Position numbers and translations under genes: made by a program
Origin: Branchiostoma floridae
Lineage: Eukaryota; Chordata; Leptocardii; Amphioxiformes; Branchiostomatidae
Assembly (NCBI RefSeq): GCF_000003815.2
Contig: NC_049996.1
Location: 16,532,930 to 16,596,929, forward strand
Direction: 5' to 3'
Length of the DNA stretch: 64,000 nucleotides
The notes under the pieces: generated by a model
What the model saw: the letters and a program-made list of their open reading frames with translations, nothing else
The model's database searches: none
Told to the model about the DNA's origin: nothing
Shown here: positions 1 through 64,000 of the stretch, piece after piece
Numbering within the stretch: the first letter of the stretch is position 1
How the letters are laid out: every line of letters starts with the position of its first letter

Positions 1-113
1 GTGACTACTGCGATCAATCCGATACATTTCATGCCAAAACTTTGTTACACAAACTTTGCTTAAAAATATCACAAATAAGATTCTAAGCTTTAAAGTGATG
101 TTCTTTGTTGCAG

Positions 114-360
114 GGTAAGACATCCGCGCAGACGATGATAGAAGCATCTAAAAGTTGGTGAGACGTGTTTTTCCATTAAACACAGCTGTTGGTTTTTGAT
201 AGAGCAGTACCCTTATCCTGTTTTGTCAATTTTAGTGTCAGTGTCTTTTCATCACTAACAATTCTGCTAGCATTTGTCTTGATTTCTGTGATTAATGAAC
301 AAACTATGATAATCATATTCTATTGATTCCAGGTTCTCATGGACTAAAGAAACAAATTAA
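114..360 (+). CDS. 3' end of an upstream ankyrin gene (copy 1, last two exons)
   Basis: Two terminal coding exons are visible, 114-157 and 333-360; the rest of the gene lies left of the window. The first is 44 nt, preceded by TTGCAG and followed by GTGAGA, and reads GKTSAQTMIEASKS. The second is 28 nt after TTCCAG, reads FSWTKETN and ends in TAA at 358-360. Both exons match the complete ankyrin gene at 8984-11971 in length and nearly base for base, but there the stop is TGA. An altered stop triplet that still stops supports a real terminal exon. A poly(A) signal follows at 439-444. The missing part presumably holds ankyrin repeats, as in copies 2 and 3. Direct splicing into the LRR exon downstream would create an immediate TGA, so this is a separate gene from the LRR gene that follows. 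Confidence 0.75.
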
Positions 361-438
361 AGTCATGATATTGGAATATGTACATTGTGAATGAATACTT
401 TATATGACTTGTATGGCCCGAGAATATATCAAAGCACC

Positions 439-444
439 AATAAA
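439..444 (+). terminator. poly(A) signal AATAAA of ankyrin gene copy 1
   Basis: AATAAA lies 79 nt after the TAA stop. The same signal sits about 75 nt after the stop in the other two ankyrin copies (12045-12050 plus; 59811-59816 minus), so its position is conserved. Confidence 0.6.
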
Positions 445-685
445 AAATTTGCATTATCTTCCTAAATAAGCTAGATCCATGAATACATTTTATGTAATGC
501 TTTCTCTATTGGCTTTATCAAGTACAAATATGCTTGCTATAAAAGATTGATTCTTTTCAAATTCTAGTAAATTTTACTTGAGAGCTGTTTATGTAAGCTA
601 CAATATCAATACCATGCTGTACGACTTCTTTTCTGCAACCAACGATAATGGTCATTGCAAAGCACTTTCTTTCCAAATGTTTTAG

Positions 686-3600
686 ACCTCCATCCAAAAG
701 TGGTGAATGGCGGACTCACTATCGACCTCAGTGGCAAAGACCTGACCTCCGTCCCAGCCGAGGTGTTTGACGCCACAGATATCGAACGCCTTGACCTGTC
801 TCACAACAGGCTGACGAGCATACCCGAGGAGATAGGTCAACTGCAGAAGCTTCGGGAACTTAAACTTGACAACAACCTGCTGATACAACTGCCACAGGCA
901 ATCACTACTCTACCTAACCTAGAGTACATGGAAGTGTCGGTAAACAAATTGGAAACTTTGCCTGATGGAATCTCCAGATTACAACTTCACGAGCTGTACG
1001 TCCCCAACAATAGATTCAAAGAGATACCAGACGAAATTTGTTCATTACTTCAGCTGAAAACCTTTTCCGTGGGACGCAACCCCCTCAAGTCTCTCCCTGA
1101 CAAGATATCTCAGCTCACAGGATTGAGAACCATGTTCATGAACAGCTGCCAGTTCGATGAGTTCCCCAGACAGGTGCTGCAGCTGGAGGGTCTGAAGGAG
1201 CTATACATGAGGAACTGGGCTGGGGAGGGCAAACCTTCACCTGTACCTAAAGACATCGGCACACTGAAGAACCTACAAGTCTTGGATCTGCGGAGTAGTG
1301 GCTTGGAGTCTCTACCGGATGGTGTTGGAGAACTGGAGCAGCTGAGGTACTTAGACATCTCCCGAAACAGGTTCACATCAGTTCCTGAGCAAATCATGAA
1401 CCTGCCCAACATTGAGAAGCTAGACTTGTCAGATAACAACATCTCCAGCCTTCCCCTGAGTCTGTGCCGATTGGCCAAACTGAAGGACATGGCCATCTCA
1501 GGAAACCCCCTGACATACCCTCCCGCTGATGTCTGTGATAAAGGCACAGCCGCCATCATGGACTTCCTGAGAAGGGAGTTGAAGAATATGGAAGGTATGT
1601 ATGGGGAGAAGATAGTTTTATTAGAAATTAGAAATACGCAATGTACTCGTAAATACCTTATACACCATATATGTGCTATTGGTTGTTGTATAGCCGGCAG
1701 TTATGTTATGGCTCAATATACACAAGGCCAGGTGAGAAAATTTACATGCATTATGAACACTATTATGTGTGCATGTCAGTGCATTGGTTGCTTTCAAGCA
1801 AAATCTATACAAACAAAATAACTTCAAACTCTGTTTAATGCAAATCTGATTGAAATGTATGAAGTTAATCACAATCATGTCGATATTATTTTCAATCACA
1901 GAGAGAGAACTGAGGAAAGTCTTCCACCGTTTCTCTCAAAGCGTCACTGAATCGAGTGAGGTGGAAGATCTGGGCGGAGCACTCGGGCTTACAGCAGATG
2001 AGATGATCAATATCCAAGTAAATATTTTCGTTTCCTTTAATCTTTCCTTTTGGTAACAGCTAAAGAAGTTTTGTGTGAGCCTGAAATATGGGCGACGCCT
2101 TTTCTCAGGCAAATATGTACACCTTTTCAGAATGTTACCACCAGAATTATGACTAAAATGTTACCAGCAAGTGGTATGTACTTGCTTATAATGGGTCACT
2201 GTATTAATGCCCTTCTGTTCTTAGGCTTCAAGGAACACAAAACCGAGTTCCCAGGCCTATAAAGTTCTATCGAAGTGGAAGGAGACGGACAGGGAAGCGT
2301 CCATGGACAAGCTTGAAAAGGAACTGAGTGAGTCTGGCATGAGTCATCTGGTAGAGAAGGCCAGCAGGATCCAGGTATTGGCATTAATCATAAGTTGGCT
2401 TAAATGTTAAGAATTCTCCATATTTTTCCATACATATTCACCTATAGCTGATCAATATGTTCCAGCTAACTTTGGATCTGACTTTCACAGTCCCAACCAG
2501 CTAAGCGACCGGCAGATACATCGGGTGGGCCTCCAACCAAGCGACGGGCAGCCGGTGGGCCTTCTAGTGTGAATAGTGAGGACAAGCTGGCGCAACTACA
2601 AGGGGAAAACCGCACTTTGAAAGCCCAGGTACAAAAACTACAAGGCAGCCAGAAGCCAAGAAGTCGAGGTGAGCTGGTTCAGCTAATATCTCTGGTACAG
2701 TATCCTTACAAGCTGCTTTGAATTTTATGCAAGGGTTTCCTGCAGCTAAAAAAAATGGTACCGCCTCACTCTTCTGCTTTGTTTCGGAGAATGATTTCCG
2801 TAACATTGGTGATGTTATGAAAATGAGTGCAAAATGAGCAAAGCATAGCACAAAATGCAAAGCTGTAGATTAAGACTAGTCTAATCAGGCAGCATTAAGT
2901 CACTTTAGATACTTGGCTTTACTACAGGCAGCTTGTATTCAACAAGTCTTGATATGTTAAAGTTGATGAAATTTTGTCAACATTGATGTCAACAGCTTTA
3001 TAACGAGTGCAGCTAGAGAATGTTTGCTTGTTTTTGCAGAACCTGGAGACAAGCCAGTCGTGATGCTGCTAAATGATGAATATGGGATCAGAAAGGGTGG
3101 TATATCCACAATCAACCGCGAAATTGGGTGCTTACTGGTATCCAAAGGCGCAGAGGTCCTTTGCACAGTCCTGAACGCCACACAACAGGACAAGGATGAT
3201 GCGGCCGCTGATGGAATCCGGCTGATTTTTCCAGCAACGTTTGAGCGCGATCCCAGAAAACCAGAGCTCCACTGGCTGACCTTTGACCACCAGACTCGAT
3301 ATCCAGACCTCCCCTCGCATGTGGACTTCATCGTTGGTCACGTGCACATCACAAGCCACGCAGCAAGACGAATCAAGGATCGCTTTCCTGTCGCCAAACT
3401 CGTCCAGGTCACGCACGTGATGCCTGAAGACACCAGCCACTACAAGGGTGTGGAGAGGGTGTTGAGCATCGGAAAGGAGAGCGACAACATTCTGGATGAC
3501 CTCCGACATGCTGATGTGATCTTCTCGGTTGGTCCATTGATGTATGACTACTACAAACACCAGACAAAGCAGTTGAAACTACCTCATCACAAGCTCTTGC

Positions 3601-4241
3601 CAAAGCCGTCCAACATCTTCATCAACTTGCACCCGGTACCACCCCTCGGCACGGAAACAAAAGTGGTTCTGTCCATCGGCAGGGTCAAGGGTGTGGAGAG
3701 GCTGAAAGGCTACGATCTAGCCGCAAAGTCGATGTGGGATGTGATGAAGGAACTGACCAACACAAAGTGGCGGCTCCGCGGTGTCACAAAGGAAGATTTC
3801 AGAGGCAGCCAGGAGATCATCAACGCGAACAAGGATAAAGTAGAGTTCGTACCGTTCACTCCGCTTGAGTACGGCACACAGGAAGAGCTGCGCGATGACA
3901 TGGGAAGGGCTGATGTCGTGCTGATGCCGTCCCGTGCAGAGCCGTTCGGACTGGTTGGTCTGGAGGCCATCGCTGCAGGGGTGCCAGTTGTGATTTCCCA
4001 CAAGTCTGGTCTTGCGAAGTTCCTGAAGACGCAAGACCCCGAGTTCGACCGCACGATCGTAGAGATCGGAGATGACGACGACAAAGCCGCCCAAACCCTG
4101 TCCAAGCGCATCATCGATATCCTGAAGGATGGACCCAGAGAGTTTCAGGCCGCACAAAGTTTGAAGAAGAAACTTTTGGACTCAAAATACTGGACTGAAT
4201 CACACACCAATGTCCTCCAAACCTTTGGCCTGGAAGGCTAA
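686..4241 (+). CDS. LRR - death domain - glycosyltransferase (GT4-like) fusion protein
   Basis: Five coding exons join in frame: 686-1594, 1902-2017, 2225-2374, 2491-2668 and 3040-4241 (stop TAA). The first coding exon with the start Met is not identified; this reading frame has no ATG before the LRRs. Residues 1-303 hold about eleven 23-residue LRRs of the IPxxI type. Residues 304-391 form a death-fold domain split over two exons. Residues 392-451 are a short basic, partly coiled linker with an NLS-like KRPADTSGGPPTKRR. Residues 452-850, in one 1.2-kb exon, are a GT-B glycosyltransferase. It has an N-terminal GGISTINRE loop and a C-terminal donor-site EPFGLVGLE (EX7E, near 3939-3965) followed by AIAAGVPVVIS, typical of GT4. 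No signal peptide or membrane segment is seen, so a cytosolic or nuclear enzyme is likely. Its substrate is unknown. The LRR-death part is paralogous to 12292-13936 and 57969-59646, which carry other C-termini. Confidence 0.82.
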
Positions 4242-4640
4242 ATCAACACATTGCTTTGATTTCTGCCTTTATAACATTCATTTAATACCTTTATCTTGAT
4301 TTCTCTGTGTTTGAATTCTATGTCTTGGCCCTCAGAATGCTGACTCCAGTCCAAACCTATGCACCAAAGGCACGTTGTAAAAGCTGTCTTGAGTAGCACA
4401 CTTGCGAATAGTTGTCCAACTATTCCATACGTCATGAAGACTAGTGGTGTTTAATGTACAACAATGGGAAGTACCCAAATCAACTCTCTGCGTGTCTCAA
4501 AGTCTCGTACATCCCACTCTTTCAAAGTGAAGAAGATTATATATAGCTATAAGTCATAGATCCCTGAGGATTCTTGTACTTATAACTATTCAATTTGTCA
4601 CTGGCCACGGCAACACTACATTCCAGTCTACTGTTTATTT

Positions 4641-5185
4641 AGACTTTGTCAAATCTTGCACAACAGTGTGATGAGTTATTGGATTTTATGCATTTGTATA
4701 TTTTATGATGATGTTTGTAACTCTAAAATTGCTGAACATTTTAGTATATACAGACGAAGCTTCAGGTTGTATGGTTTAAGTTGCCTCTACATGTAAATTT
4801 GTAAAGCTAGTCTCTTCAACTTTTACTTATCTACTGTACAATCAAGATGACAAGAAGAATAAATGCCAATGATGTACTAAAGATGGAATTTGCTGCTGCA
4901 ACCACTTGGCTAATGCAGATACTTAGACTTTGTCACATCTTGCACAACAGTGTGATGAGTTATTGGATTTTATACATTTGTATGTCTTTATGATCATGGT
5001 TTAAAAGCTTCTGACTTAAAATTGCTGACGTTTGTAGAATACACAGATGAAGCTTTAGGTTGTATGATTTGGTCCGCCTCTATAGATCTACATGTACATT
5101 TGTCAATGCTGCTTTTTGTAAAGCTGGTGTGATTAGTACACTGTATATCTACTGTTACAAGACGAATAATTGCCAAACCTTTTGG
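4641..5185. repeat. Two-copy tandem duplication in the 3' flank of the glycosyltransferase gene
   Basis: Two imperfect copies of about 280 bp begin at 4641 and 4925. Both start with AGACTTTGTC, a TCTTGCACAACAGTGTGATG block, and later share an ACAGATGAAGCTT-like segment and a CAAGACGAATAA-like end. An AATAAA at 4858-4863 in the first copy is a plausible poly(A) signal for the gene ending at 4241, giving a 3' UTR of about 600 nt. Confidence 0.6.
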
Positions 5186-5410
5186 CTAATGCGTATATAA
5201 AGACGAACAACATCCATGTACAAACATGCATAAGACTAAGCATCAGATTAAACAAATCATTCCGGACGCCATTTGCATTGTATTCTGCCAATAAGGATGT
5301 CGTTAAGCCGGCTTTACAATTCATGCGGACGCCGGCCGAATTTGTAGCTCGGTCAGAGCTTGCTGAATGTCAACATCGCCCGAGTATCGGCTGTATTTTT
5401 CGCTGAAAAT

Positions 5411-6480
5411 CTGCCCCCTTTACAAATGGACGGAGCCCGTCCGACGTCCGTCCAATACAACTGATTATAATTTGTTAATGAGATTGTGCTATGTCTTGAA
5501 CATGGACGAAGACAGAACTGACTAACCTGAAAAAGCCAATATTGTATCAAATTTAATGTCTGAGTCTGAGTTGCGGGATATATGTAGGACATGGGTGGAG
5601 TGGACGGGCACACTGCAAACAATGATATCAACAGGAATGTTGTGATACACCGATCCGAAAACTACCACAAGAGCCACAAAGTGAACAGACCAGTCTTATT
5701 CACCATGATACAATAATTTTGACAAAGCTGAAATCGGGCGGACCTTGGGCGAACCTCGAGCCAAGGCCGGCAAAGGCCGTCCGAGTTTCAGACTGGAAGC
5801 CTTCAGACATTAAGAATATATGATCTCACACATCCAAACCTATAGCAAAAAAATAAATAGGAAGCACTGTCTTCGTGCCAAATTGCCTTACATTATAAAA
5901 GGTACGCAGCTTTCTTAGAAAAGTTCATGCAGTAGTCTTTATTTGTCTTATATTTCGGAACAAACTGTTAACTAAAGATGAAAGCCCAAAACAAAGGCAC
6001 GTGTTCAACACAGGTGTCAAATTGATTAGGTAACAGTTAAAGTAGCGACAACAGCACAACGCTCGCCCAAAGCACGCCAAACTTGTTAAAAGTCGGACGG
6101 AATATCGTCCGGTTATTGCAGGAAGCCTGAACGAGTCTGGCGCGAGGCAGAAGAGTTCGGGCAAACTCCGACCGAAAAAGAGAGAGTCAAAAACCGTCGG
6201 GTTGCCGGCCGAGTATTGGCCAAGTCTTGGCCATTGCTCGGACAAGCTCCGGTCGAGCTACAGGCAACCCATTGACGAGCTCTCCGAGCTCAAAGCTCGC
6301 CGCCGAGGCCTCGCTGAAATTAAGCGCAGCGGCAAGTGCCCCGCAAACGCCGGCCGAGCTGCTAAAATTCGCTCGAGGTCCGCATAATCGGCAAAACGCC
6401 GGTCATACTCCGGCCGAAAATGTCTATTTGGAGCTCGCCAACAACTCGGCCGAGCTAAATTCTTGATTTGTAAAGGGGCT
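5411..6480. mobile_element. Putative non-autonomous DNA element with short inverted ends
   Basis: GCCCCCTTTACAAAT at 5411-5425 is matched inverted by ATTTGTAAAGGGGC at about 6466-6479. The interior is unusually rich in GGCCGAG / CTCGGCC words compared with its AT-rich surroundings, especially 5740-5790 and 6100-6450. No transposase reading frame is present. The short ORFs here look like by-products of the G+C-rich repeats. A target-site duplication is not obvious, so the element boundaries are uncertain. Confidence 0.35.
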
Positions 6481-8525
6481 TTTATGAAGGCAATCGCAAG
6501 GCGAAACTTCCCACTAGGGCAAGCTTGGGTGTATCTTATATTACCGGTCTAAGAAGTACTAAGCATAGACCTTTTCTGTCAGCCTGTCTTTCCAACAAGT
6601 GTTTCTGTCGACCCGTTACTGAATTGAAACAAACCCCGTAAAACCTCCCCGGCGTACGCTTGTGATCTGGGCGGGCGGACAACACTTTCAGCACCGTAGG
6701 CGTACCGGGGAGCTTACGGTCGTTACCAATTTAAGGCCACCATTAAATTGAATATGATTCGAATTGTTACAACTTCATTACTTCTCAGAGTAGTAATTTA
6801 TCCTTTGCTGAATCAAGAAAAATGACAAACTGTTTTCGCCCGTTGCGATGGCAACACGGCAATCAGAAATCCTAAAGCCCTAACCCGTACCGCTTGGCAT
6901 ACTGTTTTCAGTTCCTTACACAATCAATATACATGTAGCAACACTGAGAACGTGAATGATATGATCAGTGCACATTGTAGTGAAGCTTGTACGCATGATG
7001 CGCCGCTTGGCGCCGCTTTGGGTACTGCAGCTCCAGCACACCTGCCTCCTATGATTAGCATAACAAAGGCTGCTGGGAGTCGCCGTCAGGTGACTAACCC
7101 GGAAGTCAGGTACGGTTTCAAAACTTAAACAGGAACTTCTTTCTTTGCCGGTTTCTCCGGACCAACAGAACTTTGCAATCTTCCCAAGAACACCTTAAGG
7201 TAAGTCAGAGAAGTCTTGTGAGGCTGCAGCTGGTATATAGATCCTAAGGTTCATTTAAGGTTCCTTCTAAGCTCGATTCCGGAACAAAACTTTCTACCTA
7301 AAGCTCCTTAAAGTTTCGTACCTACCGTAGCCCTGGAACAGGACAATATCAAGCTCGAGGAGGAATCCAGCGTTAGTAGTAGTGCAAACCGTATCTTAAT
7401 TTCAATCTTGAACTGTTACAGTAATTCTCTCCTAAAGATCCTGTAAATGGTTAACCTTGTGCTAGACATCAGTTTGATAGAAGAAATTTGATGTCAAATT
7501 AAAGTGACATATTTTCTGTGTCTCTCTGCACTTCATAGCCCCCACCCTACCCCCGTGTGGAACACTCCACAGGTGTAAACTTCAGACTGTTATAAAATTA
7601 ATAAACTTCCTTGGATCGATAGATGACCTGTGTTGTGCCGTTTTTTTGGCAAAGTCTGTCGAGGAATGATAAGAAAAGCTAATAGACTGTAGGAATACCA
7701 CAATGATTATGACATAAAATCAATGCTTCTTTGATTCATGCAGTATAACATAAACACCTCCCTCCCCACCCTCCATAACTCAATATAGGTCTTCTTCAGT
7801 ACAACCGTTAAACACAAAGCAAGTTTGACTCCCATGTTGTATTTGAGCTAACTGAATCTCAGTGCATTGTTTGCTGCCAACTCCCTCCCGGTGTTTAACA
7901 TACACAAGGTACTCCATGCGTGACGCCTGCTTTTTCGTGACGACCGTCTTACTTCGAAATCCATGACGTTAAGTCAACTTAGTTAGGGAATGACAGAGAC
8001 AATATCGATCAAGGGGGCACCTGTACAGTTTTGAGAGCTTACTGTAAAGATAAGAATAAGTCAAAAGGGCAAACACAGTGCTGTTTAACCTGTCACGTAC
8101 TGTTCCTGTACTGAACTAAGGCACTTGTGACCTTTCGACCTTGTACCTCAATGGCGGACGGAGCACTACATGTTTAACGTTCCTGCATATTTAGTGGTGT
8201 ATATTTGAGGAGGAGGGGCGTCGTTCATGTATCAACAACAGGTTTGTACCTGACGTTACTGTTTTCGTTCTTGACGACGTCACTATTTTGGCTTGAGATG
8301 ACACCAGATATCTGTACGACTTTATGCACGAGGGGGGTAACTTTCAACACCTGTAACGGTTATGTTTACACCTTTGATCACCTGCATGTTTACATGTTTA
8401 CACCTGCCGGCTCTCCTGGCAACACCTGCCATCATGTATGATATTTTATCAATGTTACTTTGTACGATTCAATTTCAGGAAGAAAAGAATGAAAGGTCTA
8501 CATCGTTCAAATGGTACATTTAGGT
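6481..8525. other. Intergenic stretch without a recognised gene
   Basis: I see no convincing coding exon. The stretch holds homopurine and homopyrimidine patches and a few short ORFs with no recognisable domain. A sequence starting ATGGCGGAC at about 8152 stops after eight codons and is not supported as a gene. Promoter sequence of the ankyrin gene starting at 8984 is probably in this region or just after it, but no TATA-like box stands out. Confidence 0.4.
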
Positions 8526-8706
8526 TAGCCTCCATAGCAGGCTCTCTGAGGCCTTTTTTGGCTCATAATACACATTTGCTGGCCATTTGTTTTTGTACAG
8601 GGTCGCTGATTGCTGGCTTCTCTGACTGCCGGCCAGTCACCCAGTACAAAAAGTAATGGTGTATTATGAGCCAAAAAAGGCCTCAGAGATCCTGCTATGG
8701 AGGCTA
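8526..8706. mobile_element. 181-bp MITE with long terminal inverted repeats and a 9-bp target duplication
   Basis: The element begins TAGCCTCCATAGCAGG and ends with its inverted complement, CCTGCTATGGAGGCTA. The arms stay complementary for about 48 bp with a single small interruption. It is flanked on both sides by CATTTAGGT (8517-8525 and 8707-8715), a perfect 9-bp direct repeat. The centre holds a further hairpin (TTTTTGTAC / GTACAAAAA). There is no coding capacity. A 9-bp duplication with long inverted ends is typical of Mutator-type (MULE) MITEs, although hAT-like elements (8 bp) cannot be fully excluded. Confidence 0.85.
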
Positions 8707-8983
8707 CATTTAGGTGTATATCATTGTTTATAATGGACCAAAGACATAGTGACTTTCTCTACAACCAGCTCGTCGGACTGAAGCCACATGCACCTCTACT
8801 GATCTGAATGGAAAACAACATCTTCGGTTTATGATAAGGATCACCGTGTTTTCTTTACCTTTTCCGTTTATAGAGAACAAAAATCTACTTAAGAATCACC
8901 TGAATCTGACCTAGCGGATTTGCGGCATCCGGTCACGAGGCATTGGCGTGTTTGGCGCATCAGCAAAATTACAGCAATAACTC

Positions 8984-11971
8984 ATGGAGGAGAAAGAAAA
9001 GGTTGGTGAAACTATTCTTTTCAAGTTAGCAGTTCAGATAAATGAATACGGCGCACGACTGCACCATGTAGGGAAGTGCAACAGACGCATTCCAACAAAT
9101 GCTTTCGCTGAAAAGTAACCTCTGCGTTTCCTGAGATCACCTTCTAAATCATGCTTGATGTTGAAAAATTAACACATAGACAATGCTAACAATTCTATTG
9201 CAACATGATAACACTCGAATAGGAATCGTGAATGGTCTGACGTGTTGAGGATACTTTCAACATCTCCATTTTGGTACATTCTGGACCGTCTACCCATAGT
9301 GCCCTCGTGCCCCCCAGCATTCAAAGGGATCTGCGAAGAGGTCCTTTCCTCCCGAGTGTGCAAATTTCCTCCCTAAAGACTCAACAACCAGCAGTTCTAG
9401 CTGCTGAAAAGTCTTGTCTCAAAATAACATTTTAAATTTATACAGTATTAGACCTAAGAACCCTGAACATACAAAGATTTTCATGTTGGCTGAATGTTTC
9501 TGTTCCACAGGAGCTGAGAGATGCCGCCGGGCGAGGTGACGAGGTCAGAGTTCAGCAGCTCCTAGCCGAGGGAGTCAATGTCAATGCTGAAGACGGCGGC
9601 CCCGTGAGTCAACATGTCTGTTTGTTGTTTAAACAACGTCATGAAGGACTTAATCAACTCTTTAGTGCCCCTTTTTTGGTTTGATCTTTGCATCATATCC
9701 CTTTGCAGTGTTAATTCTTAAAGGTTGATAATATTATCTATTTGTTGGTTTAATAAGCTTCCCATATAGAGTCAGTGAAGTCAAGCTTGCCCAAGCCTAA
9801 TGTTTCTGACTTGGAGAGAAGAGATGATGATACAGTTCTTATTAGCCTGACGCGCCCCTAGCGGCCGGCCCTACAATAGCCTCCGCTCGGGGAGGGGGTC
9901 ATCAACTCCAGCCAGCGAGAGATTGTGTGAACACAGGTGATGGTAACATCAGGCTCTTTGAACTTGATTTAAAGAAAAAGAGCATTAAACAACTTGAATC
10001 CGTGCCCTTAAACAATGTGAGAAGTTACAGGATGGCTGAGAAGGTCATGACATAAATTTTACATCTTAACTCGCCTGTTCTTGTCTCTGTACAGACCTCC
10101 AGATGGACTGCCCTTCATCATGCATCTTCGAACGGCCACACTGGAATTGTACAAGCGTTACTCACAGCTGGAGCGAGAGTCGACCCACGAGCCTACATGG
10201 TAACTTTCCTGTTTACTTGAGTCTGTCATACTGTCCATGTACAGGCTTCACTCACAACTAAAGGCTGTATTGTTTTGGCAAGAGTTTATCCGTGTCGGTC
10301 CAGCTTTAACGGTCCTGGGTTTGTTTTGGAGTCATGTGAGGACTTTTGTAACGCATGTTTGATGTGAGATCTAGATTTATTCATGTTCCCTGTGTACACA
10401 AGCTTAGGAGCCCTATCAACCTTGCAAACAGGAAGGAGCACATAGACATGCATCATATTAACAGTTGCTATGTTCCCTATGCAGAGATATACCCCTCTCC
10501 GCAATGCAGCTTCGAACGGACAGACAAGAACTGTGCAGGCTTTACTGACAGCTGGAGCAGACATTAATGCAAGAGACCACAGGGTGAGTTTGTTCACTAT
10601 GGGGTCATATGGATGACCTAAGACCTGCTCACATATGGCATGAGATTGTCCTGCAAACAATCCAACAGCTACAGCTGTGCTGAGATATACCAGATCTATT
10701 CCCATGGTCATAAAGAATGTGGGCAGGCATATGTTTCTCTTAGAAAATAGTGTAGAAATATCAGAACTAGAAAGTATTTCATTGCATGGCGCCTGAACAT
10801 TTAGGCGGGAATATTTCTATCTGTATAATACATAACAACGCATGCGCATCAGAACTTAGTAATCTAAATCTCTTGCATATAAGATACAAATTTAAAAAAA
10901 ACTAATTAAACCATGGTTAGCATGTAAATCCTGTGAACCACCCGCCACTTTGTTGTACCTACAGAATCGGACCCCCCTTCATAAGGCGGCAGAAAATGGG
11001 CACCCCGAGTGTGTTAGAGCACTTCTGAAGGCTGGAGCCAACACCGTCAGTAGAGACGAGGTAAGTGACTTTATCAAATGTCAATGGAGAAAGTGAAATC
11101 GCTATATAGACTTCTAACTCACCGTTTTTATTCTGATTTTGATGTTGTAGTTATACTTTTACTTCAGACTTTAGTTCGAAAACCTAACAGATAAACTAAG
11201 ATGTAAGATTATCATATTAACACAAACTTAACAGATCAGTAAAACTTGACCTATTCTGTGCTGCTGTTGTAGGTTTACTTCCCCAACCGATGCGGTTTGC
11301 TGTTGTATGCCGCATTTAAGTGAGAAATCCCCCAAACCCGTAAAGATACTGAAGCCACATTCAGGCATCATATAAGTGCAACCCGTATATATACGGGCTC
11401 AGCAGGACAAGGGTTTTATGGCAGTTAACACTAAACACCATTTTTTTATGATGATGACGTTAAGTGTCAACAATAGCTTGTTGACGTGTGTTGACTTTAT
11501 CTACAGGACAAGAAGACAGCAGAGGAGCTTGCAGTACAAGAGGACGTGCTGCAGGTGCTCCAGTACTTCAAAGTAAGCCCGAGATACACCCGTTAGTAAA
11601 ACATATAACTCGTGACTACTGCGATCAATCCGATACATTTCATGCCAAAACTTTGTTACACAAACTTTGCTTAGAAATATCACAAATAAGATTCTAAGCT
11701 TTAAAGTGATGTTATTTCTTGCAGGGTAAGACATCCCCGCAGACGATGATAGAAGCATCTAAAAGTTGGTGAGACGTGTTTTTTCATTAAACACAGCTGT
11801 TGGTTTTTGATAGAGCAGTACCCTTATCCTGTTCTGTCAATTTTAGTGTCAGTGTCTTTTCATCACTAACAATTCTGCTAGCATTTGTCTTGATTTCTGT
11901 GATTGATGAACAAACTATGATAATCATATTCTATTGATTCCAGGTTCTCATGGACTAAAGAAACAAATTGA
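8984..11971 (+). CDS. Ankyrin-repeat protein (copy 2, complete)
   Basis: Eight exons join in frame to about 182 residues: 8984-9001 (MEEKEK), 9511-9603, 10095-10199, 10485-10583, 10965-11060, 11507-11572, 11725-11768 and 11944-11971 (TGA). The start is chosen because the inverted copy 3 has the same mini-exon (MEKEK) with the same GTTGGT donor. Four near-canonical ankyrin repeats follow, one per exon: AAGRGDEVRVQQLLAEGVNVNA, TALHHASSNGHTGIVQALLTAGA, TPLRNAASNGQTRTVQALLTAGA and TPLHKAAENGHPECVRALLKAGA. A degenerate half repeat (DKKTAEELAVQEDVLQVLQYFK) and a short unique tail complete the protein. Repeats this regular suggest a cytosolic binding scaffold; the partner is unknown. The LRR-death gene begins about 320 bp after the stop, an arrangement seen in all three copies. 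Read-through to it is out of frame. Confidence 0.85.
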
Positions 11972-12290
11972 AGTCATGATATTGGAATATGTACATTGTG
12001 AATGAATACTTTATATGTATGGCTCGAGAATATATCAAAGCACCAATAAAAAATTTGCATCATCTTCCTAAATAAGCTAGATTTATGAATACATTTTATG
12101 TAATGCTTTCTCTATTGGCTTTATCAAGTACAAATATGCTTGCTATAAAAGATTAATTCTTTTCAAATTCTAGTAAATTTTACTTGAGAGCTGTTTATGT
12201 AAGCTACAATATCAATACCATGATGTACGACTTCTTTTCTGCAACCAGCGATAATGGTCATTGCAAAGCACTTTCTTTCCAAATGTTTTA
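11612..12290 (+). repeat. Near-identical copy of the segment 1-685 (recent segmental duplication)
   Basis: Bases 1-685 and 11612-12290 can be read side by side with only scattered substitutions and one or two small indels. They cover the end of the ankyrin gene, its poly(A) signal and the spacer before the LRR exon. Introns and spacer are as similar as the exons, so this is a recent duplication or gene-conversion tract and not only conserved coding sequence. Confidence 0.85.
12045..12050 (+). terminator. poly(A) signal AATAAA of ankyrin gene copy 2
   Basis: AATAAA starts 74 nt after the TGA stop at 11969-11971. It is in the same place as in copies 1 and 3. Confidence 0.6.
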
Positions 12291-12291
12291 G

Positions 12292-15200
12292 ACCTCCATC
12301 CAAAAGTGGTGAATGGCGGACTCACTATCGACCTCAGTAGCAAAGGCCTGACCTCCGTCCCAGCCGAGGTGTTTGACTTCACAGATATCGAACGCCTTGT
12401 CCTGACTAACAACAAGCTGAACAGCATACCCGAGGAGATAGGTCAACTACAGAAGCTTCGGACACTTAAACTTGACAACAATCTGCTGACACAACTTGCG
12501 CAAGCAATCACTACTCTACCTAAACTACTGTACATTGACGTGTCGCACAATAGGTTGGAAACATTGCCTGAAGGAATCTCCAGGTTACAACTTCACGAGC
12601 TCCACATCAACAACAATGAATTCAAAGAGATACCAGAAGAAGTCTGTTCACTACGTCAGCTGAACACCTTTTCCGTGGGAGTCAACCCCCTCAAGTGTCT
12701 CCCTGACAAGATATCTCAGCTCACAGGACTGAGAATCATGTCCATGAACAGTTGCCAGTTCGATGAGTTCCCCAGACAGGTGCTGCAGCTGGAGGGTCTA
12801 GAGGAGCTATACATTGGGAACTGGGCTGGGGAGGGCAAACCTTTACCTGTACCTGAAGACATCGGCAGACTGAAGAACCTACGAGTCTTGGATCTGCAGT
12901 ATAGTGGCTTGGAGTCACTACCGGATGGTGTTGGGGAACTGGTGCAGCTGAGGTTCTTAAACATCAAAGGGAACATGTTCACATCAGTTCCTGAACAAAT
13001 CATGAACCTGTCCAACATTGGGAAGTTAGACTTGTCAGATAACAGAATCTCCCGCCTTCCCCTGACTCTGAGCCGATTGGCCACACTGAAGGACATGAAC
13101 ATCACTGAAAACCCCCTGACATACCCTTCCGCTGATGTCTGTGAGAATGGTACAGCCGCCATCATGGACTTCCTGAGAAGGGAGACAAAAGAAGGAGAAG
13201 GTATGTAGGAAAGAACTTTTTTTGATGGAAGTAGAAATTTTACATTCTTACTATTGAACTTGGGCAAAAAAATAAAAGATGATCTTATCTTGTAAATGTA
13301 GGGCAAAGTTATTTCTAATTACATTGTTTTCATGTCAAAAACATTTTTTTCATGTCAAAAATAATGCACCCAAATCACACCATTTCCTACGCTTTTCATC
13401 CATGTTAACATTTAATGTCATTTCGCTGTAAATAATGAGAAATGTAAACTCAAACATAGACCCTCGGAAGCCTTTCGTTACTTTTTTTGTCGCGCGGTCG
13501 TGGAAGAACTGGGGTGTGCACCGTTAACTCTAAATACATCTATGTTTTGTTTCTTGCAGAGAAAGAACTGGGGAAACTGTTCTACCGCTTTTCACAAAAG
13601 GTGACGCAAAGAGCTGAGGTGGAAGCTCTGGCCGCAGTAGCTGGACTGAAGCCTAGCGAGAGGAACAGTTTACTGGTAAATGTTTCAGCACAATTTTCAG
13701 AACAACGTAATTGTCAACCTTTACAACTGTATTTAAACCATGATTCTAGTTTACTGATGCAACTTGAATGGATGTTCTGATTTTAGGGAAAAGACAAGAC
13801 GAATCCAAGTTACCAGGCCCAGAATGTTCTGTTGAAGTGGATGGAGAAAGACCAAGAAGCGTCCATGGACAAGCTTCAGCGGGAGCTGAGGGATATCGGC
13901 ATGGAAACACTGGCAGAGGAGGCCGGCCGGATAAAGGTATTCCGTCATACTAAATTGTACTAATTGAACCACGATACGTTGTGAACATTACACTCATCAC
14001 AGCTAAGTACACTACGGATATGTCGGTTATTTTGTGGGTTACAAACAGTTCGTTCATTACTGTCATTTTTAAAATTCCACATTAGCGATTCAAGCGGCCG
14101 GCAGATGCATCTGGCGGGCCACCTGCCGGAGGGTCTCTTGTGGGGCACCAGGAAGAACAACAGACCAAATACAAAGAGAAGATCGGACAGGCAGAACAGA
14201 AGATTGTACAGATGCAGCATCACAGTGAGGTTCAGGAGGCCATGGTCAGCAGTCTTCGTGCAGAGGTCACCAGGTTAAGCGACAAGGACGAGCGGGCACA
14301 GAAGGTCCTGCTGGACCACAAGCAGGAGATACAGCAGCTTCAGGAGGATCATGTTGCCATGGCAACCCGGTTGGAAAACTTTGTAGAGGAAAACGAGAAG
14401 CTGAGAAGTCAAGTCGTTCTTCTTGGGGGCGAACAACATGGTATGTATTTACTCATGATATTGTTTTTTTTTGGTATTGGTATTGAGACATCGAATTATG
14501 TAAAAGACATGAGTGAATGATGACATTATTCTAATGATGTCTGAAAGTTGTTTAATCTGAATTCATCACAACAACGAGAAATGGGATCAAAGGGTAGTAG
14601 CTAGGTACGGATTCTATCCTTATTGTTGTGTAGCTGTGTTTTTGATACTCATTGTTTGCATGATGTTGTTGGTATCGGGTAGATAGATGGCTTTATCATC
14701 AAGATGCATGTTGTTTTCATCTAGATCTTTCGGGCGAATGTAGGTGACACTGAGGATTACATCACTATCTCATCTATAACTTGTAGAAACTGAGAGCTGA
14801 ATCACTCTTATTCTAACTCTGTCCACAGGTGACGAACAGACAACTGAGTTGTTTGAGCGGACCATCCTGATGTTTACTGAAAACGTCCTGCAGAAGTCCA
14901 GACAGAGAGAACCAAACCTGGAGGAGACCGAGCTTGCTACTTCAGCAGGCAAGTGTGTTTATGCAGCTTCGGTAGGCAAGTGTGTTCTTACAGCTTCAGC
15001 AGGCAAGTGTGTTCTTATAGCTTCTAATGTACAACACCAGCAAATATCAAAACAGCAGATCTATCCTTTATCTTTGGTTGCATTTGACATGGCATGAAGC
15101 TGTTGTGCTTGAATTTTCATCGTCATTTCAATGAGCAATGGGTCTTTATTCCACTCCCTCAAACTGTAACGGCTTGCCTCTTTACTGCAGAGCTATTCCA

Positions 15201-18200
15201 AAACATTCTTGTTTAGTCAGAAACAGTGACACGTTGAATCAATGAATGACGTTCGGGCTGATTGACTCATTACAATATTAAACTCACATTCATGAACCTT
15301 GTCCGTTCTACAGAAAGCGAGCTGCTGACCAAGCTGAGCTGCAGACTTGGTCCTGACTGGCGGCGGCTGGGAGCTGCGCTGGGGATCCCACAGCCACGAC
15401 TGGACAGCATACAGGCACGGTACAGCAACGCCATCCAGCGGGCCTGCAAGGTACTGACGGTCTGGATGGGTGGAGGGGACCACGGACTTCCGCACGACCT
15501 CAAGCAGCTGGAGACAGTCTTAGCAGACATGGACAGGGCTGATCTCTTAGACTTTGTGAAAACTGCCTATAAGGTACGTATGGTTAAGGAGTCTTAGAAC
15601 AAATGGACAGGGCTGATCTCTTAGACATTGTGAAGGCTGCCTAGCTACAAGGTCTGGTTAAGGAGTGGAGTCTTAGACCACATGGACAGGGCTGGTCTCT
15701 TACTTAGACATTGTGAAAACTGCCTAGAAGGTACGTATGGGAGTCTTAGAACAAGTGGCCTAGTAGCCCTGGCTAAGGAATATCAGAAGACTACCTCAGG
15801 GCTGATCTTAGACATTGTGAATACCATCCAGAAGGTTCGATAGGTTTAGGAATATGCTGCTATTAACAATGTTTATGTAATTATGAAACGCTCCAAATTT
15901 CTGACACAGTAGGTTTAAACCTTGTATCTTATAATCTTCCCCACAAGGACTACATAAAGGAGATGCCGGAGATGGAGGTGGAACCCGAGGCTTCCCTGGA
16001 TGAGCAGGGAGTTACGACATGGTGAGGCTGGTTCTGTTACTTAAAATTTTACGTTATTCTTTCGATCAACACTACAAAATATAGATCCTGTTAAAAGTCA
16101 GTCTGGATACCATCCGGGTAGTAGTTCGCTCCGACGTCGACGTTTATTATAATCATACACTATATGCAGTCGCTTCTCTGGTAGTGTTGCGGGAGGAACT
16201 AAGGTCTAAGTTAAGGTCTCTGGTAGCGCATATAGCAGAAGGGAGCGAACTACTACCCGGATGGTACCCTTTTGCAGGATGGCTTTTTACATTATTATTT
16301 TTTAAAGTATATGTATAACAAGAAATTATATTGTATTAGAGCATTGCCGCCCATAAAGAGTGGACATTTTTAGGGTAACCTCATTTGTATTGATGGCTAA
16401 CTCTATTGTTGGTTGTTAGGTCTGTCCAACTGCCCGGCCGGGGGAAGTACGTCTGCAAACAAACCGACCTGGGGGTCGTTACCCCCTGCCCTGTCCAGCT
16501 GACCTACAGGACAGTGAACCCGTCTGAGCATTGGCCGGAGAACGAGGACTGGGAGCTGATTGGTCCGCTGTTCCACATCCAGTGTAACCATGACGACGGC
16601 GTACCTGTGGAGCTCCTCCTACCGCACATCCTGGACCTGACACAGGAGGATGGCAGCGGTGAGGACTGTGTTTTTTTTTTGTACACGCTGATTTCTTAGT
16701 GCTAGTCTTATTTGAAAGATACGGCTTCTTTCCTTCTCATCAACTCACCACCAGCATCGCTCCCTCTTCCCCCAGCTCTCACCACGGATGAAGCCAAGGC
16801 TGCTCACGTTGTGGCGGGAAACACAACACTTCACCCCGCTGACGTCACGCCCTCCCACGTCATCACCAGGCATGTGAAGGGAAGTCTGTGGGCTTCTGTA
16901 CTGCAGAAACTCCGATCCTTGTCCATCAACAGGAAGGGCCTGCTTACGCTCTTCAAAGCGTCTCCGACTCAGGACGCTGTGGATGTAAAGGCTCACATCG
17001 TTACAAACACGAAAGACATGGTCAAGGTCAGTAACTGTAACCTTATTCTTGGTGGGCTGCGATCTTGTGGATAAAGGACATAAAGTGGGGAAACACCGTG
17101 TAAATGCTGAGGTTATAGAAGAGTGTAATACTTGGTCCCAGTGGAAGATATACCTGACATTTCATGAGACCGTTGATGCAATGGCTGCACCTTGATTAGC
17201 TTTCGTTGTTTTTTATTGGTGTTGGTGTATTGAACATTTCCATTCGGATTTTGGAAAGTCTGACAACTATGAAACTTCTGGCAAGTGCTCAGCTACCTCC
17301 ATCATTACATTACGCGATGTTGTTGTTGTTTATGTTGTTTCTTTGTTGTTGTTGGGAGGACCTGTCCCAGCTGGTCCCGCAGTTCTACCCTTGGGACTCC
17401 CTCCCCTGCTCCTTCCGGCCTCACCAGATCTACTGTCTGTAGGCATCAGTGGATGTTATTGTTTATGTTGTTTCGTTGTTGTTGTTGTTTAGACCTTGCA
17501 GGAGGACCTGTCCCAGCTGGTCCCGCAGTTCTACCCCTGGGACTCCCTCCCCTGCTCCTTCCGGCCTCACCAGATCTACTGTCTGCAGGCATCAGTGGAG
17601 AACGGAACCTTGGCTCATGCGGAGCCGGAAGTACATTTCTGTGTTATATTTGGGAGTGTGTAGTTGATTGGTGATGATGATAAGTAAACATAGCATCTTC
17701 ATTCAGCAACGTTGTCATTGCTAACAGTGATTGTGTGCACCTGGGTTTCCTGTCTTGGAAGTCTTACTTCAGATGACAAAACTCCTCTCCTTTCCTTTCC
17801 ATCCATGTCCTTATGGTTAGTCTTTTATCGTCGTTGAATATAAAAATGTGCGTTGTTGAATTTAAAATGTGACTTTAAATGCATGTATCACTTAAAACAT
17901 CTCCTTGGGCTTTGCGAGAATTTTAATACATGTTTAAACAACGATGCCCTTTTTAGCCACCTGAAGGTTTGGAGTATGAAGACACATTCGATCGCAACAG
18001 GATCTACCCGTCCTTCCACATGGCGGTTCACCGACAGCCGGACAGGGAGCGCCTGCAGCACCCACAGTTAACTCTGAAGCTGTTTCAGGCGGAGGACAAT
18101 CAAGTCGTCTGTCGGTGTACAAGAGACCTGTGTAAGAATTCATATCTAATTCTCAGTCACACGTAGCCTCTAACAGGTTTGCGAATCGTTGGTCAAATAG

Positions 18201-19132
18201 TAGGAATTGGGAGTTGGCCGGCCAGAGGAGTCAGTACACGATCCTCTTAAACGCTCCGTGGATTGTTGGTCAAAATGTAATGATTGGACAAATAGAGTGA
18301 GCAGTGTAATAGGGGAGTAGAGGAGTCAATACACGACAATCCACAGAGTCATATTCACTGTCAATAGATCGATTACCATTGTCTTGAATGCTTGTCTTAT
18401 CAATGTGAAGGAAATAGTTATCATCTGAGGAAACTTGGACAGTCTATTTGGGGGGTGGGGGGTGGTCTGTAACTGGTCTAGTTCATATCATAAAATGAAA
18501 TCATAGATAGTAAAATACGACAACTGTGCAATGATTATCGTAGTAACTGACTCCAGAAACAATTCTTTGTTTATCCAAGATGGCGAAACCGCAGGTGGAC
18601 AGACCTTCAGCTCAGGTGAAGGTCAGTTGATACAAATACTACAAAACAGAATCATATATATGCCATTGGGTAGTTGGTTAATATCTACTATTTTCCATTG
18701 CATTGTATTGTTTTAGCACGGTGCAATCCCTTGTATATGTGTAAGCCTGATGTAGACCTGTTCACTTTGATAGCACATTGCTTTAAATTTTCTTTTAGTA
18801 AACACAAATTGACAAGGCACTGCAACCTCGGTAAATGTAACTTTCCCTGTCTTCATCTCCCATCTCTAACAGATGTCCGACGACACTTCTTCTTCATCAA
18901 AGAGAACGTAAGCACGGATTGGAAAGACCTGGCTCACTTACTGGGCTTCACCAGGCCTGACATCGACTCGATCCAGTACAAACCGGCCAACCGCGACGCC
19001 AAGGACTGCTGCATGGACATGTTGGAGGCGTGGCGGAGGCGGAGAGGCGACGCCGCCACCTTACAGGTGCTTCTGCGGGCTCTGACTGAGGCTGGACTAC
19101 AGGACATCGTGGATAAGCTCAACAAAATATAA
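12292..19132 (+). CDS. PIDD-like protein: LRR - death - coiled coil - death - ZU5 - UPA - death
   Basis: Thirteen coding exons keep frame throughout: 12292-13200, 13560-13675, 13787-13936, 14086-14440, 14829-14948, 15314-15573, 15948-16021, 16420-16658, 16776-17026, 17493-17630, 17957-18131, 18580-18615 and 18873-19132 (TAA). The first Met exon is not found. From the first LRR codon: LRRs 1-303, death domain 304-391, linker and heptad-rich coiled coil about 392-510, second death domain 551-636, ZU5 about 661-760, UPA to about 930, C-terminal death domain 942-1026. LRR-ZU5-UPA-death is the PIDD1 order; the extra death domains and coiled coil are not in vertebrate PIDD1. PIDD1 is a scaffold for caspase-2 and NF-kB signalling. 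The HF/S self-cleavage motif of PIDD and FIIND proteins is not seen: the matching place reads RHVKGSLW. The donor after 14948 is GC (CAG/GCAAGT), and exon 7 has an AAG acceptor. Exons 10 and 12 are the least certain. Confidence 0.82.
14937..15025 (+). repeat. Three in-frame 27-nt repeats, each carrying a GC splice donor
   Basis: The motif TCAGCAGGCAAGTGTGTT (TCGGTAGGC in the middle copy) recurs at 27-nt spacing from the end of exon 5 of the PIDD-like gene. Each copy contains an AG/GCAAGT donor consensus and keeps the frame open, adding GKCV-type nonapeptides. Use of the first donor at 14948/14949 joins in phase with exon 15314. The later donors would add 9 or 18 residues in frame. Confidence 0.65.
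15520..15840 (+). repeat. Tandem copies of the 3' end and donor of the second death-domain exon
   Basis: The end of exon 15314-15573, including GACAGGGCTGATCTCTTAGAC, the TGTGAAAACTGCCTA stretch and its GTACGTATGG donor, recurs in degraded form at about 15604, 15681 and 15795 in the following intron. The copies are broken by TAG triplets and small indels. The repeat unit spans the exon-intron junction. Confidence 0.75.
16108..16266. mobile_element. 159-bp MITE-like element with perfect 25-bp terminal inverted repeats
   Basis: The left arm at 16108-16132 begins TACCATCCGGGTAGTAG. It is perfectly complementary to the right arm at 16242-16266. The element lies wholly in the intron between exons 15948-16021 and 16420-16658 of the PIDD-like gene and has no coding capacity. 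I see no clear target-site duplication. Confidence 0.7.
17354..17456 (+). pseudogene. Duplicated, broken copy of a UPA-region exon
   Basis: About 100 bp repeat most of exon 17493-17630 of the PIDD-like gene (GAGGACCTGTCCCAGCTGG onward) almost exactly. This upstream copy lacks the TTTAG/ACCTTGCAG acceptor context, and CTGCAG has become CTGTAG, an in-frame stop. It is flanked by GTTGTT-rich polypyrimidine-like tracts that are themselves duplicated. Inclusion of this copy would truncate the protein, so the downstream copy is taken as the working exon. Confidence 0.7.
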
Positions 19133-20250
19133 GCATACTCCGTTTTTTTTATCCCATCTGAGTAACCGGGTGGTGACGAAAGCTAGCGATTCATTTTCAT
19201 CTGAGCAGTTTTTTCGATGTATCTCTTGTCCCGGACATGATACGGTCTTGCCATTTGGGCGGCAGGTAGCTTTTAACGCCAGGACAAGTTGAGGCAAGTT
19301 TCATGCAGCCCCCTAACATTGAATTTTGAAACTGCAAGGGCATTTTTGTCAAAACATTCCAAAGAGGATAACTAAAGAAAGTAACAACAGATTTCCATTA
19401 TTTGGGGCATGCAGGTAGCTTAGGTAAAGATGTACATAATGATATGCATATTATGCAAATGTAGAGCACAATCAATGAAGAACGTATATAATTCCATTGC
19501 TTTCTATAGCTGGACTTCAATAAATGTAACACATGTAATTCATGACAGATAACAAAGATGTGAATGAGGAAATGATTTGCATGATTAATGCAAAAATGGC
19601 AAAAAGGGCTTAATGATAAATGATGGACTTTTATTACTTGTGACATGTGTCATCTAATAAATGATGCACATCACATGCATTACGTAAATGTGTATGTCAT
19701 TTGCATAACATCTACAAAAGCTCTAAATATGTCATGGAGGTATGAGGTTGCCGAACTAGTTACGTATTATGATTTGTCAGCATGTTTCTGCGTTATTTGA
19801 CACAATCTTCCTTCATTATCTTAATTGTACATCATATTTTGATTTATATCATTTTAGTTTGGATCTTTTCTCCCCCCCCCCCCACACACTGCTTTTTAAT
19901 TCAGCTTACCTACATTTTGTGTTAAACAAACTATGCCCCATAACAGAATATGTCACTGGGTGTTAGATTAGTATGTATAATAAGTAATAGTAATAAGGAA
20001 TATTATTTCACATAAATCATGCACTAGTATTACAAATTAGACTCACTGCATAGATGATTTATTGTTATCACTTTGATGTATATACAAACATGAACTGCGA
20101 CATTTTCTTACTTCTGACATGATAAACCAATTATAGATACTGCATAATTCTGTATAAACAATACTGTGCATATGTCAAATCAACCTTCAATGTGCTAAGG
20201 ACTCCCTTACAGGGCTCCCTTGGACTACTCTCCAAGCAGAGGTTAGGCTC
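19133..20250. other. Intergenic, AT-rich, no gene seen
   Basis: This is the 3' flank of the PIDD-like gene. AATAAA at 19519-19524 is a possible poly(A) signal. A C-run lies near 19873-19883. No coding exon is recognised on either strand. Confidence 0.5.
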
Positions 20251-20350
20251 NNNNNNNNNNNNNNNNNNNNNNNNNNNNNNNNNNNNNNNNNNNNNNNNNN
20301 NNNNNNNNNNNNNNNNNNNNNNNNNNNNNNNNNNNNNNNNNNNNNNNNNN
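20251..20350. other. Assembly gap (100 N)
   Basis: Exactly 100 N, which usually marks a gap of unknown size. ORFs drawn across it are artefacts. The 700 bp to its right (20351-21069) hold no recognisable gene. Confidence 0.98.
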
Positions 20351-21069
20351 CATGCACATGCATACTTGCCAAATGCATGCATATGACCTGCTCTTCGTCC
20401 GTTATATTTCATTACGATAGCACCACTACATACTACATAACCACCTATCCCTGCATTATCCTATAACCAATACACATTGGGTGCCATACAGCTACCTTAG
20501 TAGTAATAGGGTTAAAGGTTCCAGTATTGACACTGTTGTATTATCTAACATAGCAGCTTAATCAGTTATTGTGACCAAACTTTGTCATGAAAAAGTATTT
20601 TCTCGTCTCTTTCCATCTGCCCACCTCGTGTTTCTGATGGGTACATTTACATGATGACATAGATACATGGGATGATGATGATAAATACGTACACATACTA
20701 TATCATAAACCTTATTGCTATTTGCATATTTCAGAAGAATTCTATTTTGTCTTGCTGTGGTGGTTCACTATTAGCCAGGCTAGTACAATAATGCATGGAA
20801 CATTTAGAGGATCACACTAAGATATAACATTTACAGTTTCCAATGGTAGAAAACGTAGTTTCTTAGAAACTATAACTGCAGCCTACAAACTTCTGTGCAA
20901 CAAATTTCAACATGTCTTTTGAGTTTTTCCACAGTTGAGGCTTTCTGCAAGTTGGATTTTGGTTCTAGAAATCGTGAATTTGGTTTATTAAAGCCCATTA
21001 TCAAAACATTACTTCCCGTATTTTCTTTTAGGCTGTTTTACCACAACCATATTAGGAATTTCTGTTTGT

Positions 21070-21990
21070 TACAAAGACCGGACTTGTAATGCCAAACACA
21101 CAGCTGATGAACAGTGCCCCCTGGTAACCAGAGGCAGAACTACAAGTCCCAAACTGTCCCCTAAACGCTAGAAAACCAGTGTCAATGTTTGCTACAAAGT
21201 ATTGACTTGGCACAAGGAGCTTTTATATCCTTGCTTAACAGTACAACAGCCTGTAAAACACAGAACCGATAAGGAGTGCCCCCTGGTAATCAGGAGAAGA
21301 ACTACAAGTCCCAAACTGTCTACCCATCACTAGAAAACCCGTGTCAATGTTTGCTACAAAGTATTGACTTTTATATCCTTGCTTAACAGTACAACAGCCT
21401 GTCGAACAAGAACCGATCAGATACGCCCTCTAGTAATCAGAGTCAGAGCTACAAGTCTCCAACTGTCCATCCAACACTGGAAAACCCGTGTCAATGTTTG
21501 CTACAAAGTCCTGACTTGGCAGTACAGCAACCTGTCAAACACAGAACCGATCAGATGTGCCCCCTGGTAATCAGAGACAGAACTACAAGTCCCCAACCTT
21601 TCATCCAACACTGGAAAACCCGCGTCAATGTTTGCTACAAAGTCCTGACTTGGCAGTACAGCAGCCTGTCAAACAGAACTGATCAGATGCGTCCCCTGGC
21701 AATCAGAGACAGAACTACAAGTCCCAATCTGTCCACTCAACACTAGAAAATCCATGTCAATGTTTGCTACAAAGTCCTGACTTGACACAAGGAGCTTTTA
21801 TATCCTTGCTTGACAGTACAACAGCCTGTCGAACACGGAACCGATCAGATGCACCCCCTGGTAATCAGAGACAGAAGTACAAGACTCCCAACTGTCCACC
21901 CAATACTAGAAAACCCGTGTTGATGTTTGCTACAAAGTCCTGACTTGGCAGTACAGCAGCCTGTCAAACACAGAACCAATCAGGAGCGCC
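21070..21990. repeat. Tandem repeat derived from the last coding exon of the paraoxonase gene
   Basis: Units of about 130-163 bp share the sequence TGTTTGCTACAAAGT..TGACTT at 21191, 21353, 21500, 21634, 21766 and 21929, with a more degraded copy near 21075. Read on the minus strand, each unit contains the C-terminal codons of the paraoxonase (LIGSVFDRLLYCQVRTL and stop) plus 3' flank. The unit at 21929 is the real end of the gene, and the others lie beyond its stop. Confidence 0.85.
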
Positions 21991-24900
21991 CCCTTGTGGA
22001 AGCTGGCCACACTGGAGCCCTGCAGTTTTGTGCCGTTGTTGACAAACAGCTCGGTGATGTCCGGACCCCTCACTGCATTTTTAATTCGCAAAACCTGCAG
22101 GCAAGCAGAAAAAGAAATACTATTCATACATCAAGTTATGGTTTAGATATTGGGTGGGCCGACTACTCTCTCTCTTTGCAGCCAGGGGCTGATCAATGAT
22201 CAATGTTCAGAGCAGATTGTAATCTTTGTCTGTAAATATCTAAAGAGTCAGAATTAGTGACTAAACAGAAAGGATTTGGCAGTACAATGAATCACACTCA
22301 GGGGTCCCATGGATTGTAGTGAATAATGGATGTAATTAAATGACCTGTGCCCCAAGTGGGTCCTATGGGTTTTAGTGAATCCTGAGCCCGGGTGGGTTGT
22401 ACAGATTGTAGTGAACCATGGGTGTACTACTGGCAACCTGTGACCTGGGTGGGTCTCATAGGCAGTAGCAAGTCATGGGTGAGCTCCATGGGTTGTAGTG
22501 AATCATGGGTGTACTAACCTGTGCCCCGGGTGGGTCCCATGGGTCATAGTGTATCAGGGGTGTTTTTCCGATGACTGGGTGCAGGCCGATGTACAGGTCC
22601 CCAGTCTGAGGGTCCACCTCTATGTTATCCACAAAACTGTGCAGAGGCAGCGACTGGGAAAACAAAGGTCATGGGTTGAAGGCCAAGGTTCAACTCAATT
22701 ACAAGGAGAATGTATTGAATGATGTGGGGCAAACTGTATTGCTCATACACAATCCTTCATATTGGTTGTATGATTGCTATTAAGTTTGAACAAATCTTTA
22801 CTACCCTCTATGACATTTTACTATCTGACCTTGACCCCACTGACCTCTATCTGACCTCTACTGACCTCTATCTGCTCCAGACTGTTGTTTGCGAATCTCC
22901 TGAAGATGCGCAGCTCTTCTGTGAAGCCTGCTCCGACATAGAGGTACCTGGAAAGGTGACACACAAACAGGTATGTAACCTTGATAAGATTAGAACATAC
23001 TGATTTAGTTTCATACTTCATTGACATTTTTGGCACACAATCAGCAAAATCTTCCACATGCTGAAGGTGACTACCTAAGCGAGAGACCTTCAGAAGATCG
23101 ATAGCCTACCATGGACCCAATGTCTGGAACAACCTACCACCAGACACATGGAGGGACTTTTGAAGTAAAAGAAATGACCAAAACGACCGGGCACGGACTA
23201 TGAACGCTGAGCTTTTGCTCTACCATGTATACACTCTCTGTCTTCATGTCTACCTTGTCCCCCCAACGACCCGGAGGTCAAGGGACTAGGTAGGTAGGTA
23301 GGTAGGTATACATGTATGTATTGTACCATGTACATGTAGTGCTATATGTTGATAGATTTATTAGGACTCAATGTAATCTGTGCCTCTCTTATATTTTATC
23401 TGACCCTGACCTCCCTCATGACCTCAATGAAAAGCAGCCTGCAGGCCAATTTGAGCTTCTCATGAATAAACAAAGGTTCAAACAAACAAATCAACAGAAG
23501 ATTAAACCAACCTCCTGTCTGGGGACATGTTAACTCCGTTCGGGAACACAAGACCCTCCGCGACTGGCCGCGCCTGCGTGCCGTTGTAGAACACGACATT
23601 TCCAAATGGCAGGAGGAGATACGTCTCTAGTTTCCGTGCGAGTGTCGACCCTCTCGCGCCGTGCGAGACATCGTTTGTGAGGTAGAAGGAGTCCGGACCC
23701 AGCGCTAACAAGTCATTACCACTGGAGGGGATAGAGTTTGGTTTTAATGCGCAGTTAGATGAAAAAGGCTTTCTACATACATTTACAAAAATGGAGATGG
23801 GCACCACCCCTATGTATCTGATACACTGTAACTTTTAATATATATGCAATGAATTACAAGCATATTTACACTGGTGCTTCCTATTTATACCAATGCTGAC
23901 TTATTCACCTAGACAAATCCATTACTGAATAACAACACGTATGTAGGCATGCAATGTATACAGTGACATCTAAAAACAAAACATTGACTCTTCCTTATAC
24001 CATTTCAACCCGGCACCTTGTCTGTTTTGTTTTCTGTTGCTTAAAAAAAACTTAAGTGAAAAACATATCAAAGTACAACACACCTGTACTGAATTGTTCG
24101 TACATACCTGTATATAAGCTCGTCCCTGATGGTCTCCTGGTGTTCCAGTGTTTCCGTGGCAACGTCGTACGTAAACACCTCCACCTGGTCCTTCCTCCTC
24201 TGGTGGCTGATCACCAGGACACTGATCCTTCCTAGGTAAACAAACAAACAAAGTTGTAAACAACAGCAAGCAACTTGGGCTTGTTCTCTTATGGCAATGT
24301 TGATGTTCTAACAGAAGCATGCATTGCTTGGCACCTTACACACACTTGAAGGTGTGCACTCTAAGCTTGTTGACTTGGAAATTGGAATATAATTAATGAA
24401 TCAAGATTTTGAGCTTGAACCCTTGCAGACCGGCCCCCGAAAGCCATGCCCTTGGGAAAGGCACTTTTTTTTACACACAGGCAAACATGAGTACCAAGCT
24501 TTGGTTTATTGGAACATTGTCTTGGATGGGAGGCCCCAGTTATGAGGAGAGCCATACCTAAAGTACATTAAAGACATCATCATACTTATCAATAAGAGTG
24601 GGGGTTCTCCCCGGTGTGGTTACTGCACTGCAGTTCCTGTGTGTCCTGCTGGAGGGGGTTAAGTCTCTAACTGCCTTGTTCTTACCCGAGAGTGGATCGG
24701 TCCACACGCTGAGTCCGTGGGGGTTGAAGTTCTCCCGGTCAAACTCCTCGCTGAAGTTCAGCTCCTTCACACCGCTCTCAGGGTCACTATAGTTAAAGGT
24801 CAGGATGCGACCTCTGACTTCTGACCTGCCGTGAGGGAACCCTGGGAGCCAGAGGCCCTGCGGGAGGGAAATATGTCACCTAAGCCAATCAGCACTCTAC

Positions 24901-26480
24901 ACTAAGTCAAGAAAGGAATTGTCCACATACTTCATGTCTATTAGACTTGATAGGCTTACTTTGCTTTATGCCAAAGTCAGGTGCTAATCAAGCTATGTGT
25001 AGAATGGCAGGAGAGGTCCTGCTTTGGGAACCGGGAGAGCCGCGCAGGCGTGGCTGCCCTTCGGTCACACTCAGGAAGCTACTGCTGGAGGACACGGGCT
25101 TGCAGGCCAGCGAGCTCCGTTCGATCATGCTGGACAGGAACATGTGGAGACGATGGTGTCACCTCCCCGAGGATGAACTGAACTGAACTGTAGAATGAGC
25201 TAATTATGTTCTAAGTTAAATTTGATTATAAATCAGCACGTTCACGCTTTTGAGGATGCATTTGCAGTAATTATGGCCAATATGTTAAAGTTGAATACTG
25301 CTGACTTTGGGAACATGTTCACTATTGTCTTCATTTGCATAACAATGTCCATGCATGTTTTGCTTGTGTCTCAGGGCCCTTCACCTTTGACATACCCACA
25401 ATTGCTGTTACTGTAAATGTGCAGTTGGAACTGTGAATGAGCAAATTGCATTTGAAGATGGATTCAGTTTGTCCTTTGTCCTCCAATGAAAGCTCCACTC
25501 ACCGAAGATATAAATGCAAGACCGTTGGGCAGGGTGGTGATGTCCTCAGCTCCGTGTTCTGGAAAATTCATCACTTTATTTGAGCAAGTTCAATTCCAAG
25601 AATGATGTATCAATTGTTGAATTAATAATATAATTAATTCAACTGCTTCCATTACACCAAAACTGTATCTAATTACTAATACAGTATCTAATACATTATC
25701 AAGTGTAAATCTAAATTCATGTATGATGTAGGTGGGTGATACCAACAGCACCAGGAAAGTGGAGAAACGTGCAAAACCCCCATACTTACCCACACCTGGT
25801 ACGACCCGGCATGGCCCGGGTTGATGATTATAGAGCACAGCCTTGTGATAGCCAAGAGTGAACCTGCAATAGGGAAGAGAAAAAAATCAAAGCTTTTCAA
25901 AAATATTGAACACCATAGCTTGTGGTGTGCAGACTTACAATATTCTTAAATCATGTGTACAAATATGATACAACCAATTTTGTGTAAAAGACCAGAATAA
26001 TTTCTCTTCAACTCTAAGATATGCCTGGCTAAAGTGAATGTAACATGACCCGCCCCCGCCATTGTGTGCCTTCAACGTTCAACCTTGGGTTTACAACTTA
26101 GCCAAGAAAATCCGGTTCACTAACTAAAGATAACGTTGCACTGCTGAAAACGTTCGCTTATCATCGCATTTTTTTGATAATTTGTTTTAAAATGATGTGG
26201 ACAAATTCTATAGCACAGGTATAACATCAGTGTGGTCGTCTATACTTCTCTTCTTTTGGCGATGTTTTTTCAACATGCCCCTTTGTAATCATTTGCGACG
26301 TGAGGGGGGGGGGCAGTCTGATTGCTCTACTACCTCGCTTATTTTCCCCCGATCGTCCCGATTTTAGGTCTACAACCCCCCAATAGTGTGCCGCCCAACT
26401 TACCATAGCTTGATGAGGTGCTGTAAGACTCCCCAGGCCAGAAACACGATCACGATCCACCTCATGTACACAGGCACCAT
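21930..26480 (-). CDS. PON: Serum paraoxonase/arylesterase-like protein (PON family)
   Basis: Nine exons run 26480-26404, 25863-25790, 25558-25503, 24857-24686, 24231-24108, 23721-23512, 22947-22866, 22653-22519 and 22094-21930 (TAG). They join in frame to 364 residues, close to the family's roughly 355. The N-terminus MVPVYMRWIVIVFLAWG is a hydrophobic retained signal or anchor, as in PONs. The calcium-site and active-site residues of the six-bladed propeller are all recognisable: E-D in AEDITTLPNG, the His in FNPHGLS, Asn in SGNDLLALG, N-D in LTNDVSH, Asn in FPNGVNMSPD and D-N in VDNIEVDP. These enzymes are calcium-dependent lactonases and esterases, secreted or membrane-anchored. The C-terminus (GSSVASFHKGALLIGSVF) matches the PON end. 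Two exon ends have been amplified as tandem repeats in the adjoining DNA. Which vertebrate PON is closest cannot be told from this. Confidence 0.93.
22290..22545. repeat. Degenerate repeat of a paraoxonase exon end in the adjoining intron
   Basis: About five copies of a 40-80 bp unit (GGGTGGGTCCCATGGGT then TAGTGAATCATGGGTGTAC) precede and overlap the end of exon 22653-22519. On the minus strand the unit encodes the exon's last residues (IHYDPWDPPG) and its GTTAGTAC donor; intron copies are corrupted. Confidence 0.75.
22824..22872. repeat. Short tandem copies of a paraoxonase splice donor
   Basis: On the minus strand ATAGAGGTCAG-type words repeat four times. The first supplies the exon end (..QIE) and its GTCAGT donor at 22866/22865, and the rest lie in the intron. 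Neighbouring donors are possible alternative splice sites. Confidence 0.55.
24947..25190 (+). mobile_element. LINE 3' end fragment in a paraoxonase intron
   Basis: The frame at 24947-25186 ends with RKLLLEDTGLQASELRSIM and then LDRNMWRR. This tryptophan- and arginine-rich pattern resembles the C-terminal tail of non-LTR retrotransposon ORF2 proteins. It lies antisense to the gene, between exons 24857 and 25503, and no reverse transcriptase core is present nearby. Assignment to a LINE clade is not possible. Confidence 0.5.
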
Positions 26481-28084
26481 CTTAGCTTTGTTGTGGTGGA
26501 GAGGTCAGAGGTCAACAGAAGGGCAGCAGAATACGCTTGCAGTTCTTTTTCACTTAGCGATACTCTTTGAAGGGCTGAAGTAGCATAGCAAACTATTCTG
26601 TGTGAAGAGTGTGGTTTGTATCATTATCTCTTTATTCTTTTGTTCTCTGGAGGAATACTTGACTATGACAGCCGATTATATTTGTTGCTTGTGACCGCTG
26701 TCGCCCTCATCACTAAATGGGTATGACCCTAGTGCTGAAAGGACCATCCGATGAAACTCGAAAGTCAGAGGTGCCGAGTTTGGGTCTGTACACGCTCGTT
26801 GAAGGGAGACAGCAACGGCTGTACTATAACTTTATCACTAATGTCTAAAATAGGCAAGTCTTCTTGTTGGCATGTATGTATACATGTGTCTGAGAGAGAG
26901 AAAAGGGGAGGGAGAGACGGGGAGAGAGAGAGAGAGAGAGAGCAAGTCACAAGTCTGTTTGTTTGTTTGTTTATTTTGAAACACCTGGGTAGCCTATTCA
27001 GTGCCAATACACTGGTTTTCGATAGGGCCCAGTTTCACATATACATACATGGAAATAAAAACAACTTACAGAGAGAAAAGTAGACATACACGTCGGAACA
27101 TATAAGTACAACTGAAACATGAAAGACAGATAACATCTATTATCATAATACCGGTACGTTTACGACGATTTCTCTAGCCATACTGATTTGACAAATTGTC
27201 AACGCATCATTTTCTCAAGTTACATGTTGCTGTTATAGGTTACCCTTGCCACTTCTTCTGTGTAACTTTTCTCCCACTCTTGTCCTGCTAAAAGCGTAAT
27301 ATTGTAATTGTAACACGCCGCGGAATTACACGGCGAACGGGCGCGTGGTTGGGAGGGGGTAAAAATACCGGTAGGAAGAAACACGGCACAATTAACTGTC
27401 GTTATGTACCTTTATACATCCCCTGATGTTCCTTCCTTTTCTGTTCGTAAATGCATAAAACATAAACCTGCATGAGCATACAAAATGTCATGAGAAAACG
27501 GACGTATACTGTCAAGAATTTTCATTTAACTCCTGTCCGTCACAACCGCTATGACGTAACACTTCACTGCTAGCGTAGATATAAAAATGGCGGGAAAATG
27601 GCTGCGTACGTTCAATTTTGCCCATTCAGTAGTAGATCCGGGCTATTATGCAACGGTTCTTCACACTTAAAACGAGTTGTAGGTCACCAACAGAAATCCA
27701 AGATTGNNNNNNNNNNNNNNNNNNNNNNNNNNNNNNNNNNNNNNNNNNNNNNNNNNNNNNNNNNNNNNNNNNNNNNNNNNNNNNNNNNNNNNNNNNNNNN
27801 NNNNNNNNNNNNNNNNNNNNNNNNNNNNNNNNNNNNNNNNNNNNNNNNNNNNNNNNNNNNNNNNNNNNNNNNNNNNNNNNNNNNNNNNNNNNNNNNNNNN
27901 NNNNNNNNNNNNNNNNNNNNNNNNNNNNNNNNNNNNNNNNNNNNNNNNNNNNNNNNNNCAGTATTTTTAATCTACCGGTATAAGTCTTACTACCGGTATT
28001 ATGCCAATGCATGTTAAATCAAAATCATAATCCGAACCAAGGTCAACAGTGTAGGAGGTCAGAGGTCACTACTCAGTACTGAGA
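26481..28084. other. Intergenic region upstream of the paraoxonase gene, including a 252-N gap (27707-27958)
   Basis: No gene is recognised. Sequence just before the gap (27588-27680) has a TATAAAAATGGCGGG context and an open frame starting MAGKWLRTFNFAH, but this ends at a stop after 27 codons and no splice donor is clear. The N run at 27707-27958 is an assembly gap, and ORFs that cross it are artefacts. Confidence 0.5.
26888..26943. repeat. (GA)n microsatellite
   Basis: An imperfect GAGA tract ends in a clean (GA)n run at 26922-26942. It is followed at 26957-26973 by a short (TTTG)n run. Confidence 0.9.
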
Positions 28085-28730
28085 CTATGTTAGGTCTTTC
28101 AAAGCTGACTTAAATGAATTCAGGGTTGGAACTTGCTTAATGTAGGCTGGTAATGAATTAAAGTGTTTAGCACCTCTGTAGGCAAATGTACGCTGTCCAG
28201 TTGTGGTCTTGAAAAAGGGTTTGTATAGAAGTGATGTCTGTCTGGTTTGGTAATTGTGTAAGTTGTGGCTGTGAGAGAAGATGGATGATAGGTATGTTGG
28301 TGCTAGCCCATTGATACACTTGTAAACCATAATGCACACATGATCCCGCCTTCTCCCTGCGAGGTACTGCCAGCTGAGCTTCTCATGAAGGTTGAGGACA
28401 CTGCTGGACTGTAGGTTGAGTTGTAGAACTACCCTGGCAGCCCGGTTCTGTAGCACTTGGAGTTGTTGTTGTCCCCCCACTCCGCAGCTATCCCACACGG
28501 TGTCACAGTAATCCAGAAGGGGGAGTACCATTGCTTTATACAACATGTCAGCTATATTTACAGTGAAGCAAGGTCTAAGACGTCTGAGTAAACCTACTCG
28601 TTGGGTTACATTTGAGCAGAGTTTGTCAACATTGTCAACAATTTGTCATCAAGAATAAGCCCTAGGTATTTAAATGAAACCACTCTTTCTATTGACTCTA
28701 GTCCAATGTCTGTGTGTGCGTGTGCTTAAA
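28085..28730 (-). mobile_element. Truncated non-LTR retrotransposon (LINE, reverse transcriptase C-terminus)
   Basis: The minus-strand frame 28546-28085 reads MLYKAMVLPLLDYCDTVWDS, then LQVLQNRAARVV and FAYRGAKHFNSLP, ending in a stop. This is the thumb and C-terminal region typical of CR1/L2/jockey-type LINE ORF2. Continuing upstream in other frames, VSFKYLGLILDDKL and LCSNVTQRVGLLRRLRPC are recognisable to about 28730. There is a frameshift between them near 28630, so the copy is dead. No endonuclease or catalytic YxDD region is present; the element is 5'-truncated. Confidence 0.85.
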
Positions 28731-30261
28731 CAATTCGTGATGTACGAATACAGCATTTTCACGTATCCTGAGTGCTGCTATCCTTGTCTGTAAGGATTTC
28801 AAAGCAGTATGGGTAAATGGGTGAGGTGTGCCAACTCTAATCGCCTTGTTTTTCAACTCTGCCCATCTTAATATCGATTCCTCCGTATCCAGTATCTCAT
28901 TCTATTCTGCTCCTTTCAAACACCTCCACCCCCTTAGGTTTACGCCCACCCCTGCGGATACTAGTAAACTCATCTCTGTGGTTTACCCCATCCACCCACG
29001 GTTTCCTTAGTATGCACTATCATCAACAGAACACCAGAGAGAGAGTCAGAGCCGGGTTAGTTAACAAAAGTTTAATGAAATCACACGCGTTATCTGGCCA
29101 GATAACTACGGCGTAACATAGCAACCCAGTTTAGTTATCGAAACCATCCAGTTTAGTTAACAAAACCATTCAATTCTCTCCACACGGACGCAACCATGTT
29201 CTATCTAGGGGGAGGGGGGCTAAAACATGACACACAAATGTACAAAAAAGGGTCTTCAGAATAATATGGGGATATTTGGGTCCCATGGATAGTTCTTAGG
29301 TCCACAGACCTTTGTTTTTCGTAGATACATTGCCATACTTTATACTTTACTAATACCAAATTTATCAGCGCGCTAAGCTTCGAAAAAGCGGGAAAGGCGG
29401 GGATTCCGTAAACGTGGCTCTTTTGAAAAAAATCTTTTTTACGGTTTGTCATTTCACGAACCGTCACCAAACGAAACGTCACATAACCGGACGTAACGTC
29501 ACTGAACAGGATGTGACATCACGAAACAGGACGTGACGCAAAACGCGCCATATTTTCGGAGTCACCCACCGATACAAACACTAAAGCAAGTAAAGACAAT
29601 AAGCTATCTAGCCGAGTGCTTCGCGATATGTGTGCTGGTTTAAATACTGACATATCAATGATCGTAGCCCTTCAGCGAAAGGTGTTTGTCATTTTTAAAT
29701 TATTTCTAGAATGTCCAAAAGTCTAGTATTTCCATGAATCGTTGGATTGGAACTACCAACATGGCAATCTGGTGTGAAACAGAGCGGAGACCAAATTCCG
29801 CAGGAGTGTCGATGGGAAACCACTCTACAAATAGTTGATTTTTTTTTCCTTTTTACAAAATAAAGCAACGTTTTGTAGACCGAGAATAGCTGCAATGTTT
29901 TGATCTCAGCGAGATTTCAACATCCATGACAGTGTTTTGGTTCCAATACAACGATTTCGAAGCACTCTTTATCGATTTACATAAACTCTTAACTCTATAA
30001 AAGGCACAATTTGCGGTGTTACATGTGGCTTTAATACGACAATACATGAATTGAAAGTTTGTTTATTTTTTTCTCTTTACATTGTCTTGGCATGTACAGC
30101 AACCGTCCTTCTGACACTGTTTGTATTTCTTATTTTTGACAGTTATTTTGAAATCTTTGATTGACACCCGTCTTCTACTCTCTGTACCGCTCTAAGTCTA
30201 TGTCTGGGTGCAGCGGATGTGACGTCCCCTCTCCACCGGACATGACGTTACCGTCACGTGG
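28731..30261. other. Intergenic, no gene seen
   Basis: This is the 3' flank of the CAVPT-like gene on the minus strand. It includes a cluster of CGTCAC / GTGACG half-site words at about 29458-29545 and AT-rich sequence. No coding exon is recognised. Confidence 0.45.
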
Positions 30262-33200
30262 TTACTTGACAGAGACTGCGCAGAAGGTCCTATCCTTGCC
30301 CATGTCGTTCTCGACCTCGATCTCGTATTTTCCCGCGTCTTCTTCTGTTGCATTTTGGATCCTAAACAAACAAAAAGATAAACAAAATATGAAAAATAAA
30401 CATATCGTCATCTGACTGTCACGCAACGACCTAATTTATTGATTTCACATTTCTTCCACCATGTTGGTTGTTAGATCCAACATGGCGACGTGTCGATGGA
30501 AAATACATCGATTGAAAGAAATAAATTATTCATAACCAGGGAATCTTTGAATATACCGAGGAAAGAAACAAAATTGTCGGTGGAAAAAAGTTTTAAAAGA
30601 TCGATGTGACCGCATCTCAGAACTGTGAACAGCGACACCTGTCCTGCAGTACAATGTGAACCGGTCAGAACTGCCCTGAAGTAGGTGGCAGACGGTCACC
30701 GAAACATGGTACGGATAAAACAATGGTTGTGTAAAATAGTCTCTTTATTCATCCAAAATTTGTGCCCGTTAATGAAATTTGCCTACACTTGGTACAACCG
30801 TTCATCAGCCATTAACCCAACAACATGGCGGACACAAAGTACCCCAGTGCAGTGAGGCACAATACCTTAGGATGGAGTACGTGTCCGTGTCCTCGTAGCT
30901 GTAACGTCCGCCCTCGTTGATCTCCTTCTTCTTATGCTTCCAGATGACGTCAGCTTCCGGGTCACCCTCGATCTCCACCTGGGGTCAAGTCAAGGAACGG
31001 TTAGCCAATCAGCGCTCGAGTTTCAGGATGCATCATTGATTTGGAGAATTTAACTTTTAAAGAGAGTACAGTAACACAGGTACCAAAACATTGCAAGAAG
31101 AGCTTTCAATGATGATTCGTCCCAAAATTCAGTCACTTTAATTCCAAATAGACAAATAGTGGTACATGTAGCGTTACTACCATTCAAATATTCCTATAAG
31201 CTTATGAAGGTCTCTATAAATGCCAGAGGCACCGTCAGAAAGTCAATCATAGTCCCTGTAGAGGGAACCTGTACCTACCCGCATGGTGATGGTATCTCCC
31301 TTCTTAGCCGTGACGTTCTCTGGCGGCTTCGTGACCTTGGCTGGAACTGAAATACATTTATGGAAAGGTCAGAAGGGCTTGTCCCGAATCATACAAATTC
31401 CTCAATGGATTGTGTTGGAATTTTATGCACGGACCGCTATATATAATTACCAACAACAATCTGTTCCTTTTATCACATACAGTTGTCATGAATGAAGTTA
31501 AATGTTTTGATCGATCGATTGATTGATTGATGACTCACTATCGACGATGAGCCGTGCGGAGTCGAACGCCTCCCCGTGGCTGTTGTTGGCTTTGCAGGTG
31601 TACTGCCCCACGTCCTCCCGGTCCACGTTCTGGATCGTCAGCGTCGTGCCGTCTGAAAAAAAAGCGCGGGAAAAGTTAGGATCGTCCTGTCTACAGAAGC
31701 ACGGGAAAAGTTTGTGGAAAAAGTGGGAAAAGAGTTGTGGCAAAAAAGACGTTTTACGGTGGGAATCTTGTGATTTCTGCAAAAAGTATGACAAAAAATA
31801 TTTAATTTCACTTGCTGGATCGTCAGCGTCGTGACGTCTACAACAAAAGCGCGGGAAAAATTAGGATCGTGCGGTGTAATGAAAAAGCGCGGGAACAGTT
31901 TGAGTTGTGTGCGACATCATGGCCAAAAAAAACGTTTGACGATGAGAATTTTGTGATTTCTGTAAAAAGTATGACAGAAAATATTTAATTTCACTACTGC
32001 TTGCTGGATCGTCAGCGTCGTGCCGTCTACAACAAAAGCGCGGAAAACGTTAGGATCGTGCGGTCTACAGAAAAAAGTGTGGGAAAAGTTAGTGTCGAGT
32101 GCGACATCATTGTAAAAGACGTTTTACAGGTTGGATTTTGTGATTTACCACAGAAAAAATTATCTAATTTATCAACCGCATGCGATATTCTGATAATTTC
32201 AGTTTGATATTTGTTTTAATACAGTTTTTTGTTTGTACGTACCCTTGCTGTCGAATCCGATCTGATATTTGGGTCCCTCCTTGATGAGCTCTCCGTCCTT
32301 GTACCACGTGATGACGGGGTCGGGGATGCCCCACACGCGGCAGAAGAAGCTGGTGGCGCTGCCCTCGTACCCGAACATGTCCTTCAGCTCCTGGGAACGA
32401 GAATTAAAGATTGCATGGTTTCCATGGCAACACACATGACCTTCAGCTTATGGGAACGAGAATTAAAGATTCCATGGTTTCTATGGCAACACACATGACC
32501 TTCAGCTCATGGGAACGAGAATTAAAGATTCCATGGTTTCTATGGCAACACACGTGACCTTCAGCTACAATAAACAATTGCACGGTTTTCATAGCAACGA
32601 CTAAAACATGTCCATAGACTTCTATGGAAACGAGAATAAAGGTTCAATAGTTTCTATCGCAACAGACATGTCCTTCAGCTCCTATGGATACGAGAACAAA
32701 TGATTCCATGGTTTCCATAGCTACAGACATGACCTTCAGTTACTATGGAAACGAGAAATAAGGTTCAATATAGTTCCCATACCATCAGATATGTTATCAG
32801 CTTATGTGGGTACGAGAATAAACGATTCCGTGGTTTCCATAGCAACAAAAGTGACCTTCAGTTTAAACTTGGACGAGCTCAAAACAAACAGGTCATTCTT
32901 TTGAAGTTGTTCCAAATAAGAGTAATGAATGATAGTGATAACTTTATATAAACTTCAGATAGCCCCCCTGACCTGTGTGAAGCTGGGCAGGGACTTCTCC
33001 ATGAGCTCCTTGCGGGACTTGTGTGACCGGAAGGCCGCCTGGATGCGCGTGGCGGCCCGGACCACGATCGGGTCCTTCACGTCCACACCCTCGAACGGGT
33101 TCTTTTCATCTTCCTTCTTTGCCGCGGGCTGCAGGGGTGGGAGGGGGGCGACATTTGTTAACATCAAAGACACCAAACCCTTTCATGATAACTACATTGT

Positions 33201-33584
33201 CAACATTGTCCTAGCAGTTCCAGTTGGCTGGAAACCTTGGTTCATTTCGTAGCTTTTTTCCCTCATATTCGTATATTAAGTTGTTTTTATATTTACGTAT
33301 TGTCATGTCTTTTTTGTAGCGGTATCAAAATGTGTCTTCACCTTGTAATTTTGACAAGTGTTGACTAAATGTACACAGATGACTCTTTTGAAATATGTAT
33401 ACATGCCGATTTCAAAAGGAAACAGTAGGTCTCAACTTTTGACACAGGGGAAGTCGCAAGAGTTAGTACACCAACAAACACTTCCAAACTACAAGCGGGT
33501 GAGAACGAAGTTTCATTATAAACTTGCGAACGTCACGTTTCACTGTGAAAGGAAAGCATTTCCTTGTCGCACCTGTTTCGGCAT
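30262..33584 (-). CDS. CAVPT-like protein 2: IQ motif plus two Ig domains
   Basis: Seven coding exons run 33584-33573 (MPKQ), 33128-32973, 32390-32243, 31652-31539, 31346-31279, 30978-30866 and 30361-30262 (TAA). They join in frame to 236 residues. Residues about 25-48 hold an IQ motif (ATRIQAAFRSHKSRKE), a calmodulin-type helper-protein binding helix. Two I-set Ig domains follow: Ig1 about 58-143 with FFCRVWGIPDPVITWYKDG and DVGQYTCKANN, and Ig2 with PPENVTAKKGDTITM and DAGKYEIEVEND. It is a tandem paralogue of the protein at 36419-38011, with the same start MPK, the same NPFEGVDVKDP block and the same 100-nt last exon. Here the IQ-Ig1 part is split by three introns and Ig2 by an extra one. 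It is presumably a muscle or cytoskeletal calcium-dependent binding protein. Two of its exon edges are amplified in adjacent introns. Confidence 0.9.
31630..32065. repeat. Three copies of a unit that includes the start of a CAVPT-like exon
   Basis: GGATCGTCAGCGTCGTGCCG begins at 31633, and matching copies begin at about 31818 and 32008, each followed by a TCT, AAAGCGCGGGAAAA and TTAGGATCGT. On the minus strand this is the acceptor and first codons (DGTTLTI) of exon 31652-31539 plus upstream intron. Unit length is about 190 bp. Confidence 0.8.
32376..32862. repeat. About eight copies of a 60-bp unit that includes the start of a CAVPT-like exon
   Basis: CCTTCAGCTC, TGGGAACGAGAATTAAAGAT and TTCCATGGTTTCTATGGCAA recur at about 60-bp steps, drifting with distance from the exon. 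On the minus strand the unit holds the acceptor region and first codons (ELKDM) of exon 32390-32243 together with its upstream intron. Only the exon-proximal copy keeps CCCAG/GAGCTG. Confidence 0.85.
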
Positions 33585-34640
33585 GGTGACTGTTTGTACG
33601 CTGCTGCACTTTCCTCAGTAAGCGGAAGGTGGCGCTGCGATGGTAGCTTCTACGGCCTCTCCTGAGGATAAAGAAAAATTTTAAGTGAATTTGATAGTTT
33701 CCTTCTTCTTTCTTTTCCTTCTATTCGTCTCTTTCTATTTGGTCTGCTACCGAATACGTTAAGAGAGATTCTAACAGAGTGAAATAAGAGTGACGTGAAT
33801 TGACAGAAGACTAAAGAAAGTTGGCAACCTTACCGCAGGTGAGAGGACAGGTGAGTGGAGATGCGCAGGTGAGACAGGTGAGAAGAGATCTTCAGGTGAG
33901 GAAATGGAGTTTGCAAGGAGAAGGCACGAAGACACTGGTGCTGCAGTACTGTAAGTGATCACTAAGGGGCACTGTTGCACCGTGACGAGTGAGTTGACAA
34001 TGGACCATTTGGCCGTTTTGGATTTTATGAAGAAGCTGAAATGTACTCTACACATGCAGTGGTTTACATGTTAGTTACTGGTGCAAAAGCTGTTGCAATG
34101 GCAACATTTATTTTTTGTTGAGAGAAGGTTATGATCAATGTAACCTTCACATTTACTTGTAGATGTTCTCATGTTGAGAGAGAGGTTAAAGGGTTGCACA
34201 TCTCTATTTTGACCAGACAATGTCACTATATTCATCATCAATAAATAGTACCTACTAGACATTTTCTGCAAGGATCGCTTTACATTGTGTTCAGCATAAA
34301 GAATTTTGGCCAGTAAAACATTGCATTTTCACGAAAAAGGTTACTGTTATCTCACGATAATGTCAGAAGCTACATGTTACGTTACATCACTTTGACTAAT
34401 CTCGAACCCAGGGCATGTTGGATAAGTGAGGGGATGACACTGGGCACGAGATGGAATTTGCCATGGCTAACGTTACTTCAAGAATGCTACCCAAAAGAGC
34501 ATCAATGCAAACGAATCAAATAAAGTCGCCTCCTTTCATGCTCTCCTTCTGTCCCTTCAAGTTTATTTTTACCCGAGAATGAAACATTACCGCTACTTCC
34601 CATCATGCTTTGCCCTTGACCTTACCCCGCCAATTTCAAA
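33585..34640. other. Intergenic sequence upstream of the CAVPT-like gene 2
   Basis: No gene is recognised. On the minus strand this is the upstream region of the gene starting at 33584. A run of CAGGTGAG-type words (CAGGTGAGAGGACAGGTGAG, 33837 onward) provides several CANNTG E-box motifs, which would suit a muscle gene but are also simple repeats. Confidence 0.4.
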
Positions 34641-34696
34641 ATGGCGGACACTCTGTCTGAAACAGAACATCTTCGGCTCGGCAGTGTTTTAATGAC
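34641..34696 (+). CDS. Possible first coding exon of an unidentified gene
   Basis: A good initiation context (CAAAATGGCGGAC) opens a frame reading MADTLSETEHLRLGSVLM. It ends exactly at a strong donor, GAC/GTGAGTAC. The upstream 60 bp are comparatively G+C-rich. I find no convincing in-phase second exon on the plus strand, so this may be the start of a gene with a long intron, a retro-copied fragment, or chance. Confidence 0.3.
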
Positions 34697-34699
34697 GTG

Positions 34700-36418
34700 A
34701 GTACATTATACAGTAAGTTATTGGCGACTTTATTGGGTCTCTGGGTCATCTTAGACAATCATGTTTCGCTCGACACCATGTTAACATGTTAATATACTGA
34801 CGTCAGGACACACAACTACAAGGTCATCAACATAGACTTAACGTCAACCTCCTTGCTTACAGCGATAACATGTACTGCGATGTGTATTCTGTGCTGTGCT
34901 GTAATGATCAGATAGTAGAATTGATTTTTGACCAAGTTTGACGTTCGATGTAAGACAACATGCCGTCAGTTCTACAGGTGCGTTACGCGAATGTCACTGA
35001 CAGATACAAATGTACATCTAAGGTCAACATGGGGTCAGCTACAGCTCGCGACGCCCCATGACGTCATGCTGACGTAACAGTCCATCACAAACGTTGCCAT
35101 ATATGCAATACTCATTCATCCCAGTGACGTAATGGCAATCCAGAGCATATTTGCTTTGTCTTAATAAACCATTTTATACTTCCTTCATTGCCTAAGAAGA
35201 CCTGCTAATGTTAAATGATGTGGACCACATGCGTGGATAAAGTAGATTTAACGTTAGATATGATTCGGTCACTCATTCATTCATTCATTCACTCATTTAT
35301 TCATTCACTCACCCCTTCCTTCAGTCGCTCTCATTTCCTTCCTTCATTCCTTTATTCTACTGTGTATCTATTCATTCATTTCTTCGGTAATTCATCTGTA
35401 TCCATTCACCCATTGTATTTATTCGCTAATTCATTTACTCAATCATCCATGTATGTATTCATGATGGTCATGATTACAATTAGATTCTATTTTTCTAACG
35501 AAAACATAATATTGCCGTCAACAACAAACATTTTTCGATAAACCGCAACCGTTCACATCTTCTAAGTACCCGAGTGATATTTTATATAATGTTAGCAAGC
35601 TTGGTCAAACCCCAGTAATATTAAGCAGACACGTATTATGATTGAACATTCTTAGTCTAGGTTGAACAATGAACAAAGAAAGCACGCTGCCGTCGGTTTC
35701 TAGCTAGAAACTTTATTACTTGAGAGTGTGGCGCCACAACGGAAAGTACGTACATATTTTTTTTTCATACAGAAAGAAAAACAGTGGGGGAATTCTGTGT
35801 AAACCTTATAGATTTGTTCTTTTTTTATTCATTTATTATTAATCATTTTTAACAAGTTTCTTATACACACTTAAGCTATTCTATGTAGGCTTAGTCCAAA
35901 GAAGCATAGAATTACAGACAGAATTAAACACGTTTATTTCAACAGAAGTGAAAGAACAATGTAGTGAAAAAAATGGTTTCAGCGACACACTATTCTACGG
36001 TAAACCGAAGAAGACACTCACTGCGACATGTGATTCTACGGTAAACCGGAGAGGACACTCACTACGTTACATGGTTGTACGGTGGACCCGTGATGTCTGT
36101 AGCCAGGGCAGTGTGTTTGTGTTCTGATGTAGGATATTTACAGGCAGCTCGATTCTGTTCTAGCCCAGCCTTTTCACCCCCGCTGCCAGCTGACTTCGTG
36201 TACAGCATGCATCTCGTCCCTTTTCCGCCTGGCGGCGCTCCTTTCTCAGTACTCGAAATGGAGTACAGACTAAGTCAGCCCGCCCGGTATTCAATCTCGG
36301 CTAAAATCTCATTGTGCCCTCTAACTGCCAACCTGTGGTCCAAATAGACATGCCCTTACGTAAGAACGAAAAGTGTAAATTTACAGAGACATTCTGCTAG
36401 CCGCCATCTTGCCGCCCT
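34700..36418. other. Intergenic, with (TCAT)-rich simple sequence
   Basis: Imperfect TCATTCATT repeats lie at about 35267-35460. An imperfect duplication of a GACACTCACT and TTCTACGGTAAACC segment lies at about 35990-36065. No gene is recognised. Confidence 0.5.
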
Positions 36419-38011
36419 TTACTGGACCTTGACGGTACAGTAGGCGCGTGCCTTGCCAAGGTCGTTCACAATCTCGATCTCGTATTTGCCGGCATCTCCT
36501 GCCTGTGCCTTCTCCACCCTGCAAGACAAGAAGAATAAAATTGTAAATAAATACTTGTCTGTTTAAATATCTCTCTTTAACACTCCCTTTAACAACTCTT
36601 GTTCTTTATGTCTACCTTACCCACCCTCCCCTACGGCCTTGAGGCTAAGGGACTAGGTAGGTAGGTAGTAACACATCCTTTCCACCAGTGACTAGACAAT
36701 CAACATCTGATTGCTTAACGAACTTCATGGACTTGGACCAAAAAAAAAAGAAGAAATTTTAAGTTGGCGGCTGTCCCAAATGTGATCATGTACCTAAGCT
36801 TAGATATATCAGCTTACTATAGTCTATACCACAATTCTTTCAGAAAAGGTGCGTCGGCTTGAAATACCGGAAAATACCACTAGGGCTCGCAATCACCATG
36901 TTTCTTTGAGACCTTTTTGATTGATGACTACCAAAATCCATACAAATCCATGAAAAAGAGCTATAAATGATGATGAGATATACAAACAAACGCACCTGAG
37001 GATGGAGTAGTCTGGGGAGTCCTCGTAGCTGAAGCGGCCTCCCTCGTCGATCTCCTTCTTGCCCTTTGTCCAGATGACGTCAGGCTCGGGCTCGCCCGCG
37101 ATCTCGACCTTGATCTCGAAGCTATCGCCGGCCTTGACCGTGATGTTGTCGGGCTGCTTCGTGCACTTGGCGGGAACTGGAAAGGTAAATGAACGGGTGT
37201 CAAGTTTCAACGATGCTTCGGACTTCTTCAGGGAAAATGACCCACTCACATTTACCACGTTTGGCGTCAAGTCAAATTCCAACCGAAGTTTCGGACTGCT
37301 TCAGGGAAATCGACCCACTCACATCGAACACGTGACCGTGTGAAAACGTGACGTCAGTGGTGGGTCATAGTTGGCTTATTCAGCGCTTTGATATTCTACT
37401 CTAAACGCTTGTGATACGCAATAAGAGCTCCATGAATAATGAAATGTTTCGGTATTTCAAGGCCAATTGGCAACGTAAGTTTCTTACAAATAACTATACA
37501 AACACATAAACAAAAACTCCAAGCGTCCGCTCGTTGTGTACAAGACCAATACCGTACCTTCCAATGCCAGCCTGGCGCTGTCGAAGGCCTCTCCGAAGCT
37601 GTTGGTGGCCTGGCATGTGTAGGTGCCGACGTCATCGCCGTCAGCGTTCCTGATGATGAGGAACGTGCCGTCCTTGTCGTCGAACTTGATCTCGTGCTTA
37701 GGGCCCTCCTTGACCTCCTGGCCGTCCTTGAACCACTTGATGACGGGGTCGGGGATTCCCCAGACGCGCGCGAAGAAGGTCACGGCGCTGCCCTCCATCA
37801 CGAACATGTCCTTGAGGACCTGGGAGAACTTGGGGACGGACTTCTCCTTCAGAGCCATCCTGTTCTTGTGCATGCGGAAGGAGGCCTGGATGCGCGTGGC
37901 GGCGGAGATGACCACCGGGTCCTTCACATCCACACCCTCGAAGGGGTTGGCTGCCGCGGGGGGAGCGGCAGGCTTGGCCGCCGGCTTGGCTTCCGCTGGT
38001 GGCTTAGGCAT
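36419..38011 (-). CDS. CAVPT: CAVP-target protein: IQ motif plus two Ig domains
   Basis: Three coding exons, 38011-37558, 37176-36996 and 36518-36419 (TAA), give 244 residues. This matches the length I recall for amphioxus CAVPT (243 after Met removal). The N-terminus MPKPPAEAKPAAKPA is Pro/Ala/Lys-rich and disordered. An IQ helix (AATRIQASFRMHKNR) follows at about 38-52, then two I-set Ig domains: Ig1 about 62-150 with FFARVWGIPDPVIKWFKDG and DVGTYTCQATN, and Ig2 about 152-244 with DSFEIKVEIAGEPEPDVIW and DAGKYEIEIVND. In amphioxus muscle this protein is the partner of calcium vector protein, an EF-hand protein. The ATG lies 8 nt after a TCTCCTGCAG acceptor, so a 5' UTR exon exists upstream. 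Compared with its neighbour at 30262-33584 it lacks four introns. Codon third positions are G/C-rich, as expected of an abundant muscle protein. Confidence 0.93.
37214..37328. repeat. Two-copy 74-bp repeat in a CAVPT intron
   Basis: TCGGACTTCTTCAGGGAAAA at about 37216 is matched by TCGGACTGCTTCAGGGAAAT at about 37290; both are followed by GACCCACTCACAT. It begins close to the acceptor side of exon 37176-36996. Confidence 0.7.
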
Positions 38012-38035
38012 GGTTCAGTCTGCAGGAGAGAGGGT

Positions 38036-38200
38036 TGGTAACGTTAGAACGTTTCGTCGTCATGGTAACGTTTCATCGTCTTGGCAACGTTAGAACGTTT
38101 CATTGTCATGATAACGTTAGAACGATTCATCGTCATGGTAACGTTTCATCGTCATGGTAACGTTAGAACGTTTTATCCTCATGGTAACGTTAGAACGTAA
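38036..38200. repeat. Minisatellite just upstream of the CAVPT coding start
   Basis: GTAACGTTAGAACGTTT and TCATCGTCATGGTAACGTTT words alternate at roughly 16-32 bp spacing. It lies 25 bp beyond the start codon on the upstream side, inside the presumed 5' intron. Confidence 0.75.
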
Positions 38201-39095
38201 GATAGAAATAATTGTCCATACATTCTATTTTATTCTGATAGTAGGTCATGTACCGTACAATTTGTGAAATAGACGTACTGTATATCTTACGACGACTCTT
38301 CCGTTTTATACGACAGTAATAGTACGGTCGGTACTAGATAATGATTGAAAATAAACAGGTACATTGCAGCCTGTACTATGTAGCTAATGTTATAATGAAA
38401 ATACCTATGGTCTACCGGCACCCAACATTCTTAGCCCCGTGCATACCTGTGTCTGAAGACGTGCGGTTCGTGTCTTAAGTCGTGCAGACTCCAGGTCCAC
38501 GTTGCTCGCCTTGCTCAAGACGTTCACCATGCACTTTGACGGTTTTCTTTATCTTCTTCAGTTCCATTTCTTTCACTTTTTCTTTCTCTTTTCACCCGCA
38601 AGCGAAGCATTCAACAAACGTTACTTTCCGCGGCCATACAGGTCGTGCAGTGTTCTTCGCGCTATCGTCGGCAACACGGTTGCTGCTGCATGCCTTTTCA
38701 CCCCCCTCCCCACGCGGTGTTCTTTGACCTTGACGGGCATACCATGCGATTGTCGCGGTAAGAATCTTCAAGGACATGACAAAGAAGGTCCTAGGAATGA
38801 CATTGATGCGTTTCTGTCGTGCAGTTGTCCTTCATCCATCATTCCTGGCATGTCCGGTGCTACGAGAGATCATCACGACCAGCATTCCCAGCATATCCGG
38901 TTCTTATCACTTTCGACAGACGTGCAAATATTCGCGAAGCCTCTTTGCTTTCTTATTCATGCTGACGAACTCATTTTCTCTCAAAACGTCAACAGAAGCG
39001 TGCGCTGCCTCATCATAACTAAATTCGTCCAATTTTGGTCTCGCGACTGGAAAACGCACCGCATGCAAATGCTTCGAGCGCGCACGGAGCTCGGG

Positions 39096-39105
39096 CTATT
39101 TTTAA
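39096..39105 (-). promoter_or_regulatory. MEF2-like site upstream of CAVPT
   Basis: CTATTTTTAA is an exact match to the MEF2 consensus YTA(A/T)4TAR. A second exact copy occurs at 40724-40733. The first lies about 1.1 kb upstream of the CAVPT start codon, so the site could drive muscle expression. On the minus strand it also reads as a TTAAAAATAG TATA-like element. The motif is short, so chance matches are possible. Confidence 0.35.
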
Positions 39106-40059
39106 AGCCTTCATGCCATTTCGTTGCTGTCAGCTATGCGTGCGATGGCTAAGGCATCCTAATCTCACGTCGCCTCGCGCTTTTCTAATTACCCCCAGCA
39201 AAGGAAAAACGATTATACCCACTAAGCCCATGTCTCCTCACACGATATAATGAGTAGGCCCACCTCATATCACAAACCGCTTAGATATACTTAACACAAA
39301 TTGACTGCATGTATTTATTTATAGATCACAGTATCAAAGTCACCAAGCTTTAGCAAAAGTGACTTTTGCCAACTCAGATTACTAAAACTTGTCCCCGCTA
39401 AGGTCTATGTCACATTTCCAAACCGGGGCCCGGGCGGGCAGCTTTCGGAAACGAAAAGTATGATGTAAAAGACACCAAACTACACAAGACGTCAAGAGAA
39501 TAGTCGTGGGCATTATTTGTGTATGAATTTACGTATACATTTCTATTTTTCGTTTCCGCAAAGAGCTCGGCCGGGCCCCGGTTTGGAAATGTGACGTTAG
39601 CCTAAAGTTGCCTTTTCGCTCCGAATTTGTATTCTTCTTAGACAGCAGTCAGGAGGTTGAGACATTTCAAAGGAGAAGGAAAAGACGTCTTACGGACAGT
39701 CATTTTCTAAGACGTGCTACTAAGGAGAAGTACAAGCTAGCTACATGTAGGGCCAACATCAGGGTGAAGGTCAGGAATGCAGTAATGATGTTTCTAGAAA
39801 TTTTGACGAGCCCGTTTTGGCCGATCCTCGAGCAGCACAAATTCTTCTACCAACTTTAAACATATGACGAGTTTCTGCACATTTCCCTTCAGCAATATAC
39901 ATGTAGTACCCAATGTGTGGAACACATGTTTGCGGTCTGTTAACTCCACATGAAATTTTCCCGTCACAAACGCTGAGTCAGCTAATTTGTCAGGGGAAGA
40001 ATCCAGCCAGGTTCAGGGCCTGGGGCCTTCCCCGGCATCACTGGCATTCACACGGCGGT

Positions 40060-40470
40060 ACACAAGGCCGGGTTACCGGGGAGTATGCTATCTGGGAACA
40101 TTCTAGAGCCGATAGTCTAGCTAGAACAGACCGTTTTTACCGAATACTATAGTAACTGGAAGCATTCTGTAGTATAGAGTCTAGAACAGCTCATTTTACT
40201 AAGGACTACACTATCTGGGAACATTCTAGAGCCGACAGACTAGAACAGGCCATTTTACCGGGACTACACTACCATCGGAACATTCTAGTCTAGAGACAAT
40301 AGACTAGAACAGGCCGTGTTACCAGGGACTACACCTACCTGGCAACATTCTATAGCTGCAGCTAATAGTCGTTTTACCGGAGATCACTATCTGCAAGTAT
40401 TCTAGAGTCGATAGCCTAGAACAGACCGTGTTGCCGTGGACTGCACTATCTCGGAATATTCTAGAGTCTG
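40060..40470. repeat. Minisatellite of about 55-65 bp units, seven copies
   Basis: Units carry a form of GGGACTACACTATCTGGGAA, CATTCTAGAGCCGATAG and CTAGAACAGGCCGTTTTACC. They recur from about 40070 to 40465 with substitutions and indels. No coding meaning is seen. Confidence 0.8.
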
Positions 40471-42299
40471 AGTTCAGCACTACTTCTAGCCTGAAGAAGC
40501 CCCCCTAGGACATCCCTTTGCAAGAAGTTCTTAAAAGTTAAACTTGAGTTTAGTTCATCTCCATACAGCAAGTATATGAATCCGCCGTTACCTCTAGAAT
40601 CCCTGTCGGTCGCGAACAAGACGCCCTGGACGATTTTACAATACTACTACTGATACTAGCTCAGAGCACACACGGTACGACTAGTGGTGGGAATCGCTGC
40701 CTGCAACTAGACTCTGTAGGATGCTATTTTTAAACAGTGCTCGAAGTTTGGTTTAGGTTTGTGCTGTTAATAGCCTAGAACCAGCTGCGATGTAACCGAT
40801 TCGTTTGTTCAGGCAATGAGAAAACAATCACAGTGAATAATTAGCCTCGTGCGGTCTGCTTGGACAGATTCAAACCTAATGATTAATTCAATCACGCTTT
40901 AAAAGCCTCGCCAGGGACGGTACATAAAAACTACAGATATTTGCTCTGTGTTTATATCTTGTTAAAACCTTTACATCTGCTTTAATAGACTTGGAGGCTG
41001 ATTCGTCAGGTCGTGTATGTCACAAGAAGTGAGACTTTATCTACTTAAGACATCACAACAGCTGCCGCGGTCCAATCCAACCCTGTCTAGTGCAAATGCG
41101 AAAACTTTGGGTTGTTACTGTGCGTCGTATTGTGGCAATATTGTGGGGTCATTTTACCAAATAAAGGCAAAGATAGTCTGGGTACCATCTTTGGTTGACG
41201 CTCGCCTCCATACTTTTTGGCAAGAGCGCACTTCTAACATGGAAGCAATCGTAGACCTTAGAGGGAGTATAGAAGATGGTACCCAGGCTATTATAACCAA
41301 GGGCACTGCTAGAAATGTGTTTAAGAAAATTCGGTACATACAGAGTGTCAATTAGTGCGTGTTTCTTAAAAGACGCCTTAAAGATCTTAAAATAAGAGCA
41401 AAACGGCGCTTATAGACGTATAGGATCTTCCTTCAATCTGCTAGACATATCTCGCCATCTCACGTCTGGACCAAAGGCGTGTTTCGCTTCAGCGTTAAAC
41501 ACGACATCCTTGTTTGGCTCGAGGGCCGATAACATTCCGTCTTAAGGGAAACACGTCCTTCTCCTTGGAACGAGAAAGTGAAAACAACAAGACGGACGCG
41601 TCTTAAGAACCCAGAGAAGTCATTGGACTTCCGAAAACAAAGACCCAGCAAAACATAGACCAAACGGAAACCCCTAAAGTTTAAACGGAAAGTTTCCCCT
41701 GGACAGACCCTCCCCCTCCGGCAACAAGCAGTTGTAAAGTGTCACAAACGCACCTTTTGCTGACTACCAAACTACTGTCCACTTCAAGTGGGTATAAGAA
41801 TGACTCTTCTTCAAGATGAGTAACGTCTTAAGCAGTGAAACATCCTTAATCCTTACCTTAAGTCTCCCTAGCGCGTCTTGCCGCTATCTGTGCTGTCCGC
41901 TCGCCCCAGAAATACGCGAGCATCCAGAATTCTATCCTACATACCAGTTTCATAGGGATGACCCGTTTTATATGTAGTGTGGGTGTGCGGGAACACTCCT
42001 TTTAAAGTTAAAACCATTTTCGCTAGATCTAGTGTTGTCATAATCTTGTTACATATAATCTTGAAATTTATTGTATGATATGTTATAAATTTTATGGGCT
42101 TGTAATTAGTGATTCACCCTCCCCCGTATGTATAACGGCCGTTCCCGACAGCTGACGCAGCGACTACCCGATACCGAGGCCAGTTGGCGGGAATGTGAGC
42201 AAACAGCGCTCACGCCTCCTTATTTGGAGACGGGCCAACTCGGGCGGCCGGACCGAAATGGAAAGAACCCCGAAATGTCCTCCATCTCCCCGCCCGGCC

Positions 42300-42835
42300 C
42301 TGAGAGACAGGATTCTCACCCGGGAACAGGGGAATGGTTTGAAGGGAGTTCTGATGGTGGAGAGAAACTCACCAATCAACTTCAAAGTTCTGTAGATTTT
42401 GTCCCACTAGCACTGAAACAATCCCAATTTTCCAAAGGCCACAGAGGAGAACATAATTAGATGGCGCCTAACTGTCAAAGTTAACAAACCCCCTGATACA
42501 GAGAGATGTACAAGAAAGGATTCTAACTCGGTAACGGGGGAATGGTTTGGAGGAAGAGAAAAACCCCAAACAACTTTACCCTTTGTCATCTGTGGATTTT
42601 GTCTCTCTAAAACAACTCCAATTTCGAAAGACCACAGAGAAGAACATTAAGAGTTGCCGCCTAACTGTCAAAGTTAATAAACCCCTTGATAGTAAGAGAA
42701 ATGTACAGGAAAGGATTCTCTGCCGGTAGTAGGGGAATGGTTTGGAGAGAATTTTGATTGTATAGGGACACCCCCAAACAACTTCAAAGTTCTGTACATT
42801 TTGTCCCACTAGTCCAAAATCAATCCGAGCCTCGC
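42300..42835. repeat. Three tandem copies of a roughly 200-bp unit
   Basis: Copies are anchored by AAGGATTCTC or its like at about 42310, 42518 and 42713. Each has GGGGAATGGTTTGGAG, CTCCAATTTC or its variants, and CCGCCTAACTGTCAAAGTTA. The copies differ by point changes and one or two deletions. Confidence 0.8.
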
Positions 42836-43189
42836 TTGTAATAATAACTTTATTGCACAGCATTTGTGCAAGGTACAAAGTTTGGCTTATATGTGACAGG
42901 GACGGTTTTCAGGTGAAAAATACGCGCAGACCTCTGTCGATCTTAGATATGGCCGATCTTCCATCGAGACGCCCGAAGATCGTGGATAATGTGACAGGGG
43001 TATAACTATTGTTAGGTTCGGCCGAGTTTGACTGTCCGGCTGAAGTTTATTCAGCCCGCTTGTCTGTGAAGTGGTGAGGTCGGGTTTAGAGAGGTCCGGT
43101 CTACATAGAGAGTAAACATCAGCACGCGAGCTGCAGGGATGTTTGGGGAGACGGCTGGGTGTGAAGTTAGTATAGGGGAGAAACTGGGT

Positions 43190-43625
43190 CGGGAGCTATA
43201 TCTGTATTGCCTGTATAACCTCTGATACTTCTGTATCTATATAACCGGTACAACCCCCGTATCTGTGTCTGTATCTGTACAGTCGGGATAACGTCTGTAT
43301 CCATATCTGTATCTGCATAGCCGGTATTATCTCTAGATCTGAGTGTATAGCCGGTCAACCTCTGCATCTATATTTGTATAGCCGCCCGGTAAAACCTCTG
43401 TACCTGTATCTGTATAACCGGTATAACCTATGTATCTGTACCTTTATCTGTATAACCGGTATAACGTCTGTATCTGTATAGCGCGAGGTATAATCTCTGT
43501 ACCTGTGTAGCCGATATGATAAGCTCTGTATCCCTATCTGTATAACCGATATAACATCTGTATCTGTATAACTAGTATAACCTCTATCTGTATCTGTTTA
43601 ATTGGTATATCAAACCTCTGTGTCT
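43190..43625. repeat. Minisatellite built on CTGTATCTGTATAACCGGTATAAC
   Basis: Variants of CTGTATCTGTATAACC and GGTATAACCTCTG recur through the block at about 20-40 bp spacing, with rising divergence at the ends. Confidence 0.8.
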
Positions 43626-44160
43626 CACGATTTACCATCGTCAAAAATATTAGTCTTTTAGGTTCTACTACCACTTTTGCTAGCGAATTATCATTTAGTA
43701 GTCAAACGTACACCGAGTGCTTTCACATCGTACGTCCATAGGGGCAAAGGGCATCTTTGCTTTTTTTTTAAATCTCCGCTCTTCCGACAACTTCGTTCTA
43801 TCTTTAGACCACAAGGAAGCCAAAACGTCTTTTAAAAATTTAGGAAGTGGCGCTTGTTATGTCTTTGTAGCTGCAAGTCAGTTACAAGACAAGAAACACT
43901 TTAAGTGGTCGTCTGTAAAAGTCATACCTTTTTTGACAGTTCGTGACGTCATGGATTTAGACTTCAATCATTGGTGTTTATAGAGTTTGAATACCATACA
44001 GTCTCTCTTGTCTTTCTGATAACTAAAAACTGTTTAAAGTTTTATCCTATGACGTCATTCAGCATTGGCTGGTGGGAAACAAAAGATAAATTTGGCATTT
44101 CCTTGAAAGCGATTACCCCCTCCCCAAATAAGAAAATAATGATAGTGTTAAATTTTATTT

Positions 44161-44350
44161 CCTTTAGAAACACAAAAAATATGGTCAAAGGCAGAAGAGG
44201 TTGAAGGAACGACAAACAGCAATAAATTTCGAATATCACATGACTTGGTACATGTTTGTTCCATTGTATCTTTAAGAATTTTTTTCCACTCCTTTCTTTA
44301 GAAACACAAGAAATATGGTCAGAGGCAGAAGAGGTCGAAGGAGCGACAGT
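44161..44350. repeat. Two copies of a 51-bp word 138 bp apart
   Basis: CTTTAGAAACACAAAAAATA with TGGTCAAAGGCAGAAGAGG at about 44162 is matched by CTTTAGAAACACAAGAAATA with TGGTCAGAGGCAGAAGAGG at about 44299. The word resembles no recognised exon. Confidence 0.7.
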
Positions 44351-45219
44351 TTCACGTCATGACGTCACACCCGGCCTTCCTGACTTCCCATCTTCTAAAA
44401 CCACAAACATGGCGAGAGGCTTTTAACTCTGACGTAAGTACCCGTCTCTGTGGTCTTTCTGAGAGGGACATGTTTAGATTACGGTTAGAAAAGCTCGTTT
44501 GGAGAGGTCCAACTGATCTAAACAAGCTCCCTGCGATAGCTGCGCCAGTAGATGTATGTTTACTTCGGCGCGCAAAACTTGGGCTGCAAGTATTAACGTT
44601 GGTGGGGAAAATTTGGGTACAATTTCGGACCGCATCGGTGTCTTTTTGTCTAAGGTGACGGTTGGGGGCCGAAAACGTTGTCTTCAAGAATGTTATAGTA
44701 GATTTTCAAACGTCCTTATTTATCGCTTCAAAGGAACTATTTTCGTCTCTTCTATCCACAAAGACCTCTAAGGAGCCCAAACCGCTAGTGTCTTATCCCT
44801 GATATTTTGGGGTTACTGGTCTAGGTTTTATCATTATTGTTCAGACAGTAACAACCCACCCACCCCTCTCTCTCTCTCTTGCTTACAGCGCATAAAAACT
44901 ACAATACATGCATCATTGCTGTGTACTTTTTATAATGACACACACTTAAAGTTGAAGGCTGTGATGAATAAGAAACAGACGTAAACTTCTTTACGAGCTA
45001 TCAGGGTCTATTTTTGTCTAAGACAATATTTATGGTTGTTTTGGCCCAAAGAAGGGATTAGAATGACGTCTCCAGTGTGAAAAGATTTTTTTTTTTATGT
45101 AGTGATAAATTTTTGGAAGCAAAATGAAAATAACACCGATCGATCTAATCTGTTAGAATATAGTAGCCCAAATCCTTTATATGTCAACAAATACTTTCAC
45201 TGTTGCACCTGTTATGTCC

Positions 45220-45254
45220 ATATCATATCATATCATATCATATCATATCATATA
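45220..45254. repeat. (ATATC)n microsatellite
   Basis: Seven nearly perfect ATATC units. Confidence 0.9.
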
Positions 45255-47849
45255 TCACAGACAAGGTGAAAGGAAAGGTCCTATAAGAGAATCCTGTACA
45301 TTAGGAGTCTCTGTGCGTGGCAAGTTTTGGTAGGATTTCCTCACCTTTGGCACACTGGCCGACATAAACGGTTTCTCCGTTATGAGAAGAAGCAGCTATT
45401 TACGAGAAAGTTCTTTAACGGCTTCTAACACTGCCAGATTAATTTCCGTCTTGTATCATCAACAAACGCGTTTTTTCAACAACTTCTTTATCACAATTTT
45501 CTTTCCTTTTTGCACAGCTATGAGGTAATGAAAAGACGCGGTAGAAATAATGCTCTCTGGAATTTTGAGAAATGTTTGCAAAGGAGATGAATGATATCGA
45601 TACATTTCCTGTTCGTTAGTCCAGTTTGTAGTTGCAAGGTTTTTACTTTAGAAAGAAAAAGTACCATTTTTGAAGTTGTTTTACATCTAAATTAAAGGCA
45701 AAACCAGACAAGATGAATGCTCTACGGACCCGGTCAAATATGTACAAGTCGGCTGGTTCTTCTCACTTGTCACTTCGGCACGCCTCCTGGCGGCGGTCCA
45801 GGAACGACAGGCGATACGGTATCACGCTTATTTGCGTCAGCGCCTTTTCTGTTTACCTTGTAAACCACCCGCGCTCTGACATAGCCTCGCAAACAGACTC
45901 CTTGGGGTGGCTACATCCTCTAGACTTCTAATCACAGTTTGACCACCCATTTATGGTACCTACACACACAAGGAAGGTAGAAGCCTGTGTGCACTACATA
46001 CAATACTTACTCAAAAGAGTCGGCCACATTTCAACAGTTTTTGACTGTCCTCAGTAAGCCTGCAGCGAGGCTAACAACAGGAATGCCGACAGACCGTGTT
46101 CTGAGATAAGATTAAGGTTTAATCGTGTTAGTTTGATGCGTGTATGTCGCGTTACTGGTGCTCGTCACTTTAGAGTCAACCTATGTCGTGTCGCAAACTT
46201 CATGTCGTCGTGGTATTTCCGTCATTCTCCAATCACTTTCATTTGGAGTGAAAGTGATTGGAGAGAAATGGAAAGTGCCTTTGATTTAGAGAATAGCGCT
46301 GAATTTAGGATATTCTTTGATGGATTGACTTAAACAAGTATCTTACTTTCATTTTGATAAGCTGTAGACTGTACAGGTCTTGACCTTATAACAAAACGTG
46401 TATTTATGTTAGACTATATATAGACATGAAACATTATCCAAAGCTTTACCCAGCTAGCAGTAATTATAAACCACTTTAGGTCATTTCTATACGGACTGAC
46501 TCTAGTAGATGCATCTGTCTTAGTTGTAAGCGTGCGCTTGGATAGTTATAGAGCCTATCTTACTATCTTCTCCTTATAGCACATGTATGTCAGGCCATGT
46601 ATAGAAACGAAATCCTATCTCTGATTTCAGCTCTCACATGTATCCAAATACAGCCCAGTATGAAGTATACGGCTTTCTCCATGTACATTATAACACGCCT
46701 TACTCTCACACCTTAAGAAACCTCAAAATCGGTGCCTTAAAGTCTGCCCGGAGGTCCGGAAGAAAGCCAGGCTTCCCCAAGGCACGATTCAAGGAGAAAG
46801 AATTTCTCTAAAAATATCCCCAACCCGGGACCAAACATTCCTCCGTCCCCTCTCTCCGTTTCACGTCTCAAACCTCCATGACAGGAAACAAAATTCCAGT
46901 TTTAAAGTTCAAATTATCGATTTTCTTTTTCTATTTTCACCACAGCAAGGTCGCGACGGAATCTAGATTTGTCGGTTCTTCCTTATTTTGCGATTACGGG
47001 TGGGAGGGGGGCGGGGCTGATCACTGCTGTCAGTGCCCTGATCAATGTATCCTTCTGTCATACCATAAAAGGCGAGGGGAGCCCTAAATACCCAACAATA
47101 GAACAAGCTACCGCCTGGACAAATAATACGGTAAATTCAACCACAGGAAACTATATACTAAAACAATCTAATATAAAGATAAAGCAGTAAAAAGAAGTTA
47201 TGAGACCGTCCTTAAAAGAACAATCTAAGGAAATATCGGAGAGGTAGTTCCGTATATAGTATAAGTGCCCGCGCGGTGGAATGCGCGCTATGCTCGGCAT
47301 CTACACTCTAAGCGCTCTGAACCAGAAATCTACAACCAATCCCAAAACCCGTACCAGAATCTACAGCTAGCTTCTACTTAATAGATGCGGGAGAGAAAAA
47401 CCTTCCCTACAACTACAGTTCTCTCTCTGGCACACATACTTGAGTCTGGCGAGTGTCTAGCCATGTTGGAGTGAGACCAACATGGCAACACGCCTACCAG
47501 GTACCGCCTCCTCTTTCTCTACCCGCCCTACATCATCTTCCTCTAGATTATCATTCCCATCTAAACATGAAGCTAACAGAATGTACGGCTGTAGAGTTGT
47601 GATGTGAAAGTTAGAGGGGAAGAGATACTTGCCTCTCAGATCGGACGGTTCAACGAAGGAAAATCCCTTGCAGCGGACGGAGTGTCTATCCTAGCCGGAC
47701 CCTGAATGGAGAGTGCGCAGACCTAGGGCAGCCCCACAGTTTAATATGGGCCCGCTGCCATGTATGCTGAATATGTGTAACTCTACCCCCGTCACTGCCA
47801 CCGTTGCTATGGCAAATATGCACGCATCATCAGTTGTCAGTCGTCTGCG

Positions 47850-47930
47850 CCAATCAGAGCGCGCGGCTGGGGTCCCGTGAGGAGGGGCTATAAATGTGCG
47901 GGGAGGGCCGGACCGGTGGATATTTAAAGG
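47850..47930 (+). promoter_or_regulatory. Promoter-like block: CCAAT box plus TATA boxes
   Basis: CCAAT at 47850-47854 is followed by TATAAA at 47889-47894 and a second ATATTTAAAGG at 47920-47930. They lie in a locally G+C-rich stretch (47830-47970) that stands out from AT-rich surroundings. Transcription would start near 47920-47960 on the plus strand. No coding exon is recognised downstream before the minus-strand protease, so any transcript may be non-coding or spliced over a long intron. Confidence 0.4.
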
Positions 47931-50900
47931 TCGGCTTGGGAAGAGCGCAGCGCGGGAAAGTCTTAGAGCTTCCGTGCAGAACAATTCATAGTTATATCTG
48001 CTTCAAGATTTAGCCAAGACACTTCTTGACTGAAGAAGCCAATGTGTAACCTTGAAATTGTTCTTAGTCAGGTGATAAGATCTAAACATTCGACCTGTGT
48101 CTGTCGTCTTGGAGTCGTCGAAACTACGACTAAGACATGCACCTGCTATTCTTGGCGCCCAAGACGTCTTGTTCTCACCAAGACATAGACACGAACCCTT
48201 GCCGAGACTAACAAGACGCCGTTATTTTACTTCTTGTAGGGATACGTAAGACACAGATCTGTGCCATATACAGCTGTTTTTAAGACGCAACATGACGTCA
48301 TAACGTGACGTCAGTCGTTAAAAAGTAGAATTATCGCTACAGGATTTTCAACTCAGTTCTAAGAGTAGAAATGTTGTATTAACATTGATACACATAACCA
48401 TAGAAAAAGGTCCTTGTCTTGACTTCCGCAATTCGGTCTATATACCTTGCGAGGTTCCGACCCGCGGTTCTAGAAATCATTATTTCAGACTCTGACGAAT
48501 CGACCATCTTTGTTACTCAAACTTATCGTTTGTTTCTCGATGTTTATGTCTTACTATGTTTCAGTTCAGCTAGTTGATATATGACGCGTATCGTAACGTG
48601 CTTGTTGTAACGTGGCCTATATTCTGTGACATTATTAATTGGTACAGCTGATTTGTATTTAGTGTTTCACTCCAAAGTTTGATGGTCCTATGTCGTTACC
48701 TTCAGTTATATAGTTGACTTGTGTATTTGTTTGTTCAACCGGTATCTAGGTAATTATCTCATGTTGTCTCTTAATATTCTAAGTTAGACATGTAGGATCA
48801 TTTTGTTCAAACTGTACTCATAATAGTAGGCTCACTTTAAATAAAGGAGCTACAGGAAAGAACAAAAATAATGATATCGATAACATAAAACCATCAATTA
48901 TGTTCAAACAGTTTTCCTTTCGTTAGATCTGTTACGTAGTTGATTCTTTTATAAGGACATTGTTGTGATAAAGAATGCCATCTTGTCCCGTTCTAATGAC
49001 CAGAGTGTATTTCCAAAGCGATTATGATAGCGATATCTCCCTAGGGGGGACATCCAAGCCACGCTAAACATAACCCGTCACGTGACGACATGCGTCATCA
49101 GTAGACACAGTTGCTGCTGTCATTTTGGTGCGTTTCGCTGCGGTGGCTCCTTCTGAAAAACGTGTCAAGGCCATGGTCGTGCCCGTCAGCCAAACCACAG
49201 TAGGTGTTGGGTTATAGCCACTGGTGTAGGGTTACAGCCGCTGGTGTTGGGTTACAGCCACTGGTGTTGGGTTACAACCAATGGTGTTGGGTTACAACCG
49301 CGCGGCCACGGGAAGGCAGCTGCCGAGAAAACGGTTGCTCAATGATTTGTGCGTAGCTTGTGGTACACGTGACTACACGCATGTAGTCTGTAGCAACCCC
49401 AAATAATATATAAAATATATAATTCATATGGCCTACGTTGGTGAATATTAAACATGGTAAAGCCCTAATGCACATCAACCCTACAGCATTGGCTGTGCTA
49501 AACAGCCCTGTGCGAGAACGACAGTCTCTGCGATATAAGACACATCTGTACGATATACCTCAGTTCAATTACAACGTTCTTTTCTACGGATCCGCTTTTC
49601 TTCTTTGTTGCGCATCAGAGAGGCTGACAGAACAAGGACTATGCTTAGTACTAATACTAGTTCTGGGACAGCTAAGCTTGCCCATGTGGAATACTTAGCC
49701 TAGCGATTGACTTCGTAACGACACCCCTGTTGGTAGAATACAGTGCGACTGGCGTACGGGTTGGGCTCTTTTGTGCTGATTATATTTTCTTACTGATTAT
49801 ATGTCATTTTTGATTGTACACGGTTTCTTGCTTCAACATCAGTTTTTCCTTTACTTACTGATTGCCACATAACAAGACCCGACGGTCGCTTTAAAGTGTG
49901 ACCAGAAGGCCACTCCAATGTTACGGGTTACATTGTATCTGTAACTGTAACAGCAACTCTTCTCCCAGAGACCGAAACATCATGATTGAGACCTGCACAA
50001 TTGATCACTTATTGATATCAGAGCGAGGACTACATGTAACTGACCCAATAGGAGAAGCGGGGATTGTGTTGGCCAGACTAACGTCACATTTCCACAAAGG
50101 GACCCGTCCGGGCAGTTTTGGGGGACGAAAACTACGATATAGAAGACAACAATAGAACGAAACGGAACAAAGATAATTCAACAGCATGACTTGTGCATAT
50201 TTATTGGCATAAACTTTAATTTCTCGTTTCCGCAAACAGCCCGGCTGCCTCAGACAAATTGATCCAGCTTCAACTGCAGCACAACTCAACTAATGTAATG
50301 ATTTCACAACCACTGACATGTTGTATTGGTGAATGATTTGTTTAATCTAGTTCAGGTTTTTAGATGGCCGCTGTTCGCCTGTATATGCATTGGTCACGTG
50401 GTAACAAAAGGCCACTCTTAGCACATGAAAAATGATGTTCATTCAGAACAGAATGTTCTGTATAGAATTATGCAGTACCTACTAAGGTAGGGCTGGAATG
50501 TCAGGTGCAAAAATGTTTGAGTTCATGTTGGTAAAAACATAAAAAAACTATGTCAATCGAAAATCTATACAGTGAGTCTAACCATTATAGAACATACCCA
50601 TGATGTATTACAATATAATGTTATGTTTTATGTGAACTAACATTCCATATTACACAACTGAACCTGTGTAGTACTGGTATGACAACATGATTACATCCTT
50701 TGTTACCCTTTTTTAACGTGTAGTTTCAGTGAATACATCTCAGCTGTGTAATCGTATCATGTATGCAAAATGCATGTGGATTTCCAGGCTAGGGACGTTG
50801 TGTGACCATATCACACAGACGCTTGGATGATGTATGGCAACACATCGTTACATGCTAAATAATCATCAAAATAATACAGAAAAACGTTCTTGTTATGAGC

Positions 50901-51356
50901 TCAGTATCTTCTATATTCTCTAATCACCTGATATCAAAATTGCTTAACTTTGTTTCTTAAGGTTCACTACATACTTATTACAAGCCACACACTTCATCTA
51001 CAGTAGATATACAGTATTATTATCCCACACCTTCCTTACGAAAGCAAATCCCAGCCTGGGAAAATGTACATGTAGAGGAATCTTCAAACCATACACCCCG
51101 AATCTTCATCGGCATATATTAGAAGTTCAGCAATGTTGAAATTACATCTAGCTTTTCAATTGTCATTCTAAAAATATAATATGAAATACACTCAGACCCC
51201 CCAAATCACAATGTGCTCCTTGTTTCAACGTCTGCTTTGGTTCGTTCAACTTCTGTGAAATCTCAATGACGTACGTCAATAACCATCGAGATTATCGTGT
51301 ACATATGTTTGGTGCAAAGTTGAAACATACAGAAAACATATGTAGTGTCAACGGTT
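47931..51356. other. Intergenic, no gene seen
   Basis: AT-rich DNA with a CRE-like palindromic TGACGTCA cluster near 48293-48312 and the small repeat at 49196. No exon or RNA gene is recognised. The last 400 bp before 51356 form the 3' flank of the minus-strand protease gene. Confidence 0.5.
49196..49302. repeat. Short tandem repeat GGTGTTGGGTTACAGCCACT
   Basis: About five 22-bp units, each a variant of GTGTTGGGTTACAGCCACTG. Confidence 0.85.
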
Positions 51357-52319
51357 TCAGTTGACAGTTTGTGAACCAACTGAGAACTGTCCCAATGAGC
51401 TCTCAGGAAAGATCTCGCGAAAGATCTCTGGTGCCATTTTTTGACGCGCATCCTCTCTGATAGCAGACAGACGAACCCCGCGCTCAACCAGGCTCTGTCT
51501 GCTTCTGTCGGGGAAGAACCCCCGGGTGTGCATGAGCACTACATTACCATACGTGTCAAACCCTGGGGAGCCTGACGAGCCATGGAACATGGCACCTGTA
51601 TGGTACAGGGGTTTATCTGGGTCTTCATGGGGAAACTCCGGGTTCCCAAAGCGGGCATGGATGATGTAGCGTGGGTCCATGCTAACGATGGGACAGAAGT
51701 CAACCATCTTGCTCCCACCGTAGGGATGGCCAACAACAGCCACTGTGTTTCTGTCGTCCGCACATTCTGATATGTGCCGTCCAAGGCAAGGCAAGCTGTC
51801 AAGAACACTCGCTATCTCATCATCTACGGACAGTTGCAGGATAGCATAGTCTAGGTCAGACTCTTCACTATAGCATTTGAGAGTGGTCGCAGGAAACCTA
51901 ACTTTGTATTCTTCCGCGGAAGACACAAAGAATGTTGCAGTGAACAAACTTAAATCAGTGAACCTTAGTGTGGCATCGTCCATTAACTTATACACATGGT
52001 AACATGTAAGAATCTTTCTCTTACTCATTAGGAACCCAGTTCCAGATCCCCCAGGCCAGTTAATACAACACACAGATCGCTTCCTATCCTGTATCACATC
52101 ATAGGCATCTGAGGAAAGGCAAGCACTGTGTCCGGCGAAGAGTTCCTCACGGAGTGTCGTCCTGTTCAGTTGTTCCCTCTCCTTGTCTGCTTTCTTGCTC
52201 ACAGCTTGGACAAAGTCCAGGTTGGGGAGGGCAGCTCGCACGATGCTTGTCACTTGGCTTTGCAGCTCCTGGAGCTTTCTACTCATCATCCGTTCCCTAA
52301 AAGTAGAAGTATTTAACAT
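51357..52319 (-). CDS. Trypsin-like serine protease with a coiled N-terminus
   Basis: A single 320-codon open frame. The start may be MLNTSTF at 52319 or, if the acceptor CTACTTTTAG before 52296 is used, the MMSRKLQEL methionines a few codons on. Residues 12-60 are charged and helical. Residues 80-290 form a chymotrypsin-fold protease with a visible triad: His108 in TCYHVY, Asp155 or Asp157 in SDLDYAIL, and Ser249 in GSSGSPGFD (GxSGxP). VVGHPYGG fits the S1 region. The nearest familiar group is the cytosolic Trypsin_2/FAM111-like proteases, with no signal peptide and no disulphide pattern. It begins 247 bp after the stop of the LRR-Roc-COR-death gene on the same strand. In-frame splicing from that gene's penultimate exon is impossible (it gives TGG AAC GGA TGA), so it is a separate gene. 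An intracellular role beside a death-domain gene suggests, but does not show, a defence or cell-death function. Confidence 0.8.
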   Translation of the reverse strand: MLNTSTFRERMMSRKLQELQSQVTSIVRAALPNLDFVQAVSKKADKEREQLNRTTLREELFAGHSACLSSDAYDVIQDRKRSVCCINWPGGSGTGFLMSKRKILTCYHVYKLMDDATLRFTDLSLFTATFFVSSAEEYKVRFPATTLKCYSEESDLDYAILQLSVDDEIASVLDSLPCLGRHISECADDRNTVAVVGHPYGGSKMVDFCPIVSMDPRYIIHARFGNPEFPHEDPDKPLYHTGAMFHGSSGSPGFDTYGNVVLMHTRGFFPDRSRQSLVERGVRLSAIREDARQKMAPEIFREIFPESSLGQFSVGSQTVN

Positions 52320-52565
52320 TTAGGTACCTATGGCATAAAGGTGCTCGAATAAAGTAATAAAGATACACTTATAAGATACACTGATAAGACAAAATGGATG
52401 TAAGTCAACCGTATCTCACAGCTGTATATCTGTATTGGTCTAATTCATGGTCTGTCTATTCATAGTATTGATAACCTGTCGTATATATCTCCTGTTAATA
52501 CTTTTATGCATCAAATAATGACTAGTTGCTATTTTGCTCTCCTAGAAAATATAAGATCTTCAAAG

Positions 52566-55500
52566 TTACTTTGTCTTCAGCTTCTCTGCGATGGAATCCT
52601 GTCCTGCTGTTTTCAGTGCGCTCTTCAGTCCTCCTACCGATGCGCTGGTACCAGACAGATGTAGCCACTCCTGTAATACTGCCAAACAGCACTGTGCACA
52701 GCATCTCTCTGTGTCATCATGCCTCGATGCTGCTGATGTGCAATCTTCGTGTTTCTTTCTGATTCGCTCGATGGTAGCATCGGGCAGGCCCAGGTTTCTC
52801 CCGAGATCTTCCCATGGTGGCTCCATTTGGACAACAGTAGGGAAGAAGTCTGCCACAGCTAGAGGAAAGAAGACAGGATATCTAATATTAGTCTTCGTCG
52901 ATAAGACTTCTACGTTTTGTTTTTTAAGTTGTCAAATGTAGTACAAGATTTTTGCTTCAATGCGAACTCGTACGGCAAAATATTTGATAGGTCACTTAGT
53001 CTAATTTATATTCAACACCTAAAGATGTATGAATTCCTTTTTTACGTACATAAGACATCGTATCCATCTGTTGCCACTGATGCAGTTGACATTTCCTGTT
53101 GCATGGCTCCGCTGCTTTGACCAGCATGTCTATAGAGAAAACATAATCCACAGAGATAAGAGCGGATTTGCAGATGAGAGACAAAGATCAGACACGTTTT
53201 CCTAGTGTCCCACAGTCTTATATCTAATATCCAACGTCTTAGATGAAATATCCCACTGGCAATATAATTATATAGGATATGACACCAAGGTGTTTCTGTA
53301 ACAAAAAGTCGCAGGGTCTGTTTAAAACTATGCAAATGGCAAGACAAACCCAACGGTGATGCTATCCTTCTTTAATATAAATATTTGATATTATTATTAT
53401 GATAAAAATTCAAGCAACTTACGGGCTTTGGAACCATTGCGTCAGGCCCATATCGTGAATGGTGGTCGTGGCAGGCGCGAAGGTTTCACAGACGACTTCT
53501 TCGTCCATGAACCATTCTGTGACACTTGTGATGGGGATGAAGCTGCTGGCATCCAGCTGCCTTTCCCTGTGGCCGGCACAGTAACACTGGAGGCACCACT
53601 TGTACCTTATGCCTGGGATCCACTTGTTGATGATCTCCCTCAGGTCTTCATCCAGACATTTCCTGACATCTGGACCATGGCTGAAGCAGGCAGACTCTGT
53701 CTTCTCTGATGACAGCAGCTCCACCTTCAGGTAGTGGCTTTCCTTGGTGATGACAAAGGTCTGCCTGGGGTTGCCTGTGATGAACCGTGCACAGCGTGCA
53801 TATGCCAGTGGCGCCCGCTTGTTGTAACGGCGAGTACTGGCGATGACAAGGCGGTGGTACACACCAACAGGGAAGAACTTCTCGTCGAAGACTACAAAAA
53901 TTGGCTTGCTGCATTTTGTACCGGCTGGGTAAAGTCTTCCTCTGTCCTTAACTGTGGTGAGAAGCGATGGAACAAAGTAGGTGGTGGTCTCTGAACTTGA
54001 AGTGCCTTCACCTGCTTCTTCGTCACTCTCAGTACTGCACTGCAGGACCACGTCAAACTGCTCCATCATCTTCAGCAGCTCATCTTTGTGGGCAATAAGG
54101 TCGCACCTCAGCTCCTCTTGTCGTTTCCCCGAGCTCCACACGTGCTCGATGAGGCTGTCTTCTAACACTCCTGTAGCCTCGAGCTGCTCCCATTTGTCCT
54201 TTACTTCAGGATCCCGGAACTGGGGGATGGTGATGATGGTTTTCTGGACGTCCACAAACCACTGCGGGTCCAGCACCACAAAGTTGCGGAGTGCTGGGGT
54301 GTCGAAGAACAGGATGTCTCCACACAGATGGAAGAACCTCAGGATGATGACAGCATTTTCCTCAGGTGTGAATCCTTCCGGTACGCGAGAGCTGTCAGTA
54401 GCATCCATCACATCCTGGAGGCTGCAGTACTTCCTGTCCTGCTTCTCTATTTCCATGAGCTTGGACTTCAGCTCCAGCCAGCTGATTGGGATTCTCCTGC
54501 CCATGTGGTTTTGCTGTTGGGCAATCTTGAGGATATCATCTCTTAGATCTGACAACACTGGATCTTCTGGGTCACGCTTGGTGTTGTCAATGGCGAAGTA
54601 CGTGTCATACACATGTTTGCCAATGGCCTTCCCCCTGAAATGATCTCTGAGTTTGTTGAAGAAGTCATTGATCTCTTCCTGAAATGAAAAGGACATTATT
54701 TTCTTCATACATTTTTACGAAGCAGCAGACAAAGTTTTTTTTCATTCCCCATGTCACTCTTACCGCACAGCAGGATAAATTCAGCAAAACTATTTTGTGA
54801 ATGTATGGATTAGCAATCAGACAAACCTTGTTTACTTTATCCTTGCGTGTTCCCACCACAATCACGGGAGGAACGTGGTCTTGGTTTACTTCCATGTCAC
54901 CGGCAGACTTGTTTGGCCTGGTGTGTGCTCGAACAGCCTCCAGATGGTAGTCTGCGACATCTGAATAAATGATAGAAAAATTTAAAACGAGAATGACACC
55001 ACATAAAGTTCCAATTTTGGTCTGTGAAGCTTCTAAAGTATCCTCAAGTCACATTTGCATTAGCAAGATTCTCCATAGCTACCTGCTTCTGTTTTAAGTT
55101 GAAGTGCTTCTGCACAGCTGCCAGCCCATGGCTCAAGAGGCTCACTGAGAGCTTTGGTGAGATTCATAGTGAGAATGAAGATGGCATAATGGCTGTAGAA
55201 CACATGGTGGCTGCTGTAGTAAACGTCGTGCCCGGCGAAGTCCCAGATGGACATGGCGGGATGTTCCTTGGATCCGACGAGTTTGGACAGGTCATCTTTG
55301 CCAAGAGCGAATCGGGTGGCAAGTGCGTAGTCCTCTGATGGTCTTGTTGTCTTTACTGTCGTCTCCTGCTTCTTAGCAGCATGTTCTCCTGATGTTTCCA
55401 TAACCACCGGTACATCTACGTGGTCTTTACCTGTTGAAAGCAGACACGTTCTGCGCATTAGCTTACATGTAAAGAAAACAACCTTTATGGAGTATAATGT

Positions 55501-58500
55501 TGCCATCAACATGCACATGTGAGAACATTCAGTGACGGCGAGGAAGTGATGACTGTATTAAAGACTTAAAAATATCTCAATGTCATAGATGTAATTGTTT
55601 TTTAGTCTGTGTCGAGTTCATTGTATCGTCATTCACCTGCTCACCTGCAGGTGTATCAACGCAAGGAAAATGCCCAACTGAACACGGTTGTCGCAAACAC
55701 AATGCAGAGATATCATTTCATTGATTTAAGTTTAACTTAGCGTTTTCCCTTCCTGTCATAAAAACACTACTCACTAACATGGAGAAACAGAAAAGGCTTG
55801 AGATATTAAGAATAAGATTTTATGAAGTACATCACGCTACAAAGATGAGACTTTGAAATGAAGTAAACATCAAATGTGCTAATTTGAAATAGCGTTGAAA
55901 TAATTTTATAACAGAATAGGGTTAAGATGTTACATCAAATTCAATTTCTGTCCACTAGGTGGGAAAACAGCAAAAGCTTGAGAAATTAAATGATAAGTTC
56001 ATTGCAAATTCTTGCCCGAGGGCTAATTGCAAGTGACAAAAAATGACAGACAAATAATGGTAAACACTAAAACAGTATAGTAAAAATAAGAGGTCTTACA
56101 GGGACACCATGCTGCAAACTAATGACATTGATATTGATAATAAGAAAGAAACACCCAGCATACTATACTTTTCAATTAGTGTTGAAACTTCAGTAAATGA
56201 TTTTGTTACCTCGATAGTTGGCTCTGGTAGGTTTGGCTTTATGGACCGGTTTCGGCATCTTCTCTTCTTCTGTCTTTTTGGGGACACTTGACTCTTTCTT
56301 TTCCTTTTCTTTAATCTTCTTCATCTCCATGCCGACAGCGTGAGCAAACTGGTTCTTCGTTGCTGATCAACAAACAATAAATATGTGTGCAGTCATTTTT
56401 CTGTACCATTAAACGTTCTGCCCGGTGCATCTATGTGGTGAATTGTATGTATTGCCTTCATTACCAATTGAATGTATTATTTCAGTTTGTATGACGCATT
56501 TTGTTGTTTTGCATTATTATCAAAACATCTACTTGTGTAATAGCTCGCTGCAATCATTTCTTACCCTTTTATGTTGAAATCAACAGGAAGTAGATTAGAT
56601 TTTAACAGATTGGTCTTGCTTCTGCCTGACCTTGACACTTCGACAGGCAATTAGAGAAAACTTACATACCTTCAGTTATTTTCCAATGTTCCCTCCCAGT
56701 CATGAGACACGGAGTGATCACTATGCCATCAGTGCTCTCCTCATCTCTGTTGAACTCCAGTTGAAGGAGACTGTTTTTCAAGCTGCTTTTCCCATTCCCG
56801 TGTTGCCCTACCAGGATCAGCCTGATGAAGAAGACTTCAGTGGTGCCATCTTTACAGGCCTGCTCGTAGAGAACCAACATCTCCGGACCTCCCATCTCCA
56901 CTTCAGTTGGTACTGATGCTGAATTAAGATAGTCATTGTTACGGCATGAAAAGCCACAACATAATCGCCATCTTTGTAGAACATAAGCATGATCTCAAGC
57001 TATTCTATATATAGAGATCTTTATTGACACGACAAAAGTACAGCGACTTTCGTAAGGTCTACATGTATAAAACTACGTATACAGTACAACTAAAAGACAT
57101 GTACGGATATCTATAGGTATGAATAAATCAACATATTGGGTCTAGCATGTCATTTACACACTATATATTTGTTCCGTTCTCTCATCTGAGTCCTGAAACA
57201 CATAATGTACAAAGTTACTCACCATGAGGAAACCCAACTTGGCCCCTTAGTTTCTGCTCGGCAACCCGGGTTGGTATGACCTGCTGAGTCTCGCTGTGAT
57301 GCTGTATCTGTACAGGCGTCTGGTCTGCTTGTGTGATCTTCAGTTTGGGCTGCTGTTCCTCCTGATGCGCCACACGAGATCCTCCGGCTGCCTGTCGCTT
57401 GGCAGGTGGTCCGCCCGATGTATCTGCCGGCCGCTTAAGTTGCTCTGCCTGTAATATAGAGCTTTAAAATTACTTGGAAAGAAATAAATGTTTTCTTATC
57501 ACAATATGGCATCTCTACTACAGCCTATAGCTGCTTGGCTGTAATGTTTTCCAGTATCACACTGCTTGTACATTTGTGCTTCCTGTCGCTTGAGTCGCTC
57601 TGTCTGTAATGTAGAAAGTTTGAAATTGCCAGAAATTAATAAATGGTTTCTAAACCACAAAATAAGACGGCATATCCGCAGCCTACTTGGCTGTGATGAG
57701 TGTGATGTTCACAAAGTTTCGTGGTGCACGTACAGCATGTACGTTAGCATCAATGTAACTGTAAATGCAGAAATGTTCGCGGTGGATTCATGTTCGCGGT
57801 TTTCGCGGTGACCACTTCATCGCGAAATTAAAACCACCGCGAACATTTTCTATTGTGGTATAAGACTGCAGTCTATGATGTTACCGCGAACTTAAAACCA
57901 CCACGAAAAGTCTTTTTTCCCGCTACCGCGAAATTAAATCCCCGCGAATTTAAATGCATTTACAGTACCTTTATCCGGCCTGCCTCCTCTGCCAGTGTTT
58001 CCATGCCGATATCCCTCATATCCCGATGAAGCTTGTCCATGGACGCTTCTTGATCTTTCTCCATCCACTTCAACAGCACATTCTGGGCCTGGTAACTTGG
58101 ATTCGCCTTGTCTTTATCCTGAAAGCAGAACATCAACTTGAGCTGCATCGTACAAAATTAGCACTTTTTTTGCAATCAATCGATGAACGAATCAGTCAGT
58201 CAATTAAATTATGATCATAATTCAAGTATTGGTGTAAAGGTTGACAATTTTGTTGTTCTGAAAATTGTTCTTCTCTACCATGGAGCTGAAACATTTACCA
58301 GGATACTGGTTCTCTCGCTGTGGTTTAGTCCAGCTACTGCGGCCAGAGCTTCCACCTCAGCTCTTTGTGTCACTTTTTGTGAGACACGATAGAACAGTTT
58401 TCGCAGTTCTTTCTCTGCAAGAAACAAAATATAGACGTATTCAGAGTTAACAACGATCTCTTTTCGCGTTTCTTGTATCTTCTGTTTCTTAAACCGGCAC

Positions 58501-59646
58501 CCATCAGAAGTGTTAGGTGTCAATGATATGAAGAACCATAACTAATTTACTTAATGTAACTAAAAGCTGACTTGTACTTAATAGCAAAAGACGTTAAAAC
58601 AATGTAATTGGAAACAATTTTGCCTTACATTTACAAGATTTGAATATCTTTTATTTTTGGCCCAAATGCAACAGTAAGAACATACCAACAAATATTGACA
58701 TACTGCTTCCATCAAAATCTTATTTCGTTTCTACATACCTTCTCCTTCTTTTGTCTCCCTTCTCAGGAAGTCCATGATGGCGGCTGTGCCTTTCTTACAG
58801 ACATCAGCAGGAGGGTATGTCAGGGGGTTTCCAGTAATGTTCATGTCCTTCAGTGTGGCCAATCGGCTCAGAGTCACGGGAAGGCGGGAAATTTTGTTAT
58901 CTGACAAGATTAACTTCCCAATGTTGGACAGCATCATGATTTGTTCAGGAACTGACGTGAATTTGTTTCCAGCAATGTTTAAGTACCCCAGCTGCTCCAG
59001 TTCTCCGATACCACCTGGTAGTGACTCCAAGCCACTATACTGCAGATCCAAGACTTGTAGGTTCTTCAGTGTGCCGATGTCTTCAGGTACCGGTGAAGGT
59101 TTTCCCTCCCCAGCCCAGTTCCCCATGTACAGACTCTGTAGACCCTCCAGCTGCAGCACTTGTCTGGGGAACTCATCAAACTGACATCTGTCGATGGACA
59201 TCTTTCTCAGTCCTGTGAGCTGAGATATCTTGTCAGGGAGAGACTTGAGGGGGTTGACTCCTACGTAAAACCTGTTCAGCTGAAGTAGTGAACAAACTTC
59301 TTCTGGTATCTCTTTGAATCTATTGTTTTCAGGTAGAGCTCGTGAAGTTGTAATCTGGAGATTCCATCAGGCAATGTTTCCAACTTATTGTGCGACACGT
59401 CGATGTGCTGTAGGTTAGGTAGAGTAGTGATTGCTTGCGGAAGTTCTGTCAGCAGGTTGTTCTCAAGTTTGAGTTCACGAAGCTTCTGTAGTTGACCTAT
59501 CTCCTCGGGTATGCTCGTCAGTCTGTTTTCAGACAGGACAAGGCGTTCGATATCTGTGGCGTCAAACACTTCGGCTGGGACGGAGGTCAGACCCTTGCCG
59601 CTGAGCTCGATAGTGAGCAAGTCATCCACCACTTTAGGTTTGAGGT
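52566..59646 (-). CDS. ROCO-type protein: LRR - death - Roc GTPase - COR - death (LRR exon frameshifted)
   Basis: Eleven coding exons: 59646-58739, 58414-58299, 58118-57969, 57448-57223, 56918-56670, 56362-56210, 55430-55083, 54960-54827, 54678-53423, 53111-53050 and 52858-52566 (TAA). All but the LRR exon keep frame. LRRs 1-303, death domain 304-391, linker with KRPADTSGGPPAKR to 467. The Roc GTPase has its P-loop GQHGNGKSS in exon 5, DFAGHD (G3) in exon 7 and TRKDK (G4) in exon 8, with a Lys/Glu-rich insert in exon 6. COR spans about 762-1180 (LDPQWFVDV, YFVPSLL, GVYHRLVI). The C-terminal death domain is VADFFP to LKTK. ROCO proteins are GTPase switches that dimerise through COR; LRRs before and death domains after suggest a signalling scaffold. 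The LRR exon is 908 nt against 909 in both paralogues: one A is missing at about 59326-59329, so it is either a pseudogene in this haplotype or a homopolymer read error. Confidence 0.85.
57750..57968. mobile_element. MITE with TIR ACTGTAAATGCA, rich in TTCGCGGT words, abutting a splice donor
   Basis: ACTGTAAATGCA at about 57752 and TGCATTTACAGT at about 57955-57966 form the inverted ends. Inside are several GTTCGCGGT / ACCGCGAAC inverted words and AAATTAAAACCACCGCGAAC-like blocks. About 215 bp and non-coding. The right end lies directly against exon 58118-57969: the intron's first bases, GTACTGTAAATGCA on the minus strand, are almost entirely the element's own terminus. Confidence 0.75.
59326..59329 (-). 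other. One-base deletion in the LRR exon of the Roc-COR gene
   Basis: The minus strand reads CTGAAAACAATAGATTC where the two paralogues have two complete Asn codons (CCCAACAATAGATTC; AACAACAATGAATTC). One base less in the A run shifts the frame from ELYLK into a stop about 12 codons later. Homology resumes in the next frame as CSLLQLNRF. Confidence 0.8.
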
Positions 59647-59810
59647 CTAAAATAAGAAGAATTTTCTTTGCAATGAGCATTATAACAGATGTGAGAACAT
59701 TTTACAAAGTGGTCATCATCATTATCATTATGGTTTAACTTTCAAAGCAAATAATTGTCTAGAATTAAATGTAGGAATATTATCCAACATACAAGTGACA
59801 AAGGATAAAC

Positions 59811-59816
59811 TTTATT
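59811..59816 (-). terminator. poly(A) signal AATAAA of ankyrin gene copy 3
   Basis: TTTATT on the plus strand lies about 76 nt beyond the copy 3 stop, the same spacing as in copies 1 and 2. Confidence 0.6.
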
Positions 59817-59891
59817 GATGGCTTAATTTATATAGATATAATATTTATGTAAAAAGAAAGATGCGCATAATTTAATGTTATTTGTATCATT

Positions 59892-62672
59892 TCATTCTAA
59901 AGTCAATGTTTGCAGAGAGCTAGAAATCAATGATATACAATAGGAGCAAACGTGACAACTGAAAGTAATCCTAGCAGGATTGCTGGTGATAAAGAGACAC
60001 TGACACTACAAAGACAGAACACAACAAGGGTACTCTTCTATCAGTGTTCAATGGAAAAATACATCTCACCAACATTGAGATACTTCGACCATCGTCTGCC
60101 CGGATGTCTTACCCTGCAGGAAACAACAGGATTTCAATGTTTAGAATTGTACAAGTGATGCCTTTAGCAAAACGTGAGTAACAGACTTTTTTTATATGAT
60201 ATACATTGGATTGAGCACAATAATCACAAGCTATATGTTTTACTAACAGGAGTATCTCGGGCTTACTTTGAAAAACTGGAACACCTTCAGTACGTCCTCT
60301 TGTTCTGCAAGCTCCTCTGCTGTCTTCTTATTCTGTAGGTAACGTCAACACAGTCATTATAAGCGTCATCATTGCATAATAATTGGTGTTTATCTTTGAA
60401 ATTAAGTTCTACAAGAGGGTTTTTTAATAAGATGTAATGTTCTCGAACGTGATACGCTACTTTTCATTGTCGCCTGTAACATAGCGGTGAGGAAAAGTAC
60501 ATTCCAAGTCAAGTAATTACGTCACAATACAATAGGTTAACTTCAGATTGCACTCACATGTCTAGTTTATAGAGCACCGATAGTTTTCGTTTCATTTAGT
60601 ACTGAAGAAGGCGACAGATGGTTGTCGAAATGTCTATCGAAGAATTAATAAGGTTAAACGAAGAAGACTTTGTTTATCATAATCATCGAAGTTTGTCCTA
60701 GTGATTACAAAAGGTGTTTTCATTAAGATGACCATGATTTATAACTCTGGTACGTATATGTTTTAAAGCACTATGTCTCAAGTAAGTCACTATGACCAAA
60801 GTGTGATATGCGAATAGAGCTACAACAACATCATCATTATAATAAAAACAGTGAGTTGCTGCACATACGTAGTGATTTTCCCTCACTCGTCACCATCGAT
60901 TGATTAACATACCCGGTATGATACAAAACTTCACTTACCCCGTCAATGTTGCCCTTAATGACAGTGTTGGCTCCAGCCCTCAGCAGTACTCTAACACAGT
61001 CGGGGTGTCCATTTTCTGCCGCCTTATGAAGGGGAGTCGAGCTCTGTAGGTACAACAAAATGCCGGATGGTTCACAGGATTTACATGCTAAACATGTGAT
61101 GGACCGAGTATACTGGTCCCTTAAAGTTTACCAAAATATTACAGTTGATTGGTAAAAATATGGTCAGTAACAATTAAGAATACATGCAACGGTTTTCTGG
61201 GTATGGCATCCAGAAGTCCCAATGCATTAGTAAATTGGTAAAGAAGAAAATGTTCTAAAAGTACTATCTAATTCATTTGATCATAATTCGTATCTTACAT
61301 GCAAATAGTTGGATGTACATTAACAAGCTCTAATGCACATGCATAGTACTAGTAATCTATGGCACAGATAGAAATATGCCAGACTACATGATTAAGCGCC
61401 ATGTAAAAGGTGTGTCTGTGCACGGCCATTGGTCCGTTTGGAGGACAACGTCATGTTATATGTAAGGAAGTCAAAGATCACCACACAGACAGTTTACATT
61501 GCGCAAACTCACATCGTAGTCTCGTGCATTAATGTCCGCTCCAGCTGCCAGTAAAGCCGTTACAGTTCCTGTGTGTCCCTTCTCAGCTGCAAAGTCTAGA
61601 GGTGTGTGTTCCTACAAAGGGAGCATGAACAAATATTAAATGATACATATTTTACAAAAGTCCTTACATGTCTCCAATACAAACCAAGGACTGTACGGTC
61701 AAACCCATGCCAATACAGGCTTGTAACATGTCTTGATGTTAAATTTAGTTGTGAGTTAGGCCTGTACAGTTCTTGTGTTATCTGGTGGCCAGGGCGACAG
61801 ACGCGTCAGTGCCATTATTATCATTTTCTACGCCAAAACACTAAAGCTCAGGACAGGGGCAGTTAGATAGAATCAAGTAGACAACAGACTTACCGCGGTG
61901 CTTCTTGAGTCAACAGGCGCTCCAGCTGTGAGTAAAGCTTGTACAGTCCCAGTGTGACCGTTCCGTGCTGCCTCGTGGAGAGCAGTCCATCCCTGTACAA
62001 AGACAAGAGTAGAGAAGCTCCATGTAAGACCAGACACGTACTTGTTCCGCAGCCTTATCGGAACCTCACGTATTGTGTAAAGGCATAGATGATCATATAT
62101 CTATCTATCTATCTATCTATCTGCCATCTATCTATATAAAGAAGTTTGCCAAATTATCTTAAATATAACCTTTTAAGAACTGCAAAATGAAATGATCTTA
62201 TATAAAAAAGAATCAACGAAGGTCATTTCTAATCAAGTGTTTAAAATCATTCATGGAGATTTCCAGACAACAGACACGAACTCACGTGGGCGGCAGCATT
62301 GACATTGACTCCCTCGGCTAGGAGCTGCTGAACTCTGACCTCGTCACCTCGCCCGGCGGCATCTATCAGCTCCTGCGGAACAGAAACATCCGGTCAACAT
62401 GAAGCTCGTTGTATGTTCTGGCTTCTATAAATGAGTGTTACCATGTTTCAATAACATTGTTAGTGTCATCTCTCTGTTCAGCTTTTAACATCAACCAGCA
62501 CATGAAAGGAGAGTTACTTTTTAACGAAAGCATTTTTATTGGACGATTGGATGATCATAATTCTACCCGGCGTCTGTTGCTTAAAGGTGCACTTCCGTAC
62601 TCGGTGCAGTCTTGCGCTGCATGCGTTTATCTAAACTGCTAAGAAGGGTTCACCAACCTTTTCTTTCTCCAT
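59892..62672 (-). CDS. Ankyrin-repeat protein (copy 3, complete, inverted)
   Basis: Eight exons run 62672-62658 (MEKEK), 62372-62286, 61992-61894, 61611-61513, 61043-60939, 60332-60267, 60113-60070 and 59919-59892 (TGA). They have the same count, order and phases as the gene at 8984-11971. Ankyrin repeats read AAGRGDEVRVQQLLAEGVNVNA, TALHEAARNGHTGTVQALLTAGA, TPLDFAAEKGHTGTVTALLAAGA and TPLHKAAENGHPDCVRVLLRAGA, then the half repeat NKKTAEELAEQEDVLKVFQFFK. The last 28-nt exon encodes a different tail (SLQTLTLE) but keeps length and stop. The product is about 180 residues. The LRR-death-Roc-COR gene begins about 250 bp downstream on the same strand, repeating the ankyrin-LRR pairing. The first exon's donor is the weak GTTGGT, also seen in copy 2, which strengthens the start choice. 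Confidence 0.87.
62096..62134. repeat. (ATCT)n microsatellite
   Basis: About eight ATCT units with one interruption (CTGCC), within an ankyrin gene intron. Confidence 0.9.
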
Positions 62673-64000
62673 GTGTTTTTCTTCTGTAGATCTGCTGTTT
62701 CCAAACACACCGGGGCCTCCTGTTGGTGCCGCAAATGCGTTAGGCGAGATTTAGTACATTCCTTCTCTGTAAATGGTAAAGAGAAAGCGTTTATCTTCAA
62801 CTGAATATGCTGCGTTCTATATAGATAAATAGAACTGCACTCGGGCTTTAATCCGGCTCGCGTTTTTAGCCACTAGCTTATTGGGATCTTTGTAGAGAAA
62901 GTCACTCTGTACAACTATGTATTCATTGTGGAAATCTTAGTGTCACCACTCTACAAAGGAAGGACTGAACTGAACTAAACGTAACACTATGTACTTCATG
63001 ATAAACAATAATATCCTTAACGGTAAATTTACACAATATAGACGTTTCTTTCACTTCCTGAAATTGAAACGTACATCGTAACATTGGTAAAGTATTATAG
63101 ATAATTCAACAACAAGAACTGATAGATGTTACCATGCAGGTGTAAAAATGCAGGTGTTTTAAGTGTGCTATTGTGCATAAAGCCGTACAGGTATCTGGTG
63201 TAATCGTGAGAGAGAGTCCCTATGTCCTTGGTGCATTATACAATACTTGTAACGTGAGAGATCACCGCAATGTTACACTTATACGCTAGAGACGCTTACA
63301 TGTACCTTACTTCCTGAAATCGAATTGCATCGTAACATTCATTGATAAAGTATCTTAAATCACGCAGTAAGAGCTGGCAGGTGTTTAGAAGCGTCTCACC
63401 TGGCGTTAGTCAAAACACAGACCCCCCGCCACGAATATACACCGTTAAACACACTGTAACATTAGACATGTAGTACCCTGACCGCCATTTTAGTTACAAG
63501 GTCAGAAGGTCACAAGTGCTTTGTTGGTTACCTTAACAAGATAAACAACACTGTATCCGTTCGTTTGATCCGTGTTGGGAGTGAAATGAACCAAATACAA
63601 GATATACGGATCATACAGGTGTCCCTAGTACCTGTATTTTACAGGTGTCGTACCTGTATCGTTAGTAAATACACGGAAACGTTTTACAACGTAGTGCCTC
63701 ATCCGCCATTTTGGGACAAAGTCAGACAGTCACAGGTTCTTTGTTAGGTGCAGGTACCACGACAAGGTAAACAACACTGTCTCCTATTTTCTCTCGTGTT
63801 CACAGTGAAATGAACACGATACGAGAGACACGGAGCATGCTTAAAGCTACACAGATGTTCCTAAGGTGGTTATCTTTTCTGTTGGTTAGTATGTTTACTT
63901 GAACGTCTGTGGAGTAAGAAGGTAGCCATGAAACAGCAGACGTCACGCATGGACTCTCATGTGTATGTTTGCACACAGGAGGGAGTTGGTAGCAAACAAT
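62673..64000. other. Upstream region of ankyrin gene copy 3, with internal duplications
   Basis: Two duplicated pairs are visible. ACTTCCTGAAATTGAAACGTACATCGTAACATT at about 63053 recurs as ACTTCCTGAAATCGAATTGCATCGTAACATT at about 63310. A segment of about 140 bp at 63495-63640 recurs, diverged, at 63718-63865 (AAACAACACTGT, AGTGAAATGAAC). Each of the latter pair is preceded by CCGCCATTTT, which on the minus strand is AAAATGGCGG, a YY1-like promoter word. No coding exon is recognised. The promoter of the ankyrin gene probably lies here. Confidence 0.45.

What the first reader, a model, noticed from the sequence alone, without database searches (positions are those of the whole stretch)
1..19132. 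One ankyrin + LRR-death platform, three copies, three unrelated output modules
Seen directly: the LRR exon (909/909/908 nt), death exons (116/116/116 and 150/150/150 nt) and the linker word KRPAD.SGGPP are shared by the genes at 686-4241, 12292-19132 and (inverted) 52566-59646. After the linker the proteins become glycosyltransferase, CC-death-ZU5-UPA-death, or Roc-COR-death. Each has a small ankyrin gene immediately upstream on the same strand. Inference: a clustered, modular sensor system in which one recognition and adaptor unit has been joined to alternative effectors by exon shuffling, analogous to NLR-type immune clusters. I know of no named system with this paired ankyrin / LRR-death layout.
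Basis: partly seen in the sequence, partly recalled or inferred. Interest (0 to 1): 0.92.

Follow-up and report, generated by a model that had tools for sequence, protein, structure and literature searches.

The report
Amphioxus sensors with swappable output modules
An amphioxus-like genome carries a small family of genes that join one fast-evolving, probably pathogen-recognising front end to three different output modules, a layout that resembles known immune receptor systems but in a combination we did not find described.

Summary
The LRR exon, two exons that together form one Death domain, and the KRPAD linker recur at 12 loci, not three: 8 within about 170 kb of contig C18, others on C4 (without LRR), C5, C11 and a fragment, C21. 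Outputs: GT4-conflict glycosyltransferase (7), Roc-COR-Death (3, one seen only at its start), FIIND-Death (2). Gene A reads as one open frame from LRR to GT4 stop. Trees of the LRR and the Death segment reject each other: front ends and outputs have been reassorted. Concave LRR positions evolve under diversifying selection (omega 1.4-2.9; elsewhere 0.4-0.5) while most outputs are constrained: the pattern of a recognition surface. Two corrections: the third copy's 908-nt LRR exon is frameshifted, and the "paired ankyrin genes" are probably 5' exons of the same genes. The LRR exon has no in-frame start codon in 9 of 11 copies, and the one conserved in-frame join is a 1-nt exon, CAG|G|GTAAG, the longest invariant run (9 nt, 11 of 11 copies) in the interval. 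No transcript was available. The parts are known from published conflict-system work; this combination is a new variant.

The parts
114..114 (+). putative 1-nt exon of gene A (CAG|G|GTAAG, 111-119)
   Evidence: invariant in 11 of 11 copies; CAGGGTAAG occurs 3 times in the window, both strands, once per locus
686..1594 (+). gene A LRR exon, 909 nt, phase 1 at both ends
1902..2017 (+). gene A Death exon 1, 116 nt
2225..2374 (+). gene A Death exon 2, 150 nt
2491..2668 (+). gene A linker exon (KRPADTSGGPPTKRR, then a likely coiled coil), phase 0 in, phase 1 out
   Evidence: only sub-cut-off coiled-coil matches
3040..4241 (+). gene A output: GT4-conflict glycosyltransferase, one exon with stop
   Evidence: PF20706 2.1e-75; open frame joined to linker; omega 0.29-0.36 against five other copies
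8984..9005 (+). possible first coding exon of gene B (starts ATG), shared with C, not found in the stretches read for A and P4
9511..11572 (+). gene B ankyrin exons (starting 9511, 10095, 10485, 10965; tail 11507-11572), all phase 0
   Evidence: PF12796 5e-33 on the joined exons
11725..11725 (+). putative 1-nt exon of gene B (CAGGGTAAG at 11722)
12292..13200 (+). gene B LRR exon, 909 nt
13560..13675 (+). gene B Death exon 1
13787..13936 (+). gene B Death exon 2
14086..14440 (+). gene B linker exon
14829..15573 (+). gene B exons 14829-14948 (GC donor) and 15314-15573 (second Death)
16427..17029 (+). gene B FIIND (ZU5) region in two exons; phase between 15573 and this region does not fit, an exon there is unresolved
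   Evidence: PF13553 6.9e-27 on the joined exons
18878..19132 (+). gene B C-terminal Death domain with stop
   Evidence: PF00531 5.3e-16
60267..62372 (-). gene C ankyrin exons (first from 62372, tail 60332-60267)
60113..60113 (-). putative 1-nt exon of gene C
58739..59646 (-). gene C LRR exon, 908 nt, frameshifted by 1 nt
58299..58414 (-). gene C Death exon 1
57969..58118 (-). gene C Death exon 2
57223..57448 (-). gene C linker exon
53422..56895 (-). gene C Roc and COR exons (span)
   Evidence: PF08477, PF16095
52566..52832 (-). gene C C-terminal Death domain with stop
   Evidence: PF00531 1.7e-10
51357..52319 (-). intronless FAM111-like serine protease ORF just 3' of gene C
   Evidence: PF13365 3.4e-14; FAM111A 8.4e-11; same layout at 4 of 34 COR loci

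Best explanation
These are members of one 12-locus family of immune-type receptors, probably cytosolic. The ankyrin repeats and the LRR form the front end; the concave LRR face binds a variable ligand (a pathogen molecule or a guarded host protein). Binding lets the Death domain and linker assemble, which brings the output module into play: a GT4 glycosyltransferase that modifies a target, a Roc-COR GTPase switch ending in a Death domain (with a FAM111-like protease encoded next door), or a FIIND-Death signalling module. Duplication and recombination through introns of matching phase re-pair front ends with outputs. Shown by sequence: domains, phases, reassortment, diversifying selection on the LRR face, purifying selection on most outputs. 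Inferred: location, ligand, assembly, effector action, and that ankyrin and LRR exons form one transcript through a 1-nt exon.
For: Pfam domains. Gene A is one open frame from LRR to GT4 stop with AG/GT borders. The second Death exon occurs at 12 places, 11 of them with the LRR. LRR data reject the Death-segment tree (p-AU 3.9e-88) and the reverse (1.7e-5); P1 shares its LRR with B (98.2%) but its next intron (99.7%) and its GT4 protein (94.4%) with P2. Concave LRR positions: omega 2.88 (95% 1.74-6.10) for four copies, 1.76 (1.20-2.74) for six, against 0.54 and 0.38 elsewhere; all nine 1.45 against 0.40. GT4 omega 0.18-0.36, COR 0.31, protease 0.35. Of 34 COR loci, 12 have a same-strand GT4 within 15 kb (3 of them in this cluster) and 4 a same-strand FAM111-like protease within 2.2 kb 3'.
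Against: No transcript, protein or infection data. Whole-exon LRR omega is 0.37-1.01, so the excess rests on the chosen positions. Two Death domains show no clear purifying signal (DD_B2 1.30, DD_C 0.72), nor does the short ankyrin tail (pooled 0.87). PF20706 also passes its cut-off in 14 of 14 control prokaryote genomes, so that model alone does not prove a conflict role. Gene C's LRR is frameshifted; P2's ankyrin exon 1 scores with an in-frame TAG. One exon of B is unresolved. The start exon seen in B and C was not found in A or P4. The LRR's best solved relative is LRRD1 (9ijj, 9fqr), not an immune receptor by name. Gene conversion can distort pairwise omega.
Confidence: 0.6

Rival explanations
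1. The ankyrin exons are a separate small gene that ends just after the CAG acceptor (B: GKTSPQTMIEASKSW, then stop) and is polyadenylated before the LRR; the LRR gene starts elsewhere. A paired two-gene system.
For: Reading on after CAG meets a stop within TGGTGA in 8 of 11 copies, and AATAAA lies somewhere in the interval in 9 of 11.
Against: 9 of 11 LRR exons have no in-frame ATG. The TGGTGA end is not kept in C5, C11 and C21, while CAGGGTAAG is kept in 11 of 11. No other conserved first exon for the LRR was found in the interval. Both forms could be isoforms of one gene.
Confidence: 0.35
2. The LRR-Death exons and the downstream outputs are independent neighbours, not one protein.
Against: Phase-matched linker/output intron and an open frame through it in A; Death-linker-GT4 in the same order at 7 loci on four contigs, 6 of them with the LRR.
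Confidence: 0.08
3. Not immune: an LRRD1- or SHOC2-like structural or signalling family, duplicated and drifting.
For: Best PDB matches of the LRR are LRRD1, then a Leptospira-type LRR protein and SHOC2 (the LIC naming is recalled as Leptospira).
Against: Omega above 1 restricted to concave positions; outputs shared with described conflict systems.
Confidence: 0.2
4. Mostly pseudogenes, kept alike by gene conversion.
For: C frameshift, TAG in P2's ankyrin exon 1, noncoding A/B/P1/P4 97.6-99.9% identical.
Against: 9 of 9 other LRR exons compared are open; 6 of 6 GT4 exons compared are open with omega at most 0.36.
Confidence: 0.07

Closest known systems
GT4-conflict effectors and metazoan GT4-TRADD-N-LRR proteins (PMC8195603, passages seen)
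   Same: Same Pfam family (PF20706), animal lineage-specific expansion, GT4 in proteins with LRRs and immune adaptor domains
   Different: There GT4 precedes TRADD-N and LRR; here ankyrin-LRR-Death-linker precede GT4, and no TRADD-N was matched in the exons scanned
Bacterial LRR-AP-GTPase(Roc)-COR conflict systems with at least 24 interchangeable domains including GT4 and trypsin (PMC8195603, passages seen)
   Same: Fast LRR, Roc-COR, swappable outputs, GT4 and trypsin-like protease in the set
   Different: Here the constant part is LRR-Death, and Roc-COR is itself one of the swapped outputs
Brown-algal ROCO candidate immune receptors (PMC11378527, passages seen)
   Same: Concave LRR positions under diversifying selection, exon shuffling
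   Different: Shuffling there is of single-LRR exons; here whole front ends and outputs are re-paired
PIDD1, NLRP1, CARD8 (FIIND proteins; PIDD1 recalled)
   Same: B and P4: FIIND with Death, LRR at the N-terminal side as in PIDD1
   Different: Cleavage site reads G-S rather than F-S; extra Death domains and ankyrin
LRRK1, DAPK1, MFHAS1 (ROCO; domain content recalled)
   Same: C: ankyrin, LRR, Roc-COR, Death are all found in this group
   Different: Death domain between LRR and Roc; no kinase matched in the exons scanned
Coral NACHT-glycosyltransferase proteins (PMC4083563, passage seen)
   Same: Glycosyltransferase joined to an immune receptor scaffold
   Different: No NACHT matched in the exons scanned here

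Membership tests
NLR | NACHT or NB-ARC domain | tested here: not met
   No Pfam match in the exons scanned; introns were not scanned
ROCO | Roc-COR tandem | tested here: met
   Gene C; P3 by 91.6% COR identity. No match in the exons scanned of A and B, so those are not ROCO
GT4-conflict | PF20706 above cut-off | tested here: met
   254.6 bits against 26; but the model also passes its cut-off in 14 of 14 control prokaryotes
GT4-conflict | EX7E catalytic motif (recalled) | tested here: met
   EPFGLVGLE in A, read from the sequence
FIIND/PIDD | FIIND domain | tested here: met
   Gene B 94.1 bits against 25.8
FIIND/PIDD | F-S autoproteolysis site (recalled) | tested here: not met
   RHVKGSLW in B and P4; aligned to SFS of CARD8 in a weak match (E 0.003)
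TRADD-N GT4 proteins | TRADD-N domain | tested here: not met
   No match in the exons scanned (E 0.01, 0.05)
FAM111 proteases | Trypsin-like domain with His-Asp-Ser | tested here: met
   PF13365 and FAM111A alignment with the three residues in register (identity of the triad recalled)
LRR immune receptors (by behaviour) | Diversifying selection at concave LRR positions | tested here: met
   positions set by motif, not by a model
LRR immune receptors (by behaviour) | Response to microbes | not testable with these tools
   no expression data

The most novel reading that the evidence does not exclude
A chordate innate receptor family whose ankyrin-LRR-Death front end, under diversifying selection at its binding face, is re-paired by recombination with three enzymatic or signalling outputs, and in which a conserved single-nucleotide exon joins or separates the ankyrin and LRR parts, so that splicing chooses between a short ankyrin protein and the full receptor.
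Probability: 0.35. Interest if true: 0.85.

Novelty: new variant of a known kind. Interest (0 to 1): 0.74.

Why it matters
It would show, in a chordate, the bacterial conflict-system logic of one sensor with many interchangeable effectors, with recognition and output evolving separately in a family small enough (12 loci) to test in full. The predicted 1-nt exon is a sharp claim that one RNA-seq search can settle.

Tried and rejected
Direct splice of ankyrin tail to LRR: rejected, out of frame (phase 0 into phase 1). The 44-nt segment after CAG as an internal coding exon: rejected, wrong length and stop. A 13-nt exon (acceptor AAG, donor TTG|GTGAG): present in 8 of 11 copies, weak acceptor. Exons of 1, 7, 10, 13 and 22 nt can be found somewhere in all 11 copies, but in the alignment only CAG|G|GTAAG has both borders in invariant columns inside the interval. 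The start exon of B and C as a general start: not found in A or P4. LRR start within the interval: in-frame ATG only in P8 and C.

A first GT4 and Roc omega table had shifted codons for P1, P2 and Roc exon 2 because intron sequence with stops was included; GT4 was redone trimmed, Roc exon 2 was not, and its row is not used. C (frameshift) and C21 (run of N) were left out of the LRR omega tests: 9 of 11 copies used. C21 was left out of the segment table and trees (10 of 11 copies). The expected 0.06 assumes uniform placement and is not corrected for clustering. Counts of LRR and GT4 places are lower bounds: 125 of 1483 and 57 of 102 candidates were scored. An AlphaFold job for the LRR exon had not finished, so no model supports the concave positions; they rest on the LxxLxLxxN motif.

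Papers: PMC8195603, PMC2575513, PMC4083563, PMC11378527 seen as passages; PMC4674806 and the rest only as search listings. Searches on the layout: (12 of 66 listed); one search was on single-nucleotide exons. Open-access papers only; figures and supplements of PMC8195603 were not seen and may show this architecture.
Full report
Where it lies. The window is C18:16532930-16596929 of a 513-Mb genome, taken to be an amphioxus by inference. I call the three reported genes A (686-4241), B (12292-19132) and C (52566-59646, minus), and other copies P1, P2, P3, P4, P8 (same contig), C4, C5, C11, C21.

What is confirmed. Each gene has a 909-nt LRR exon (908 in C), Death exons of 116 and 150 nt and a linker exon with KRPAD near its start, with AG/GT borders. 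Intron phases read the same in all three: 1 before the LRR, then 1, 0, 0, and 1 after the linker. So the unit is bounded by phase-1 introns on both sides, as exon shuffling needs (inference). A, joined, is one open frame: 850 complete codons to its stop, plus a first codon that needs one upstream base. B is open from the LRR through its second Death domain. Outputs: A GT4-conflict (PF20706, 2.1e-75), B a second Death domain, FIIND and a third Death domain, C Roc, COR-A and Death. C's LRR exon is frameshifted by one base.

How many. The LRR search gave 104 matches at E 1e-20 (125 of 1483 candidates scored). Eleven loci (12 rows, C being split) have identities of 68% or more; the next loci have 36-45% over most of the exon and up to 55% over short pieces. 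The second Death exon occurs at 12 places (20 of 20 candidates scored), the same 11 plus C4, which has no LRR match in the 5 kb upstream that I read. At least 57 GT4 domains were scored, and seven lie just 3' of the platform: P1, P2, A, P8, C5, C11, C4. P8's was placed by coordinates only. The PF20706 model also rings in 14 of 14 control prokaryotes, so it marks the GT4 fold family broadly. P4 is of the FIIND type, P3 of the Roc type; the stretch held of C21 ends inside its first Roc exon.

Reassortment. Identity changes abruptly along the genes (10 copies). P1 and B share 98.2% in the LRR, but in the next intron P1 matches P2 at 99.7% and B at 42.9%. P3 and C share the Roc output (COR 91.6%) but only 66.4% in the first Death exon. 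Maximum-likelihood trees for the upstream, LRR and Death segments reject one another by AU test in all six comparisons; the weakest is the LRR data against the upstream tree (p-AU 0.02; p-SH 0.34, not rejected).

Recognition signature. Nine open LRR exons were compared; whole-exon pairwise omega is 0.37-1.01. Over 55 positions x of LxxLxLxxN, omega is 2.78 for A, B, P2, P3, 1.73 for six copies and 1.45 for all nine; elsewhere 0.53, 0.37 and 0.40; at the framework leucines and asparagines 0.18-0.19. Random column sets reached the observed dN in 0 of 300 trials each and the observed omega in 1, 1 and 0 of 300. Bootstrap 95% intervals for omega at x exclude 1 in both sets tested. Outputs: GT4 0.18-0.36 over 15 pairs of six copies, COR 0.31, Roc exon 1 0.08, protease 0.35, FIIND exons 0 and 0.28, B's last Death 0.41, each from one pair; but 1.30 and 0.72 for two Death domains.

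Ankyrin and LRR: two genes or one? Ankyrin exon 1 matches at 13 places: upstream, same strand, of all 8 LRR copies on C18, farther upstream on C4 (about 26 kb) and C5 (about 21 kb), and at three other places; none on C11 or C21. The four ankyrin exons compared among A, B and C have omega 0.34-0.55; the 66-nt tail is open in 11 of 11 copies, with an AG before it in 10 of 11, but its pooled omega is only 0.87. The ankyrin exons end in phase 0. The LRR exon needs one base more, and 9 of 11 copies have no in-frame ATG. In the interval every copy has CAG|G|GTAAG, an acceptor followed after one base by a donor; splicing that single G gives an open join in 11 of 11. It is the longest run invariant in all copies (9 nt), ahead of the LRR acceptor itself (6 nt) and then runs of 4, and the only place in the interval where both borders of an exon are invariant. 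In the window it occurs three times on both strands, once per locus; about 0.5 would be expected by chance (my arithmetic, equal base frequencies). Reading on after CAG meets a stop in TGGTGA in 8 of 11 copies, and AATAAA lies in the interval in 9 of 11, which leaves room for a short ankyrin isoform. I favour one gene, at about 0.6. Single-base exons are reported elsewhere (PMC4674806, search listing only).

Output context. A FAM111-like serine protease ORF (51357-52319) follows C. Of 34 COR loci (37 matches merged), 4 have such an ORF within 2.2 kb 3' on the same strand, one of them next to a COR remnant; 12 have a same-strand GT4 within 15 kb, three of them in this cluster, and of the other nine, eight have the GT4 on the 3' side. 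So GT4, Roc-COR and this protease seem to belong to one repertoire in this genome. PMC8195603 describes GT4 and trypsin among the effectors of bacterial LRR-Roc-COR systems. B and P4 lack the F-S pair of CARD8, so classical FIIND autoproteolysis is doubtful.

Verdict. The paired-gene reading probably is not. It works like an immune receptor family with swappable effectors; it is not an NLR by the domains found, and of the three window genes only C is a ROCO protein. Six paper searches showed no description of this layout, within open-access text and the listed results.

Noticed in passing
C18:16447631-16476921: Orphan ankyrin exon 1, a 74-codon COR remnant and a FAM111-like protease between P1 and P2: possibly a decayed Roc-type copy.
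   Followed up: no
C231, about 13-585 kb: Dense array of LRR exons (mostly 40-45% identical to the platform LRR) with long LRR reading frames; one read (L026) and a relative on C204 (L020) begin MAAGLNLQ.
   Followed up: no
genome-wide, e.g. C10:17026122, C5:23590647, C17:3109822: Roc-COR and GT4 domains lie within 15 kb on the same strand at 9 loci outside this cluster: probably ROCO-GT4 genes.
   Followed up: partly
window 17321-17599: Tandem duplicate of a 133-146-nt piece in gene B 3' of the FIIND exons (88% identical); the first copy reads into a stop.
   Followed up: no
window 1-685 and 11573-12291: Noncoding DNA before the LRR is 97.6-99.9% identical among A, B, P1, P4 while their LRR exons are 83-98%: recent gene conversion with an edge near the LRR exon.
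   Followed up: partly
window 23505-23834 (-): Arylesterase (paraoxonase-like) exon, PF01731 3.1e-14.
   Followed up: no
window 31501-38014 (-): I-set immunoglobulin exons in three of the stretches scanned, some duplicated in DNA.
   Followed up: no
window 14948: Gene B seems to use a GC donor (AG|GCAAGT) that keeps the frame.
   Followed up: no
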